Source: Mortierella sp. BCC40632
Lineage: Eukaryota; Mortierellomycota; Mortierellomycetes; Mortierellales; Mortierellaceae
Direction: 5' to 3'
Length of the DNA stretch: 64,000 bases
Assembly (NCBI GenBank): GCA_011634665.1
Contig: WAEK01000010.1
Span: forward strand, 1,329,001-1,393,000
This document shows positions 1-64,000 of this stretch, piece after piece (within the stretch, counting starts at the first letter, position 1; each line of letters opens with the position of its first letter). The notes beneath the pieces are model-generated. The model was not told the DNA's origin. It was given only the letters and a program-made list of their open reading frames with translations, and did no database searches. A program made the position numbers and the translations under genes.

Positions 1-3000
1 TGTACAGCATCGAGTCTATCCTTGCGAACGTATGTTTTACTTCCTTTTTTGAGAGGAGGGGGCAGACTATAAGTTGAATCGGTCGGTTGAAACTTAACTA
101 ACCACACTGATGTACTCTCTGTCGACTGACATTAAATCCTTTAGCCCAAAGGCGCCAAACCAGACGCAAGTTTTCCGCTCCAGAAAGAGATTATCGATAT
201 TCGACCTAATCCTAGTGAATATCCAGATGTTGCGGCGATCCTGTTTGAAGACAACACCATTGGCTTAGTAAACTTGCAAGGAAAGATCACAGCCAACCTG
301 GACAAACACAAATACACTGCCATGGCATGGTCCGCAAAAGGAAAGCAGATCATGTGCGGTACAAATACTGGTCACCTCTACCAGATCGATCCCTTCGGCG
401 TTATCAAGAAGGAGCATCTCCCCAACGAAGGCTTTGAGGGAAATTATGGTATGTAGTAGTGGTTCAATGTTTGGGTGGGCTTTGTGATTTTCCGTCGCTT
501 CTCTTCATTTATTTAGCTGACATCCTAACGATTTTTCTGCACCAACCTTTTGTGTTTTCAGTTGTTAGCATTGACTGGATAGAGACCTCAGTCATCGTTG
601 TCGTATATAGCACCCCTCCTGAGGATGGCGAGAAGACTTTTGGCTATACTATTAGTGTGATCGCCAAGGACAACAAAGCTCTGCACAAGTACATCAATCT
701 CGGAGATTCATGCTTTCCAGACAACCAAGAGGACGCAGGTGATACCTGCTTTGTCACACCCTCTATAAAATCTTGGTATGGACAAGAAAGGGCACTTGAT
801 CATTTACAGCCCCTAACATTCGAAATGGCTGTCAAATACCTAATACTTAAGCTTTATCTTTGCACTAATAGGGGTACAAACCTTACAGAGATGATTACGT
901 TTTTATGCTCGTCGTCGACCGATGTTCTAGCCTTTGGAAGAGGTTCAGGCGGCCAATGGGAGAAATGGGATCTTGCCGACACTTCACGACCCATGGTTCC
1001 TCTCGATACTCATGTTGTAGGAACAGCTCTGGACTTGACATCAACTGACAAACTTCCACCACGGGATGAAGACGGCAAGGAGGTTGAGCCAGTACCTATC
1101 CTCTACATTTACAACCATACAGGAACACTCTCGGCATATCGAGTGTTAAATATGAAGACTGCAATGGATGGGGGCCCCTGCCCTGCCATGGTCAAGACAA
1201 AGGCTCTCCCTTCTGTCAGTGTCAGTGCTCCACCCAAAACCGCTTCAAAACCCGCCGTTAAGACGGCCACTAAGGCTGTTCCAGTCCCAGTCCCATCCAC
1301 TTCCACACCCCCACCTTTGGCACCTACTCGAACATTGACCAAAGCTGTAGCGCCTGCGCCTAATCCTGAGCCTGGCTTCCATACTCTGCGCAAGCCCTCT
1401 CAGCCAACGATTTCATCGCCACTCAAGCCTGCGAACGCGTCAAAGTTGCCAGGACCTCAGGCCCTCTTTGACGCTCCGAGCCCCACTGCTAGGTCTATTG
1501 CTCCCAACCCAGCTTTCACTCCGAATTCCAATTTCCAACAACATGCGAGGGCTGACCAAGCGAGCTTTACTGCACCAAAGCCTCCTGGTACAATGCAAAG
1601 ACTTCTGAATGAAACAGAAGAGCCGTTTAAGATCAATCACAAGCAGAGTGTGACCGAGGAGCCCTCAGCACCAACGGTTAAAGTCAGTGCTGCCATGGAT
1701 GCATTGTCTCGACAGCTCGAGAATACATATTTGGCCATGGCCCAGGAACTTGTAACGCTACGCAGCCATGTCCGCGAAACTGAGGAGCTAGTGAAGGCGC
1801 GTGAGCATGTCTTTGGAGAGCTCGACCAGTTCCTAGCATTGACTGTCAAGCGGATCAAAACAGCCACGGAAATCAAGGGTCTTGTCGGGACCGTGTTGGC
1901 GGACTTTGTCCAGCTTCGCACTGATCTTATCAAAGGTCAGTATTCTATCATCTTTTAAGGACACTATTTGACCAGTCTCTATGCGGATAAACTGGACACA
2001 AAGTTAACTGAGCTTTATTTGATTCTTGGAATGGATATTAGTGACGACCAAGAAAGAGGAGATTGGTCGTCTTTTGAAGGCTCGCCAAGATCCTAGCTTG
2101 TTAGAAATGGTCATGATGTCAGGACTGAATCCAGCCCAAATTAGCCAACAGGAACAGATGAAGAAGTCGTTTGAGGTACAGCATCTCGAAAATGTTTACC
2201 GGTCACCTGCAACAAAGTCGACCAAGCTTACTAACACTTCTATCCTTCTTACTACTCACGTAATTCTTACCTTTTAGATTGTAGACAGTCAGCTGCAGCA
2301 AGTTGAAGAGTATATTGATACCCTACATCAAAAAGCGACCAGACTGCGTCATGGTCATCCCGCTGAAGCTCCTACACTTGACAGTATCCGTCGATCTATT
2401 CGCAACATCAGCAGTACTCTTATCCAGCGACAGAATGACCTTGATGAGTTGTCAATTCAACTCGACCGACTTGCTGTTTCTAGTTCTTTAAGTCAGACCA
2501 CGAGTCAAGGAGAGGCTACGAGTGAGAGCTATGAAACTCCGAAGCCCAGAGTACGCCGAAGCATCCACCATTTGGGCGATCTTACAACTACTACTGAACA
2601 ACGAGCAACAACTCTGGCCAAGCATGAAATTTCTCGACAACTCCGTCAAGTCTTTACATCCCATGCTCGCTCTAAACCGCTGTTGAGTACGCTCAACCAG
2701 CCTTCTTTGGGTGGCTCTCTCACGACACTTCCTCGCGTGGAGAACTCTGATTTCGTCCCAGCACAGGAGCCTCGACGTACCGAAGCTAGGAAGAGACTTT
2801 CAGCTACTGTGACTGCTCCTCAAGCTCAAGCATTGGGTACACCGTCGGCTGCTCCGGCAGCAGCCTCTGGCACACCGGCGTTCCCAGGATTCCCTATCTC
2901 TGGGTCTGCAGCACCACCGTTACCTACGCTCTCATCCACCTTTGGTACCCCTGTTGCAACTTTGGGCAGCACTCCGCCTAAATTTGCCTTTGGCTCAACC

Positions 3001-4522
3001 ACAACTTCCTCTTTGGGATTGACTCCTGCCCCAGCTCCAGCTTCGACATTAAGCTTTGGATCAACACCTGCAAGCTTTAGCTCTGCGCCAACGACGGGAT
3101 TTGGACTGCCCACAACGACGGGCTTCGGATCGACTCCTGGATTTGGGTCTACCCCTGGATTGGGGCCAGCCCCTGGATTTGGGTCTACCCCTGGATTGGG
3201 GCCAGCCCCTGGATTGGGGTCAGTCCCTGGATTCGGATCGACCCCAGGGTTTAGCACTACTCCAGGCTCTAGTCCAGCACCTTCCTCTGGCTTTAACTTG
3301 GCGTCCACAACTACCTTTGGGTCAACTGTAAGCTCCACGCCGGCATTTTCAATGGGCTCAGGTTTGTCTTCCATGCCGGGACCTGGATCCAAGCCTTCAG
3401 GGTTTGCCTTCCAAGTACCAGGATCGGGACTGTCTGGTTTCCCTAGCATTACGCCAACAACCTCACCCGCATCTTCCATTGGCACAGCTGGAAAGGCGGA
3501 GATTACTGGATCACAGAAATCTTTTGCTGGATTCCAAGTCCCCACCACTACAATGCCCTCTTTTTCAATGGCCCCACCCAGTAGCCAGGCCGTTGCGAAG
3601 GAGCCTTTTGTAGAAACACAATATGCCGACGAGGAAGATGGAGATGAACAACAACCAGAAGAAGAGGAGGAAGAAGAGGAAGAGGAAGAGGAGTCCTATG
3701 GAGGAGTTTCAAAGTCTGCGACACGATTCGAACACGATGGACAGGACTACGAGGTCGAAGGCGACTCTGAGCCGGAGACTTGGGGCTCAGACACTGACCA
3801 GCGCGACTATGATCAAGAGGAGGAGGAGGAGGAGGATGAAGGTGCAGAGGTAGATCCCGAAGAGGAGCCAGAGGAGGAACCGGAAGAGAAGCCAGAAGAT
3901 AAAGTGACTGAAGTGAAAGAGGTAAAGGTCGAGAAGAAGAGTCTTCCAGCTCCTCCTCCTGCAACGGTTCCTGTCAAACCTGCCTGGGCAGCACCCGCCT
4001 ATTCATTCCCTACCTCAAGTACTGCGTCCGAGCCTGAGGCGACGCCTGCGGACGCACCACAAAAGTTTTCGTTCTTTACCGCAGCTGCGAACCGTGCAGC
4101 GGCTTCAGCAGCAACCCCAGTATCTGGGGCTGATGAATCAGCCAAAAAGCCTGTTCAGGCACAACCATTTGGAACGGGGTCTTCTGGAACTAATACTTTT
4201 GGCTCCACCACGGCATTTGCATTTGGAGCCCAGGTAGCCCAGGCTTCCGGAACAAAGGACGGCGCCTCGACTTCAACTACACAGACACAGCAGTCGTCTT
4301 CGTTTCCACCACCCAAGATCTCTGAGATCTCAATCGGAGAAAACTTGGCAACCGAAGCGTCAAAGGCAACCGGACTCCGCTCCCAGCAAGAAATACCAGA
4401 GAGTGATAATGAAGCAGCCGATGAAGCAAACGAGGGAGAGGAGGAGGGAGAAGAGTTCTCGGAGGTCGAGGAACAAGGTGGCGAAGCAGATGAAGGCGAA
4501 GAAGAAGAAGAAGAAGAAGAAG

Positions 4523-4554
<32 letters not shown>

Positions 4555-6570
4555 GAAGAAGAGGCAGAGGAGGAAGAGGAGGCAGAGGAAGGGGAAGAGG
4601 AAGAGGAGGCAATTGCTCGAGGACAAGGACAGGACTTTGACGACAGCGAAGACGACGAGGAAGTGCCAAGCGATGCAGATGATGAGAGCGACAAAGAGTC
4701 GGCGTTGACAGCGGTGCAGATGGGCCTGTCAAAGAGTGGATTTGAACCTGAGAAGGTATCTCGGGAACGCAGATCCTCCTTGTCGTCGCGTGGATCGTTC
4801 AACATCGTAGACAAGGCGGATCTCAATTTAGATGGAGATCGGCCAACGTTTGGATTTGGCGGAATGAGTTCAACCCTCGGCTCAGGAAAGGATATGACAT
4901 TTATCAAGTTGCCTCGTGCCCGCAGAGAGTCAAGAGACTCGCTGGACTCGGATACGTCGGATGACGAGGCAGATGATGCCAAGTCATTTGGAAGATCGCC
5001 AGATTTGAGAGGCAGAGACTTGACACCAACCAAACTGACGGGCTTTGGTGCGACCATGGGTTCGCAGGGTAAGGGCAGCGACACGGGATCTGGCCTAGAC
5101 TCGTTTAGTCTCTCTTTGGGTGGCCTAGATGGTGACGGATCATCTAACAAGGGTGGAGAGAACAAGAGCTCGCCTTGGGGAACAGCTTCAGGCTGGAGTA
5201 CCGCAAGCCAGGCCTCTGATGCTGCCTCGACAACGACGACATCTACTGGTTGGGGTATGACGAGCACCTTGGGCTTTCCCTCAGAGTCTACGTCAACAAG
5301 CACAAGCGGATGGGGCACTTCGGGCACACTAAAGGTCGGAGGCATGTCAAGTCTATCAACGACTACGCCCGCCGCCGCGGCTGCCCCGTCTCCATTTGCC
5401 TCTGGCCCAGGAGCTGGAACAAGCACTGGCTCTTCCTGGGGATCGGGCACTGGATTTGGTCAGACCTCCACTCTAGGCAGTGGCTCAGGCTTTGGACAGA
5501 CATCGACACTTGGAAGCGGTGGCTCTGGATTTGGACAAACCTCAACACCGGGTAGCGGATTTGGACAGACATCTACGCTTGGAACCGGTGGCTCTGGATT
5601 TGGGCAGACTTCAACGCAGGGAGGCAGTGGATCTGCATTCGGACAAACATCGACATTGGGGGGTGGATCTACATTCGGACAGACATCAGCAATGGGAGGC
5701 GGCGGCTCTGGATTTGGACAGACCTCAACGTTGGGAGGCGGTGGCTCTGGATTTGGACAAACCTCGACGTTGGGAGGTGGCGGCACTGGATTTGGGCAGA
5801 CATCAACACTAGGCGGAGGATTTGCCAAGCACTCGTCAGCAGGGTTTGGTGCCTCGGCAACTACATCCAACTTTGGATCGTTTGCAAGGTACATTCTTGG
5901 CATAGATGTTCCGCAGACTTGGCAATTACGCCTTGATTTTCTCATGCACTAACCATTGATATATGCTGTATACTATTTTTTTTTTTTTTTTTTTTTTTTG
6001 CTCCTGTGTATCTTTACTGGAAATAGCACTGGACAGAATGCTTTTGCAGCATTGGCCACCACGGGAGGTAACGCACTTGACCAACAAGCAAACCAAGGAG
6101 GTGGATTTGGGGATGCTGGAAATGCTCCGAGCGTCTTTGGTTCAGGGTAAGTTTTTTTTTATTGTAAAAAAAAAAAAAAAAGTGCAAGCTCTCTCCGATT
6201 GCTCTCTTTTCTCTCTTCTGTGGGGCTTTTCGCACTTTGGTCCGTGCTTCCTTTTCTAACCTCTCTGACTTTTTTCTTTGATCCCTGCAGCGGCACCTTT
6301 GACACTAACGACAACTCAGCGTTTGGCGGCGGAGGATCTGGCTTTGGATCCTTTGCAGGTGGATCCTCTACCTTTGGAGGAGGATTCGCGAGCGGTAACC
6401 AGGGCTCTGGATTCGGAAGTGGCAACCAAGGCTCTGCCTTTGGAGGCGGTAGTGGGTTTGGATTTGGATCCGGTGGAGGACAACAAAACGAGGCGAGCAA
6501 TGTCTTTGGATCAACGTCCTCATCTTCAGCACCAAATGCCAACAAGTCGTCGTTCAATACATTCCGCTAG
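1..6570 (+). CDS. NUP159: FG-repeat nucleoporin, Nup159/Nup214-like, 5' partial
   Basis: Nuclear pore protein of the cytoplasmic face, where the Nup159/Nup214 family helps mRNA export. Exons read: <1..29, 145..448, 562..775, 872..1935, 2042..2175, 2278..5888, 6027..6146, 6291..6570; phases close, giving about 1,917 visible residues. Order: the end of an N-terminal beta-propeller (to about 1150), a Pro/Ala/Ser linker (1200-1650), a coiled coil (1690-2470), a long FG region with GFGST-type repeats (2900-3450), two acidic blocks with Glu runs (3613-3950, 4390-4620), then a C-terminal field of GFGQTST repeats (5451-5830). The 776..871 intron is in frame without a stop, but removing it restores a propeller-like junction. 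The first exon lies outside the window. The family is clear from domain order; assignment to Nup159 rather than another propeller-FG nucleoporin is inference. Confidence 0.85.
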
Positions 6571-7333
6571 GCTGGGTAAGGGCAACGTAGTACCTCATGT
6601 CCAGAATAAAGATCAATGGAAAACATGAATGCATGTCCTGCACAGATTAATAATTGTTTGTTTGTGAGATCTGCTTTAATGCGCGCTCATTTTCTCAGTC
6701 TGAGCCTACAGCAACAGCTCAGACCCCGCTCAGACTCCATCAACAGCACGGACACAAACAGGGAGGACGCGGGTCGCGACAGCGCAGACAAAAGGTTGCA
6801 GCAAGCTATGAGAAGGGGTGAGTGAGTGGGTCAGGTTCAAATTGAGGATGGACAGAGATGGCGACATGGGGATCCTCTGACACATCAGCATTCGGCGTGT
6901 GAGTGAGAGTGAGAGAGTGAGAGAGAATGAAGTACTTCTCAAGCATCTTTTTTAGTCAGTCCAACCCCCAACCCCTCTTCCTACGACAGCTCACGCACGC
7001 ACTGCCCCCCTTTTTTGTGTTGTTTCTACGGAGTCTGACTTTTTTTTTTTTTTTCACACACCTCTCTCTCTCTCTCTTTCTCTTTCTCTGTTTCTCTCTC
7101 CCTCCTTTTCTTCTCTCTCTCTCACTCTCTCTCTCAATTTATCTCTTACTTGTCTCTGTCTTTCTCCCTTTTTTCCCTCCTCCTCCTCCTCCTCCTCTCT
7201 TCCTTTACTCTTTCACTCTCTCATTCTTTCACTCTTACTCTCATTCCTTCTCTCTTCCTCTTTCGCCTCTCCCATTCCTGTCATTGCCCATCCCTTCCGC
7301 CCCCATCCGCGCTCTGCCTCTTGCTCATCCAGG
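6571..7333. other. Intergenic region with CT-rich leader
   Basis: No gene seen. From about 7040 to 7330 the plus strand is almost pure CT with TC microsatellites, directly before the VTS1-like start codon. It probably holds that gene's promoter or 5' leader; other genes here have the same kind of leader. Confidence 0.6.
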
Positions 7334-7701
7334 ATGGCGCGCCCTGCTCTCGCTGAATCCATCGTGCAACTGACCGATCAGGGAGCCCCGATCATCCACC
7401 CTTCCACTCTCTCAGATCCCTCATCCCCTTCCTCATCCTCTTCTCCTTCCACATCCTCCTCACCTTCCACTGACTCCTCTGCTGCCGTCCTATCGAATCC
7501 CGCATCCATCTCCGTTCTCAAGTCCGTGATCCTCCCTGCTGCCCTACCGCCGCCGCATCCACTCGAGCTATCCACCCGACCCGAGGACCCGGCTGTGCTG
7601 CCCCCTTCCAGCAACGATACCAGCCCCCCCTCTGAGCACCCGCATGGGCACGGACACGCACACGCACATGCTCTCGCACAGAACTGGGACCGGGAACGGA
7701 A

Positions 7702-7736
<35 letters not shown>

Positions 7737-10700
7737 AGCAGCAACAGCAGCGGGAACAACAGGTACTATTGGAAACACAGGAAGGATCCCACCCACCGGC
7801 CCTTTCCTTATCCACATCCCCATGCCCGCCAGCCAAACTCCCGCCGCTCCCTTCCACTCTGTCCTCATCCTCACGAGGCATCCGTCCTGTCTCGGAGATC
7901 TTTTCAATGAATTACAAGGCACCCAATGGCAGGACCCAGCAACATGCCCCAGAAGGTAATCAGCTTATTATTGTTTTACTATTATTATTAATTTCGCTTC
8001 TCTCTCTCTTACTTGAACGTGGAGGTTAACTTTGAAAGAGAGAGAGTGAGAGAGTGAGAGAAAAAAAAAAGAAAAAGAAAAAGAAAAAGAAAAAGAAAAA
8101 GAAAGAAAAGAAAGCCGATTTGGGCTGCAGCTAGTGGTTCCCGCGCAAGCGCGCCATGGGAAGCGCAGGGACACGCAAGTTTCGTGTGGGAAAACAACTG
8201 GACACTCAACCCGTCCAAGAAAAAAAAAGCACGCTTTCACACACTCTCACAGATTCGCACGAACACACGCACACAGACGCACACAGACAACGTGTACGCA
8301 AGAGAGAGAAGAAAAGAGGGAAAATAGGTCAAGAGAGCATAAAAGAGCGGGTGAATGAGTGAGTATGCGAGTGAGTAAGAGCAATGGGTGCCCTGAGTTG
8401 CAGAAGAAGGGTGGGATATCGATGAATGCATCATCTGAAGAGGGTCAGCATGGTGCGCGTGTGCGTGGGTTCCCACATCTGGAAAAAAAGGAGAAAGCAG
8501 AATAAAGAGGAAAGGATAGGGAGTAAGAGGAGAAAGAAAGAGAGATCCCCTGTGCTCCGTTCGAGGAAGCTTTGCGTGAGGTTTGATCTGCTGTGCCTAA
8601 TGTTTACACGTCCACTCACCACTCACTCGCCTTTGTTTCTCTTTCTCTCTTTTCCTCTGCCCAATATTGCTCTCCATCTCTTCTCTGGGATACCTGCAAA
8701 CACTACGACAAATGCATCACCCGATCCCACTCGACGGCGCATCTCACCTTTCAGAAGCGATCGACAAGTGGTTCGAGGACCTATCCAACTACGAGCAAAC
8801 ACTGGAGGATATGGGTGTCGTCTCGCTCGACCACACCTTCAAGGAAGGGCTCTCAACAGTCGAGGCTTGGTTTAGGGTACTCTCCGAGGCTGAGCGAACA
8901 GCTGCCCTTTACTCGCTTCTACAGCACTCGTCCCAGGTTCAGGTCCGCTTCTTTATCACCGTTTTACAACAGATGGCCAAAAAGGACCCCGTTGGTGCCC
9001 TTCTCTCCCCCACTCAGGAAGACAAAGGTACGAGTGTATAGTTGCTTTGCTGTTTGTCATTTTTCTTTTCAGAACACCATCCCACTCTGTCTCCAGTACG
9101 AAGCTTTTTCGTCTACTAATATTCGTCTCTGGGACTTTTTTTTTTTTTTTTTTATGTAACCAACAGGAATGGCACAGAACCAACTACATGTCGCCTTGGC
9201 AAAGGCCGAGCAAGAGGCGAGTCAGCGACTACTGAATGTCCTCCCAATCCAACCTCCGTCGACATCCACCTTGGATAAACCCTCTGCTCATAGGAGGCTC
9301 TATGACCGCCACTCAGTGGCCGTCGGCGATAGCGACGAGTATAAGCGACTCTTTCGAATGGACACAACAGGAAGCAGAGCTGCTGCACAAGACTCTAACG
9401 TGATCGACGACAATATCTCAAATGAAATCATCGACAGTACGGGTTCGTTGAACAATAGCATACTTGGAAACGCCAGCGGCTCGTTCACAGAGGCAATTGC
9501 GGCTCATGTCAACCAAATCAAGCTGTCCCATACCCCAGCAGCTTCCACCTCTATTGTGTCGACGCCCACGCTCAGTCGTACGAATGGCCAGAATATGTTT
9601 AACAACCGTCCAAAGTCTGTCTGTGAGGGCGAGACACTGTCCATGTTCTCGTCCTCTTGGAACTTTGCAACGCTTGGTGGAAACCCTTTGGCTACATCGA
9701 CAGGAAACGATGGGCCTTCGCCTGGATCGACAGTGTCCTCTCCAGGCAACATTGGCGACAGGACTTCGCTCAGCCGGTCAAAGTCAATTGGCCGTCCGAA
9801 ATCAGTCGGAGGCGCCGAGTGGCTCCTGAGCGACAAATCTTGGACTCCAATGCTTACTTCGTCTGCTGTTGGAGACTTTAGCGGCAGCTCCAGCGGGTCT
9901 GGAAACAACTTAGGCGGAGTCGCCTCTTCTGGATATACAGGATCGAGCCTAGCCGTTGAGCGGCCAAAATCTTTTACAGAGGCTGACCTAGCCAAGTTCA
10001 GCATCTCGCAATGGTCATTTGGAGGAGGAGGAGGGTCGAGTAGCAACAGCAGCCTGGTCGGCTCCAACGGTGGTGGCCAGAATGGCGGACTCGATACGCT
10101 CAAGCCAAACCGTCGCCGGACGCTGCGCCCAAGTGCCATCATATCGAATGTGCCGGTCACAGTGATGGAGGGAGATGAGAAGCTGCTCAGTGCAAGCGCC
10201 AATACCTCGTCCATCAACATTGTTTCGTCAATGTTCAACGACACCCCTCACTCGGGACATACCATGCCTAGCCTTACTGCCGCCTTGACGGCGGCAACGT
10301 CTTCGCATGCAGGATCTTCGTCCCTCTTTTCGTTCTCGAACTCTCAGAGCCTTCAGGACCAGCTGTCACCCCAGCAGTCGTCCTTTTCCACAACTCCCAA
10401 TTCACTCTCAAACTTTTCATCCCTGGGGTTCTCACAACAGCAGGCTGTACCCAATCTTTCACTTCAGCAACCACCCCTGAACCATTACCAACCCTATCAG
10501 CCAGGCTCCCGAGCCCAGTCACCCTTAACCTCGCCTCTGCCTTCACCCATTACCTCTGGTTTTCGCTCTCGACCGGCTTCGAGACCGACATCTCCAGGCC
10601 TGCCACCCCACTCGTCCAGCACCTACTCTTTGCGCAGCGTATGGACTCCTAATGGAAGCAATGGAGCTAGTGGCGGTGGTAGCAGTGGCAATACTGGCAA

Positions 10701-11076
10701 CTATAACCAAGCGCTTGGCTACAATACTGGAACAGTGCCAATGGACTATCACCAGAAACGACATTTATCGCCAACAGGAGGCCACTACCTCGTTCAAACG
10801 CCAACTCAACAGCAATTTTTCAACCCACATTATCCTTCGCATCGCGGCCACCATACACCTTCGACATCATCCTTGGGCTTTGATGACGATTACTTGAGCG
10901 ATACGAGCGACATGTCTAGCATTGGTTTGAATGGACATATGTATGGGCACGGCCATGGTCATGGTCATGGACATGGACACCGACATGGTCGAGGAGGGGG
11001 TAGTGGTGTTGGAGGTGGTAACCATCCCAAGGAAAAGAAGCAGCCCGAAGGGGTTGATTTCGAGTTGCTCAATGGT

Positions 11077-11114
<38 letters not shown>

Positions 11115-11558
11115 TGTTCGATGAGGCCATTATCGATATGGAAGGAGGGGATTCTCTGAAACGGAGCGTTCAAATGAACTTGTACTTACCTGCCACCCTC
11201 TACTACTGCTTCAATATTGGATTCAAATAGATACCTCGGCTTGGCTTCGATCATTGCGCCTGCACAAGTACAACGGCATTTTTGAGGGCATGCACTGGCG
11301 AGATATTGTCAACCTGTCGGATGGCGATCTGGTCAACAAGGGCGTTGCCGCTCTGGGAGCGCGACGAAAGATGTTGAAAGTTTTTGAGCAGGTCCGAAAG
11401 GAGATGCTCCTTCAGGTAGGCCTCTCTCCCCCTTTTTTTGTTTTAATTACCCTAATAATGGTTTTGCTGTGGTTTTGAGAATATTGATGGCTGACTGTCG
11501 TCCAATTATTATTATTTTTTCGAATGGCCTTTTCTCCCTATAGGGCATGACCATTTAG
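7334..11558 (+). CDS. VTS1: Vts1/Smaug-type SAM-domain RNA-binding protein
   Basis: Post-transcriptional regulator; Vts1/Smaug proteins bind stem-loops in mRNAs through the SAM domain and promote decay. Exons 7334..7955, 8755..9027, 9167..11074, 11231..11415, 11544..11558 give 1,000 residues in phase. The N-terminus is Ser/Pro-rich with a His/Ala stretch and a Gln run (7708-7760). Residues about 208-298 match the conserved fungal Vts1 N-terminal domain, with a WFEDL motif and the phrase ERTAALYSLLQ. A long Ser/Asn/Gly region follows, with a Gly-His repeat at 10935-10990. The SAM domain (about 935-996) has SWLRSLRLHKY-like and ALGARRKMLK motifs. The first intron is unusually long (799 bases) and the last coding exon is only 15 bases. 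The start is the first ATG after the CT-rich leader. Family assignment is strong. Confidence 0.9.
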
Positions 11559-12655
11559 CGTATAGGAAAGAAACATCCTGGACGATGATTTCTTATTGTT
11601 CAATCCACATTCCTCTCTCACTCTTGCATTAGAGGCATTGTATTTATATTGTCGGTATACCACACGCGTGTGAATTTGCTTCTCGTCATATCTTTTTTTT
11701 TTTTCTCCTTTCCTTTTCTTTTCTTTTCTGTTTTTTCTTCTCTTTTTTTCTTTTTTTCTTTTTTCATTTTTTTTGTTTTTTGGTCGACTTTTTTTCCTTT
11801 TTCTCTTCGATTCGACTGCACTGACAACGGTTCAGGAACCAACAACAGCACCAGCAGTAGTAACAACGACACTTTTTGCGGATATGGATTTGTTTTACTT
11901 TTTTTTTTGTTTTTGATTTTTACCCGATCGTGGATTTTCGTAGTTGATTTGGAGAAACCTCTGCAAGGGCTCGTCCAAAATTCAAGAACCGGAGGATCGA
12001 AGAGAACACATGCACACGCACATACTGGGATCAAGAATTAGCACTGGCTGGGACCACCTTTTTTTCTTTCTTTCTTTTATATATCTTTTTTCTTTCTTTC
12101 TTTTCCTGGGACCTCAAACATTTTGACTGAAGAGTATTCGAGTCATTGGCTTTCAAAAGCAGGATATTCGATATTGACTGTATGCTGGAACCATCGCCCT
12201 ATTTGTCTCTCTTTTTTTTTTACCGCATACTATTGCAATTTTCACCAAAAACGTGCCTCTCCCAAAGGCTGTACATATTGTTCACTTTGCTTCACTTGCT
12301 TTGTCCCTCTTTAACCTTCTTTCAAAGTCGTTTCTTTCAGCAAAACTGAAAAAAAAATGGTTGATGAAAAAAGGAAGAAAGGATGTTCCCTGCAGTGTTT
12401 GTCTGCAGCTCCTCTTTTGCTTTTGTTATGTTTTTGTTTTTTGTTTTTGCTTTTTTTTTTTTTTTTTTGCTTCATATGTCAAAAACTAAAAGAAAAGGAT
12501 CTTCCTGCAAGCTTGTCAAAAGATTACTTTGATCATTAGATATGGTTCATTTTACAGGGGAAAAGAAATGATGCGGAAGCAGTTTGTCTCTCTCTATCTC
12601 ACTCTCTTTTTTTTTCTTTTCTTTTCATTTTTTTTTTTATCTTCTCGTTTCTTCT
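11559..12655. other. Convergent intergenic region
   Basis: Lies between the 3' ends of the VTS1-like and hydrolase genes. It holds many T-rich homopolymers and no credible exon on either strand; presumably 3' UTRs. Confidence 0.55.
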
Positions 12656-14624
12656 CTAAACGTTGCTGGAACTTTCGTGGCTGGAATCACCATTTTCGCT
12701 GCTGGCGGAGCGAGTTCCAGCTCTTCGCCAGAGTCGATTCTCAACTTGATCGAACCATTGGTCCACAAACCGTTTGGGAATCACAATGAGCAATAATGCA
12801 ACGATGGCAAAGGCGCAACAGATGTATTGCCAGAGATTGCCGACAACGCTATAGATTGTCCGAACATGCTCATGCAATGGGATATCGACCGTGAACGTAC
12901 CCGTACCAAGGTTATTCTTGTATCCGTACAACTGACGGTAAGGGTCGTAGACGGTCGATGGTGCCCAGGAACCACATCGGAAGAGCGTGAATCCTTGTTC
13001 TACCACTCGATAGGACTGCATGTAGGCCTCCAGACGGCCGATCGAACCTAGTCATGTTCACAAATAAATGAGCCGTTTAGAAGAAGAAAAACTGAGTTCG
13101 GGACACATGCCAGCCGAATGATTTCTTCCTTACCCCATGTCCAACTTGGTTGAAGCATCAGGTCCACACGTTTGGTACCAGCCTGCGCAATAAAATTAGG
13201 GAAATCCATATCAAAGCAGATCGACCCCCCTACACGTCCTAAGCGGTCCGTTTCGACCACAGGCAAAATCTGGGGTCCAGCCTCGACCGTGGTCTCAACC
13301 ATGGCTACAGGATTGGCCTTTTGGTACTCGAATAGGAGTTGACCATTCGGTCCAAAAAGCGTAAACATGTTCTTTGTCTCGAACGTGTGTGTACTCAGAG
13401 ACTCTGAATAGGTGACTCCTAGGTAGATCCCATAAGTTGTGGAAATGTTTCGAGCCGTGGCCCAAAAGTCCTCCTTCTTCTTAGGATCCTCAATATCGAT
13501 CAACCCTTCACTCCACATGACAATCTCGGATCCCTCCTTTGCCAAGGCTACAGTCTGATTCAGGTATGTTGACATGTCAACGAATGCCTCACCACCGATC
13601 ACACACCCTCCCTTGACTGTCGGCGCGATCGTGTCTCGCAAAGGTTGCATAAAGAACGAGCCCGTTCCGTTCCAGAAACGCATAGACCCATAAATGTACA
13701 CAAATGTAAAAACAAACAAAAAGGTTGGCGTAGGTGAGAACAAAAGTCGGCGACACAACCGCAGTGTGGGCGCCCAGGACGAGCCCTGGAGACCTGAATT
13801 TGTGGTCGAGGTCGAGGTCGAGGCTCCGATTCTGCTCCAATACTTCGAGTCCTCCTCCGAATAAGTCTCGTACCGCACGTACCGAGTCCAGGAACGGTGG
13901 ATAATCACAGCAGCCCACACCTAATCGGAGAGAAAAAAAAATTAAGGAGGTCAAGGCGAAGAAAAAGAATGTGCAATGCGATAAACATTAGTTTTCGGGA
14001 ACAAAATCCATCTTTCAATCTCTCCTCCTTCTTCCTCCCCCTTTCCCCTTTTCTCTTGCTTACCACCAAGAACTCAATGCCTGCAATGCCTGCAACAGAT
14101 GCCCATTGTACAATGGGTTCGATTTGCATTTGCGTATATGCCACGGATCCATAAGAACCGATCGGACTGACTGCATATACAATCGTAAAGAGCGCTACCC
14201 AAACAGCAGGAGCGACCAAGGTGGCCAGAAGCGCCCAAGCACCATTCTGAAACCGCTCCTGAGGTAGGAACCTACGTTGCCAGGCAATATGGACCCAGAA
14301 AGGAATCACACCGATAATGGCAATGCCCAAGCCGATTAGGAAAGGGGCAGCCATGAGTGAATTGTCCCAGGTATCTTGTTGAAGCATGCCCGAGTACGCG
14401 ATCCCTGTGCCGACCGTAATGCAGAGAATCATGTAGATGTTGGGTAGAACAACGGCCCAAGACCAAGGACCGAGTCGGTCAAGATAACCCAGGGTGAGAG
14501 CCAGGCCGATATAGGGTGCTGGGGCGATATTTAGCAAACCAGGGCCGAACATGGTGCAGACGAGTACGACGAGTGGTATAAGAACGGTGCCCACGGAGGG
14601 GACCGAGATGAACTCGCTGAGCAT
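12656..14624 (-). CDS. Membrane carbon-nitrogen hydrolase, apolipoprotein N-acyltransferase-like
   Basis: Exons 14624..14064, 13920..13134 and 13047..12656 give 579 residues in phase. The first 187 residues are several hydrophobic helices; a further helix lies near residue 255 and another near the C-terminus (the CCAFAIVALLLIVI segment). Between them is a nitrilase-fold domain with the expected triad: Glu in MWSEGL (near 330), Lys in FEYQKANP (near 390) and Cys in GGSICFDMDF (near 425). Helices, then nitrilase domain, then a final helix is the layout of bacterial Lnt, which acylates lipoproteins in the membrane. Fungi lack the bacterial lipoprotein system, so the substrate here is unknown. 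The ATG at 14624 was chosen because it begins the hydrophobic region; an in-frame low-complexity extension exists upstream to 14906. The family is well supported, the reaction is not. Confidence 0.8.
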
Positions 14625-15494
14625 TATGATGTGAATGCGAAATAGGAATGAGAACTGTTGGTGGCAAGGAGACAGATGGCACGAGAATGAATGAACAAGA
14701 TGAGGCGGAATGAAAGTGAACAAACAAACAAACAAGCAGAAAAAAAGTCGGGGAAGAAGAAAAGAAAAAGAAGGAGAGAAGAGAGTCCCTGGGGGAACAC
14801 ACTCTGCTGAAGATGCAAAAAAAAAAAAATAGACACGCGGACTTGGGCTCTGCTGCCAGAACAAGAAACAGCAACCCAAAGGTCGGAAGAGGAATGCCAA
14901 ACACAAAGAACCTACTACAAAAGATACCTGTCAGCCGGATAGACAGGTGCGGACTAGACAGTAACGTGAGAGTGGAAGAAAGAGTAGGGAGCGAGGCGAT
15001 CGAATATGAGAGGAGAGAAATCGTCGCCAAGGCTGACGAACGCCTTTATACACGGAGCGGCCACTGCTCCGCCCTTCTCGTTCTACTGCCATTTGGGTTC
15101 CAGCAAGGAGGAGGGGGGAGGGGCGCTCGCGGAGGGAGGGGAGTGGATCACATCTCGGTTCCTAAGCCGAGCATAGCCAATGCCTATCTCGTTCTCCCAA
15201 ATGACCCAATACCCACTCTCCATCACCAGTGACCACCACTAAGAGAACCATTTGTCGCCACACACTCTTGAGCCACCTTGCTCGTCTGTAGTAGACACCA
15301 AGACCAGTAAGAACGGAGCAGGGATCTCTATTTTAAACAAGGGAAGGACCTGGCTGTGAAGCTAAGCTGCGACAGCCAGCAGATGGAAGAGACAGAAATG
15401 AGAGATGTGGCGCGCGAGGAGGTGAACCGAGGATAGGCAAACAAGACCGACTCATTGCTCAGTCCCGACGAAAAATCCTTGGAAGGAGTCGGCA

Positions 15495-15527
<33 letters not shown>

Positions 15528-15800
15528 CGCGCGCTAAACATCCAAAAACGCGTTTCAGAAGCCGCGATACACTTGTTTTCCGCTTTTTATTGAATCTAGC
15601 TTCTCTTGCTCTTTGCCAAGCTCTTCTTTACTTCATGTTTGGAACTACTTTTCACAGCTCGAACTACCTGTCGAGTAGCGAACTCCGACCAGATTCAACT
15701 GAAAGAGACAGAGAGAGAGAGAGAGGCAGCCAAAAAAAAAAAAAAAAAAAAAAAAAAAGGTGCTCTCATTCAGTAAGCCTCTTTCCGGCAATGACTAATT
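14625..15800. other. Intergenic region upstream of the hydrolase gene
   Basis: No convincing gene. It probably contains the 5' leader and promoter of the minus-strand hydrolase. Poly-A runs at 15494-15512 and 15731-15758 and a short GA tract near 15711 are the only notable features. An open frame at 15455-15835 is lysine-rich low complexity and is not called. Confidence 0.5.
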
Positions 15801-18430
15801 TCTCCCTTTCCGCTGAACGACACCTTTCAAGGTAAGAAAGACACCCGACAATGGTAAAATTACTCCGGAGTGTGCTCATCTTAACATCTATCGGATGCTA
15901 TCAACTATATTCACCATCTGTTTGGGACCACTCAACAGTAGTGCAGTGGGTTGAATGACTCCAGACAGAGTGCCTTTCGATTGGAGAGAAGAGGAGTCGC
16001 CCTGCGTTTTATCCACTCCGTGGCTAAAATTGTTTGTCTCTTTGAATTGTCGGATATCAACACTCTTCTTTCTCCCTCCCTCCCCTCCCATATTCGCAGA
16101 CCTCTTCCAATCCACACTTTTGTCTCTCTGGCTCCTTCTTGGATACTTATGGCCAATAGACCAATATGACAAGTAGATCTTTCACAGGCTCGTTTACGGA
16201 TTTTCCATCTTTGGTCTGGTGAACATCATGCTATACACTCAAGTTCATCCAGCCCCTTATTACTGTGACAGTATTGCGCCGTAAAGACCTCCCTTTCTTT
16301 CTTTCTTTCCCTCTTTGTCTTTTTCTCTCTTTCTCTCTTTTTCTCTTTCTTTTTGCTTGCGACCTTGGAGATTCTGGCAAATGGGCTCCCCTTCTCTTTC
16401 GCATAATTACAGGAATACAAAGTGACCGTTTAGGTCCTCTGGAGACGAGCCCTAGTGTGATCATTAGTCGGGCTACCATTGGCAGGAGAAGCAGTCATAG
16501 TGCAACCCCAAGCCTCTCCTCTTTGACCTGGGGAAGGAGAGCAAAGCCGCGTGGATGCAAGTGGTGTTAGGATAATTTGCCTGCGATATCCACTTGCTTG
16601 TACCTTGGTCCGAATTTATGCTCTAACTCTCACTGGGTGTCATATCTCGAAAGAATCTCTCCTTCTTGCACCCTCGCGTTCACAACTGCCTCTTCCTCTC
16701 ATTCAAAAGTACTACTCATGATCTCAACCACTAAACAATATTGAGGTCTTCTGGCTAACTTGGATTGGATCAAGGATACCTTGAATGATATTCGAAGAGG
16801 GAAGTATCCGTTCAAGAATGTCTCTCGACAATCCCCAACCATTGCTTCTGCCTATGCACCTCCTGTTGATCCAAAGTCTTCTTACCAGAGCCTAAAGTGG
16901 CATACGAATTGTACCCTCAAGGCTATTTTCTTTCTTTTTCTCTTTTCTTTTCTTTTCTTTCTGGCACGCCCATCTGTTTTCTGTTAATGAGGAGAACAAG
17001 CTGGACCAAACAACTGCACAAACATCTGTGCAACGAAGTGTAAAAAGCACATGCTCGCTTTGACTCGTTACGATTCATTCCGAGCTGGATAAGAGAAGGA
17101 CAAACCTGACTCCTCAACACTATTCTTGGCATAGACAAAAAGAGGAGGGCTCGAATGTCTTTTTGTGTATGCATTGAAAGATCTCAACATCCAGAAGTCG
17201 AAACAAAAAATCGGGTGTTTTGTCTAAATTTTTGGTTTACCTTGACTGAGGACTATCATGATACAGGAAAACAGAGTAGCTCTCCAGGTCTCAAGAAAGA
17301 GTGAAGAATGAGAGATTGAACACACAAGCACACAAACACACTCTCTCAGACACACATACACCACGGTGGCGTACATACTATGTTGAAAAAGAATAGTGAA
17401 CAAACAAACAACCAAACAACCAAACAACCAAACAAACACGCACACACAAAGAGTACTTTGGGATGCATATTGAGACAAGGACTTGGGATTAACAGAGAAA
17501 GGAATGGTTCTGGAAGGCGTCGACATACATCCCACATAAAAGATTCGCACTTGTGGAGAAGGAAGACAAAGGCTGTGGAGATTTAAAGGGGGTCGACTGG
17601 AAAGAATGAGGCTTCAGTCCCTACGCACCCATTCCACTATTTCTAAAAAAAAAAAAAAAAAAATAGACTGATTTGGCCATGAAAAAGTTGCGTTCAACTT
17701 CAAATATCAGATAAAACAATCTGCTACCCTGATTTATTCACTCCTCGAGTCAACTTGAGTGGATTTTATTTCTGAAATAAATCAAAACAGACTGACTTGG
17801 CCATGGAAGAGTCGCGTTCAACTTCAAATATCAGATAAAACAATCCGCTACCCTGATTTATTCACTCCTCGAGTCAACTTGAGTGGAGTTTATTTCTAGA
17901 TGCCTGTTATGAGTTTTGTTCTCTAGTCAGGGGATTTTTCAATAGCGAAAAGCCACTTGCCTGTAAAAATGATTGTGTTGACTGCCAAAGGTGGTGGATC
18001 ACCTCTTGGTGTCGTGTAAAAGAGAGCGAGCAAACTGTTAACACCTCACAACTGCTGAGGGTTATTCTTCTGCACGGTCCTGCAAGGGGTATGCGAATAT
18101 CGGTAGTATCATCTCTCCTCCGTCTCAGAAATTGTTGGTGAGCCTCATCAGGTCAGGTTGAGCGGTTGACACAAAGAGCTGCATGACCACGAGTTTTAGT
18201 CTAATCGAGTTCATCCCTCTGTTCATCCCCCACTGCCTATTCCCCAATCCTCTTCAGAGTTGCGACACCCTAGAATGTGGCTCCAGAGTTGAAGCACCTG
18301 AGAGTAGTCGTGCTAAAAAAAAGTAAAAAAATAAAAAAATAAAATAAAAACAAAAATCAGGACCCCACTATCTAAAAGTCTCATACACCCCTCCAAGAAA
18401 TAAGAGCAATGGCCTTTTCAATCCTAGAAC
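15801..18430. repeat. Spacer unit A of the ML-gene tandem array
   Basis: First copy of a long spacer repeated before ML genes 1-4. It opens with a block at about 15805-15990 that recurs near 19490, 22840 and 26095/26370. From about 16201 to 17200 it matches 19879 to 20890 almost base for base at a constant offset of 3,678. It then carries a CA/CAAA-rich stretch, a private 124-base duplication (17665-17905) and a segment (18050-18310) resembling a retrotransposon tail. No intact gene is seen. Confidence 0.75.
17665..17905. repeat. Two-copy direct repeat, period about 124 bases
   Basis: A segment starting AGACTGATTTGGCCATG at 17665 recurs at 17789 with a few substitutions. Each copy contains a Xho-like CTCGAG core flanked by CACTC/GAGTG arms that could fold into a hairpin. 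The repeat is absent at the matching place in spacer units B and C. Confidence 0.7.
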
Positions 18431-18620
18431 GCTCACCTGGCTTTCACAAGCCAAAAGAGAGAGTAAAAGATATGCAGAACACAAATAATAGCCAGGATGT
18501 GTGCAACATCAGGTACACTGTCAGCCTTAGACTCTGCGTTGACATGAATGGTTGACACTATCAATGCTCTCCGAGTTGAAGAGAGGATTGCCAAACACCA
18601 TCTTTGACAACGAGAAGTTG

Positions 18621-18628
18621 TATAAAAA
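18621..18628 (+). promoter_or_regulatory. TATA box of ML gene 1
   Basis: TATAAAAA lies 99 bases before the start codon, inside a promoter block (about 18490-18720) that is nearly the same in front of ML genes 2 and 3 and recognisable before gene 4. Confidence 0.65.
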
Positions 18629-18719
18629 GAGCTCGATTTTAAACCTGCGTCAGCCGTTGTTACCCTATCCTCTTTCAGCACATTCACTCCACTGCCTCTT
18701 CCACCTTCAATTTCTCACC

Positions 18720-19178
18720 ATGAAATTCATTGCCGCCTTGGCTGCCTTTGCCTTCGCCGCTGTTGCTATCGCTCAGCAGCCCACCTTTACTAACTGCGCT
18801 ACCGGCTACACCGACATGGATGTCACCGCATTTACAATCAACCCCTACCCCGTTTGCGTTGGAAAGCAGGTCTGCGCTGAGGCCACTGGTACCTTGAAGA
18901 ACGAAGTCATCGAAGGTGGCACGTTCTCGATCATCGGTCGCTACTTTGGCCTTGTCGTCTACACTGACGACTATGACCTCTGCACCTTGCTCGGCCAGCA
19001 GACCCCCCCTCTTCCCTGCCCCGTCCCCACCACCCAGAACTCGATCAAGGCCTGCTTCACCTACAAATCCGATGCCCCTACTGGTATCCCCGTCAAACTC
19101 ACATTCGAGGCCATCAACGGCAGTGGCGAGGTCCTCTTCTGCCAACAGGCCGCTGAAACCTTTGCCACCACTTGTTAA
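18720..19178 (+). CDS. Secreted ML-domain (NPC2-like) protein, array copy 1
   Basis: 152 residues, one exon. Residues 1-19 form a signal peptide (hydrophobic Ala/Phe core, cleavage expected before QQ). The rest is one ML domain, the fold of NPC2, MD-2 and fungal phosphatidylglycerol/phosphatidylinositol transfer proteins, which hold a lipid or sterol in a beta-sandwich. Supporting motifs are INPYPVCVGK, a GTLKN turn, GRYFGLVVYTDDYDLC, a CPVP motif and an EAINGSGEVLFC C-terminal strand. Eight cysteines sit at 26, 46, 52, 88, 100, 112, 141 and 152, enough for four disulphides. NGS near 133 is a possible N-glycosylation site. The ATG at 18720 directly begins the signal peptide; an in-frame upstream ATG would place the signal internally. 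The fold is convincing; the lipid ligand cannot be read from sequence. Confidence 0.85.
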   Translation: MKFIAALAAFAFAAVAIAQQPTFTNCATGYTDMDVTAFTINPYPVCVGKQVCAEATGTLKNEVIEGGTFSIIGRYFGLVVYTDDYDLCTLLGQQTPPLPCPVPTTQNSIKACFTYKSDAPTGIPVKLTFEAINGSGEVLFCQQAAETFATTC

Positions 19179-19489
19179 AGAGGTTCATCTCATGAAGAGG
19201 AGAAAAGGATGAGGGAGAGGGGAAGGAGGGGAAAACAGAAGTTTTGCTTCTCTCTTACTTCTTCTCTTCACGGCTTTTACAGTACAATAAAAAAAAAAGC
19301 GCGCGCATCCGACCTTGGAGTGTTCGGACTATCAAAGACACGCATGTGTGGATCAATGAGAATAGGAGAATGTCCATTTAAAAAAATGCTTGGCGGAAAT
19401 TAAAGATTATGTAGACCTCTAGTCAACTGTTTGTTCTCCTCTTCATTTTCCAACCGTCTCCTGGATATTCCAGCAGTGATTCACTTATC

Positions 19490-21653
19490 TCTTGCGCTGA
19501 ATGACACCTTTCAAGGTAAGAAAGACACCCAACAATGGGAAAACTACTCTGGGGTGTGCTCATCTTAACATCTATCGGATGCTATCAACTATTCTGTTTG
19601 GAACCACTCGGTAGTAGTGCAGTGGGTTGAGTGACTCCAGACAGAGTGCCTTTCGATTGGAGAGAGGAGGGACTGCTCTGCATTTTTTCCATTTCGCGGC
19701 TAAAATCGTTGGATATCTACATACACTCTTCCCCCCCTCCCCCCGCCTCCACGTTCACATATCCTTCTCAATCCATACCTTTGTCTCTCTGGCTCCATCT
19801 TGGATACTTATGGCCTGTAGACCCTTATGGCCTGTAGACCTTTATGGCCAGTAGATCTTTCGCAGGACCATTTATGAGATTTCCATCTTTGGTCTGGTGA
19901 ACATCATGCTATACACTCAAGTTCATCCAGCCCCTTATTACTGTGACAGTATTGCGCCGTAAAGACCTCCCTTTCTTTCTTTCTTTCCCTCTTTGTCTTT
20001 TTCTCTCTTTCTCTCTTTTTCTCTTTCTTTTTGCTTGCGACCTTGGAGATTCTGGCAAATGGGCTCCCCTTCTCTTTCGCATAATTACAGGAATACAAAG
20101 TGACCGTTTAGGTCCTCTGGAGACGAGCCCTAGTGTGATCATTAGTCGGGCTACCATTGGCAGGAGAAGCAGTCATAGTGCAACCCCAAGCCTCTCCTCT
20201 TTGACCTGGGGAAGGAGAGCAAAGCCGCGTGGATGCAAGTGGTGTTAGGATAATTTGCCTGCGATATCCACTTGCTTGTACCTTGGTCCGAATTTATGCT
20301 CTAACTCTCACTGGGTGTCATATCTTGAGAGAATCTCTTCTTCTTGTACCCTCGGGTTCACAACTGCCTCTTCCTCTCATTCAAAAGTACCACTCATGAT
20401 CTCAACCACTGAACTATATTGAGGTCTTCTGGCTAACTTGGATTGGGTCAAGGATACCTTGAATGATATTCGAAGAGGGAAGTATCCGTTCAAGAATGTC
20501 TCTCGACAATCCCCAACCATTGCTTCTGCCTATGCACCTCCTGTTGATCCAAAGTCTTCTTACCAGAGCCTAAAGTGGCATACGAATTGTACCCTCAAGG
20601 CTATTTTCTTTCTTTTTCTCTTTTCTTTTCTTTTCTTTCTGGCACGCCCATCTGTTTTCTGTTAATGAGGAGAACAAGCTGGACCAAACAACTGCACAAA
20701 CATCTGTGCAACGAAGTGTAAAAAGCACATGCTCGCTTTGACTCGTTACGATTCATTCCGAGCTGGATAAGAGAAGGACAAACCTGACTCCTCAACACTA
20801 TTCTTGGCATAGACAAAAAGAGGAGGGCTCGAATGCCTTTTTTTTGTATGCATTGAAAGATCTCAACATCCAGAAGTTGAAACAAAAAATCGGATGTTTT
20901 GTCTAAACCTTTGGTTTACCTTGACTGAGGATTATCAAGTAAGGCTTGAATAGGGGAAACAGAGTGGCTCTCCAAGTTTCAAGAAAGAGTGAAAGTGAGA
21001 GAGTGAACACACAGGCACACAGACACACTCAGACACATACGCATCCACCACGGTGGCGTACATACTATGTTGAAAAAGAATAGTGAACAAACAAACAAAC
21101 AAACAAATAAACAGACAGACAGACAGACAGACAGCCATACACAAAGAGCACTTTGGAATAGATTTGAGGCAAGGGATTGGGATCAACTGAGAAAGAGATG
21201 GTCCTGGAAGGCGTCGGGACGCATCTTACACAAAAGATACGCACTTGTGGAGAAGGAAGACAAAGGCTGTGGAGATTTGAAGCGGGTTAACTGGAAAGAA
21301 TGAACAAAAGAGATGATTTGACCCGCTTCGGTCCCTACACGCTCATTCCACAAAGAGAAAGGAGTGAGCAAACTGCTTTCTACACCTCACAACTGCTGAG
21401 GATTATTCTTCTGTACGATCCTGCAAGATGTATGCGAATGTCAGTAGTATCATCTCTCCTCCGTCTCAGAAATTGTTGGCGAGCCTCATCAGGTCAGGTT
21501 GAGCGGTTGACACAAAGAGCTGCATGACCACGAGTTTTAGTCTAATCGAGTTCATCCCCCTGACCATCTCCACTGCCTATGCTCCAATCCTCTTCAGGGT
21601 TGCAATGTCCTGGAATGTAGCTCCATGGTCGAAGCACCTAAGAGTAGTCATGC

Positions 21654-21703
<50 letters not shown>

Positions 21704-21850
21704 AAGTAAAATTTAAAAGTCAAGTAGAACCCATTATCAAGGAGTCTCCTACACCCCTCTAGCAAATAAAACAATCGTCTTTTCAGTTTTCGAACGCTTA
21801 TTTAACCTTCAATAGTCAAAAGAGAGAGTATAAGATATGCAGAGCACAAA
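19490..21850. repeat. Spacer unit B of the ML-gene tandem array
   Basis: Second spacer copy. Positions 19879-20890 are almost identical to unit A, while 21180-21660 are almost identical to unit C (24455-24930), so the unit is a mosaic. It includes CAAA and CAGA microsatellites (21085-21132), a retrotransposon-tail-like stretch (21390-21655) and a poly-A tract (21654-21698). No intact gene. Confidence 0.75.
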
Positions 21851-21985
21851 TAATGGCCAGGATGTGTGCAACATCAGGTACATTGTCAGCCTTGGACTCT
21901 GCATTGACTGGAATGGTTGACACTTTCAATGCTCTCCGAGTTGAAGAGAGGATTGCCAAACACCATCTTTGACAATGAGAATTTG

Positions 21986-21993
21986 TATAAAAA
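21986..21993 (+). promoter_or_regulatory. TATA box of ML gene 2
   Basis: TATAAAAA sits 99 bases before the ATG, the same spacing as gene 1, within the shared promoter block from about 21830. Confidence 0.65.
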
Positions 21994-22084
21994 GAGCCAG
22001 ATCATATGCATGCGTTAGCCATCGTCGCTCCATTCTCTTTCAACACATCCGCGCCACATCCTCCTCCACCTTCAATTTCTAGTC

Positions 22085-22543
22085 ATGAAGTTCATTCTCG
22101 CCTTGGCTACCTTTGCCTTCGCTGCTGTTGTCAACGCTCAGCAGCCCTCTTCGACCGACTGCGCCACAGGCTACACCGACATGGACGTTGAAAGCTTCGC
22201 AATCGTCCCTTACCCCATCTGTGCTGGAAAGATGTTCTGTATTGAGGCAGCTGGTGTCTTGAAGAACGAGATCATCGAGGGCGGTACGCTCTCCATCGTC
22301 GGTCGCTACTTCGGCCATGTCGTCTACAGTGACGATTATGACCTCTGCACCTTGTTCAGCCAGCAGACCCCCCCTCTCCCCTGCCCCGTCCCCACCACCC
22401 AGAGCGCGATCAAGGCCTGCTTCACCGCCAAGCCCGATATCCCCATCGGTATCCCCATCTTATTCACATTCGAGGCCATCAACGGCAGTGGCGAGGTCCT
22501 CTTCTGCCGAAAGGTCACCGATGCCTATGCCTACAATTGCTAA
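22085..22543 (+). CDS. Secreted ML-domain (NPC2-like) protein, array copy 2
   Basis: 152 residues, single exon, same layout as copy 1: 19-residue signal peptide, then one ML domain. All eight family cysteines are present, including the DLC and CPVP pair. It is the most divergent of the normal copies: the PYPICAGKMFCIEAAG segment, the FGHVVYSDDYDLC segment and an Ile-Pro-rich IPIGIPILF stretch all differ from copy 1. These positions line the expected lipid pocket and its mouth, so ligand preference may differ; that is inference. The spacer just upstream is nearly identical to its neighbours, so the coding changes stand out. The ATG follows a conserved leader. Confidence 0.85.
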   Translation: MKFILALATFAFAAVVNAQQPSSTDCATGYTDMDVESFAIVPYPICAGKMFCIEAAGVLKNEIIEGGTLSIVGRYFGHVVYSDDYDLCTLFSQQTPPLPCPVPTTQSAIKACFTAKPDIPIGIPILFTFEAINGSGEVLFCRKVTDAYAYNC

Positions 22544-22651
22544 AGTGATTCGTTTCAAGAAGAGGTGAAAAGAAGGAGAGGAGAAGGCGAGAGGGGAGTA
22601 TGGAAGATTTACTTTTCTCAGAATTATCCCTTTCGCATCTTTTTCGAGAAG

Positions 22652-22686
<35 letters not shown>

Positions 22687-22839
22687 ACGCGAGTATCCAA
22701 CCTCTAAAGAACAAGTACAAGAATCAATGAAAAAATAGGAAAATGTCGATTTAAAAGAAAATACAACCCTCGAGTCCATTGTTTGTCCTTCTCTCCATTT
22801 TCCAATCCGCATCCTAGACAATCCAACAATGATTAACTT

Positions 22840-24375
22840 CTCCCCTGTGCTGAGCATTGCCCTTAGAGGAACGAAAAGTACTCTGTACTCCTCCGGAATG
22901 CCCTTGTTAACGTCTATCGAATACTATCAACTACATTCACCATCTGTTTGGAACCACTCAGTAGTAGTGCAGTGGGCTGAATGACTCCAGATAGAGTACC
23001 TTTCGATTGGAGAGAGGAGGGACTGCTCTGCATTTTTTCAGTTTCGCGGCTAAAATTGTCGGATATCTACACTCTTCTCTCCCCCCCTCTCCATGTTCAC
23101 ATATCCTCCTTAATCCATACCTTTGTCTCTCTGCTTCCTTCCTGGGTGTTTATGTCTATAAACCTTTTCGGCCAGTAGATCTCTCACAGGACCATTTATG
23201 AGATTTTCATCTTTAGTCTGGTGAACATCATGCAATACACTCAAGTTCATCCAGTCCCTTATTACTGTGACAGTATTGCACCGTAGAGATTTCTCTCTCT
23301 CTCTTTCTTTTCTCCTTCTCTCTCCATCTTCCTTTTGGTTGTGACTATGAAGACTATGGTAAATGGAACCCCTTTTCTCTTTCTCTGACATTGTGCTTAA
23401 TTACAGAAATACAAAGTGACCGTTTAGGTCCTCTGGAGACGAGCCCTAGTGTGATCACTAGTCGGGCTACCATTGGCAGGAGAAGCAGTCATAGTGCAAC
23501 CCCAAGCCTCTCCTCTTTGACCTGGGGAAGGAGAGCAAAGCTGCGTGGATGCAGGTGGTGTTAGGATAATGTGCCTGCGATATCCACTTGCTTGTACCTT
23601 GGTTCGAATTTATGCTCTAACTCTCACTGGGTGTCATATCTCGAAAGAATCTCTCCTTCTTGCACCCTCGCGTTCACAACTGCCTCTTCCTCTCATTCAA
23701 AAGTACTACTCATGATCTCAACCACTAAACAATATTGAGGTCTTCTGGCTAACTTGGATTGGATCAAGGATACCTTGAATGGTATTCGAAGAGGGAAGTA
23801 TCCGTTCAAGAATGTCTCTCGACAATCCCCAACCATTGCTTCTGCCTATGCACCTCCTGTTGATCCAAAGTCTTCTTACCAGAGCCTAAAGAGGCATACG
23901 AATTGTACCCTCGAGGCTATTTTCTTTCTTTTTCTCTTTTCTTTTCTTTTCTTTCTGGCACGCCCATCTGTTTTCTGTTAATGAGGAGAACAAGCTGGAC
24001 CAAACAACTGCACAAACATCTGCGCAACGAAGTGTAAAAAGCACATGCTCGCTTTGACTCGTTACGATTCATTCCGAGCAGGATAAGAGAAGGACAAACC
24101 TGACTCCTCAACATAATTCTTGGCATTGACAAAAAGAGGAGGGCTTGAATGTCTTTTTTTTTGTATGCATTGAAAGATCTCAACATCCAGAAGTTGAAAC
24201 AAAAAATCGGATGTTTTGTCTAAACCTTTGGTGTACCTTGACTGGGGACTATTATGACACAGGAAAACAGAGTACCGTAGTTCTCCAGGTTTCAAGATAG
24301 AATGCGTGTGTGTGAACACACATACACAGATGGTGGCGAACATGCTCTGTTGAAAATAGAAAAGCGAACAAACAA

Positions 24376-24407
<32 letters not shown>

Positions 24408-24925
24408 CCATACACAAAGAGCACTTTGGAATAGATTTGAGGCAAGGGATTGGGATCAACTGAGAAAGAGATGGTCCTGGAAGGCGTCGGGACGCATCTT
24501 ACACAAAAGATACGCACTTGTGGAGAAGGAAGACAAAGGCTGTGGAGATTTGAAGCGGGTTAACTGGAAAGAATGAACAAAAGAGATGATTTGACCCGCT
24601 TCGGTCCCTACACGCTCATTCCACAAAGAGAAAGGAGTGAGCAAACTGCTTTCTACACCTCACAACTGCTGAGGATTATTCTTCTGTACGATCCTGCAAG
24701 ATGTATGCGAATGTCAGTAGTATCATCTCTCCTCCGTCTCAGAAATTGTTGGCGAGCCTCATCAGGTCAGGTTGAGCGGTTGACACAAAGAGCTGCATGA
24801 CCACGAGTTTTAGTCTAATCGAGTTCATCCCCTGACCATCTCCACTGCCTATGCTCCAATCCTCTTCAGGGTTGCAATGTCCTGGAATGTAGCTCCATGG
24901 TCGAAGCACCTAAGAGTAGTCATGC

Positions 24926-24975
<50 letters not shown>

Positions 24976-25060
24976 AATTTAAAAGTCAAGTAGAACCCAT
25001 TATCTAGGAGTCTCCTACTCCCCTGCCAACAATTAGAACAATGACCTTTTCAATCCTAGA
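22840..25060. repeat. Spacer unit C of the ML-gene tandem array
   Basis: Third spacer copy. Positions 23165-23560 match unit D (26560-26955), whereas 23620-24240 and 24455-24930 match unit B. A CAGA microsatellite (24382-24412) and a poly-A tract (24927-24970) occur at the same places as in unit B. No intact gene. Confidence 0.75.
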
Positions 25061-25252
25061 ACTCTTACCTGTCTTTCACGCGCCAAAAGAGAGAGTATAA
25101 GATATGCAGAACACAAATAATGGCCAGGATGTGTGCAACATCAGGTACACTGTCAGCCTTGGACTCTGCATTGACTGGAATGGTTGACACTTTCAATGCT
25201 CTCCGAGTTGAAGAGAGGATTGCCAAACACCATCTTTGACAACGAGAAGTTG

Positions 25253-25260
25253 TATAAAAA
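25253..25260 (+). promoter_or_regulatory. TATA box of ML gene 3
   Basis: TATAAAAA lies 99 bases before the ATG; the surrounding 200 bases are nearly the same as in gene 1. Confidence 0.65.
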
Positions 25261-25351
25261 GAGCTCGATTTTAAACCTGCGTCAGCCGTCGTTGCCCTAT
25301 CTTCCTTCAACACATCCACGCCACTGCCTCTTCCACCTTCAATTTCTCACC

Positions 25352-25810
25352 ATGAAATTCATTGCCGCCTTGGCTGCCTTTGCCTTCGCCGCTGTTGCTA
25401 ACGCTCAGCAGCCCGCATGGTCTAACTGTGCCGCGGTCTATGCTGACATGGACGTCACCGCCTTTTCAATCAGCCCCTACCCCGTTTGCGTCGGAAAGAA
25501 GGCCTGCATTGCGGCCACTGGTACCTTGAAGAACGAAATCATCGATGGTGGCACGTTCTCGGTCATTGGCCGCTACCTTGGCATTGTCGTCTACACTGAC
25601 GAATATGACCTCAGCAGCTTGCTCAGCCAGCAGGATCCTCCTCTTATTTGCCCTATCCCCATCACCCAGAATTCGATCCAGATCTGCTTCACCTACAAAC
25701 CCGATGCCCCTATCGGTATTCCCATCGAAATCGCATTCCAGGCCATCAACGGCAGTGGCGATGTCATCTTCTGCCAAAAGGCTACTGGTATCGTTGCCAA
25801 CCACTGCTAA
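25352..25810 (+). CDS. Secreted ML-domain protein, array copy 3, lacking one conserved cysteine
   Basis: 152 residues, single exon. The signal peptide is almost identical to copy 1, but the mature part has changed a lot. The conserved DLC motif reads DLS (residue 88 is Ser) while its likely partner in the CP motif (Cys100, here CPIP) remains, leaving seven cysteines and probably one unpaired. The Gly in the early CATGY motif has also changed (CAAVY). The frame is fully open, the promoter looks intact and the C-terminal NGSGDVIFC strand is kept, so this does not look like a simple pseudogene. It may be relaxed, newly specialised or able to dimerise through the free cysteine; these are inferences. 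Confidence 0.8.
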   Translation: MKFIAALAAFAFAAVANAQQPAWSNCAAVYADMDVTAFSISPYPVCVGKKACIAATGTLKNEIIDGGTFSVIGRYLGIVVYTDEYDLSSLLSQQDPPLICPIPITQNSIQICFTYKPDAPIGIPIEIAFQAINGSGDVIFCQKATGIVANHC

Positions 25811-26209
25811 AGAGATTCATTTCATGAGGAGGTGAACAGGAGGAGGAGGAGGAAGAATGGAGGGAGGGGAGTATGCAAGAGTTGCCTCCCTCATAATTCT
25901 CTTCTTTGCAGCTTATACAGTACAAAAAAAAAAAAAAAAGACGCGAGCATTTGACCTTGGAGTATGCGGACAACCAAAGGAATGCACATGTGGATCAACG
26001 AGAATAGGAGAATACCCGTTTAAGAAAAATCTTGACGTAAATTAAAGGATATGCAAACCCTTTAGCCTGTTGTTTGTCCTCCTCCATTTTCCAGCAGTGA
26101 TTAACTTCTCTATTGAACTGACCTTTGCTCTTCGAGGCACGAAGAATTGCCAGTATAGGCAGCCCCATTTGGAATGCTCTTTTGAACAACTATTATATGC
26201 CATCAACTA

Positions 26210-26352
26210 TTCTCCATTTCAGATGTTTTTGACCTCAGATTGCGCTGCTTATTTGAAGATTAACACCCCCCTTCGCAGTAACCCCGTGCAACGGACCGTG
26301 CATAATCCTCGAAAATAAGAATGGAAAAAACAAAAACAGATGAAATGGAGAA
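26210..26352. mobile_element. MITE-like element with 22-bp terminal inverted repeats and TA flanks
   Basis: The left end reads TTCTCCATTTCAGATG followed by TTTTTG; the reverse complement of the right end (26331-26352) matches it with two differences in 22. TA dinucleotides flank both ends (26208-26209, 26353-26354). Spacers A, B and C lack the element at the same point. Length 143 bases, no coding capacity. TA flanks and short TIRs fit a non-autonomous Tc1/mariner-type element. Confidence 0.75.
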
Positions 26353-27538
26353 TAGACTCACCATCTGTTTGGGATTACTCCGTAATAGTAGTGCAGTGGG
26401 TTGAACGACTCCAGACAGAGTGCCTTTCGATTGGAGAGAGGAGGGGCTACTCTGCGTTTTATCCATTTCACGGTTAAAATTATTCATCTCTTTGAATTGT
26501 CGGATATCTACACTTTCTTTCTGTATTCTTCTTGGGTATTTATGTTTTTAAATATTTTCGGCCAGTAGATCTTTCACAGGACCATTTATGAGATTTTCAT
26601 CTTTAGTCTGGTGAACATCATGCAATACACTCAAGTTCATCCAGTCCCTTATTACTGTGACAGTATTGCACCGTAGAGATTTCTCTCTCTCTCTTTCTTT
26701 TCTCCTTCTCTCTCCATCTTCCTTTTGGTTGTGACTATGAAGACTATGGTAAATGGAACCCCTTTTCTCTTTCTCTGACATTGTGCTTAATTACAGAAAT
26801 ACAAAGTGACGGTTTAGGTCCTCTGGAGACGAGCCCTAGTGTGATCATTAGTCGGGCTACCATTGGCAGGAGAAGCAGTCATAGTGCAACCCCAAGCCTC
26901 TCCTCTTTGACCTGGGGAAGGAGAGCAAAGCCGCGTGGATGCAAGTGGTGTTAGGATAATGTGCATGCGATATCCACTTGCTTGTGCCTTGGTCCGATAT
27001 CTCGAGAGAATCCCTCGTTCTTGCATTCTCGGAGTCACAACTGCCTCTTCCTCTCATTCGAAAGTACCACTCATGATCTCAACTGCTAAACTACACTGAG
27101 ATATTCTGACCAGCTTGGATTATATCAGGGGTACCTTTCGATGATTCCCAATTATCGCCTCCGCCAATGCACCTCCAGTTGATCTAAAATCTTCTTTTCA
27201 GAGCCTGGAGAGGCATGCGAATTGAACCCTTGCAACTTTTTGACACACCCATCAGTGGAGAGAACAACTTGGACCAAGCAACTGCGTAGGCATATGCTCT
27301 GCAATGTGTAAAGTCTATGCGTTCATCTTGACTCGTTCCGATGCACGTCGGGCCGGATGAAAGGACAAACCTGACTATTCAATGTTCCAAGTAAAAAAAA
27401 TAAAAAGGCTGGATTGAAGAATCTCATCAATCAGATGTCGAGAAGAAGATCAGGTGCTTTAGTCTATCTTGACTATAAGCTATCAAGTAAACCTAGGATA
27501 AAAGAAAGCAGGGCGCCTCCCCAAGTCGAGAGACAGAG

Positions 27539-27573
<35 letters not shown>

Positions 27574-28002
27574 TTGTGAATGTCCCCAAAGCGGCGTACA
27601 TGCTCTGTGGAAAACAATGTATACAAAGTGCACTTTAGGATGGATATTGAGCCAAGGACCTGGGGACAACAGAAAAAAGAATAGTGATGTAGACGTCGGC
27701 GCAAACCCCACACAAAAGATACGCACTTGTGGAGAAGTTTGTTATGCTCTGAGAGAGATTGAGGATGAGATGAGACGATTTGACCCGCCTCGGCCATATC
27801 CGCCCATTCCATAAGGAGAAGAAGAGGAGCAAACATTTTTTTTAAGACCTCGTTCCTAATGGTGTGAGATGTATAACTGGGCAAGTGCATTCTAAGGCTG
27901 CTCTGCACGGTCCTGCAGGGGTGTGTGTGAGCCGTTAGTGGTCTTCTCTCTCCTCCGCTTTAGAACCCCATCAAGACAGGTTGGGCGGCAAGTACAAAGA
28001 GT

Positions 28003-28164
28003 TGCATGACCACGAGTATCGAACGAATCCCTTCTGTCCATCGTCCCTCCCCCACCCGCCTTCTTCCCAGAGCCGCAACATTCTGGAATGCATTTCCAGA
28101 AGAGTCCGAGCACCCGAAGACAGCTTTATGCCAAAAAAGTCGTCAAGAAGAACCTGTCATCTAG
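28003..28164 (+). pseudogene. Possible remnant of a non-LTR retrotransposon reverse transcriptase C-terminus
   Basis: This frame reads 53 residues to a stop and contains RLLPRAATFWNAFPEE, which resembles the RxxxxWNxLPxE motif near the end of many LINE-type reverse transcriptases. Homologous DNA in units A, B and C (near 18180, 21500 and 24790) has in-frame stops. No catalytic reverse transcriptase motif was found nearby, so this is a tail fragment at best. Assignment rests on one motif remembered from the family. Confidence 0.3.
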
Positions 28165-28407
28165 GAGCCCCTTTCACTCCTTCCAGCAAATAAGACATTG
28201 ATCTTTTCGACCACCAAGCGCTTACCTAGCTTTCGCGAGCCGAAAGATCGAGTAAAAGACAGACAGGACAAAGGAATGTCCAGGATGTGTGCAACATCAA
28301 GCGCATTGTCAGTCTTGGTCTCTGCATTGACAGGGCGGGCCGACATTGTCCATGCTCTCCGAGTCGAAGAGAAGGATGTCAACCCCACCTTTAATGATGA
28401 AAAATGG

Positions 28408-28415
28408 TATAAAAA
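28408..28415 (+). promoter_or_regulatory. TATA box of ML gene 4
   Basis: TATAAAAA, 101 bases before the ATG. The promoter block from about 28280 is recognisable but more diverged than in genes 1-3. Confidence 0.6.
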
Positions 28416-28508
28416 GAGCTCGATCATAAACCTGTACCAGTCATTCATCGCCTCCATCTTCTTTCAACACATCCACTCCATCGCCTCCTTCACTTTCAAT
28501 CTCTAGCC

Positions 28509-28976
28509 ATGAAGCTCATTGCCGCCTTTGCCGCCTTTGCCCTTGCCGCTCTCTCCAGCGCCCAGCCAACGCTTCCCCCAATTGTCAACTGTGCCACGGG
28601 CTACACCGACATTGATATTACCACCTTCACCATCTCCCCCTACCCTCTCTGCGTTGGAAAGCAGGTCTGCGCTGAGGGTACTGGTGTCTTGAAGAACGAG
28701 GTCATCGAGGGTGGTACGCTCTCCATCGTCGGTCGCTACTTCGGTCTTGTCGTCTACACTGATGACTATGACCTCTGTGACTTGCTTAGCAAGCAGGACC
28801 CTCCCCTTCTCTGCCCTGTCTCCACCGATCACACCTCACTCAAGGCCTGCATTATGGTCAAGCCTGATGCCCCCACCGGTATCCCCGTCGAGCTCACCGT
28901 CGAGGCCATCAACGGCAGTGGTGAGGTCCTTTTCTGCCAGAGGGCCCTTGGTGCTGTTGCCGCCGTCTGCCCCTAG
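28509..28976 (+). CDS. Secreted ML-domain (NPC2-like) protein, array copy 4
   Basis: 155 residues, single exon. Signal peptide of about 18 residues, then an ML domain with a slightly longer N-terminal loop (a Pro-rich insertion before the first cysteine) and all eight cysteines; the last is followed by one extra Pro. The DYDLCDLLSKQDPP region and the DHTSLKACIMVKPDAP segment distinguish it from copies 1-3. Large parts (SPYPLCVGKQVCAEG, IPVELTVEAINGSGEVLFC) are shared with copy 5, so copies 4 and 5 form one subgroup and 1-3 another. Confidence 0.85.
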   Translation: MKLIAAFAAFALAALSSAQPTLPPIVNCATGYTDIDITTFTISPYPLCVGKQVCAEGTGVLKNEVIEGGTLSIVGRYFGLVVYTDDYDLCDLLSKQDPPLLCPVSTDHTSLKACIMVKPDAPTGIPVELTVEAINGSGEVLFCQRALGAVAAVCP

Positions 28977-29254
28977 AAAAAAAAAAAAAGGATTCGTTTT
29001 CATGAAGGGGTGGAGAAGTGGAAAAAAAGGAACAGGAGGAGCGAGAGAGAGAGAGAGAAAGAGGGACAATTTGACAGATCTCTCGCACCTCTTTCCTTCA
29101 CCCCTATAAGACGCGCGCGCATCCGACCTAGGTGTGTGCAGATAATCAAAGGGACACTACGCGTGAATCCTTGAGAATAGGAGGAAATTTGAATGTCAAT
29201 AAAAATAAAAAACAAAAAAAAAGTCCTAGGGACTCTTCTTTCCTCTTTCTTTTC

Positions 29255-29290
<36 letters not shown>

Positions 29291-30123
29291 ATCTTGGCGT
29301 GAAAAAAAAAGTGCATGTGCAAACCAATGGTTCATTGCTTACGTTCCCATTTTCCGTTCAAAAAAAAAGAAGAGAAGAAGGAGGGGGAGAGGAGGAGTGT
29401 TCCTTTTTGACCCCCCGCCCAAAGGAACAAGTCTTGGGAGAAATGACACAAGGTTCAGTTCACACTTCTTGCACTCAATACTGCTGTGATCCCCACCTTT
29501 TCCTTTTATTTCTCTTCTGAAAACAATCAGAGACGGCGAAGAAGAAGAAGAAGAAGAAGAAAAAGCCCGTGATGACACAGGGTCGTGTCAATAAACACCG
29601 CCTATCCATTGCGATGAGCGAATAACAATGAGGGGAAAAAAAATGTAAAGAAAAGAAAAGGTGGAGGACAAGTGAGTGGATGAGGAGTGAGATAGTAAGC
29701 GAGAGAAAAAAGAAGGAAGCAGTGGAATAGAAAAATGTAAAGTCAAGAAGAGAGTTGACCTTGTGATTCCCTGGGCAGGAAGCGAGGTACAAAGTTTAGA
29801 AACCGCATCAGAGCCGATAACTTTTCAGAAGGAAGAAGGGAGACGAAGAGGAAGATGATTGCCCTCTCTCTCTATCTATCTCTATCCTTCGCTCTCTTTC
29901 ACTTTCTCTTTCTCTTTTCCCCCTAGTGCACTTCTGTCTCATTCCGTGGTGCAAATAACCCGAAAGTGTACTTAAAAAAAAAAAATAAAATAAAAAAAAC
30001 TACAGTCGCTGTATTAAACCACCGAGGCATGAAAGAGCGGAATGGGCGGAAGGAACTTTGTACCAACGCGTAATGCCACCAAAAAGGAGCCCTGCCTTCT
30101 TTTTTCACCGCTCATGCTGCTGC
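28977..30123. other. Intergenic region, no gene recognised
   Basis: A-rich and GA-rich low complexity including poly-A at 29258-29286 and a GAA run near 29540. Open frames here translate into homopolymer artefacts. Nothing supportable on either strand. Confidence 0.5.
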
Positions 30124-31406
30124 TCAGACAAAACATGACGAAAGGCTCAAAAGGTACAACAGTAGACCTGTGGCAAGCGTAACGACCACAATGGGCTTAC
30201 TAAAGTAGAATGATGACTCCTCTTCCTTCTGCACTTTAGGGGTGGGGGTAGGGGTGAGAGAAGAAGAAGGAGCAGGAATTGGGGTCAGTGAACACGGGAC
30301 GTCTAGACAAGGATACCGCCTGGAAAGACAAGCAATAGCGAAGACAAGAAAAATAGGGTAGGTGAATCAGAATGTTGTGGAGGAATAGGATACAAAAATG
30401 TAATACAGTTTACCTGGGCATGCGATGTGGAGAGGAAACTCTGTCTGGGCAGAAAGGAGGAGCCTAAGATAGAGCCTGGCCAGAGGGAACAACAAAGAAA
30501 GGATGGAGGGGGGGGAGGGAGGGAAACAGCAAACAATTTACCCGCTCATGCTCCAACTTGCCCGTGGCTCTCCAATGCATTTCGTTGGTACGGAATGAGA
30601 GGGGGACCCAAACTTTGTGTCAACTGGGACGCGTCCGAGGAACTCCCTTCGTTTGACTGCCGAGCCACACACTCTCTCTCCATCCACCTGTCCTTCCCTT
30701 TGAGCAACATTAAACGCATACCTCTGAATACGCAAAATGCATTCGTGCACAAACAAACTGACTGACGGGATAAGAGGCACAGAGTCAAGACGGGGACAAA
30801 AGGTAGACAAGGTTGACAGGCGTAGAGTGTGCTCTGTAGACATTGGCAACACACAGAGTGGATATCCAAGATGTGTGGCATCGAGTAATGTGCGCGGAAG
30901 CATGTCAACAAATCGAGTCAGCCCATTTTCAGACATCAGCCATTGTGGTGTCGCCTATTCCTCGAACTTGGCCTTGACATTGTTGTTTTGTTATTGATTT
31001 TTGTCTGCATAGAAGCTGGGTGCAGGGACGAATCCCTCTGGATCCAAAGAGTTGTTTTCTCCCATTGTTCTGTAGGCCTGCTACTAGTGTCCCCATGCTT
31101 TGTCCTCAACTCAGACCAGTTTCAGGACTCAAACAGGCATGGGTCCTAGTCAGCTCACTCAGCTCGTTCATTTAGAGCAGAGCAGACGCTTTTCATTGGT
31201 CAATTAGGTTCGTCGATCCAAAGATTTTTGCCCGAGTCGTTTAATTCAACGAGTGTGGGGGAAGGATGGAAGTGGCATCTTGATGCAACAAAACAACTAC
31301 TAAGGCGATATACTTACCCGAACAAGAAATATCCCGTCCCCAGAACCATAGCGGAGAGTGTAGCATGCTCTCCTCCTAACTTCCTTGAAAACTCTAATAG
31401 AAACAT
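30124..31406 (-). CDS. Tentative multi-exon gene for a small membrane protein
   Basis: Several exon-like pieces on the minus strand, order uncertain. A first piece (31406..31318) starts with ATG, encodes FSRKLGGEHATLSAMVLGTG and ends at a good donor. Middle pieces with fitting splice signals lie near 30770-30725, 30662-30542 and 30475-30414. The last piece (30302..30124) encodes a Thr/Pro linker and a C-terminal hydrophobic helix (KPIVVVTLATGLLLYLL) before a stop. They may belong to one gene or to two: the first piece loosely recalls a small F-type ATP synthase subunit, the last a tail-anchored or GPI-type end. Phases can be closed in more than one way, so no single model is offered. Confidence 0.25.
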
Positions 31407-32743
31407 GAGGACGAAGGCAACAAGAACAAACAGCCGCAGTCAGGTCAGCGGAGAACAGAGGGGGAAGAGAGAGAGAGAGAGAGAGAGAGAAGCCAGCAGA
31501 AAAAGGCGAACGTTTGTGGAGCGCACACAAACAATTCGAACGGAAACAAGATTACTAACCCGTATTATAGGCATGCACGCCATGACCCCTCTAATTCCTT
31601 CTCTTACCCATAGTCTTGCCCCCTCCCCCTTGTGCTCTGTAATATTCTCTACTCGCACTCTCTCAGTGCGCGAGGTTAATCTGGGTCATTCTCCCTAGAA
31701 TCTCTTTGATTCATTTTTGCTTGGAGCTGCCGAGTTCAGGGGTGGTAGGAGGACAAAGAATGAAAATGGTCAAGTGTCCTACAAGTCATGACAGCAAAAC
31801 CGCCAAAATCAACATCGAGATGACCCTTTCCTTACCCCATCTTGCGCCTGGATCCAGAAAAAAGGAAGAGAGAATGATCTAGAACGTTGGAACTCCACTA
31901 TTCTCCTTGGGAGGTAGCCTTTGAAGGTCTGACTTGTCGGCTGTGTTGTATCACAGGCAAAGGCCCGCGTCTCCTTTCCTTTTTTTTTTTTTTTTTTTTC
32001 TTCTGCTGACACCTTCACATCTGTTCATTATTGCCTTTGGACTGCTGACACAACCACAACAGTCCATTGCAAGAATGATGGATTCGCAAGTGCAAGAGAA
32101 AATACTCCGTGTATGGTACTCTGTAAAGTGGGCAAGATGTATTGACCTTTGGAATCCTTAGCATCCCAACCCTTACTCACGGGTGTTTTTGATCGGGGTC
32201 ACCCCATTCAATCCTTTATTTTTTTTTGGTGGCACAGCAATAGTAAGAGGAGAATGAATACCCAGGTCGTGGTAGTGTGTCGAAAAAGCCCTTTTCCAGG
32301 TTGTGGGTCGCGCGCCTCAAGAACAGATTATGTTCCTGCTCCCTCTTGTTGGTGGGAGAGGTGAAAGAGGCGACAGAGAGAAGTCGAATGCAGCGCCGAA
32401 GTTACGTTGTACGATGTTTGTTGTTTGCTGTGACTTGGGCTACTTCTCACAGCGATGCACTAAGAGCCCGGGATGTGTTTTCTCGATTCTTTTTTCAAGG
32501 GCTAACTTTGTGACCATTCCTCTTCTCCCTGCCCACGGTCAGCCCAACTTTTTTCAACCTTTTGATTTTTAGAGTACACACACAACATATCATGCAGATC
32601 GAGAGAGGACCAAGGATCGATGCATGTCTCGGGAACAAAAGGAAACACAAGTAGAGTATTACATACAGTATTGAACACGGCCAACGTTTCGCTACAGTTT
32701 AGACACAAAGCAAAAGAGTTTTCTACTCTCTTTCTCTCTCTCC
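31407..32743. other. Intergenic region, no gene recognised
   Basis: Contains a GA microsatellite (31469-31490), a poly-T run (31981-31999) and no exon with a recognisable product. An open plus-strand frame at 31228-31698 shows no family features. Confidence 0.45.
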
Positions 32744-32979
32744 TCAACTGACCCAATCCTTTAATGCAGAATACAGAGGCACAACTGCAATCACAGCAGC
32801 GAGCACAACAGCACGCACGATGGACAAGTATACTTGCAAGCAGCACAAACTTCTGTTCCATGTGAATGCATTGAGCCAAGAACTAGTTAGACGCCTCTCC
32901 CTTCAGACGATTGGGCTCTAGATCGTTCCTTTCTCTGCTTACCTTCTCCACCGCCTGCGCGGCGATGGATTCTCGCCAT
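32744..32979 (-). CDS. Possible 41-residue single-pass membrane protein
   Basis: Two exons, 32979..32943 and 32832..32744, join in phase across a GT-AG intron of 110 bases. The product has a short basic N-terminus (RIHRRAGGGE) and one strongly hydrophobic helix (VRAVVLAAVIAVVPLY), ending KDWVS. Such layouts occur in tiny mitochondrial or ER membrane proteins, but I do not recognise the family. It faces away from ML gene 5, with about 215 bases between the two starts, so they may share a promoter region. The case rests on splice signals, phase and composition only. Confidence 0.4.
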
Positions 32980-33083
32980 GAAGATTAGTGCAACGTACAG
33001 GAATGCTCTTGAGGAGAAGGGTAGACTAACATGAAGAGTTTCGCCAACTGTTGTCATCGGTTAAAAGGTAGGCTTCTTTCCAG

Positions 33084-33090
33084 TATAAAA
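33084..33090 (+). promoter_or_regulatory. TATA box of ML gene 5
   Basis: TATAAAA lies 112 bases before the ATG. The flanks do not resemble the promoter block of genes 1-4, so this copy probably has its own control. Confidence 0.55.
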
Positions 33091-33195
33091 ACCAGGCATC
33101 CCTTCGCTCAATTTTTTAATCCGCACTCGCACTCAACTCTCCAGCTCCTCATCAAGCCTTCGCCGCTCTTCCACCTCAAGCTTACCATCGCAAAC

Positions 33196-33651
33196 ATGAA
33201 GTTCTTCGCCGCCGTCGCTTCCCTTGCTCTTGCCGCTGTTGTCAGCGCTCAGCAGCCCACCTTCACCAACTGCGCTACGGGCTACACTGACATCGACATC
33301 ACCGCCTTCACCATCAGCCCCTACCCTCTTTGCGTTGGAAAGCAGGTCTGCGCTGAGGGTACTGGTACCTTGAAGAACGAGGTCATCGAGGGTGGTACGC
33401 TCTCCATCGTCGGTCGCTACTTCGGTCTTGTCGTCTACACTGACGACTATGACCTCTGCACCTTGCTCGGCCAGCAGACCCCCCCTCTCCCCTGCCCCGT
33501 CCCCACCACCCAGAACTCGATCAAGGCCTGCATCACCGTCAAGCCCGATGCCCCCACCGGTATCCCCGTCGAGCTCACCGTCGAGGCCATCAACGGCAGC
33601 GGCGAGGTCCTCTTCTGCCAGAAGGCCACCGTCACCGCCGAAAACTGCTAA
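33196..33651 (+). CDS. Secreted ML-domain (NPC2-like) protein, array copy 5
   Basis: 151 residues, single exon: 19-residue signal peptide and a complete ML domain with all eight cysteines. The mature sequence looks like a mixture: TFTNCATGYTD and LLGQQTPPLPCPVPTTQNS agree with copy 1, whereas the SPYPLCVGKQVCAEG and IPVELTVEAINGSG segments agree with copy 4. It lies 4.2 kb beyond copy 4, lacks the repeated spacer and has a different promoter. Its codons are strongly C-ending, suggesting high expression. It may be the conserved founder of the cluster, or a product of conversion between copies; that is inference. As in the others, the ATG begins the signal peptide. Confidence 0.87.
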   Translation: MKFFAAVASLALAAVVSAQQPTFTNCATGYTDIDITAFTISPYPLCVGKQVCAEGTGTLKNEVIEGGTLSIVGRYFGLVVYTDDYDLCTLLGQQTPPLPCPVPTTQNSIKACITVKPDAPTGIPVELTVEAINGSGEVLFCQKATVTAENC

Positions 33652-34860
33652 GCAGTTTACCTCTTTTTGGTCTCTCATTCTGGGAATCCAGACTGTTAGT
33701 CCCAAAAAGACTCTATTGAGGTTTTCCCTTTTTGGCCAGACCTTAATGTTGGCTTGACTTTGAATCGCTCGCCAACCAACCCTAGTGCTGAGCACTATAG
33801 CAAAAGAAAAAAATCCAATTAAAAACCGATTTACTCTACATGTCATTGAAAAGGATTGTTGCTTCTGGACTGTCTAAACTACCCGAAATATTGATAGGAG
33901 AAGAGAAGGAAGGGGAGAGGGAAATTTTTATGAAGTTGCATTAAAAAAAAGGGAGTGGGATTGGTGGGTAAAAGTCTGTGCACCCCTATTTTGCCTCGGT
34001 AATCCACTGTCGTACAGAATGAATTTTTCTCTCCTGTCGGTGCATTGGAATTTACGTTTTGGTGAAGGGGAGGGGATTGGAACATTGTTCTGCCGTAGTC
34101 TAGAGGCTTTAGGGCACGCCGCTGGAATTGCTCAAAAAGGTACCAACGCCGCTGCTCTAGGAAGGTAAGCATTATTGGCGACTCTAGCCGCTTCTGCCAT
34201 ACAGTCTACCCTCCGAGTCAAAACATCAACCGTTTCCACTTGGGCTTGACAGTGTGCAAAGGATATGGACGTCTTACAAAACTATAACGTCGTAACTCTA
34301 TTTTTTTTTCCCTTTTTTTCTAACCTGCTTCTGCTTCTGATCCTGTTCTTCTTTTCTATCACATCTTATGCCTCTCAACCTCTGCATGACTTTGTGGCCT
34401 CGACTTTTTTTTTTTTTTTTTTTGTTACCTAATTTCTCCACTGGCTGCCTGCTCGAATAGTCAACTCCTCCCAGTCTCACTATGAATTACAGTATATATA
34501 CACCAATTTAATTCATCAAAGAAAGCCAAATGAGCATTGAATAAAAACCATGGTTTGATGAAAATAAAAATAAAATTACATCCTGGGTATGTTGACTAAG
34601 TCTGTCTTACGGAGGTCTGGGCTGGCCATGTCTCGATCCTGATGAGGGGCTGTGGTCTAGTTGCTTTTGTGAGAAAAGAATCAGAGGATAGAGGAGGGCT
34701 GTGGCTGGAAGGAAGTGAAGAGAAAGGGGGGAGGAGAGGAGAATTCAAGTCGTCTACAGGGCTCAACCAGAAGCATTCATCCAACATGAGGACTTGTGTG
34801 AAGTCCCTAGTCAATAAAGAATGACTATCTACAGAACCTCACACTTCTCTCCACTCTAGC
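33652..34860. other. Intergenic region, no gene recognised
   Basis: No frame with recognisable features. Poly-T at 34405-34423 and a simple GA-rich stretch near 34690-34740. Confidence 0.45.
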
Positions 34861-34869
34861 CTTGGGGCA

Positions 34870-36250
34870 TGAGCCCAAGACGAGCAGAGAGATGGTGTAG
34901 ATCGCTAGCAGGGTCGCCACAGCCTCCTCAAGGCAAGGGTTGCCTCAAGTTGAATGTTTACCAATCATGTCCCCTGCAGCCTCATCGGAATTCACTCCCA
35001 CACACAAACGCCCCCGCCATCAACTTCTACAGCGTTTACCTTACTCCAATGAAACTTTTCGTTGCTGATACATACTGTGCTGATGAAGGCATTGATACTC
35101 TGACTACTGTTTCCACTGCTTCTTGTACTGTCGCTTTGCTTTTAGTGTCGCTGGTACTTCTGGTGCGGCTTCGGTTATTATTACCTCCCTGTTTTTTCTT
35201 ACGCCTGACTTTATTGTTGCTTTTGTTGATGTTTCTGTTGTTGCTTCTGTCGTCGCTTCCGATGCTGTTGCTTCCGATGCTTCTATTGTTGTTGTTTTTT
35301 TTGTCGCTCGCTCATTATTGTACTAACAAGCTGATAAAAGGTTTGAATCTGGACACTCAACTAATGGAGCGTAAAAGACATCAGGACAGAGCAGAGTTGA
35401 ATATTTACCTTGGATTTGGCTGTGTCCTGCTGTGTCTCAATCTATTTGTACTGCCGCTGGCGTTATTGTTACCGATACCATGGAAGCCGGGACTGTTGCA
35501 GTCTGTGGTAATGTTTGCACGACCGTTCTTGGTCGCTTTCGCTTGCGCTTTACCTATCAATTCGATGTGGAGTTGAGATTAAGATGAATTGACAAGTAAT
35601 TTCTTTGATGTAGACAAGGGTAGAACACAAAGGGACGCGGCGTTTACCCTTGTTTCTGATGGCTCCCTTTTCTCCGCTTGAAGTTGCCGTTGCTACCGCT
35701 GTTGCCGTTGCTGTTGCTACTGGGCTTGGCCTCGTTGCTCATGGTGCTAGGGCACCCGGTCTTACTTCTGTTGACCCTGTTTACTGTCGTGGATAATAGT
35801 GCTTACGTCCTTGGCTTTGCTGGTGATGATGGTCTTGGTTTTGCTGGCGGTGATAGTCTTGATTTTTTCTTTAAGATAGTGGCCATTCTATTAGCGACAT
35901 TACCTTGCTATTCCTAATGAAGGTGCCAATTCTGGTATTGTTTTCCCTCCGCTGATGGTAGCTTTGCTGCTACTCACCTTTCTGCCAATCGCTTAGCTGC
36001 TTGTTGTCTTGATGTTGACATTGTTACTACTACCTCAGGCACTGATGGTTACCTTATTGGTGGCGTCATAGCCATTAGAGCCAGTACTGGGATCGTTGCT
36101 GGCATGGGAACCTTTGCTGCTCCTGTTGCTGTTGTACCCACTGACTATTCCTGCCTAGTTCACAAGACAAAAACAACCAATATCAATTGAGAAAAAAAAA
36201 AAACAGCGAGTTAGTCTACAGTACTATTGTCCATGCAACTGTCAGCTCGA
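34870..36250 (-). other. Low-complexity AAC/AGC-rich DNA, possibly exons of an Asn/Ser/Thr-rich protein
   Basis: On the minus strand this stretch is dense in AAC, AGC, ACA and GAA triplets. Pieces bounded by splice-like signals encode Ser/Asn/Gly-rich peptides (around 36145-36048 and 35733-35660) and a Thr/Glu/Ala/Lys-rich peptide (around 35325-35110). They could be exons of a disordered protein downstream of the coiled-coil gene, or expanded triplet DNA without function. I could not join them into one convincing model. Confidence 0.25.
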
Positions 36251-36293
36251 TTGTTCTTGTATGTCAGAGACAACTTACATGGCTGCAACCGAC

Positions 36294-37339
36294 CTAGGAC
36301 TCGTGGCAGCGATCAGCGTAGGTGAACATGGCTATACCTACACCAGTAGCCACAATCAGAAAAAGGAAGGCCCAGAGACAAGTCTCCAACAGTGCCGTCT
36401 TGATTGCTTCGCCATCTCCCTCAGCCTTCACCTCCATCTCCATCTCTACTTCCTCCCTTTCCTCTTCCTCCCTATCCTCTTCCTCTTCCCCTCCTCCCTC
36501 AACGAGTTCATGCACAAATTTGTCGATGAGCTTTACCTCTTTCACGAGCTGAAATTCCAACTTGTCGAGGAGCTCCACCTCCCTCAAGAGGTCTTTTATC
36601 TCTTTGGCCTCCTCTCCTTTCTCCTCCTCTTTTTCCACCTCCACTTTCCTCTCCTCCTCCTTCTCCTTCTCCTTCTCCTCATCCTTATCCTCGAGGGTCT
36701 CTAATTTTTCCAGTTCCTCCTTGAGGACCTCAAGCTCTTTCTCGAGAGACTCAAACTCCTCCTTCCTCAGATCGTCCCAGCGGGGTCGTTTTAGGTCCGT
36801 CTCGTCATCTTCGTCGCTCTCTCTGGGGTGCTTTGCGGGGGAAGTAGGAGGGGAGAATGGATCGAGCTGCTGCTGTTGTTGCTGTTCTATTTTCTGTAGT
36901 TGATATTGGAGCCGTATCTCCATTCGTTTCTGGAAATGCAGTTGCCGCTCCAGCCATCTTGGCTGATTTTGTTGTTGTAATCATTGTAACAAAAAAAAAA
37001 AAAAAAAAGATTAGGACATCCACAGATATTTAAAAAGTAGGAGGAAAGTAGGGAATAAACTATCCATGTCTATACCATGTGGAGTTGCTGTTCCTGCTGT
37101 TCCTGCTGTTGTTGTCTCTTTTGCTGCTCAAATTGAACGCTGCTTCGAAGCCGTTTTGGAGACGATTGTTCGGAGCCATCCTCGTTTGGTCTTTTAGTCA
37201 CTGGGAGAGGAAAAGATGAGGAGGAAGCAGAGGGGCTGTCGGGCTATAGAGTCGATGTAGTTTTAGAATCTCGCTTGTCATTCAAAAACTCCGAGTAGGA
37301 CTGTACAAGAACACGAAGTAATAGACTATCTACCTGCAT
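36294..37339 (-). CDS. Coiled-coil, Glu/Lys-rich protein with one C-terminal membrane helix
   Basis: Proposed exons 37339..37334, 37243..37076, 36962..36294 give 280 residues in phase. The N-terminus is Ser-rich with a basic PKRLRSS patch, then a Gln-rich segment, a long Glu/Lys coiled coil, and one hydrophobic helix near the end (LWAFLFLIVATGVGIAMF) followed by about ten residues. That suggests a tail-anchored membrane protein with a large cytosolic coiled coil. The first exon has only six bases, so the start is the weakest part; a GA/CT microsatellite just upstream (37351-37397) is typical of leaders in this window. Family not recognised. Confidence 0.5.
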
Positions 37340-37346
37340 GCTGCCG

Positions 37347-37399
<53 letters not shown>

Positions 37400-38704
37400 T
37401 GTGTGTGTGTGTGTGTGTGCAGGATAAGGCGAGAGAGACGGAGATGGGAAATGAAGAAATGAAATGGAGAATTGAGATGAAATGAGATGGGAGAGAAATG
37501 ATTGATGAGACAAGAGTGAGGATGAATGAATGAAAGGAAGAGAGAGAGAGAAAGGGACGGATGCGCGCAAAGAGCGTCTAACGAGTGGCGACTTACTCCC
37601 TTGGCCAAATATCATTTGTTACTGATCGGTGTCAGATATCACGAGAAACAGCTGTGCACTCAGGGTCTACTGTGGCACTATCAAGTAGAAGTTTACGCCG
37701 ATCCATCAACGTCTCAGAGCCCTTGATCTTCGAGAGGAACCGGCTTGCAGCCAAGCATATTTTCCTCTGCCACGCTCAGGAACCAAGGCAGCGATGTCTT
37801 CTATTTTATCCAACGACACCATGCTGACTCTTCTCTCCCTTTGGCTAACACCAGCCTGTATCTCTCCAAGGAGACTCTTCGGTATCTTGATAGGAAGAAA
37901 CCATCATTCCAGGCCCTTGAATCCGTTCAAACTGCCAAGAGTGCCTCCTGCTGCCTCAAGATTGTGACTGAGATGGTCACACTCGCCTTATGCCATAACT
38001 CTAGTGATTGCACTTTATGTATTCTCGCCGTGGAAAGTCGGATTTCAGCTCCTGTCTGGTACTTGTCAGTATGAAGTGTGGTAGGATTGAAGTGGATGGG
38101 GTCGTAGGAGAAAGTCTCCAAAGTCCAACAGAGTTCAATTTTTCCTGCAAATGCAAAGGCCGATCTCCAACTTGCTCCATTATTCTTCAGTGGCAGAGCT
38201 CCAACACGCACAGTTTTGAAGGACGAGTCATTGTTTTGGAGAGAGATCCAGATGCTCGGCCACAAAGACAACCACAAAAATTCGATCTAGTGACATGGCT
38301 CTTGTTTCCACGATTGAGTGGAGAAAGGGCCTATTGAAGGAAACGATGGATGTCATGAACTAAGAAGACCGAGCTCTCTAGGAGATCTTTATTGGATGGT
38401 GCGCTTTGTAATCTTCCATGTCGATAATACGACCCTGTCCTATAGAAGTCCCTCCTCGCGCAATACCTTGGTCTTGTTGGAACCGACGAGGAGTGTGTGT
38501 CCAGTCTTCTTTTTGCTTTGGGCTTTGCCCTCAGCAGATGTTACAACTCTTCGCATTTAGTGCATCTCTCATTCCTTGTTTCATCGCCAATGCTTCTTTC
38601 TCATTGGTAGAATTTTTTAGTCCTCAAGCTCATATTGATCCCACTCCATTACCACTCTTTGTTGTTTTTTTTTTTTTTTTTTCTCACATTGCTCATTTCC
38701 TGCA
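37340..38704. other. Region without a confident gene, upstream of the transposase
   Basis: Begins with the GA/GT microsatellite. Two overlapping plus-strand frames (37585-37827 and 37745-38074) look less repetitive than background and could be pieces of a decayed gene, but I recognise no family. A poly-T run precedes the transposase frame at 38665-38681. Confidence 0.4.
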
Positions 38705-39721
38705 TTGTCCCACGACACCATGAAGCAAGCTTCAAAAAAGACAGCGAAGAACAAGGCGGCCGCACCTCGCCAAGGCAGACCCAAAAGAGGGATCGCACCG
38801 ACTACAGGCATCTCTCCTAGGTCTGTTCAAAAAGGCCTAGTAGAGCACAACTCACCTCTCAAGTCGGGCCGACGTTCTTTAACATCTCCAGCGACCAAGA
38901 AAACCATTGCCCGGCATAAGGGTTCAAGCAAACTCTCGTCTCTCAAACATGCTCATCAATTCACTCAAGAGACCAAGGGGGAGCATGTTTGTCTAGAAAC
39001 GACCCCATACGATATAAAATCTCATGAAGTGGGAAAACACGCTTTCATGCACGGACTCTTTCCGCATCAGATAGCCCAAAGGAAACACTTCGCAAAGGAG
39101 CATTTGCACTGGACTGTAGATGACTGGAAAAGAGTCATGTTCTCGGGTACAACAGTATTCAAAACTAGCAAGGACGTTGGAAGGTCGTTCTATTGTAGAC
39201 CTGAGAGAGTGGAGATCAGGAGACGACAAATTCTAGAGAACTGGCAACCCGAAGAGACCCAGTTGACGTGGTGGGGTTGCATGACCTACTATGGAAAAGG
39301 GGATGGTGCCTGGCTTGAGACACCTGTAGATTCTGATCACTATATTTGCGTGCTAAATGACTACATTATCCCTTCTTGGAAGTGGCATCATCAGGATCCA
39401 GCCCAACTCATCTTTCAACAAGACAACTCCAGAGCCCACTGTAGTCAAAAGACCAAAAAATTCTTGGCCCAGTCCAAGCTCAACGTCATGGACTGGCCCT
39501 TGAACTCGCCTGACCTGGACCCTATCAAGGATTTGTGGTCCTACATGAGGCATCGACTGGACGAGTATGGAAAACAAGCTGATAATTTGGATGAACTTTG
39601 GGAAAGGCTTCAAGACATCTGGGAAACCATCCCGATCGAGGTTTTTCATGAAATGTACGAAAGCATGCCACGAAGAATGAAGGAGCTGCATCGTATGAAG
39701 GGAGACAGAACGCATTTCTAG
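38705..39721 (+). mobile_element. Tc1/mariner-type transposase, open frame with substituted catalytic residues
   Basis: Up to 338 residues (an ATG at 38720 is equally possible). The N-terminus is basic with a helix-turn-helix-like part (GRPKRGIAPTTGISPRSVQK). The C-terminal half is a DDE_3-type core: QLIFQQDNSRAH holds the second acidic residue and NSPDLDPIKDLW the region of the third, with the 34-residue spacing of DD34E elements. However, the first aspartate is missing (family FSDE, here FSGT) and the third acidic position is lysine (PIEN changed to PIKD). The enzyme should therefore be inactive although the frame is open. A right end like a TIR finishes at 39864 next to TA; no matching left end was found. 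Likely a recently dead or co-opted copy. Confidence 0.85.
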
Positions 39722-40623
39722 TGGAGTGATTGAATACTCGACTTCCCAGAACCACCATAGGCATTTTGAACCCTGATGTGAAAAATAGTAGTTGGAGGAT
39801 ATTCCGCTCGAGAGTAGAGGCAACTAAAAATGGGAACAAAAACTCGAAGAACGCTGAACTACTGTAATGAACATTACTTTCTGCGAGTGTTGAATGAAGC
39901 CAAAGAAAAAGAGGGAGGGAGGGGAAAGGAAAGGGTCGCTTGCTCGGATAATGAATGTAAGGTGTCTTTGTAGGCCTTGAATAGCTTTACCGCTAGCAGA
40001 TCAGGGTTTTCAATAATGCGAACGTGGAGATCCTAGTCCAAAGGAAGACTCAATGGAAGCGCCGTTGGTATTGGACCATATAGCCTCTTTATTAGAATAA
40101 AGGGGGCGAAAAAAAGAAGAGGACTCCATATCGAGTCCTTTCGAGGAGCAGGGCAGTAATGCTCGTCATCTGTGAATGCTTTCTACCGTAGGCCAAGAAA
40201 CACAGCCTCGCGACTCTAAATTGGAAGGAGAGGAATCTAGAATCAGACCATTGGATTGCTTGCCGCTATGCTGGATCATTGGACACATTCCAGGAATCTC
40301 TCAGTGTGCTCAGATCACATTCCAAGCCCTTTCAACTCATGGATATCGAAACGGGGTAGCTCCAATCAGAATTTAAACTGATGGGGTGATGATCAAGCAG
40401 CGAGAAGCCAGTTTAGGGTACCCATCACTGTAAGAACCAACACAACGCTACCACTCTGTTGCCATCTAGTCCCATTCCTATATCCATGGGTGGCAAGTTT
40501 GCCATTGATACATCTCCCCCCATTTTCTCCCTTTCACTACCATGACATTCTAATGGTCATTCTTCACTTTGTACTATCACCAGTATCATTCACTGACGTT
40601 TGGGGGGTTTTGTTTACTGAGAC
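39722..40623. other. Transposon right flank and intergenic DNA
   Basis: Holds the probable right terminal repeat of the Tc1-type element (about 39815-39864, ending CTGAACTACTG before TA). The rest up to the potassium-channel stop shows no recognisable gene. Confidence 0.5.
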
Positions 40624-43101
40624 CTATAGTACAGTTGCATCTGAAAAAGGTGACCGTTTCGGGACAAGCTCATGGGTCTCAAGGAGTTTCTGGAGTACAT
40701 TCATCGTCTGTTGATTCTGCTTCAAAACCTGAGTCATGGCCTGAAGTTGATCCATTAGCTCCTGCTGTTGTTGTTGTTGTACTGGAGATGCTCCATTAGT
40801 CATCAAAGAAGAATATCCTGCCTGTGGCGTGCCATCGTCGTACGAATGCGAACTGTCGAAACTCTGTCTTGGTTCTATTCACGTGGACAAGTTTTGTTTT
40901 GTGTGATATGAGTTCTCTGTCCTCTTTTCTCTTTAGCTTTTTAACTTTCACCCCCCCCCCCTCAATTCTTGACGCCAATTTACCATCTGTAAGAGTATCG
41001 TCCTGTTCCCTAGTGTTGGCTTCCGCTTGACGTCTGTATCGCTGCATAGCTTCCCACACGAGTGTAAAGTTCCGTCCGATGATGATGGATGGCAGCGTGA
41101 TCAAGAGGATACCACACATCATTGCTGGGAAAGAGATCAGCTTGCCAATAAAAGTAGTTGGCACCATATCACCATATCCTGTGGTTGTAATGGTCACCAT
41201 CACAAACCAAAAAGCGGATGGGATGCTGTCGAATGTACTTGGATTATTGTTGGCATCTACAAACACTTGCCGAGCTTCATCCCACTCGCCTTTATCAAGT
41301 TGAGAGCAAAAAGTTTAGAAGCTGTGCTGAGAAGTCATTGAGAAGAGAGAAAACCTCGACGACTACTTGAAAGTGAGTAAGTACCTCTTTCCGCAAAATA
41401 AAGCAAGGTCGAGAACAGCATTGTCCCTGTGATCAAGAAGAAAAAGAGTGCACTAAGCGCATCCATGCTCCGCTTGATAGCAACGATCATGACTTCGATC
41501 GTCATGATGATCGTAGATGAATATTTAAAGGTCCTGAACACTCGCAAAAGTCGAAAAAGTCGCAGAATCGTGAATCGAAAGTACACTGTCTATCGAGCAC
41601 AAACCCGTTATATTCCATGATAAGTATATTGTCACAGATATTTTCTCATCCTCCTTCTCTCTCTGATGATGCATTTCAACGTTATTTACCGTGTCCCGTG
41701 TCAACGCAAGTTCAACATAGTATGGCATGATGGACAAAAAGTCTATGATAGCAAGGGGAGCTAAAAGTAATAAAAGCAATTCTTCGCATTAGCTTAAAGG
41801 TCTTCAACAATGGCATCATTATACTCCCAAAACGAAAATAAATAAATAAATAAAAATATCTTGTAAAGTCGCTCATTACAAAGGACAAATTTCTTGAGCT
41901 GTTTGATTGAATCGGAATGGGCGACAATGCGCGCAATAAACTCGATGGTGAAGAGGGCGACCATGATAGTCTCAAAGTAGAACCTATCCTTGCCCATGGA
42001 AGTGAACATCATGACAACTGTTTAGAGCGCCAATGCAAATTCGCCAATGCAAATTACGAGACCTTATTTTTTCTTTCTCTTCCCGATTTGGCTCTAGCAA
42101 ACAGACTCACCAGACAGCAGTGTCTGTCGACCGGAAGGAGGGGATGGTTTCGATGGTGGTGATAACAGCACTTAGGATAATAGCAAAGGAGACCCAGACA
42201 TTAAGGGCAAAGGCGATGTTGCTGGATGAAGGGTCTTCGAGCAGGAGGAACAACGTTCGCTTGAACGGATTCTAAGAAAAGAAAAAGACACGGAAAGACA
42301 CGTCCATCCAGGTATGTTTGTAAATTGAGTTCAGGTCACACAGAACGGCTGTAGGGAACGCGCCAGTCGGAAGAGGAGAATGAGTCCAGCCCACACGTCT
42401 CTCCTTTGAGCCCTCTCTGAAAGAAGAGAGACGAGAACACTCTTTCCATTTCCAGCCACAGAGAACCCTGATCCTGCGGGGGAAAGAGGTGAAGGAGGTG
42501 GGAAGGAGGATAACTGTGCAGGGAGATGCATAGACAGCATGCAGCTATTTTATCTCTCCGCCTTGCAGAGAGAGAAAGAGTGAAGGCTACAAGAGACAAG
42601 AGCGAGTAAGAATCGCATGCTTTCTCTCTCTCTCTCCTCTCTCCTCTCTCCTCTCGCTCTTTCATAATCCCTAGAATTTACCTTGATGGCATTCGCTTGT
42701 GAATTCGATCGCAGATTCGAATCATCGTCAGGCCTCATCTCTCGCAACTCCTGCGGAATGTCAATCATGGGCCATTCCAACTCCATGTCCACTTGATGCA
42801 TCGACCGTCGTGGCTGTGGCTCGTGCCCTGCGCCTGCTCCTCCTCGCGTCACCGATGAGGCGCTGCCCATCCTCTCCAATACCGGTGTTGTACCCTGACC
42901 ATGCCGCTGTTGCTGCTGCTGGGGCTGTTGTCGCTGCTGTGGTTGCGTTGAGATTTGATGTCTGAGCTGATGTGATTGAGGCGGCGGCTGTGGGTTCTGT
43001 TGAAGACTTGTGGTTTCGTCTAGCTCGATCCCATCCACCAAGTCTGGGTCAATATCCTCTGGTTCTTCCTGGAGTCGCTTGAATGCCGACCTTCTTGGCA
43101 T
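40624..43101 (-). CDS. Voltage-gated potassium channel, Kv-type
   Basis: Plasma-membrane or organelle potassium channel. Exons 43101..42682, 42271..42111, 41983..41880, 41760..41690, 41589..41385, 41289..40984, 40817..40624 join in phase to 486 residues. The cytosolic N-terminus (1-140) is Gln/Pro-rich. S1 (VSFAIILSAVITTIE), S2 (FETIMVALFTIEFI), S3 (AIIDFLSIMPYYV) and S4 with regularly spaced arginines (LRLFRLLRVFRTFKY) follow, then S5. The filter TTTGYGD is at about 355-361, and S6 (CGILLITLPSIIIG) carries the LPxII gate segment. A basic tail ends in a Gln-rich coiled coil. Splitting Trp across the second intron restores S2. This is the animal-type Kv plan rather than the yeast TOK plan with eight helices. 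The family is very secure; no T1 domain is evident. Confidence 0.9.
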
Positions 43102-43733
43102 CTCGGGAATGAGGTGGTCACCTCAAAGGGAAATGTCGACGTGAGGATCCCCTTCGAGCTGAATGAAACGGGGCAGTTGCTTTTCCGCACGGACTCAGAA
43201 ACTATATTATTATGGTTCGCAAGATGGTCAGAGGAAATGGTTTGGGCATGACAATCTGATGCGAAGGCGATCGGTCGAATGTTTGCCTACTCTGTGATGC
43301 TTGGATGTACTGATAAGAATTTTTGGAGTGGTATAGGTAGTATATACCAGAGAGCGATGAGCAGGAAGGCAAAGGAACGAATGAGAAAAGAGAATGAGAG
43401 AAGAAAGAAAGGGGAGAGAGAGAGAAAGAGAGAGAAAAAAGAGAGAGCGAGGGACACCAGGTTGAAGGCTACCTTGCCCTAAATACCTCTCCGCCTTCTC
43501 CTCCCACTCCCATAATCAATTCTAGAAGTTATCTGGACAGGGCCCATAGCCACAGGAAGCCAGTCAAGGCTATCAGTCTGGCTGTTGTGTGGAGCGCAGG
43601 TGACAAGGACCCTTGTGTTCTTGAGCGCAGACCATCCGCTGGACACCTTCTCCCTCTCTCTTTTTCTTTCTCTCTGTTTGTGTGTCAAAGTGTTACAAGG
43701 TTTAGTGCACCGAAATAAATCCCTCATGTTCGT
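43102..43733. other. Intergenic region, no gene recognised
   Basis: Upstream DNA of the potassium-channel gene and 3' flank of the DUF8032-like gene. GA-rich low complexity at 43380-43460 only. Confidence 0.5.
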
Positions 43734-46363
43734 CTAGTCTTTTTCCTCGTATTCTTCAGATCTTTCGTCTTGGCTGGCTTCGGCACCACTATCGTCGTCA
43801 AAGTCACTCTTATAGCCACTGGTAAGAGCACTGATCAGCTCGTCTGTTGTCATACTCACAAACTCATGGTCTTCTGGGTACGCGCTATCGTTCAGACGTG
43901 ATTTCCACCAGTTGCCCTCTTCTTCCTCATCCACGTTGCTGCCACTCACAGATGCGCGGTCCTCTGGTATTGCTGACTCAGTCCTAGTAGAGCTGATACC
44001 CGTTGCTCTGACCACCGGTCCTGTCTCAACACGATATGCTCGTTTACGCTTGCCTTGCATTCTAACTCCATACTCTGGGCTACGACATTCCTCATCTGCC
44101 ATCAATCTTTGTCTCTTTCCTTTGCCACCGCTCCTTGATGCCTTCTCGGTCGGCAGAGCGGTGGTCATGCCTGTTCGACTAATTCGAGGTCGACTTCGGG
44201 CTGATCCTGATCCTGATCCCAGACTATATGTACGAATTTTTCCTGTAAACGACAAGAGTGACATGCGTGAATGGAAATCCTCGGACGATGAAGATCCGCA
44301 GTCAGAGTCCTCCTCTTCCTCATCAGAGACCTCGTCCGTATTGCTTGTTCCTTCGTCTCCCCTTACAGTCGAGTCATTTTCGCTTTGATTTTCACTTCCT
44401 TCGTTGTCACCGCCGTCGCTGGTGTCATCTAGAACAGCCCCCTCCTCGAACTCATCCAGTATTGCCAACACACCGACTTTAGGTGCCGGTCCCCTTTCTC
44501 CGCTAATGAGATTTCCACGCATAGCCTCACTCTTGTCGCCACCAACATCAAAATGGACCCGTCGCTCCAACGGCTTTTCCTGATGAACCTGTGGCCGATC
44601 CACTGGGGCTGATCTCTGTGATGGTGACAAGATTTCCGAGCGCCCATTAGCCGTTGAGTTCCTTCCGGTCAAAAGTGAAGGTGCAACCCTGGCTCGTGGC
44701 TGGCATGTAGCTGGAAGAAACCGACGACGATAAGCATCCAGAGCCTGTTGAAGCAAAAGCCTCTTTCCACTCAACAGGCTCCGATTTAAAAAGCACTAGT
44801 AACCCAAAATCGTCCAATGATGATTAAGCCTCTTGTATCAATCAAACTTGCGCCTATTATCAATACCAGTGCTCCACATCGAGACATTGCAGGTGGGAAA
44901 AAAGATACTTACTAATTTCCATCCGACCTCGTTCAGATAAGACTCCTCCGCTTGGCGAATACCAAACAAGCTCTGTCGATTCACCTCGGTGCTACCCTCT
45001 TCAACAAACGAACGTGGGTAGACACAATTCTGTCGCTTAAATTCGACAGGAATGTCTTCTACTCGAACCGCGTCGATATTCGAATATACATACAGCATTT
45101 GAAAGCGACCTTGCACATAACCTTCAAACTCGATCAAATCCTTTTTCCTTTCTTGAAACGTCCCGAGTGTCGGAAGTCGTCGGATGGCCACTAAAAGAGC
45201 CTCTACAGGAGCTAGATTCGTCGCCATCGTAGAGTTGAGTAAAGAGTCACTGGCAGCATTTGGCAAAGGTATAGTGTGTGTAGGTGGGACTTGAGCAGCG
45301 GTATCTAAAGCCGTTGGGCGGTGACATTGCCTATGAGTCGATAAACACGACAGTAACGGAGGCCGCCATGACAACCTCGATTCAGCCGAGCAAGTTGCTC
45401 CTGATTCGACCCTGGATTCTGTCTGTCTCACAACAGATTGCAATGGAGACTGGACGAGTCTAGGTATCGGCATTTTCCCAGAGAGTGAACGTCCTGGAGA
45501 CGGCTCCGGTCCAGAAATTTCATTTGCCGTTGCTTTCTGGTTTTCCTTTTCTATTTTCCGATATTGTCTCTTTTGGCGACGAGACCGTTGTTCAAGGGTT
45601 GCATTTCTGAAGTTGACGACTGCACTCTGTAGAACGCCCTTCTTGCCACTTAGAAGCTCAGGGTTTAGATGTGCCAGTTTCCATCCCTGTTGATTGCACT
45701 CTCGTTCATACTCTCGACGAGTTCCCTTGTATTCGCTCTCAGGACCGTTTGCATTCAGATAGAGACAGTTAGCAAGCCGAAAATCCATCGAGATATCTGT
45801 CTCGTCCACGTTATCGAGGTCTGCACATATGTCGTACGTCCGTGTGGAGGTTCTGGAAGAGTAGCTAAAGGTGAGCCATTGGATTCCACCACGATATTCC
45901 AGCTTTGGAGGCACCGCCACTGTACGAGCCACTTTAGAGTGTTGACTCAGAATGGACATGAACGAGCGCATGTTCCCCTGCTCTAGGCGGCCTAGGTGTG
46001 GCCTTGGAGATCCCCGCCCTGCATTGCCAACACTACGACTGCTGCCTTCGGACTCCTCTATCCTGAGCTGGCTCTTAGCCTCTTTAGCCTTTTGAAGAGT
46101 TGACTGGATTTGAGAGAGTTGATTATCCGAAAGGTGAGTAAGGAAGTTGATGTCACTGTTGCTCGGCTCTAATAGCGACTGCACTGATATTGAGTTGTAA
46201 ATGGGTAGCGATCGGTGCTGGGTATCATCCTGCGAGGTGCCGTTGCTTTGGATAGACCTACAAACTCAAAAAGACCAGCATCTTTAGTGTCACGAGTCAG
46301 GCTAATAGATGTTTGGGCGTTTTTTTCTTAAAATGAGTAGATGGTTTGTCATGTTTACCTCAT
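43734..46363 (-). CDS. Protein with two DUF8032-like domains and an acidic tail
   Basis: Exons 46363..46359, 46257..44913 and 44795..43734 give 803 residues in phase. Two related segments share a fungal domain of unknown role: a WLTFSYSS-type strand, a Tyr-rich core, an ANCLYLNANGPESEY or QNCVYPRSF motif, and a closing GWKL..LN..LLSGKR..LQQA helix. The first lies at about residues 110-240. The second (about 360-480) is split by the second intron, and joining the exons at GWKL restores the motif, which supports the model. The rest is disordered: Ser/Pro linker, then an acidic Glu/Asp/Ser-rich C-terminus. Related zygomycete proteins are uncharacterised; a nuclear or regulatory role is only a guess. 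The five-base first exon is the weak point, because frames further upstream are closed. Confidence 0.7.
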
Positions 46364-47363
46364 CCTGACAGGTCATGGGATCATTCGATGTTGATGGCGA
46401 TTGCCGATCGGAACCTGATTCATGCGCAATGGCTGGGGAAAAAGAAGATGAATGGGGAGAGAGAAAAAAAAAAAAAAAAAACCATAAATTCCTTAAGATG
46501 CAAGTCCGCCTGCATTAACTTGAGCAGTCTCTATTCCGAACAAATGGAGCGCCCATTGTCTCCTCCATATCTGGCTTCCTGAAACGCCATCCATCACCTT
46601 AGCCCATCACCCCATTTCAAAAGGTAAATGAAATCAGTCCAGCTTGTGTGTCTCTCCATCCCCTTCGCCTACCCTCTCTAATCTCTAGCTTCCGCCTATT
46701 ATCGGAGCAATTTAAGTACGGGAGAGGAAGGTTCGTTCTCGCGCCCAGCTTATGGCCCGCATTCAAAAATTGGTTCGAGCCGATAAATAAAGACAAGAGT
46801 CAAGTCTTTAGCATCCGAAGCTCCATCCGGATGCAATGAGGTCCCCATGGGGACCATGGGCCTGGGCTGCTAGTCCCAAGTGATCCCACCATATTGTCTG
46901 GTTTTCAGCATGTAGAGGATTATCCAAGAGATGGTCCTGCTATGTGGCCTGTGCGAAGAGGATGGGACAAGAAGGTCGCGTGCAAAGAATCAGGGGAGGA
47001 AGGATTCCTCTTCTTCCTCCACTGCTTCCACCAAACTGCCGCGCTCCAGCCACTCATGTACACTCAACAGTGCTCCCATGATAAGAAAGCGTCGTGCTCC
47101 GCCCAACCAACTAAGGGGGTGATGCACATTTCGTGGAGCTGTACTAAACACTTCATTGATGGTGCCACGCTACGACTATGCAATTATTTACACAAACAGG
47201 GCAGACACTCATGCTCTTTTTTCAACACTTGCCTAGCACTCGCCTCGCTCACACCACCCGCTCGCAGGCGCTATTCGAATCGTGATTTTAATTATGTTGG
47301 CCTGTGTTAACTTGGACGAACTCGTATTAATAGTGAATTAGAGTAGAGAAAACCTACTCACCA
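46364..47363. other. Intergenic region, no gene recognised
   Basis: No supportable exon on either strand. Probably the 5' flank of the DUF8032-like gene and the 3' flank of the HAUS8-like gene. Confidence 0.45.
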
Positions 47364-49082
47364 TCAGTTACCCGAAGCTAAAAGATTGCTCTCCATAGCC
47401 TCGACTTCAAGGATCCTGCTCAGCAGGTCTGAACAACCAAAGAGATCCTGCAACTCTTGCTTAACGATCCCACATAGCTCCACCATTACTCTTGCGATCC
47501 GCTGCGCCTAAAAAAGAAACGCCACCTTGTTAATCGCCCATTTCTCTTAAAACAATTCCCTGCAGTCGAATACATTTCGGAAAGACTTACCGGATCGTAC
47601 TCCCGTTTAGGATGTCGAATGGCCAACTCAAGAATCCTTTGGCATTCTCGGATTTGGCCCTGCCATTGATTCAGAAGGCCATTATCGATGGCAGGGCTAT
47701 TCTTTATCTTCACTCTGCGATCAAGAGAGCTGGTAAATGCCTCGTACTTTCCCCGTAGATCGACAACGCCTGTTGCAACGCTCATCAGAGTATCTCTCTA
47801 ATGATCAGTGGTGTTCCAAGCAAAATAGTCAGTGTACCAAAGAAAATAGAACGATTCATTTAGCGGAGTAAACTATCATAACAATCATGAGAGAGATAGG
47901 GCACTTCTTTCAAACCCCTGCCTTCATGAAAGTCGCGTACCTGTGCACCGAGCGAAGACTCGAGCTCTTTGAGCTCCTCTACAACACTAAAGCGCTTCTG
48001 AATGTCCTGCATTCGAGACTGCATCTCTCGTATTGACTTTTCAGTCTCTTTAAACTGCGACTTCAAGAAGTATAGAACGTGAAATGGGGTGCTTAGATCC
48101 TTTAGTCTCCTACATATTTTAGTAAACAGCATAGCTGAAAAAAAATCAGCTAATTAAATGACCTACCTGAACCGACTTTTCCTGCTCTGCAAAGTCTGTG
48201 CTTACTCTTTTGCCCATTAGATACCACTGCATAAGTTGAGCTTGTGCCAGGTATATTTCCTCTTTTCGCTTCTCAGGGAGTGGCACTGAAGGCGACCCCT
48301 TATTTATACTCTTGAAACCATTGAATCCTTGTCCCTCCACGACTACAGATCCTGCAGTAGATGCTGAGTGGGCCGGTACCATCTTCGTCTCTGTGCCAAA
48401 AGATGGCGACATTGAGGTATGTTGAACCGATAGTGATGGTGATGGTGAAGGCCGCTCACTCTCATTATTAAACGACCCCCCACTAAGAAACGGGAATGGT
48501 GCCTCACTTGTCACAGCAGGCCGCTGTTCTGCTCTGCTCTGTAAAACCTCATGTCGACCTCCTCGATCCACTCTAAGTGGTTTCTTTTCGACCCTAAAAG
48601 GTGCTGCGCCATTTCGCCGTACTCCCAGTGCAATGGTAGTGGTGCCCCTGCTGTTGTCGCTTTTCGATAGCTCGTCGTAATGCCGAATGATCTTCTTGGT
48701 GGAAGATTCTTGGGGTATTCTTTCTGCTTTCAGAGCCTGTTCCTCTTTTGTCGTTCCTGCTGTGGTAAATATCGACCGTCGTGGCTGAAAAGTACGGACA
48801 GACTGACTTGAGGGTGAAGAATGTAAAGGAGATAAGGCAGAAATAAATGGTCGCACATTTCCATGAGTGGATGCACGACGAGACTTGCTCAGGGCTCGTT
48901 CTAGAGGGAGGAGAAGGGAAACAAGGTATCAAAAAAGTCTAAATGGCTAGGTATTGACAATGCTTCAAGCTTGACTCTATAAACTGAACATGAAAGGTAC
49001 CCGCTTGGAAGGCTTCGAGTTGTCGTCTTCGGTCCTCGATCGTTGGGATGTTGGGCTCTACATTCTCATTCTCGCTCTCCAT
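47364..49082 (-). CDS. HAUS augmin-like complex subunit 8 homologue
   Basis: Augmin recruits gamma-tubulin to existing spindle microtubules so that new ones branch from them; HAUS8 is the subunit contacting the microtubule. Exons 49082..49001, 48900..48167, 48060..47941, 47797..47591, 47507..47364 give 428 residues in phase. The N-terminal half (to about 220) is basic, Ser/Pro-rich and disordered, as expected for the microtubule-binding tail. From about 240 it is helical, beginning with the family-like AQAQLMQWYLMGKRVSTDF, then coiled coils (EKSIREMQSRMQDIQKRF) and a C-terminal region resembling fungal HAUS8-type proteins. Identification rests on layout and the QW motif region, so another spindle coiled-coil protein cannot be excluded. 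It is transcribed in the same direction as the mitofissin gene about 300 bases upstream. Confidence 0.55.
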
Positions 49083-49401
49083 GGTTGTGTCAAAATGAAC
49101 AGGTGCATTCCAAACTGTCAATCCAAACGCAGAGAAGAAAACCGAATAGTCCACGTGATGCCGGCTGAGATTTCTCGCCACCACCAGTCGCTTCTCCTGA
49201 TCCGAAGGCAAGAGACCACGCTCGCGAGAGCTCCATATCAAGAAGAAAAAACAGTAATCCCAGCCGTTCAAGGTTCACTTTTTTTTTTTTTTTTTTAATC
49301 CTTTTAGTTGCCTCGTCTGCGAGCTGAAATGGCCTATCCCTAACTACATCCCTCGGCCTCATTATTGCCTTGAGTCCTTTTGTATACGAAGAGCTGTTAG
49401 C

Positions 49402-49888
49402 TCAGCGCTTCTTTTCAAAATACTTGGAGGTAGTCATGAAGAGGATCCCTTGATCCATCACCCACTCTCCAATGCTTAGGTATTTGTCGATATATGAGCG
49501 AGTGTCTTTGTCAAGCTTGCCGCTGGCAATACTATTCAAGGTTAAAGAAGAAAGGGTGAGGTTTAGTAGAAGGCACTGGCGTCTTGTCCTCTCTTTTCCT
49601 CCGGTTCCCAATAAAGTGCTAGTATCGTAAGCTAGCAATAGCGCTCGATACAGTCTATTTCAGCTGTTCCAAGGGTGCTCCCTCTTCATCTAATGAATCC
49701 TTACGTTAAGCCCTAGAGTAGGTCAATTAGCAGACACATGAAACCAAATGGGTTAATTCGAGGCTCAAGTTCAAGTCCAATGTTACGCAACCGTCCCCAA
49801 TGCTACTCACAGTGCTACGCTTGATGCCAGCAAGGACAGCAGAGATTAGGATGGCGTCTGCAGCGTAGTGGAATAGTCGTCCGAACAT
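49402..49888 (-). CDS. ATG44: Mitofissin (Atg44), DUF1748 family
   Basis: Small mitochondrial intermembrane-space protein; the yeast family member Atg44 drives mitochondrial fission needed for mitophagy. Exons 49888..49811, 49712..49705 and 49531..49402 give 71 residues, close to the yeast length of 73. The N-terminus MFGRLFHYAADAILISAV and the AGIKRSTGL motif are typical of DUF1748. The last exon has the charged turn (SGKLDKDTRSYIDKYL) and the GEWVMDQG then YFEKKR ending seen in family members. The middle exon is only eight bases, yet it is needed: it supplies Gly-Leu and two bases of the next codon, and restores the STGL motif. The family name is from memory of DUF1748/Atg44; motif fit and size are strong. 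Confidence 0.85.
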
Positions 49889-50869
49889 TGTTGTCCTGTA
49901 CAGTAAGTGGTGATGCTTTTTCTTTTTGGAAGAGGAATGAAGTGCCAATGGAGCCAAGGCTTGTCCTAACTGCGGGCAAGCAAGCGCCAACGTGACTTGT
50001 TTGCTAAACCAGAAGTTGGTGCATCCGCCTTCCCTTTTTGACGGGAAACAGTGTTGGTGGTCTTCTCACTTCTGCGCATAATGCAGCAACCCTTTTTTTC
50101 TTTTCTTTTTTTTTCTTCCGGTCTCGGGTCAGGAACGCCGCGAGGTTTCTTTCTGCAGGACAGTGTCGGGATGCAACTCTTTGATGTATACAGCAACTTA
50201 GGCGTATGTTGCGTAGGGTATGCTGCCTACGCCATTTCCAGGAACGCGCCAGTCTCTACTTCTGAGGGCCTAGGCTGTTGTCATAAATGTTCTCTCGATT
50301 CGCGTTTTTAGCGTGAGCCAGGGCGGGACCGATCTTCTACACCTGCATCAAAGCTCAGCCCGACCTCATAGAATGAAAGTAGACTTGCGAATAAGCGAAT
50401 GGACGTACCTGTTCCAGCAAGTGAACAGGCGAGAAAAATCAAATTTAGACAATGCAGGAGCTGCCTCCCTTTCCAGTGCGCAGGAGGCAGTGCTGTCCCA
50501 GTGAGTCTTTTAAGGTATCATTGAGAGGGTCACTTGCCACTGCTAATGATAGTCACCTATTCTTCTATCGTCCAAAAGACAGGGGTGAGGCGTAGTAATT
50601 GCCTTGAAAGAATGTTTTTTTTTTTTTTTTTTTTTTTTTTTATATTGCAATCGATGTTCTTTTGATTGCAGGATTGGTAAGGCGGAAATTTTGCGACAGT
50701 GCCCAATACCCCTCGTCCTATGTTGGTAATCCTCGGGTCCTGCCCCCACCCTCTCTCCGTAGAAGTATTAAAAGCGTGTCATCTTTTACTTGCCGCCCAC
50801 AATTGTCCTCACTTTTCTCTCTCCCTCTCCTTATTCGTCCTTGTTTCTCTTTCTTTCTTTCTCTCTTTT

Positions 50870-50928
<59 letters not shown>

Positions 50929-51000
50929 TTCTTTCTTTCTTTCTCCAATTCTCAGTTAACCTACATCCCATTTACCCCTCATCAAGTCTCCGATCCAACC
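49889..51000. other. Intergenic region with CT microsatellite leader
   Basis: No gene recognised between mitofissin and the lysozyme-like gene, which are divergent. A poly-T run (50615-50641) and a long CT microsatellite (50876-50925) lie upstream of the latter; the second probably sits in its promoter or leader. Confidence 0.5.
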
Positions 51001-51889
51001 ATGACCAACACTACCTTCACTCTCTCTACTTCGTTGATTCTTGCCCTCTTCCTCACAGCCCTTGGCCTCCTTGGCCTGGCTGAAGCCGGCACTAGATACC
51101 CGCCAATCGAACTTTCTCAACTCGAGAAAGCCCTTGGAGGCGGTTGTCCACCTGCCACAACATCCGAGGCAATTACCTGTCAAGATGCCCTACCTTACAT
51201 AAATGCCGCCATCAAAAAGTAATCACCACTCCATTGCATGGTTCTTTGAAGAGATCGAAAATAAGCCTTTGCTCTTATTGTTAGTGAGACCCATGGATTC
51301 TGATGCCTCTCCGCCTCTCTTCATTTCTCGGTAAATTGTAGGTATGGCCTCAAGACCCGAGGTCAACGTGCAGCATATATCTCCAATATGGCCTACGAAA
51401 GTGGAGACTTGAAGTACAATCACAATCTAGTGACCAAGAGCCAAGGAAGTATGTATCACTCGTTTGTAACACTATCACTTACCTATTCACTCTGTGTGTG
51501 TGCGTTCATTGTAATGCCTCGATCTAACAAGCATTATGCGTCTTCTCTCTCTCTTTCTTTCTTGACACTTTCCAGCTCGATCCATGCTCCCTGCAGTATC
51601 ACTAAAGCGATTTGTCGATGCTAACCCAGATGTTCAAAAGCTCTGGCCCCAGTACCCCGCCAATGTAAATGTTGATACGATGGTGGATGTGCTGATCCAG
51701 CACAAGCTCGATTTTGAGCCAGGTGCTTGGTGGGTGATCTCGGGTCCTGGTTGTCAAGAATACGCCACGAATCTCTCCAAGTCACCTGAGAGCTTTGACA
51801 AATGGGAGAGGAATTGTATCTTTGGTGGAGTGGACACAGTCCCAGACCGTATTGCCAAATATAAGCAAACCTATGATGCCATCCTCTAA
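51001..51889 (+). CDS. Secreted lysozyme-like / GH19-like protein
   Basis: Exons 51001..51218, 51342..51448 and 51576..51889 give 212 residues in phase. Residues 1-29 are a signal peptide (hydrophobic core LILALFLTALGLLGL, cleavage after AEA). The mature protein has a lysozyme-superfamily look: an Arg-Ala-Ala helix followed by AYISNMAYESGDLKYNHN, where the Glu of YESG sits at the place of the GH19 catalytic Glu. A KSQGTRSMLP segment, GAWWVISGPGC, and a closing helix with GGVDTVPDRIAKYKQTY follow. Similar secreted proteins are common in Mortierella-type fungi. It could act on chitin or peptidoglycan, in self-remodelling or against neighbours. Substrate and activity are unproven. Cysteines at CPPATTSEAITC, GPGC and NC suggest disulphides. 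The start follows directly on the CT-rich leader. Confidence 0.65.
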
Positions 51890-52144
51890 GAAAAGAAACA
51901 ATAGATACCATTACCCATAGAACCAACTGACCAGTGAAACCCTGGTGCCTCACTCTCTCCTCCCACCCCTTTCTTCTACACCCGTTTCAGGCTATAGACC
52001 AATGAAAGAAAAAGAAAATAGAAATTGTAACGGTTCCCACTTTTTGTCATATTGATCTCCGTCTCCCCGAGTTCCTGGGTATGCCCAGCTCAAGGGTAAC
52101 TACCATCAGGACCCCTACTATGAGCATTAGCAAAAGGAAGGAAG

Positions 52145-52151
52145 AAAAAAA
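52145..52151 (-). terminator. RNA polymerase III terminator of tRNA-Gln
   Basis: A run of seven T on the minus strand about ten bases beyond the tRNA 3' end, the usual polymerase III stop. Confidence 0.7.
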
Positions 52152-52160
52152 GAGAAGTTG

Positions 52161-52233
52161 AGGTCTCGCCGAGACTCGAACTCGGATTGCAAGATTCAGA
52201 GTCTTGATTGCTAACCAATTACAACACGAAACC
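52161..52233 (-). tRNA. tRNA-Gln, anticodon CUG
   Basis: On the minus strand a 72-base cloverleaf plus discriminator U. The acceptor stem GGTTTCG pairs with CGAGACC (one G-T pair). The D-arm contains AATTGGTTAGC, the anticodon arm is CAAGA-CTCTGAA-TCTTG with anticodon CTG, and the T-arm is CCGAG-TTCGAGT-CTCGG. The sequence closely follows the usual eukaryotic tRNA-Gln. No intron. The D-arm and T-arm form the internal A and B boxes. The 3' CCA is not encoded, as expected in a nuclear gene. Confidence 0.95.
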
Positions 52234-54824
<2,591 letters not shown>

Positions 54825-55795
54825 ATGGTCACCTTCTCCACCGACTACTGGGCTCCCGCCATGGAGGTCAACGTCCGTCGCCGTCAGGAAAAATCCCCAC
54901 TTCACGCCCAGTTTGGCGCCTCCGCCGCCAACTCGTCCCAGCCAAACTCCGGTTACCTTAGCAACGGTCAACACTGGAGCACTCTCCGACAGGTCCCCAC
55001 ACTTGACGCCGCTTCGGCCGCTGTCCTTAGTGACCTTGTCAGCAACAACAACAGTGCTAGTAGCTTACTCAAAAAGTCCAAACCATCGCCCGTTGCTGTT
55101 TCATCCAAGAAGCAGACGTTAATCCACAAGATCTTTCATCATGAGCACAAGCCTAGCAATGCAAGCAGCAGCTCCGGCAATAGTGGCTCGAACAACCCAC
55201 AAGGAGGCAACAGTCCACCAACGTCTCCCGACCGGGGTAGCATGGTGGACGAAGAAGATCCATATTTGATCGCTACAGGAAGTCCGACCCCCCTTGACAA
55301 AAAGAACCTCTTCAACCTCGCCAACGTTCTCGGACGGCCCTCGTCCAACTTTGGAAGCGAGAGGAGTGATGGCAACAACCACCACCCTTTCCTGAATGGA
55401 ACCATCGGTAACGGGGCCAATGCAAATCGGAAACCTGCGCCCGATTGCACACTTTTGAAAAAGTATGGCATCTGTGACAAGGGTAATATTGGTCAGGGCG
55501 CAACGGCGGTTGTTCGGCTCGCGCACAAGCTCACCAACGAGGAATCGGAAAAGCTCTTTGCGGTCAAAGAGTTTCGTAAGCGGAGAAAGAACGAGACCGA
55601 GAAGGAATACGTCAAGAAACTCATGAGCGAGTTTTGTATCTCGTCCACACTCCATCACGAGAATGTTGTTGAGACAGTGGATCTAGTCCAGGACGAGCAA
55701 CAACACTGGTGTGAAGTCATGGTAAGGAGCAGAACCCGATTTCCGTCTATTTTTCAGTACATGTACACTTTTGCGCACCACTTTTATCCACACAC

Positions 55796-55826
<31 letters not shown>

Positions 55827-57019
55827 CCGGGAAGTACTTTTCTGTCATGAAGAAGAAAAGAGAAGAGGGTGGTGCCTGATCTCGGGGGCAGTGCAAGAGG
55901 CAAGGACAGATTCCACGTGTGGAACTGTGGAACGTGGTGATCAGATGTTGTCGTGGTGCCATTTTTCCTCTCTCTCTCTCTCTCCTTCCGTCTCTCAGGA
56001 ACACACAGATGAGGTCAAGGTTGGCAAGAACGAGGACTACCAACGGACTTGTCTAATGAGAATGGAACTACAGTAGCAAGCAGGAACAACCCCTTCCTCT
56101 CCCTCCTCCTCCCCCCCCTTTTCTCTCTCGGCCATTCCTTTTTGGGCAATTGGACGACATGCCTTTTTTTTTTTTTTTTTTTGTGTCACCTCCCGGGCGT
56201 CATTGGGCACGCTACTCCAATTCTCCCATCTGATGCCGACACACACCCGCATGCATGACATGCATATTGCAGGATGAATAGATGATAGAGATACCCCGCT
56301 TCATCAACACCTGTTAATCCGCATACCATTGATCTTTTTTTGATAAAAGATACTGACCCTTCTCCCCGTTCGTGTTCTTTATCATCATGGTTTTCTAGGA
56401 GTATTGTTGTGGCGGCGACTTGTACAATGCCATCAAGCAGGGTTACATGTCAAGATTAGAGGTTGATTGCTGCTTCAAACAGCTAATCAACGGTGTCGCC
56501 TACCTGCATTCCATGGGTGTCGCACACAGAGACATTAAGCCCGAGAATTTACTTCTCGACGGCAAGGGCCGACTCAAGATCACCGACTTTGGTGTCTCGG
56601 ATGTGTTCAGGATGTGTTGGGAAAAGGCTCCTCACCTGTCCAAGGGCCTCTGCGGCTCTGAACCTTATATTGCTCCCGAAGAGTTCAAATCAAAAGAATA
56701 TGATGCTCGTCGAGTCGATATCTGGGCCTGTGGAATTGTCTACTACTGCATGGTCTACCAGGGTATCCCCTTCCGTGCAGCTACCGCTCAGGATCCCAAT
56801 TACAAGTACTTTGTCGAGATGAGAGCCGTGAACAACTATGAGCCCTTTGAAAAACTGCCCGAGGGTTGTCGAAAATTAATGAAGCGGATCCTAGACCCGA
56901 ACCCGGAGACGAGGATCACTATCGAAGAGATTCTTGAGGACGAGTGGTTCAAGAAGATCGAGAGTTGTGTCCATGGCGAGAACCAGAGCCCTCACCGACA
57001 TTTCGAGCCTAGCGCATAG
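54825..57019 (+). CDS. Serine/threonine protein kinase, Hal4/Hal5/Npr1-type
   Basis: Exons 54825..55721 and 56399..57019 give 505 residues in phase. The first 200 residues are Ser/Asn-rich and disordered, with a basic, His-rich patch (IHKIFHHEHKP). The kinase domain has all core elements: Gly loop GQGATAVV (near 220), VAIK-like Lys in FAVKEFRKRR (near 246), HRDIKPENLL (near 340), DFG in ITDFGVSDVF (near 361) and APE in SEPYIAPEEF (near 391). The KEFRKRR and GLCGSEPYIAPEEF phrases are typical of the fungal Hal/Npr family, which in yeast stabilises potassium and amino-acid permeases at the plasma membrane. The single intron is long (677 bases) and lies just before the EYCCGGDL hinge. Subfamily within Hal/Npr is not settled. 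Confidence 0.88.
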
Positions 57020-57532
57020 AAAACCGAAAGAAAAAAAAAGTTGCACACATCTACTAAAGTCGCCTCGATCGTGATTCGCTTAGTTACCTCTCCTGTTCGT
57101 AGTCAACATAGCCTTCTTTAGTCCCCTTTGGATTTGTCGTAGAAGCAAAGCCCAGCTAGACGACTATGCGGAGTGACTCTATAAATGCCACATTGTTGCG
57201 TCATGTTGCTTTTTTTGCAACTGGATCAAAATTGCCTCCTTGACTTCATTTACACTTGCATTTCTCTTAATGAAAAGGAGGAGGAGTTCCTAACTGACCT
57301 TACTCCTCTTTCCCTTTTGTGCCCTTTGATGAGATAATCCAGTCCATGTGCCTGATAGCTATTCGCTCATTTCTACTTTGTCCTATTGACCGAAATCGTG
57401 CGGGAAAACAAGATCTGATGGTTGAGGAAGGGACAGGACAGAAGGTGATGCCTTTGCGCCTTGTGATACTTAGGCCAGAGGAATTCTGACCTCGCGTCTT
57501 ACTAAACATGAGATTTCAGAAACAAAGACCAA

Positions 57533-57563
<31 letters not shown>

Positions 57564-58485
57564 GGGGGAGGTATCTTACACATGAGGTCTCGTATCCTTC
57601 CCATCTACTAAAAAAAAGGCCCTGACAGCCGAAAGCAGTCTTATGAGTGATGGCTACTCGGCAATGGAAATGATGCTCAATGTCCCTACCGATTGAGAAT
57701 GGCTCTGGAGCGTACCAGAAAAGATGATCTTGATGACGACGAGATGAGCTCTTGAGATCTGGTGAGGGCCGATGGTGTCAGAAGAATCATCATTCATCAT
57801 TTTTTTTTTTCCGAGGCAGCGAGAATTTTTGGTGGTGAGGAGTCGGCAGCTCAAAAAAAAAAAAAAAAAAAAAAATCGCTCATTTCCCCTCTTCAAAGCT
57901 ACCGCTTTGCCTTTTTTCTGAAGAAACATCCACTCTCCTCACTCTTCCACTTGCTTCAGAATTCTTCTCAGGTCCATAGCTCATCAGCTCTAGATTATTC
58001 TCTCTCGGAGATTGGCAACCTTCTGTTGCCGAGGCAATTACCAGCACGACCAGAGTGGACACTGGGAGTCTAGAGTAGCCCCGTGAGAGAAGGCGCTATC
58101 TATCCTTGTTCTCTCCTCTTTCGATATCTTCTCTACACATCTAGAACTCCTTATGCAACTGAAATAGAACAGGGACTAAAAGAGGCGAAGCAACTCAGAT
58201 GGTACCATGTTGAGTTTGAACTTTTGATTTAGTTCCCTTTTATTTCAGATCGAGTTTCAAATGTTTTAATTGTATTCAGGCTATCGAGTGCCATTGAACA
58301 CCTCCATAAGATAGACATGTCTTTCATCTATACACCCCATTTTTTCTATAGAGCAATGTTCAGGAATCCAACAAACCCGCCCTATCTACTTTTTGCGCTT
58401 CAGCCGCCAGCCGTTTCGTTTACCGCTAGCTATCCAAGTACGGTTCAAGAGCACAGAATTCAGTGCTAATCCACGAGTCGTTTCC
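57020..58485. other. Convergent intergenic region, no gene recognised
   Basis: Between the 3' ends of the kinase and the channel. Poly-T (57535-57563) and poly-A (57854-57875) tracts; open frames here carry no family features. Confidence 0.5.
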
Positions 58486-61400
58486 TTATTTCTGCAAGCC
58501 TCGTAACGCTTCAAGGATGGCATTAATGTCACTCTGAAGCTTGATCATCCCTTCCTTCATTTCGGATACCTCACTCTTTGTCTCTGATAGTGTTGCCTTC
58601 ATATGAGAAATCTCCTTGTTCACTTTGGAAATTTCTCCTGCTGATTTTTGAAACTCGGTTGATATTTCACCTTTAAGATGGTCGAGGCACTGTTCTTGTT
58701 GAATGACTTGTTCCTTGATGACTGAGATCCCATCCAGCATGACTTGGCTCTGTTTGGTAGGTGCTCCTTCCAACTCCTTGGATTCGGAGGGCTGCTCAGA
58801 CTCCTTGGTAGCTGTCGACTCGGAGGATTCATCGTTCAATTCATCCTCAAAGATAATCTCTTCATCCTTCTTCGCCACTCGTCGCCAGTACTGCTTCACT
58901 TGGTAAGGTGTGGCCGTGTAATAGATCGTGTTGGGGAACCAGTCGAATGTCTCGCGGAAGCCTGACCATTAGGTAGATGATCATAGAAAGTATTGAGTAT
59001 TAGGATGAATCCGTGAAGGTGATCCCTCTCCTAACCCATGCACTGATGTCTCTCGGTGAAGAAAAAAGTCGTAATATTTACCAGGGATGTGATATGACAT
59101 GTTCTCGGCACTCTCAACATATCGGAGTCTGTTCTCGAGCCACACCTGTCTCCAGCTGTCGTCAGCTCTAACAAAGGCATTGTTCATGAGAGCTATAATG
59201 AAGGGGAAGAAAATGTCATCAGGATAGTTCAGTCAAGCGATCGAATGAAAATGTGTCGGAAAATGCACCACCCATTTCTGTTGAACACGAGCATAGCCAG
59301 TTTTCTCCGCACTTCATCTAGACTCACCAATCAACATATTGAGCATCAGGATCGACGAGAATGTAAAGAACACCATCACCATTGCCAATAGGGGTGCATT
59401 CTTGTATACTCCTCCGTTCTCCCCGTCATCATCCACATACATGTCGTTGTTCAGAGGGTCATACCGCCCTCCCTACAGTTACGAAAATGTATCGTGTTTA
59501 GGAACGACGAGATACCATTCAGCAAAAATTCGATCCGCCAGCATTCAGCCAACACTTTCAAGATCTTACCATCATCAAGTACACAGTGCTGATGGCTCCA
59601 AGAAAGTTGTCTGTAAACCTGGCACCGGTCGGGGTATTTGAGAATCCCACTCGGCCATGAAGAACGTGGACAATGGCAATCGTGAAGAAGATCATACTGG
59701 TAGCAAGCACCATGAAGAACACTTTGATCTCGCGGAAGATTCCAAACATGATGGTGATGTACTTGCACACAGTATCGCTCACACGAAGTTCGGCCAGCTA
59801 CATGGTTGTCCAAAGAACTCAAGATAGTCAGTAACTGTAGTAATTCCCTTTGATTGATTACTATACTTTCTCTTGGTCACAGTGACCATCGCTCTTTACA
59901 TACCAAATGGAGGAACACAAACACAACACTGAAACTAAAGTCAGCGGTTGTGGCATCCACATCATCACGGACAATACTGACAATCTGATGGATACTTGTT
60001 GCGAGTGGGTACGAGTAGGCAACGAGATCCAGAAGGTTGTAAGGGGACCTATTGAAGGAAGTAAGGTTGCTTGAGTATCCGTGAAGACGGCGGCCACCAG
60101 AAACCTCCACATCATCCGTCATACCTGAAATATGGAGACCGAGATCTCTGGATATCAAATGGATCCTGTCTGCGGCTCTTCTGGCTCTTTCTAGCAATCA
60201 AGAATAGCACTCCAGACACCCATCGAGATATCATAGCAAAACAAGAGTAGGACCTTTTGTCCTTTTTCTCTTTCCATTTCTCCTCTTTATCCACTCCCTC
60301 GTCGTTTTTTTCGCTATATTTTTGTTCTTCTTCTTCATCTTCGTCATCTTCTTCACCTTCACCCTCCTCATCTTCTTCACCCTCGTCCTCCTCATCTTCT
60401 TCACCTCCATCCTCCTCATCTTCTTCTTCATCATCATCCTCTTCTTCATCTTCATCCTCTCCTTCATGCTCTCCATTTTCATTATCATCATCATCCTCTT
60501 TGTCTTCTTCTTCTTCGCCCTCTTCTTCGTCATAATAATCATCATCATCTTCTACACTTGTCTGTGGTTGTACTTGGTACCGGCACTCTCGCCATTGAAG
60601 AAACTCGAGCCAGAGAAATACACATGAGAGTGCTATGATCCCTGAGAATATCCCGAGAAGGATAGTTTTCTCACTATAATACACTTGCATGAGCGCTCCA
60701 CTCACAATGAGGAGCGAATAGAGGCATTGTGTCACAAATCGAGTAACCCAGACTGCATACACGAATTTGTTCCTAGAAGAGAATAAGTTTTTGCAGTGTC
60801 AGCCGACTAGATCTTGGCTGTGCTACAAATTTCAATCCAATCTTCAATGAAGCCATTGGTACATACCACTTGTACTGAATTACAGCCTCGATAGCTGGGT
60901 TGTCAAGGATCTGGAGACTGTAGAAGCGAGATCGGATGTACAAATGGCTGAATGGATTCAAGTTGAACAAGGTAAGGTGATAAAGAACCTTGGGCCATGT
61001 TGTTCGTTGCCTTGGATCTCCAAGTGGAAACTCACTACACGGTGACCGAGTCTTTGGAACAAAAGACCAGAGAAGATTGACAGGCGCAGCAAATATCTCC
61101 TCTGTGAAATTTTCATCGATCGAATCAGTTATCTTTTCAAAGAACTGTTCCTCGAGCAACTCTTGCTCAACATTGGTGAAATATATCTGAAGGATTGGAT
61201 TTCGACAGTTGTAAATCTTGCGTTCGTCAGGAGCCCAGAGCTGATGGAGCGTTGGGGGATGTGCAATCTTGTGATTCTTGATGATGTATTGTCGGTCTCT
61301 GCATTGAATATAGCCGAATCTTCTAGTAATCCGGAGTTCTAGATCGGCATATCTGGTCTTGAGATCGTCCATACATTGGAGCAAGAACAGAATGTAGGTA

Positions 61401-64000
61401 ATTTCGTCAAGCTCCTTCGCCATATCGAGACAGTAGTCGACGACGATCCGAGCCTGCTCAATTGCCGATGGATTGGTCCTGGCCTTCTCTAGGATGATTC
61501 CAACGGGGTTGGCACTACTTGCGTATGCTCTCAGAGGAATCCAGTTATTCTTGGTATTAACTTGAAGTAGTTTTTTCATGAGCAAGCTGGTGTAATTAGG
61601 AGCGAAACCGGGCTGCACTCTGCAGATTGTTGATATCAAGGATTTTGAACAGTTACCAAATTCTGGATATTGATTGACAAACAGGACAAGATACTTGATT
61701 GCTGAATCGAATGCTCCATTGGACTGGAACTTTTCACTAGCTGCGAGTCTGATCAGATCCTTAAATAGTTCACGCGCCTCACTTAGATCTTGTGCATTTG
61801 ATCTTCCTTTATAAGGCCGTATGTCTCCTTTAGTGGTACCGAGAGTCGGGAACCCTCCATGAGGGCAAATTCTCAGTCTCTGTATATCGGGAAGGTCGCC
61901 TAGGTCCCGAGAAAACAGTAGCTCGAGTTCGTCCTGGGATGACTGTGGAAGTCTCCAAATCGAGAATCGCGGATAAAATGTAGTCCTGTGTACCATCATG
62001 AGTCGAGAGCTCCCTTCTTTGAAAAAGCAATTGGTTGCTTCCCACCAATACTGTCGAGATTTGCCATCTCTGAGTCGGACATCTATACTCATCTTCATCC
62101 AGTCACCAAAGTCGCTTGTTCGAATGACAAATGTCCCTCCAGGATATGATACCTCCCTCCCACATACGACTTCGGGAACCTCATGGAGGTCCTTTGCGCA
62201 GTTGAGCGTACACAGAGGCTCGTCTTCGGTGCCAGTCAAGGTGTCTTCTAGATATGACACTTCGAGAGTTGGCCCATGGTGATATGCAATAATAGTCGAC
62301 TTGACGTTGGTTCCATCCCACTTTACACCGATCTTGATATCCTGAATGGTGTGGTTCGAGTTCAGTGGTATTGTGATATGTCTCCTCGGCTGAGAGATGT
62401 GTCTTGCGCCTTCGATAGAAAACACTTTGGTCCTCTCGCCAGTACCATAGATACTCCTGTCTCCTTCAAGAAACCCACAGTACTTGGTAGATGAAGACTT
62501 TGACTGCCGAATGAGATTCCCAGATTCTGTTGAGTAAATGAGAAATCCCATCTCCGTAATAATTGCCAGAGTCTTTCCGGTCGACGAGAGATGCTGTCCA
62601 TCAATCCAATGCGTGGTTTCAATCAAGTGCCTTGGCTTTCCAGATTCTAGATCCCAGATTGAGATCTGATAAGGTGAAATCCTCAATGCAAGGAAGCCTC
62701 CAGCCGTAGCTGAAGTAGATTGTTCAAAATGAACTATTCTCGGGTGTCGCACGACAGAGATGTGATAGAGCATCTCCCACTGGCCTGTAGTTTTATACAC
62801 ACTGAATCCCTGTTCTCCACAGGCAAAGAATCTCTCGGAATCGTCACTCCATTGGGATGCGTTGAGATGAGTGAACCTGGCTTCGCCACTGAAGAACTGA
62901 AGCACGGTACATTTGCTTTGGCGAAGTGATAGTTGGAGCGATTGGGGCACTTGCTCATTCTTGCGTGACTGGCGACTAATGTTCCCAGGGTATTCATAGA
63001 CAACAACCAGTCCAGGTTGTACCTCTTGCGTCGCGTAAACGGCAATCTGAGACCCATCCCATGACAACGATAGTCTGATAAATTCATTATCTACATCGAC
63101 TTCACTGCGTGCAATTGGTGTTGTGCGAGGATATGGATAGGTTGCTCTGGAGGTGGTCTCTGACAATCGAAGCTCCCAGAGATCAAGGAGCACCTTCTCT
63201 TCAATACTCGAGAGAGTAGCAGCATGGGATCCTGATGCTGAAATCTCAACACTCAATATTGTGACCGATATCTGCTGTTGGCCAGAATCATCGGCAATGG
63301 TGTGGAAAAGGTTGAATGCCTTCCTCGGCGACGACATCTGGGGAAGGATACAATCTGAAAGGAAAAAAATCACAAGTCATTTAGAGAATCTTAAAAAAGG
63401 GAAACGGGGCTATATTCGTTTTACAGAATCGCCCTACATACCATAGGAATCCTCGCTGGGTGGACCGTGGCTCAGTTCTGCATAGCACAACGTCAAAGAC
63501 CCTGGGTCTGACTCGTCTTTGTGATTCAGAGCAATAGAAAAATCTGACTTGACCTGATATCTCAGCAGTACTCTAATAAACGAGATTTCGCCTATTGACA
63601 GATAAACGAGAAAGTGTAATAGTTATAGTATATTAACGAACACGGGTAAAGAATTACAATCTCTGATTTCCAGTCTACTACTCACCGGCCTCAGGGAGAG
63701 GACCCAATTCGACCATCTATCCAAAAGCATTAGAGCTATTGTTTAATAGAGAGTACTGGAATACTTGTTGTAGTAGATAAGCTAACCTTATAACGAGTAT
63801 CTCACCTGTTCTGCGACGTCCAAGTACTTGATACCCTCAGCCTCCTGATCAAGCATGAAGCAAATCACCAAGTAATAGGACTGTCCTGACTGCAGCGGGG
63901 TCTCGAGCTAATACAAAACAATGTTGTGCGTCCTTTGTTCAATACAGGTTCCAGCATGGCGATAGAGTGTTTAGCTAGGATCAATCATGTCATACATTGC
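58486..64000 (-). CDS. Giant beta-propeller/TRP-like cation channel, 5' partial
   Basis: Predicted membrane cation channel of a family expanded in Mortierella-type fungi. Visible exons: 63907..63806, 63716..63686, 63591..63442, 63354..60867, 60772..60125, 60048..59904, 59797..59570, 59472..59328, 59192..59082, 58961..58486; 1,507 residues in phase, more beyond the right edge. The N-terminal half (63907 to about 61900) is a WD40-like propeller with WDLESGK and WKD-type strands, then a helical region. Transmembrane segments: NKFVYAVW..LLIVSGAL, LLGIFSGIIALSCVFLWLEF, SPYNLLDLVAY, SFSVVFVFLHL, KVFFMVLATSMIFFTIAI, a pore loop ISTVYLMMGGRYDPL, and a last helix FFTFSSILMLNMLIG. The cytosolic tail ends in a coiled coil, suggesting assembly into oligomers. 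An acidic run of about 110 residues (60535-60290) interrupts the membrane domain. Ion selectivity is unknown. Confidence 0.85.

What the first reader, a model, noticed from the sequence alone, without database searches (positions are those of the whole stretch)
15800..33651. Tandem array of five secreted ML-domain genes with repeated spacers
Five intact single-exon genes (18720, 22085, 25352, 28509, 33196) lie head to tail on the plus strand. Each encodes a signal peptide and one ML domain. Copies 1-4 are preceded by related 2-3 kb spacers, so the duplicated unit is gene plus long spacer. Such clusters can produce a set of secreted lipid binders with different ligands, for nutrient sterol capture or contact with a host or partner.
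Basis: partly seen in the sequence, partly recalled or inferred. Interest (0 to 1): 0.75.

Follow-up and report, generated by a model that had tools for sequence, protein, structure and literature searches.

The report
Fungal cluster of secreted lipid-carrier genes
A Mortierella-type fungus carries a run of tandemly copied genes for small, apparently secreted proteins with the predicted fold of the cholesterol carrier NPC2; the copies are real, have the codon use of highly expressed genes and differ in sequence, but which lipids they carry is not known.

The parts
18720..19178 (+). ML gene 1 (152 aa, intronless)
   Evidence: PF02221 39.3 bits; EF-1alpha codon index 0.541
22085..22543 (+). ML gene 2 (152 aa, intronless), long branch
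   Evidence: PF02221 32.6 bits; branch 0.40; dN/dS 0.58 for branches g2+g3 against 0.18
25352..25810 (+). ML gene 3 (152 aa, intronless), long branch; the only one of 124 aligned rows without Cys88
   Evidence: PF02221 39.4 bits; branch 0.41
28509..28976 (+). ML gene 4 (155 aa, intronless)
   Evidence: PF02221 41.2 bits; codon index 0.594
33196..33651 (+). ML gene 5 (151 aa, intronless), short branch, highest codon index of the five
   Evidence: PF02221 41.6 bits; codon index 0.704; AF2 model mean pLDDT 88.6
15783..18719 (+). Spacer of unit 1, homologous to spacers of units 2-4
19468..22084 (+). Spacer of unit 2
22886..25351 (+). Spacer of unit 3
26311..28508 (+). Spacer of unit 4 (most diverged)
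16202..17157 (.). Near-identical tract shared with 19880-20835 (956 sites, 9 differences)
21111..21738 (.). Identical tract shared with 24384-25004 (621 compared sites, 0 differences)
23184..23541 (.). Near-identical tract shared with 26574-26931 (358 sites, 2 differences)
18487..18719 (+). Proximal promoter region of gene 1, with TATAAAAAGAGC about 100 bp before the ATG; homologous stretches lie before genes 2-4
   Evidence: (families D10, D12, D18); the TATA reading is by eye

Best explanation
This is a lineage-specific tandem family of secreted, disulfide-rich, NPC2/ML-fold lipid carriers in a Mortierellaceae fungus. Shown here by computation: five window genes and a sixth copy form one clade; a unit of gene plus spacer was copied in tandem; units have exchanged sequence by gene conversion; the predicted fold is NPC2-like. 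Inferred: the proteins are made in quantity, are exported, and each carries one lipid (sterol, phospholipid or fatty acid) in the ML pocket between membrane, wall and surroundings. Genes 5 and 6 keep the ancestral job; genes 2 and 3 are shifting in a few residues, probably in ligand or partner choice.
Against: No expression, localisation or binding data. Signal peptides are read by eye. dN/dS is below 1 in 15 of 15 pairs, so much of the divergence may be relaxed constraint. Of five branch groupings tried, g1+g2+g3 fits as well as g2+g3 (14.2), while g4 alone (1.8) and g5+g6 (0.2) show nothing. Recombination can inflate M2a, and the three sites also vary in the wider family. Conversion tracts miss the genes no more than chance allows (product 0.129 over three neighbour pairs). 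Over the whole spacer, spacers are significantly more alike than genes in 2 of 6 unit pairs; in units 1/4 the reverse holds (p 0.022). The neighbouring pairs g1/g2, g2/g3 and g3/g4 show no significant shared run in the coding sequence, and that test ignores uneven constraint along the gene.
Confidence: 0.62

Rival explanations
1. Dosage array: the copies exist to raise output of one carrier, and their differences are drift under relaxed constraint, blurred by gene conversion.
For: Codon use leaning to EF-1alpha in all six copies; dN/dS below 1 in 15 of 15 pairs; conversion among units; tract positions compatible with random placement.
Against: Codon models prefer a diversifying class on all three topologies and in both halves; genes 2 and 3 keep a codon index (0.52, 0.45) above the four other window ORFs while their proteins change faster.
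Confidence: 0.23
2. Partner-facing set: the proteins bind lipids of another organism (plant, bacterium, animal) to take them up, mask them or signal.
For: Intronless, copied in tandem and with a diversifying class, like the cnidarian non-canonical NPC2s tied to sterol transfer in symbiosis (abstract start, passages of PMC6548501); an ML protein is an effector candidate in Rhizophagus clarus (passage of PMC4746824).
Against: No symbiosis or host-contact data here; relatives are spread over many Mortierellaceae genera, which are largely soil saprotrophs (recalled).
Confidence: 0.12
3. Assembly artefact: one gene and spacer multiplied or mixed in the assembly.
For: Tracts of perfect or near-perfect identity between units; reads are not available.
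Against: Genes are 73-84% identical between units 1-4, spacers carry their own indels, and there is no N in the window.
Confidence: 0.03

Closest known systems
NPC2 (bovine 1nep, human 5kwy, yeast 6r4m/6r4n), PF02221
   Different: 16-20% identity; eight conserved cysteines against six in mammalian NPC2 (recalled); multicopy, beside a gene on C8 that looks by eye like ordinary fungal NPC2/PG-PITP.
Cnidarian non-canonical NPC2 (PMC6548501; passages read)
   Different: There symbiosis is supported by expression, imaging and lipidomics, and intron absence is ascribed to retrotransposition. Here neither is known, and the direction of the intron change is not settled.
Expanded NPC2-like genes of Clonorchis sinensis (PMC6979364, passages) and butterflies (PMC11942102, search listing only)
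   Same: Lineage-specific expansion of NPC2-like/ML proteins.
   Different: Animals; I did not compare gene arrangement.
ML effector candidate SCR_343180 of Rhizophagus clarus (PMC4746824) and extracellular ML protein 155263 of Mucor circinelloides (PMC3762813); passages read
   Same: ML proteins predicted (R. clarus) or found among extracellular proteins (Mucor) in related fungi.
   Different: Single proteins; no array in the passages seen.

Membership tests
ML-domain proteins (PF02221) | Profile score above the curated cut-off | tested here: met
   5 of 5 window proteins, 32.6-41.6 bits against 22.7
ML-domain proteins (PF02221) | Beta sandwich of the NPC2/GM2A/MD-2 type | tested here: met
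   Predicted only, gene 5 only: mean pLDDT 88.6; top Foldseek and VIA matches are NPC2, with Der f/p 2, MD-1 and GM2A further down
ML-domain proteins (PF02221) | N-terminal signal peptide | tested here: inconclusive
   Read by eye in 5 of 5; no predictor run
NPC2 / fungal PG-PI transfer protein | Orthology to the housekeeping NPC2 | tested here: inconclusive
   A separate NPC2/PG-PITP-like gene lies on C8 (by eye); no tree with NPC2 proteins was built. The family profile finds yeast NPC2 at E 2.6e-5
NPC2 / fungal PG-PI transfer protein | Binds sterol or phospholipid in the pocket | not testable with these tools
NPC2 / fungal PG-PI transfer protein | Three-disulfide pattern of mammalian NPC2 (recalled) | tested here: inconclusive
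   Eight cysteines present in 119-124 of 124 rows each; Cys52 and Cys112 are lost together in 5 rows and never singly, which suggests an extra bond
Processed (retroposed) gene origin | Precise loss of introns present in relatives | tested here: inconclusive
   Two introns modelled in 2 of 3 C1 copies and 2 of 3 C22 copies; none in the six C10 copies. Direction unsure: single-frame metagenome relatives P0058 and P0105 hint at intronless members elsewhere, while P0012 looks as if it runs into an unspliced intron at the first site

The most novel reading that the evidence does not exclude
A fungus has independently evolved the arrangement seen in symbiotic corals: a high-output, intronless, tandem, diversifying set of secreted NPC2-like carriers, each copy tuned to a different sterol or other lipid exchanged with partners or soil, with gene conversion remixing the units while selection keeps a few pocket or rim residues different.
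Probability: 0.18. Interest if true: 0.65.

Novelty: new member of a known kind. Interest (0 to 1): 0.42.

Why it matters
NPC2-like proteins are expanded in several animals, in corals in connection with sterol trade. A matching expansion in Mortierellaceae, fungi reported to make cholesterol-pathway sterols instead of ergosterol (passages of PMC10629195), did not turn up in my literature searches (listings, of which one search showed 12 of 493). Six close copies with graded divergence make a ready test set for how an ML pocket changes ligand, and the units are a readable example of gene conversion between neighbouring spacers whose genes stay different.

Tried and rejected
Spacers as mobile elements or hidden genes: no support. 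The spacer of unit 1 (16140-18700, the stretch searched) occurs in this genome at the array, apart from a 378-bp piece shared with C9 and six matches of 34-69 bp on other contigs (that search skips simple repeats and very common words). Rfam at gathering threshold finds only a tRNA in the window. (ATG-started ORFs of 120 aa or more) shows no ORF at one homologous place in all four spacers; shorter ORFs were not compared.

'Conversion spares the genes because of selection' (the peak-of-divergence signature in PMC3924837, passages read): considered and not claimed. Random placement gives no overlap with probability 0.129 over the three neighbour pairs, and identity outside the tracts is close to that of the genes in two of three pairs (0.837/0.815, 0.719/0.730); in units 2/3 the gene is lower (0.845/0.767).

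Codon index: the first attempt used wrong frames of the EF-1alpha loci and was redone; the reference frames run from stop to stop, so they hold a few codons before the ATG. In one search the row for the C1:3.03 Mb gene is out of frame and is not used.

Codon models: one topology had not converged in the first fit; refitted from two starts each. One search used one start per model. Biopython's YN00 failed for 5 of 10 pairs, so NG86 is quoted.

Gene models: for the third C1 copy (L027) my donor pattern (GTA or GTG) gave no sensible second intron. The middle C22 copy and the C16, C8 and C1:3.03 Mb genes were not modelled. Three proteins were left out of the 124-row alignment and tree (P0012, P0013, P0115; short or partial): 118 of 121 were used. 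Only 120 of 171 database hits were listed, so 51 were not seen, and only the 7994 candidates sharing most words were scored. VIA-align looks only at chains that Foldseek ranked highly; families not listed there are not excluded. Papers PMC8979924, PMC1855332 and PMC4859500 came up in searches and were seen as listings only.

Full report
What is there. The window is C10:1329001-1393000 of a 49.9 Mb, 62-contig genome. Every protein with a species name among the 13 hits and the 120 listed carries a genus name of Mortierellaceae (genus list); four entries have no species name (P0012, P0058, P0061, P0105). The best hit, P0001, is 66% identical, so the species itself is not identified.

The unit. 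Self-comparison shows four homologous units beginning near 15783, 19468, 22886 and 26311, each a long spacer followed by a gene; gene 5 resembles the others in its coding sequence. A genome search with gene 5 gives 15 matches. Together with the profile search they make 15 loci: six on C10 (five in the window, one at 1408356-1408808 minus), three on C1 near 3.33 Mb, three on C22 near 0.63 Mb, and one each at C1 3.03 Mb, C16 and C8. Both searches give lower bounds. Gene 6 is 95% identical to gene 5 over about 476 bp, ending just past the coding sequence on both sides.

Introns. The six C10 copies are uninterrupted. Two of three C1 copies and two of three C22 copies are best modelled with two short GT-AG introns at matching places; the third C1 copy shows the first of these. 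The middle C22 copy appears interrupted in frame and was only described. Whether C10 lost introns, perhaps through a processed copy, or the others gained them is open: one metagenome relative (P0012) seems to run into an intron at the first site, two others (P0058, P0105) are full-length single frames.

Gene conversion. Neighbouring spacers contain long near-identical tracts: units 1/2, 956 sites with 9 differences; units 2/3, 621 with none plus three shorter tracts; units 3/4, 358 with 2. The genes of those pairs are 81.5, 76.7 and 73.0% identical. In columns 501-750 (unit 1 from 16261) units 1 and 2 agree against 3 and 4 at 38 of 38 two-against-two columns; further on units 2 and 3 mostly agree against 1 and 4; promoter and gene mostly pair 1 with 3. 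The order of patterns is far from random: 43 runs against 106.3, 0 of 5000 shuffles as low. In the coding sequences, long shared runs are significant at 0.05 in 9 of 15 pairs, uncorrected, the strongest g1/g3 (0.0005), g2/g6 (0.0005) and g2/g5 (0.001); the neighbours g1/g2, g2/g3 and g3/g4 are not (0.076, 0.78, 0.36). Against a stronger claim: taken whole, spacers are significantly more alike than genes in only 2 of 6 unit pairs and less alike in one; the tracts miss the genes no more than chance allows (0.129).

Protein evolution. The six copies form one clade (SH-aLRT 100) among 127 rows, with g1, g2 and g3 together (97); g2 and g3 have branches of 0.40 and 0.41, g4 0.28, g1 0.07, g6 0.05 and g5 0.02 (quick method). 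Own dN/dS for g2 and g3 gives 0.58 against 0.18, 2dlnL 13.4, one degree of freedom. Of the other four groupings, g1+g2+g3 gives 14.2, g2+g3+g4 6.9, g4 1.8 and g5+g6 0.2. M2a beats M1a by 14.3, by 12.6 and 10.2 on the other topologies, and by 8.1 and 6.4 in the two halves. The sites are alignment positions 25, 52 and 152 (gene 5 residues 23, 50 and 149), each within three residues of a conserved cysteine. These positions vary in the wider family too; residue 23 is F in 72 and W in 25 of 124 rows. Recombination remains a caveat, and no pair of 15 has dN/dS above 1.

Expression proxy. Against two EF-1alpha genes of this genome the codon index is 0.54, 0.52, 0.45, 0.59, 0.70 and 0.74 for g1-g6; four other window ORFs give 0.17, 0.20, 0.33 and 0.20, and four first exons of C1 and C22 paralogs 0.27-0.38. 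This suggests high expression, strongest for g5 and g6; it does not show it.

Structure. The AF2 model of gene 5 (124-row alignment) has mean pLDDT 88.6 and pTM 0.79, low mainly in the first 20 residues. Its best solved relatives are NPC2 proteins, among them yeast NPC2 with ergosterol bound; then mite group 2 allergens, MD-1 and GM2 activator. Eight cysteines are present in 119-124 of 124 rows each. Cys52 and Cys112 are missing together in five rows and never singly, which suggests they bond; gene 3 is the only row lacking Cys88. A glycosylation-type N-G-S at residue 133 is in all six copies; such a sequon is there in 11 of 124 rows in all. One gene with an NPC1-type N-terminal domain was found, on C2.

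The family elsewhere. The six copies here branch apart from all 118 database proteins in the tree.

How it most likely works. Each protein is probably exported, folds into a disulfide-rich ML sandwich and shuttles one lipid outside the plasma membrane (inferred). Tandem copying with a promoter raised output (inferred); conversion has exchanged sequence between units (shown); genes 2 and 3 drift or are pushed toward other ligands or partners (inferred from the codon models). The ligand is unknown. Mortierellomycotina are reported to lack ergosterol, and M. alpina to have desmosterol as its main sterol (passages of PMC10629195), so desmosterol, phospholipids and long-chain fatty acids are the first to test. 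The closest precedent in arrangement is the cnidarian non-canonical NPC2 set, intronless and richer in positively selected residues (passages of PMC6548501).

Verdict. Literature searches naming Mortierella or Linnemannia with ML, MD-2-related, PI transfer, NPC2 or lipid-binding terms listed 0, 2, 2, 0 and 1 papers; none is, by title and the passages opened (PMC3762813, PMC10629195), about this family. Most subscription journals are missing from that library.

Noticed in passing
G000:C10:1408356-1408808 (L025:5356-5808, minus): Sixth ML copy, 95% identical to gene 5 over the coding sequence, in opposite orientation about 46 kb away.
   Followed up: yes
L028 (G000:C22:629500-639400): Another ML cluster: two closely similar intron-bearing copies about 5 kb apart and a middle copy that appears frame-interrupted.
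   Followed up: partly
window 17652-18029: 378-bp piece seen in unit 1 but not in units 2-4, holding a tandem pair of 123 bp, 88% identical to C9:1296031-1296407; possibly a small mobile element.
   Followed up: partly
window 13048-14930 (minus): Apolipoprotein N-acyltransferase-like frames (LNT_N and CN_hydrolase domains above cut-off) in a fungal genome.
   Followed up: no
window 38639-39721 (plus): Open frame with a DDE_3 transposase domain just above cut-off (28.7 against 28.6 bits).
   Followed up: no
window 438-5952 (plus): NUP159/214 beta-propeller match followed by a 1224-aa frame with FG-type repeats, probably one nucleoporin gene.
   Followed up: no
window 33133-33846 (minus): 237-aa open frame antisense to gene 5, most likely a shadow of its biased codons.
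   Followed up: no
alignment A2, gene 5 residues 52 and 112: Two cysteines lost together in 5 of 124 rows and never singly: a probable extra disulfide of this ML subfamily.
   Followed up: partly
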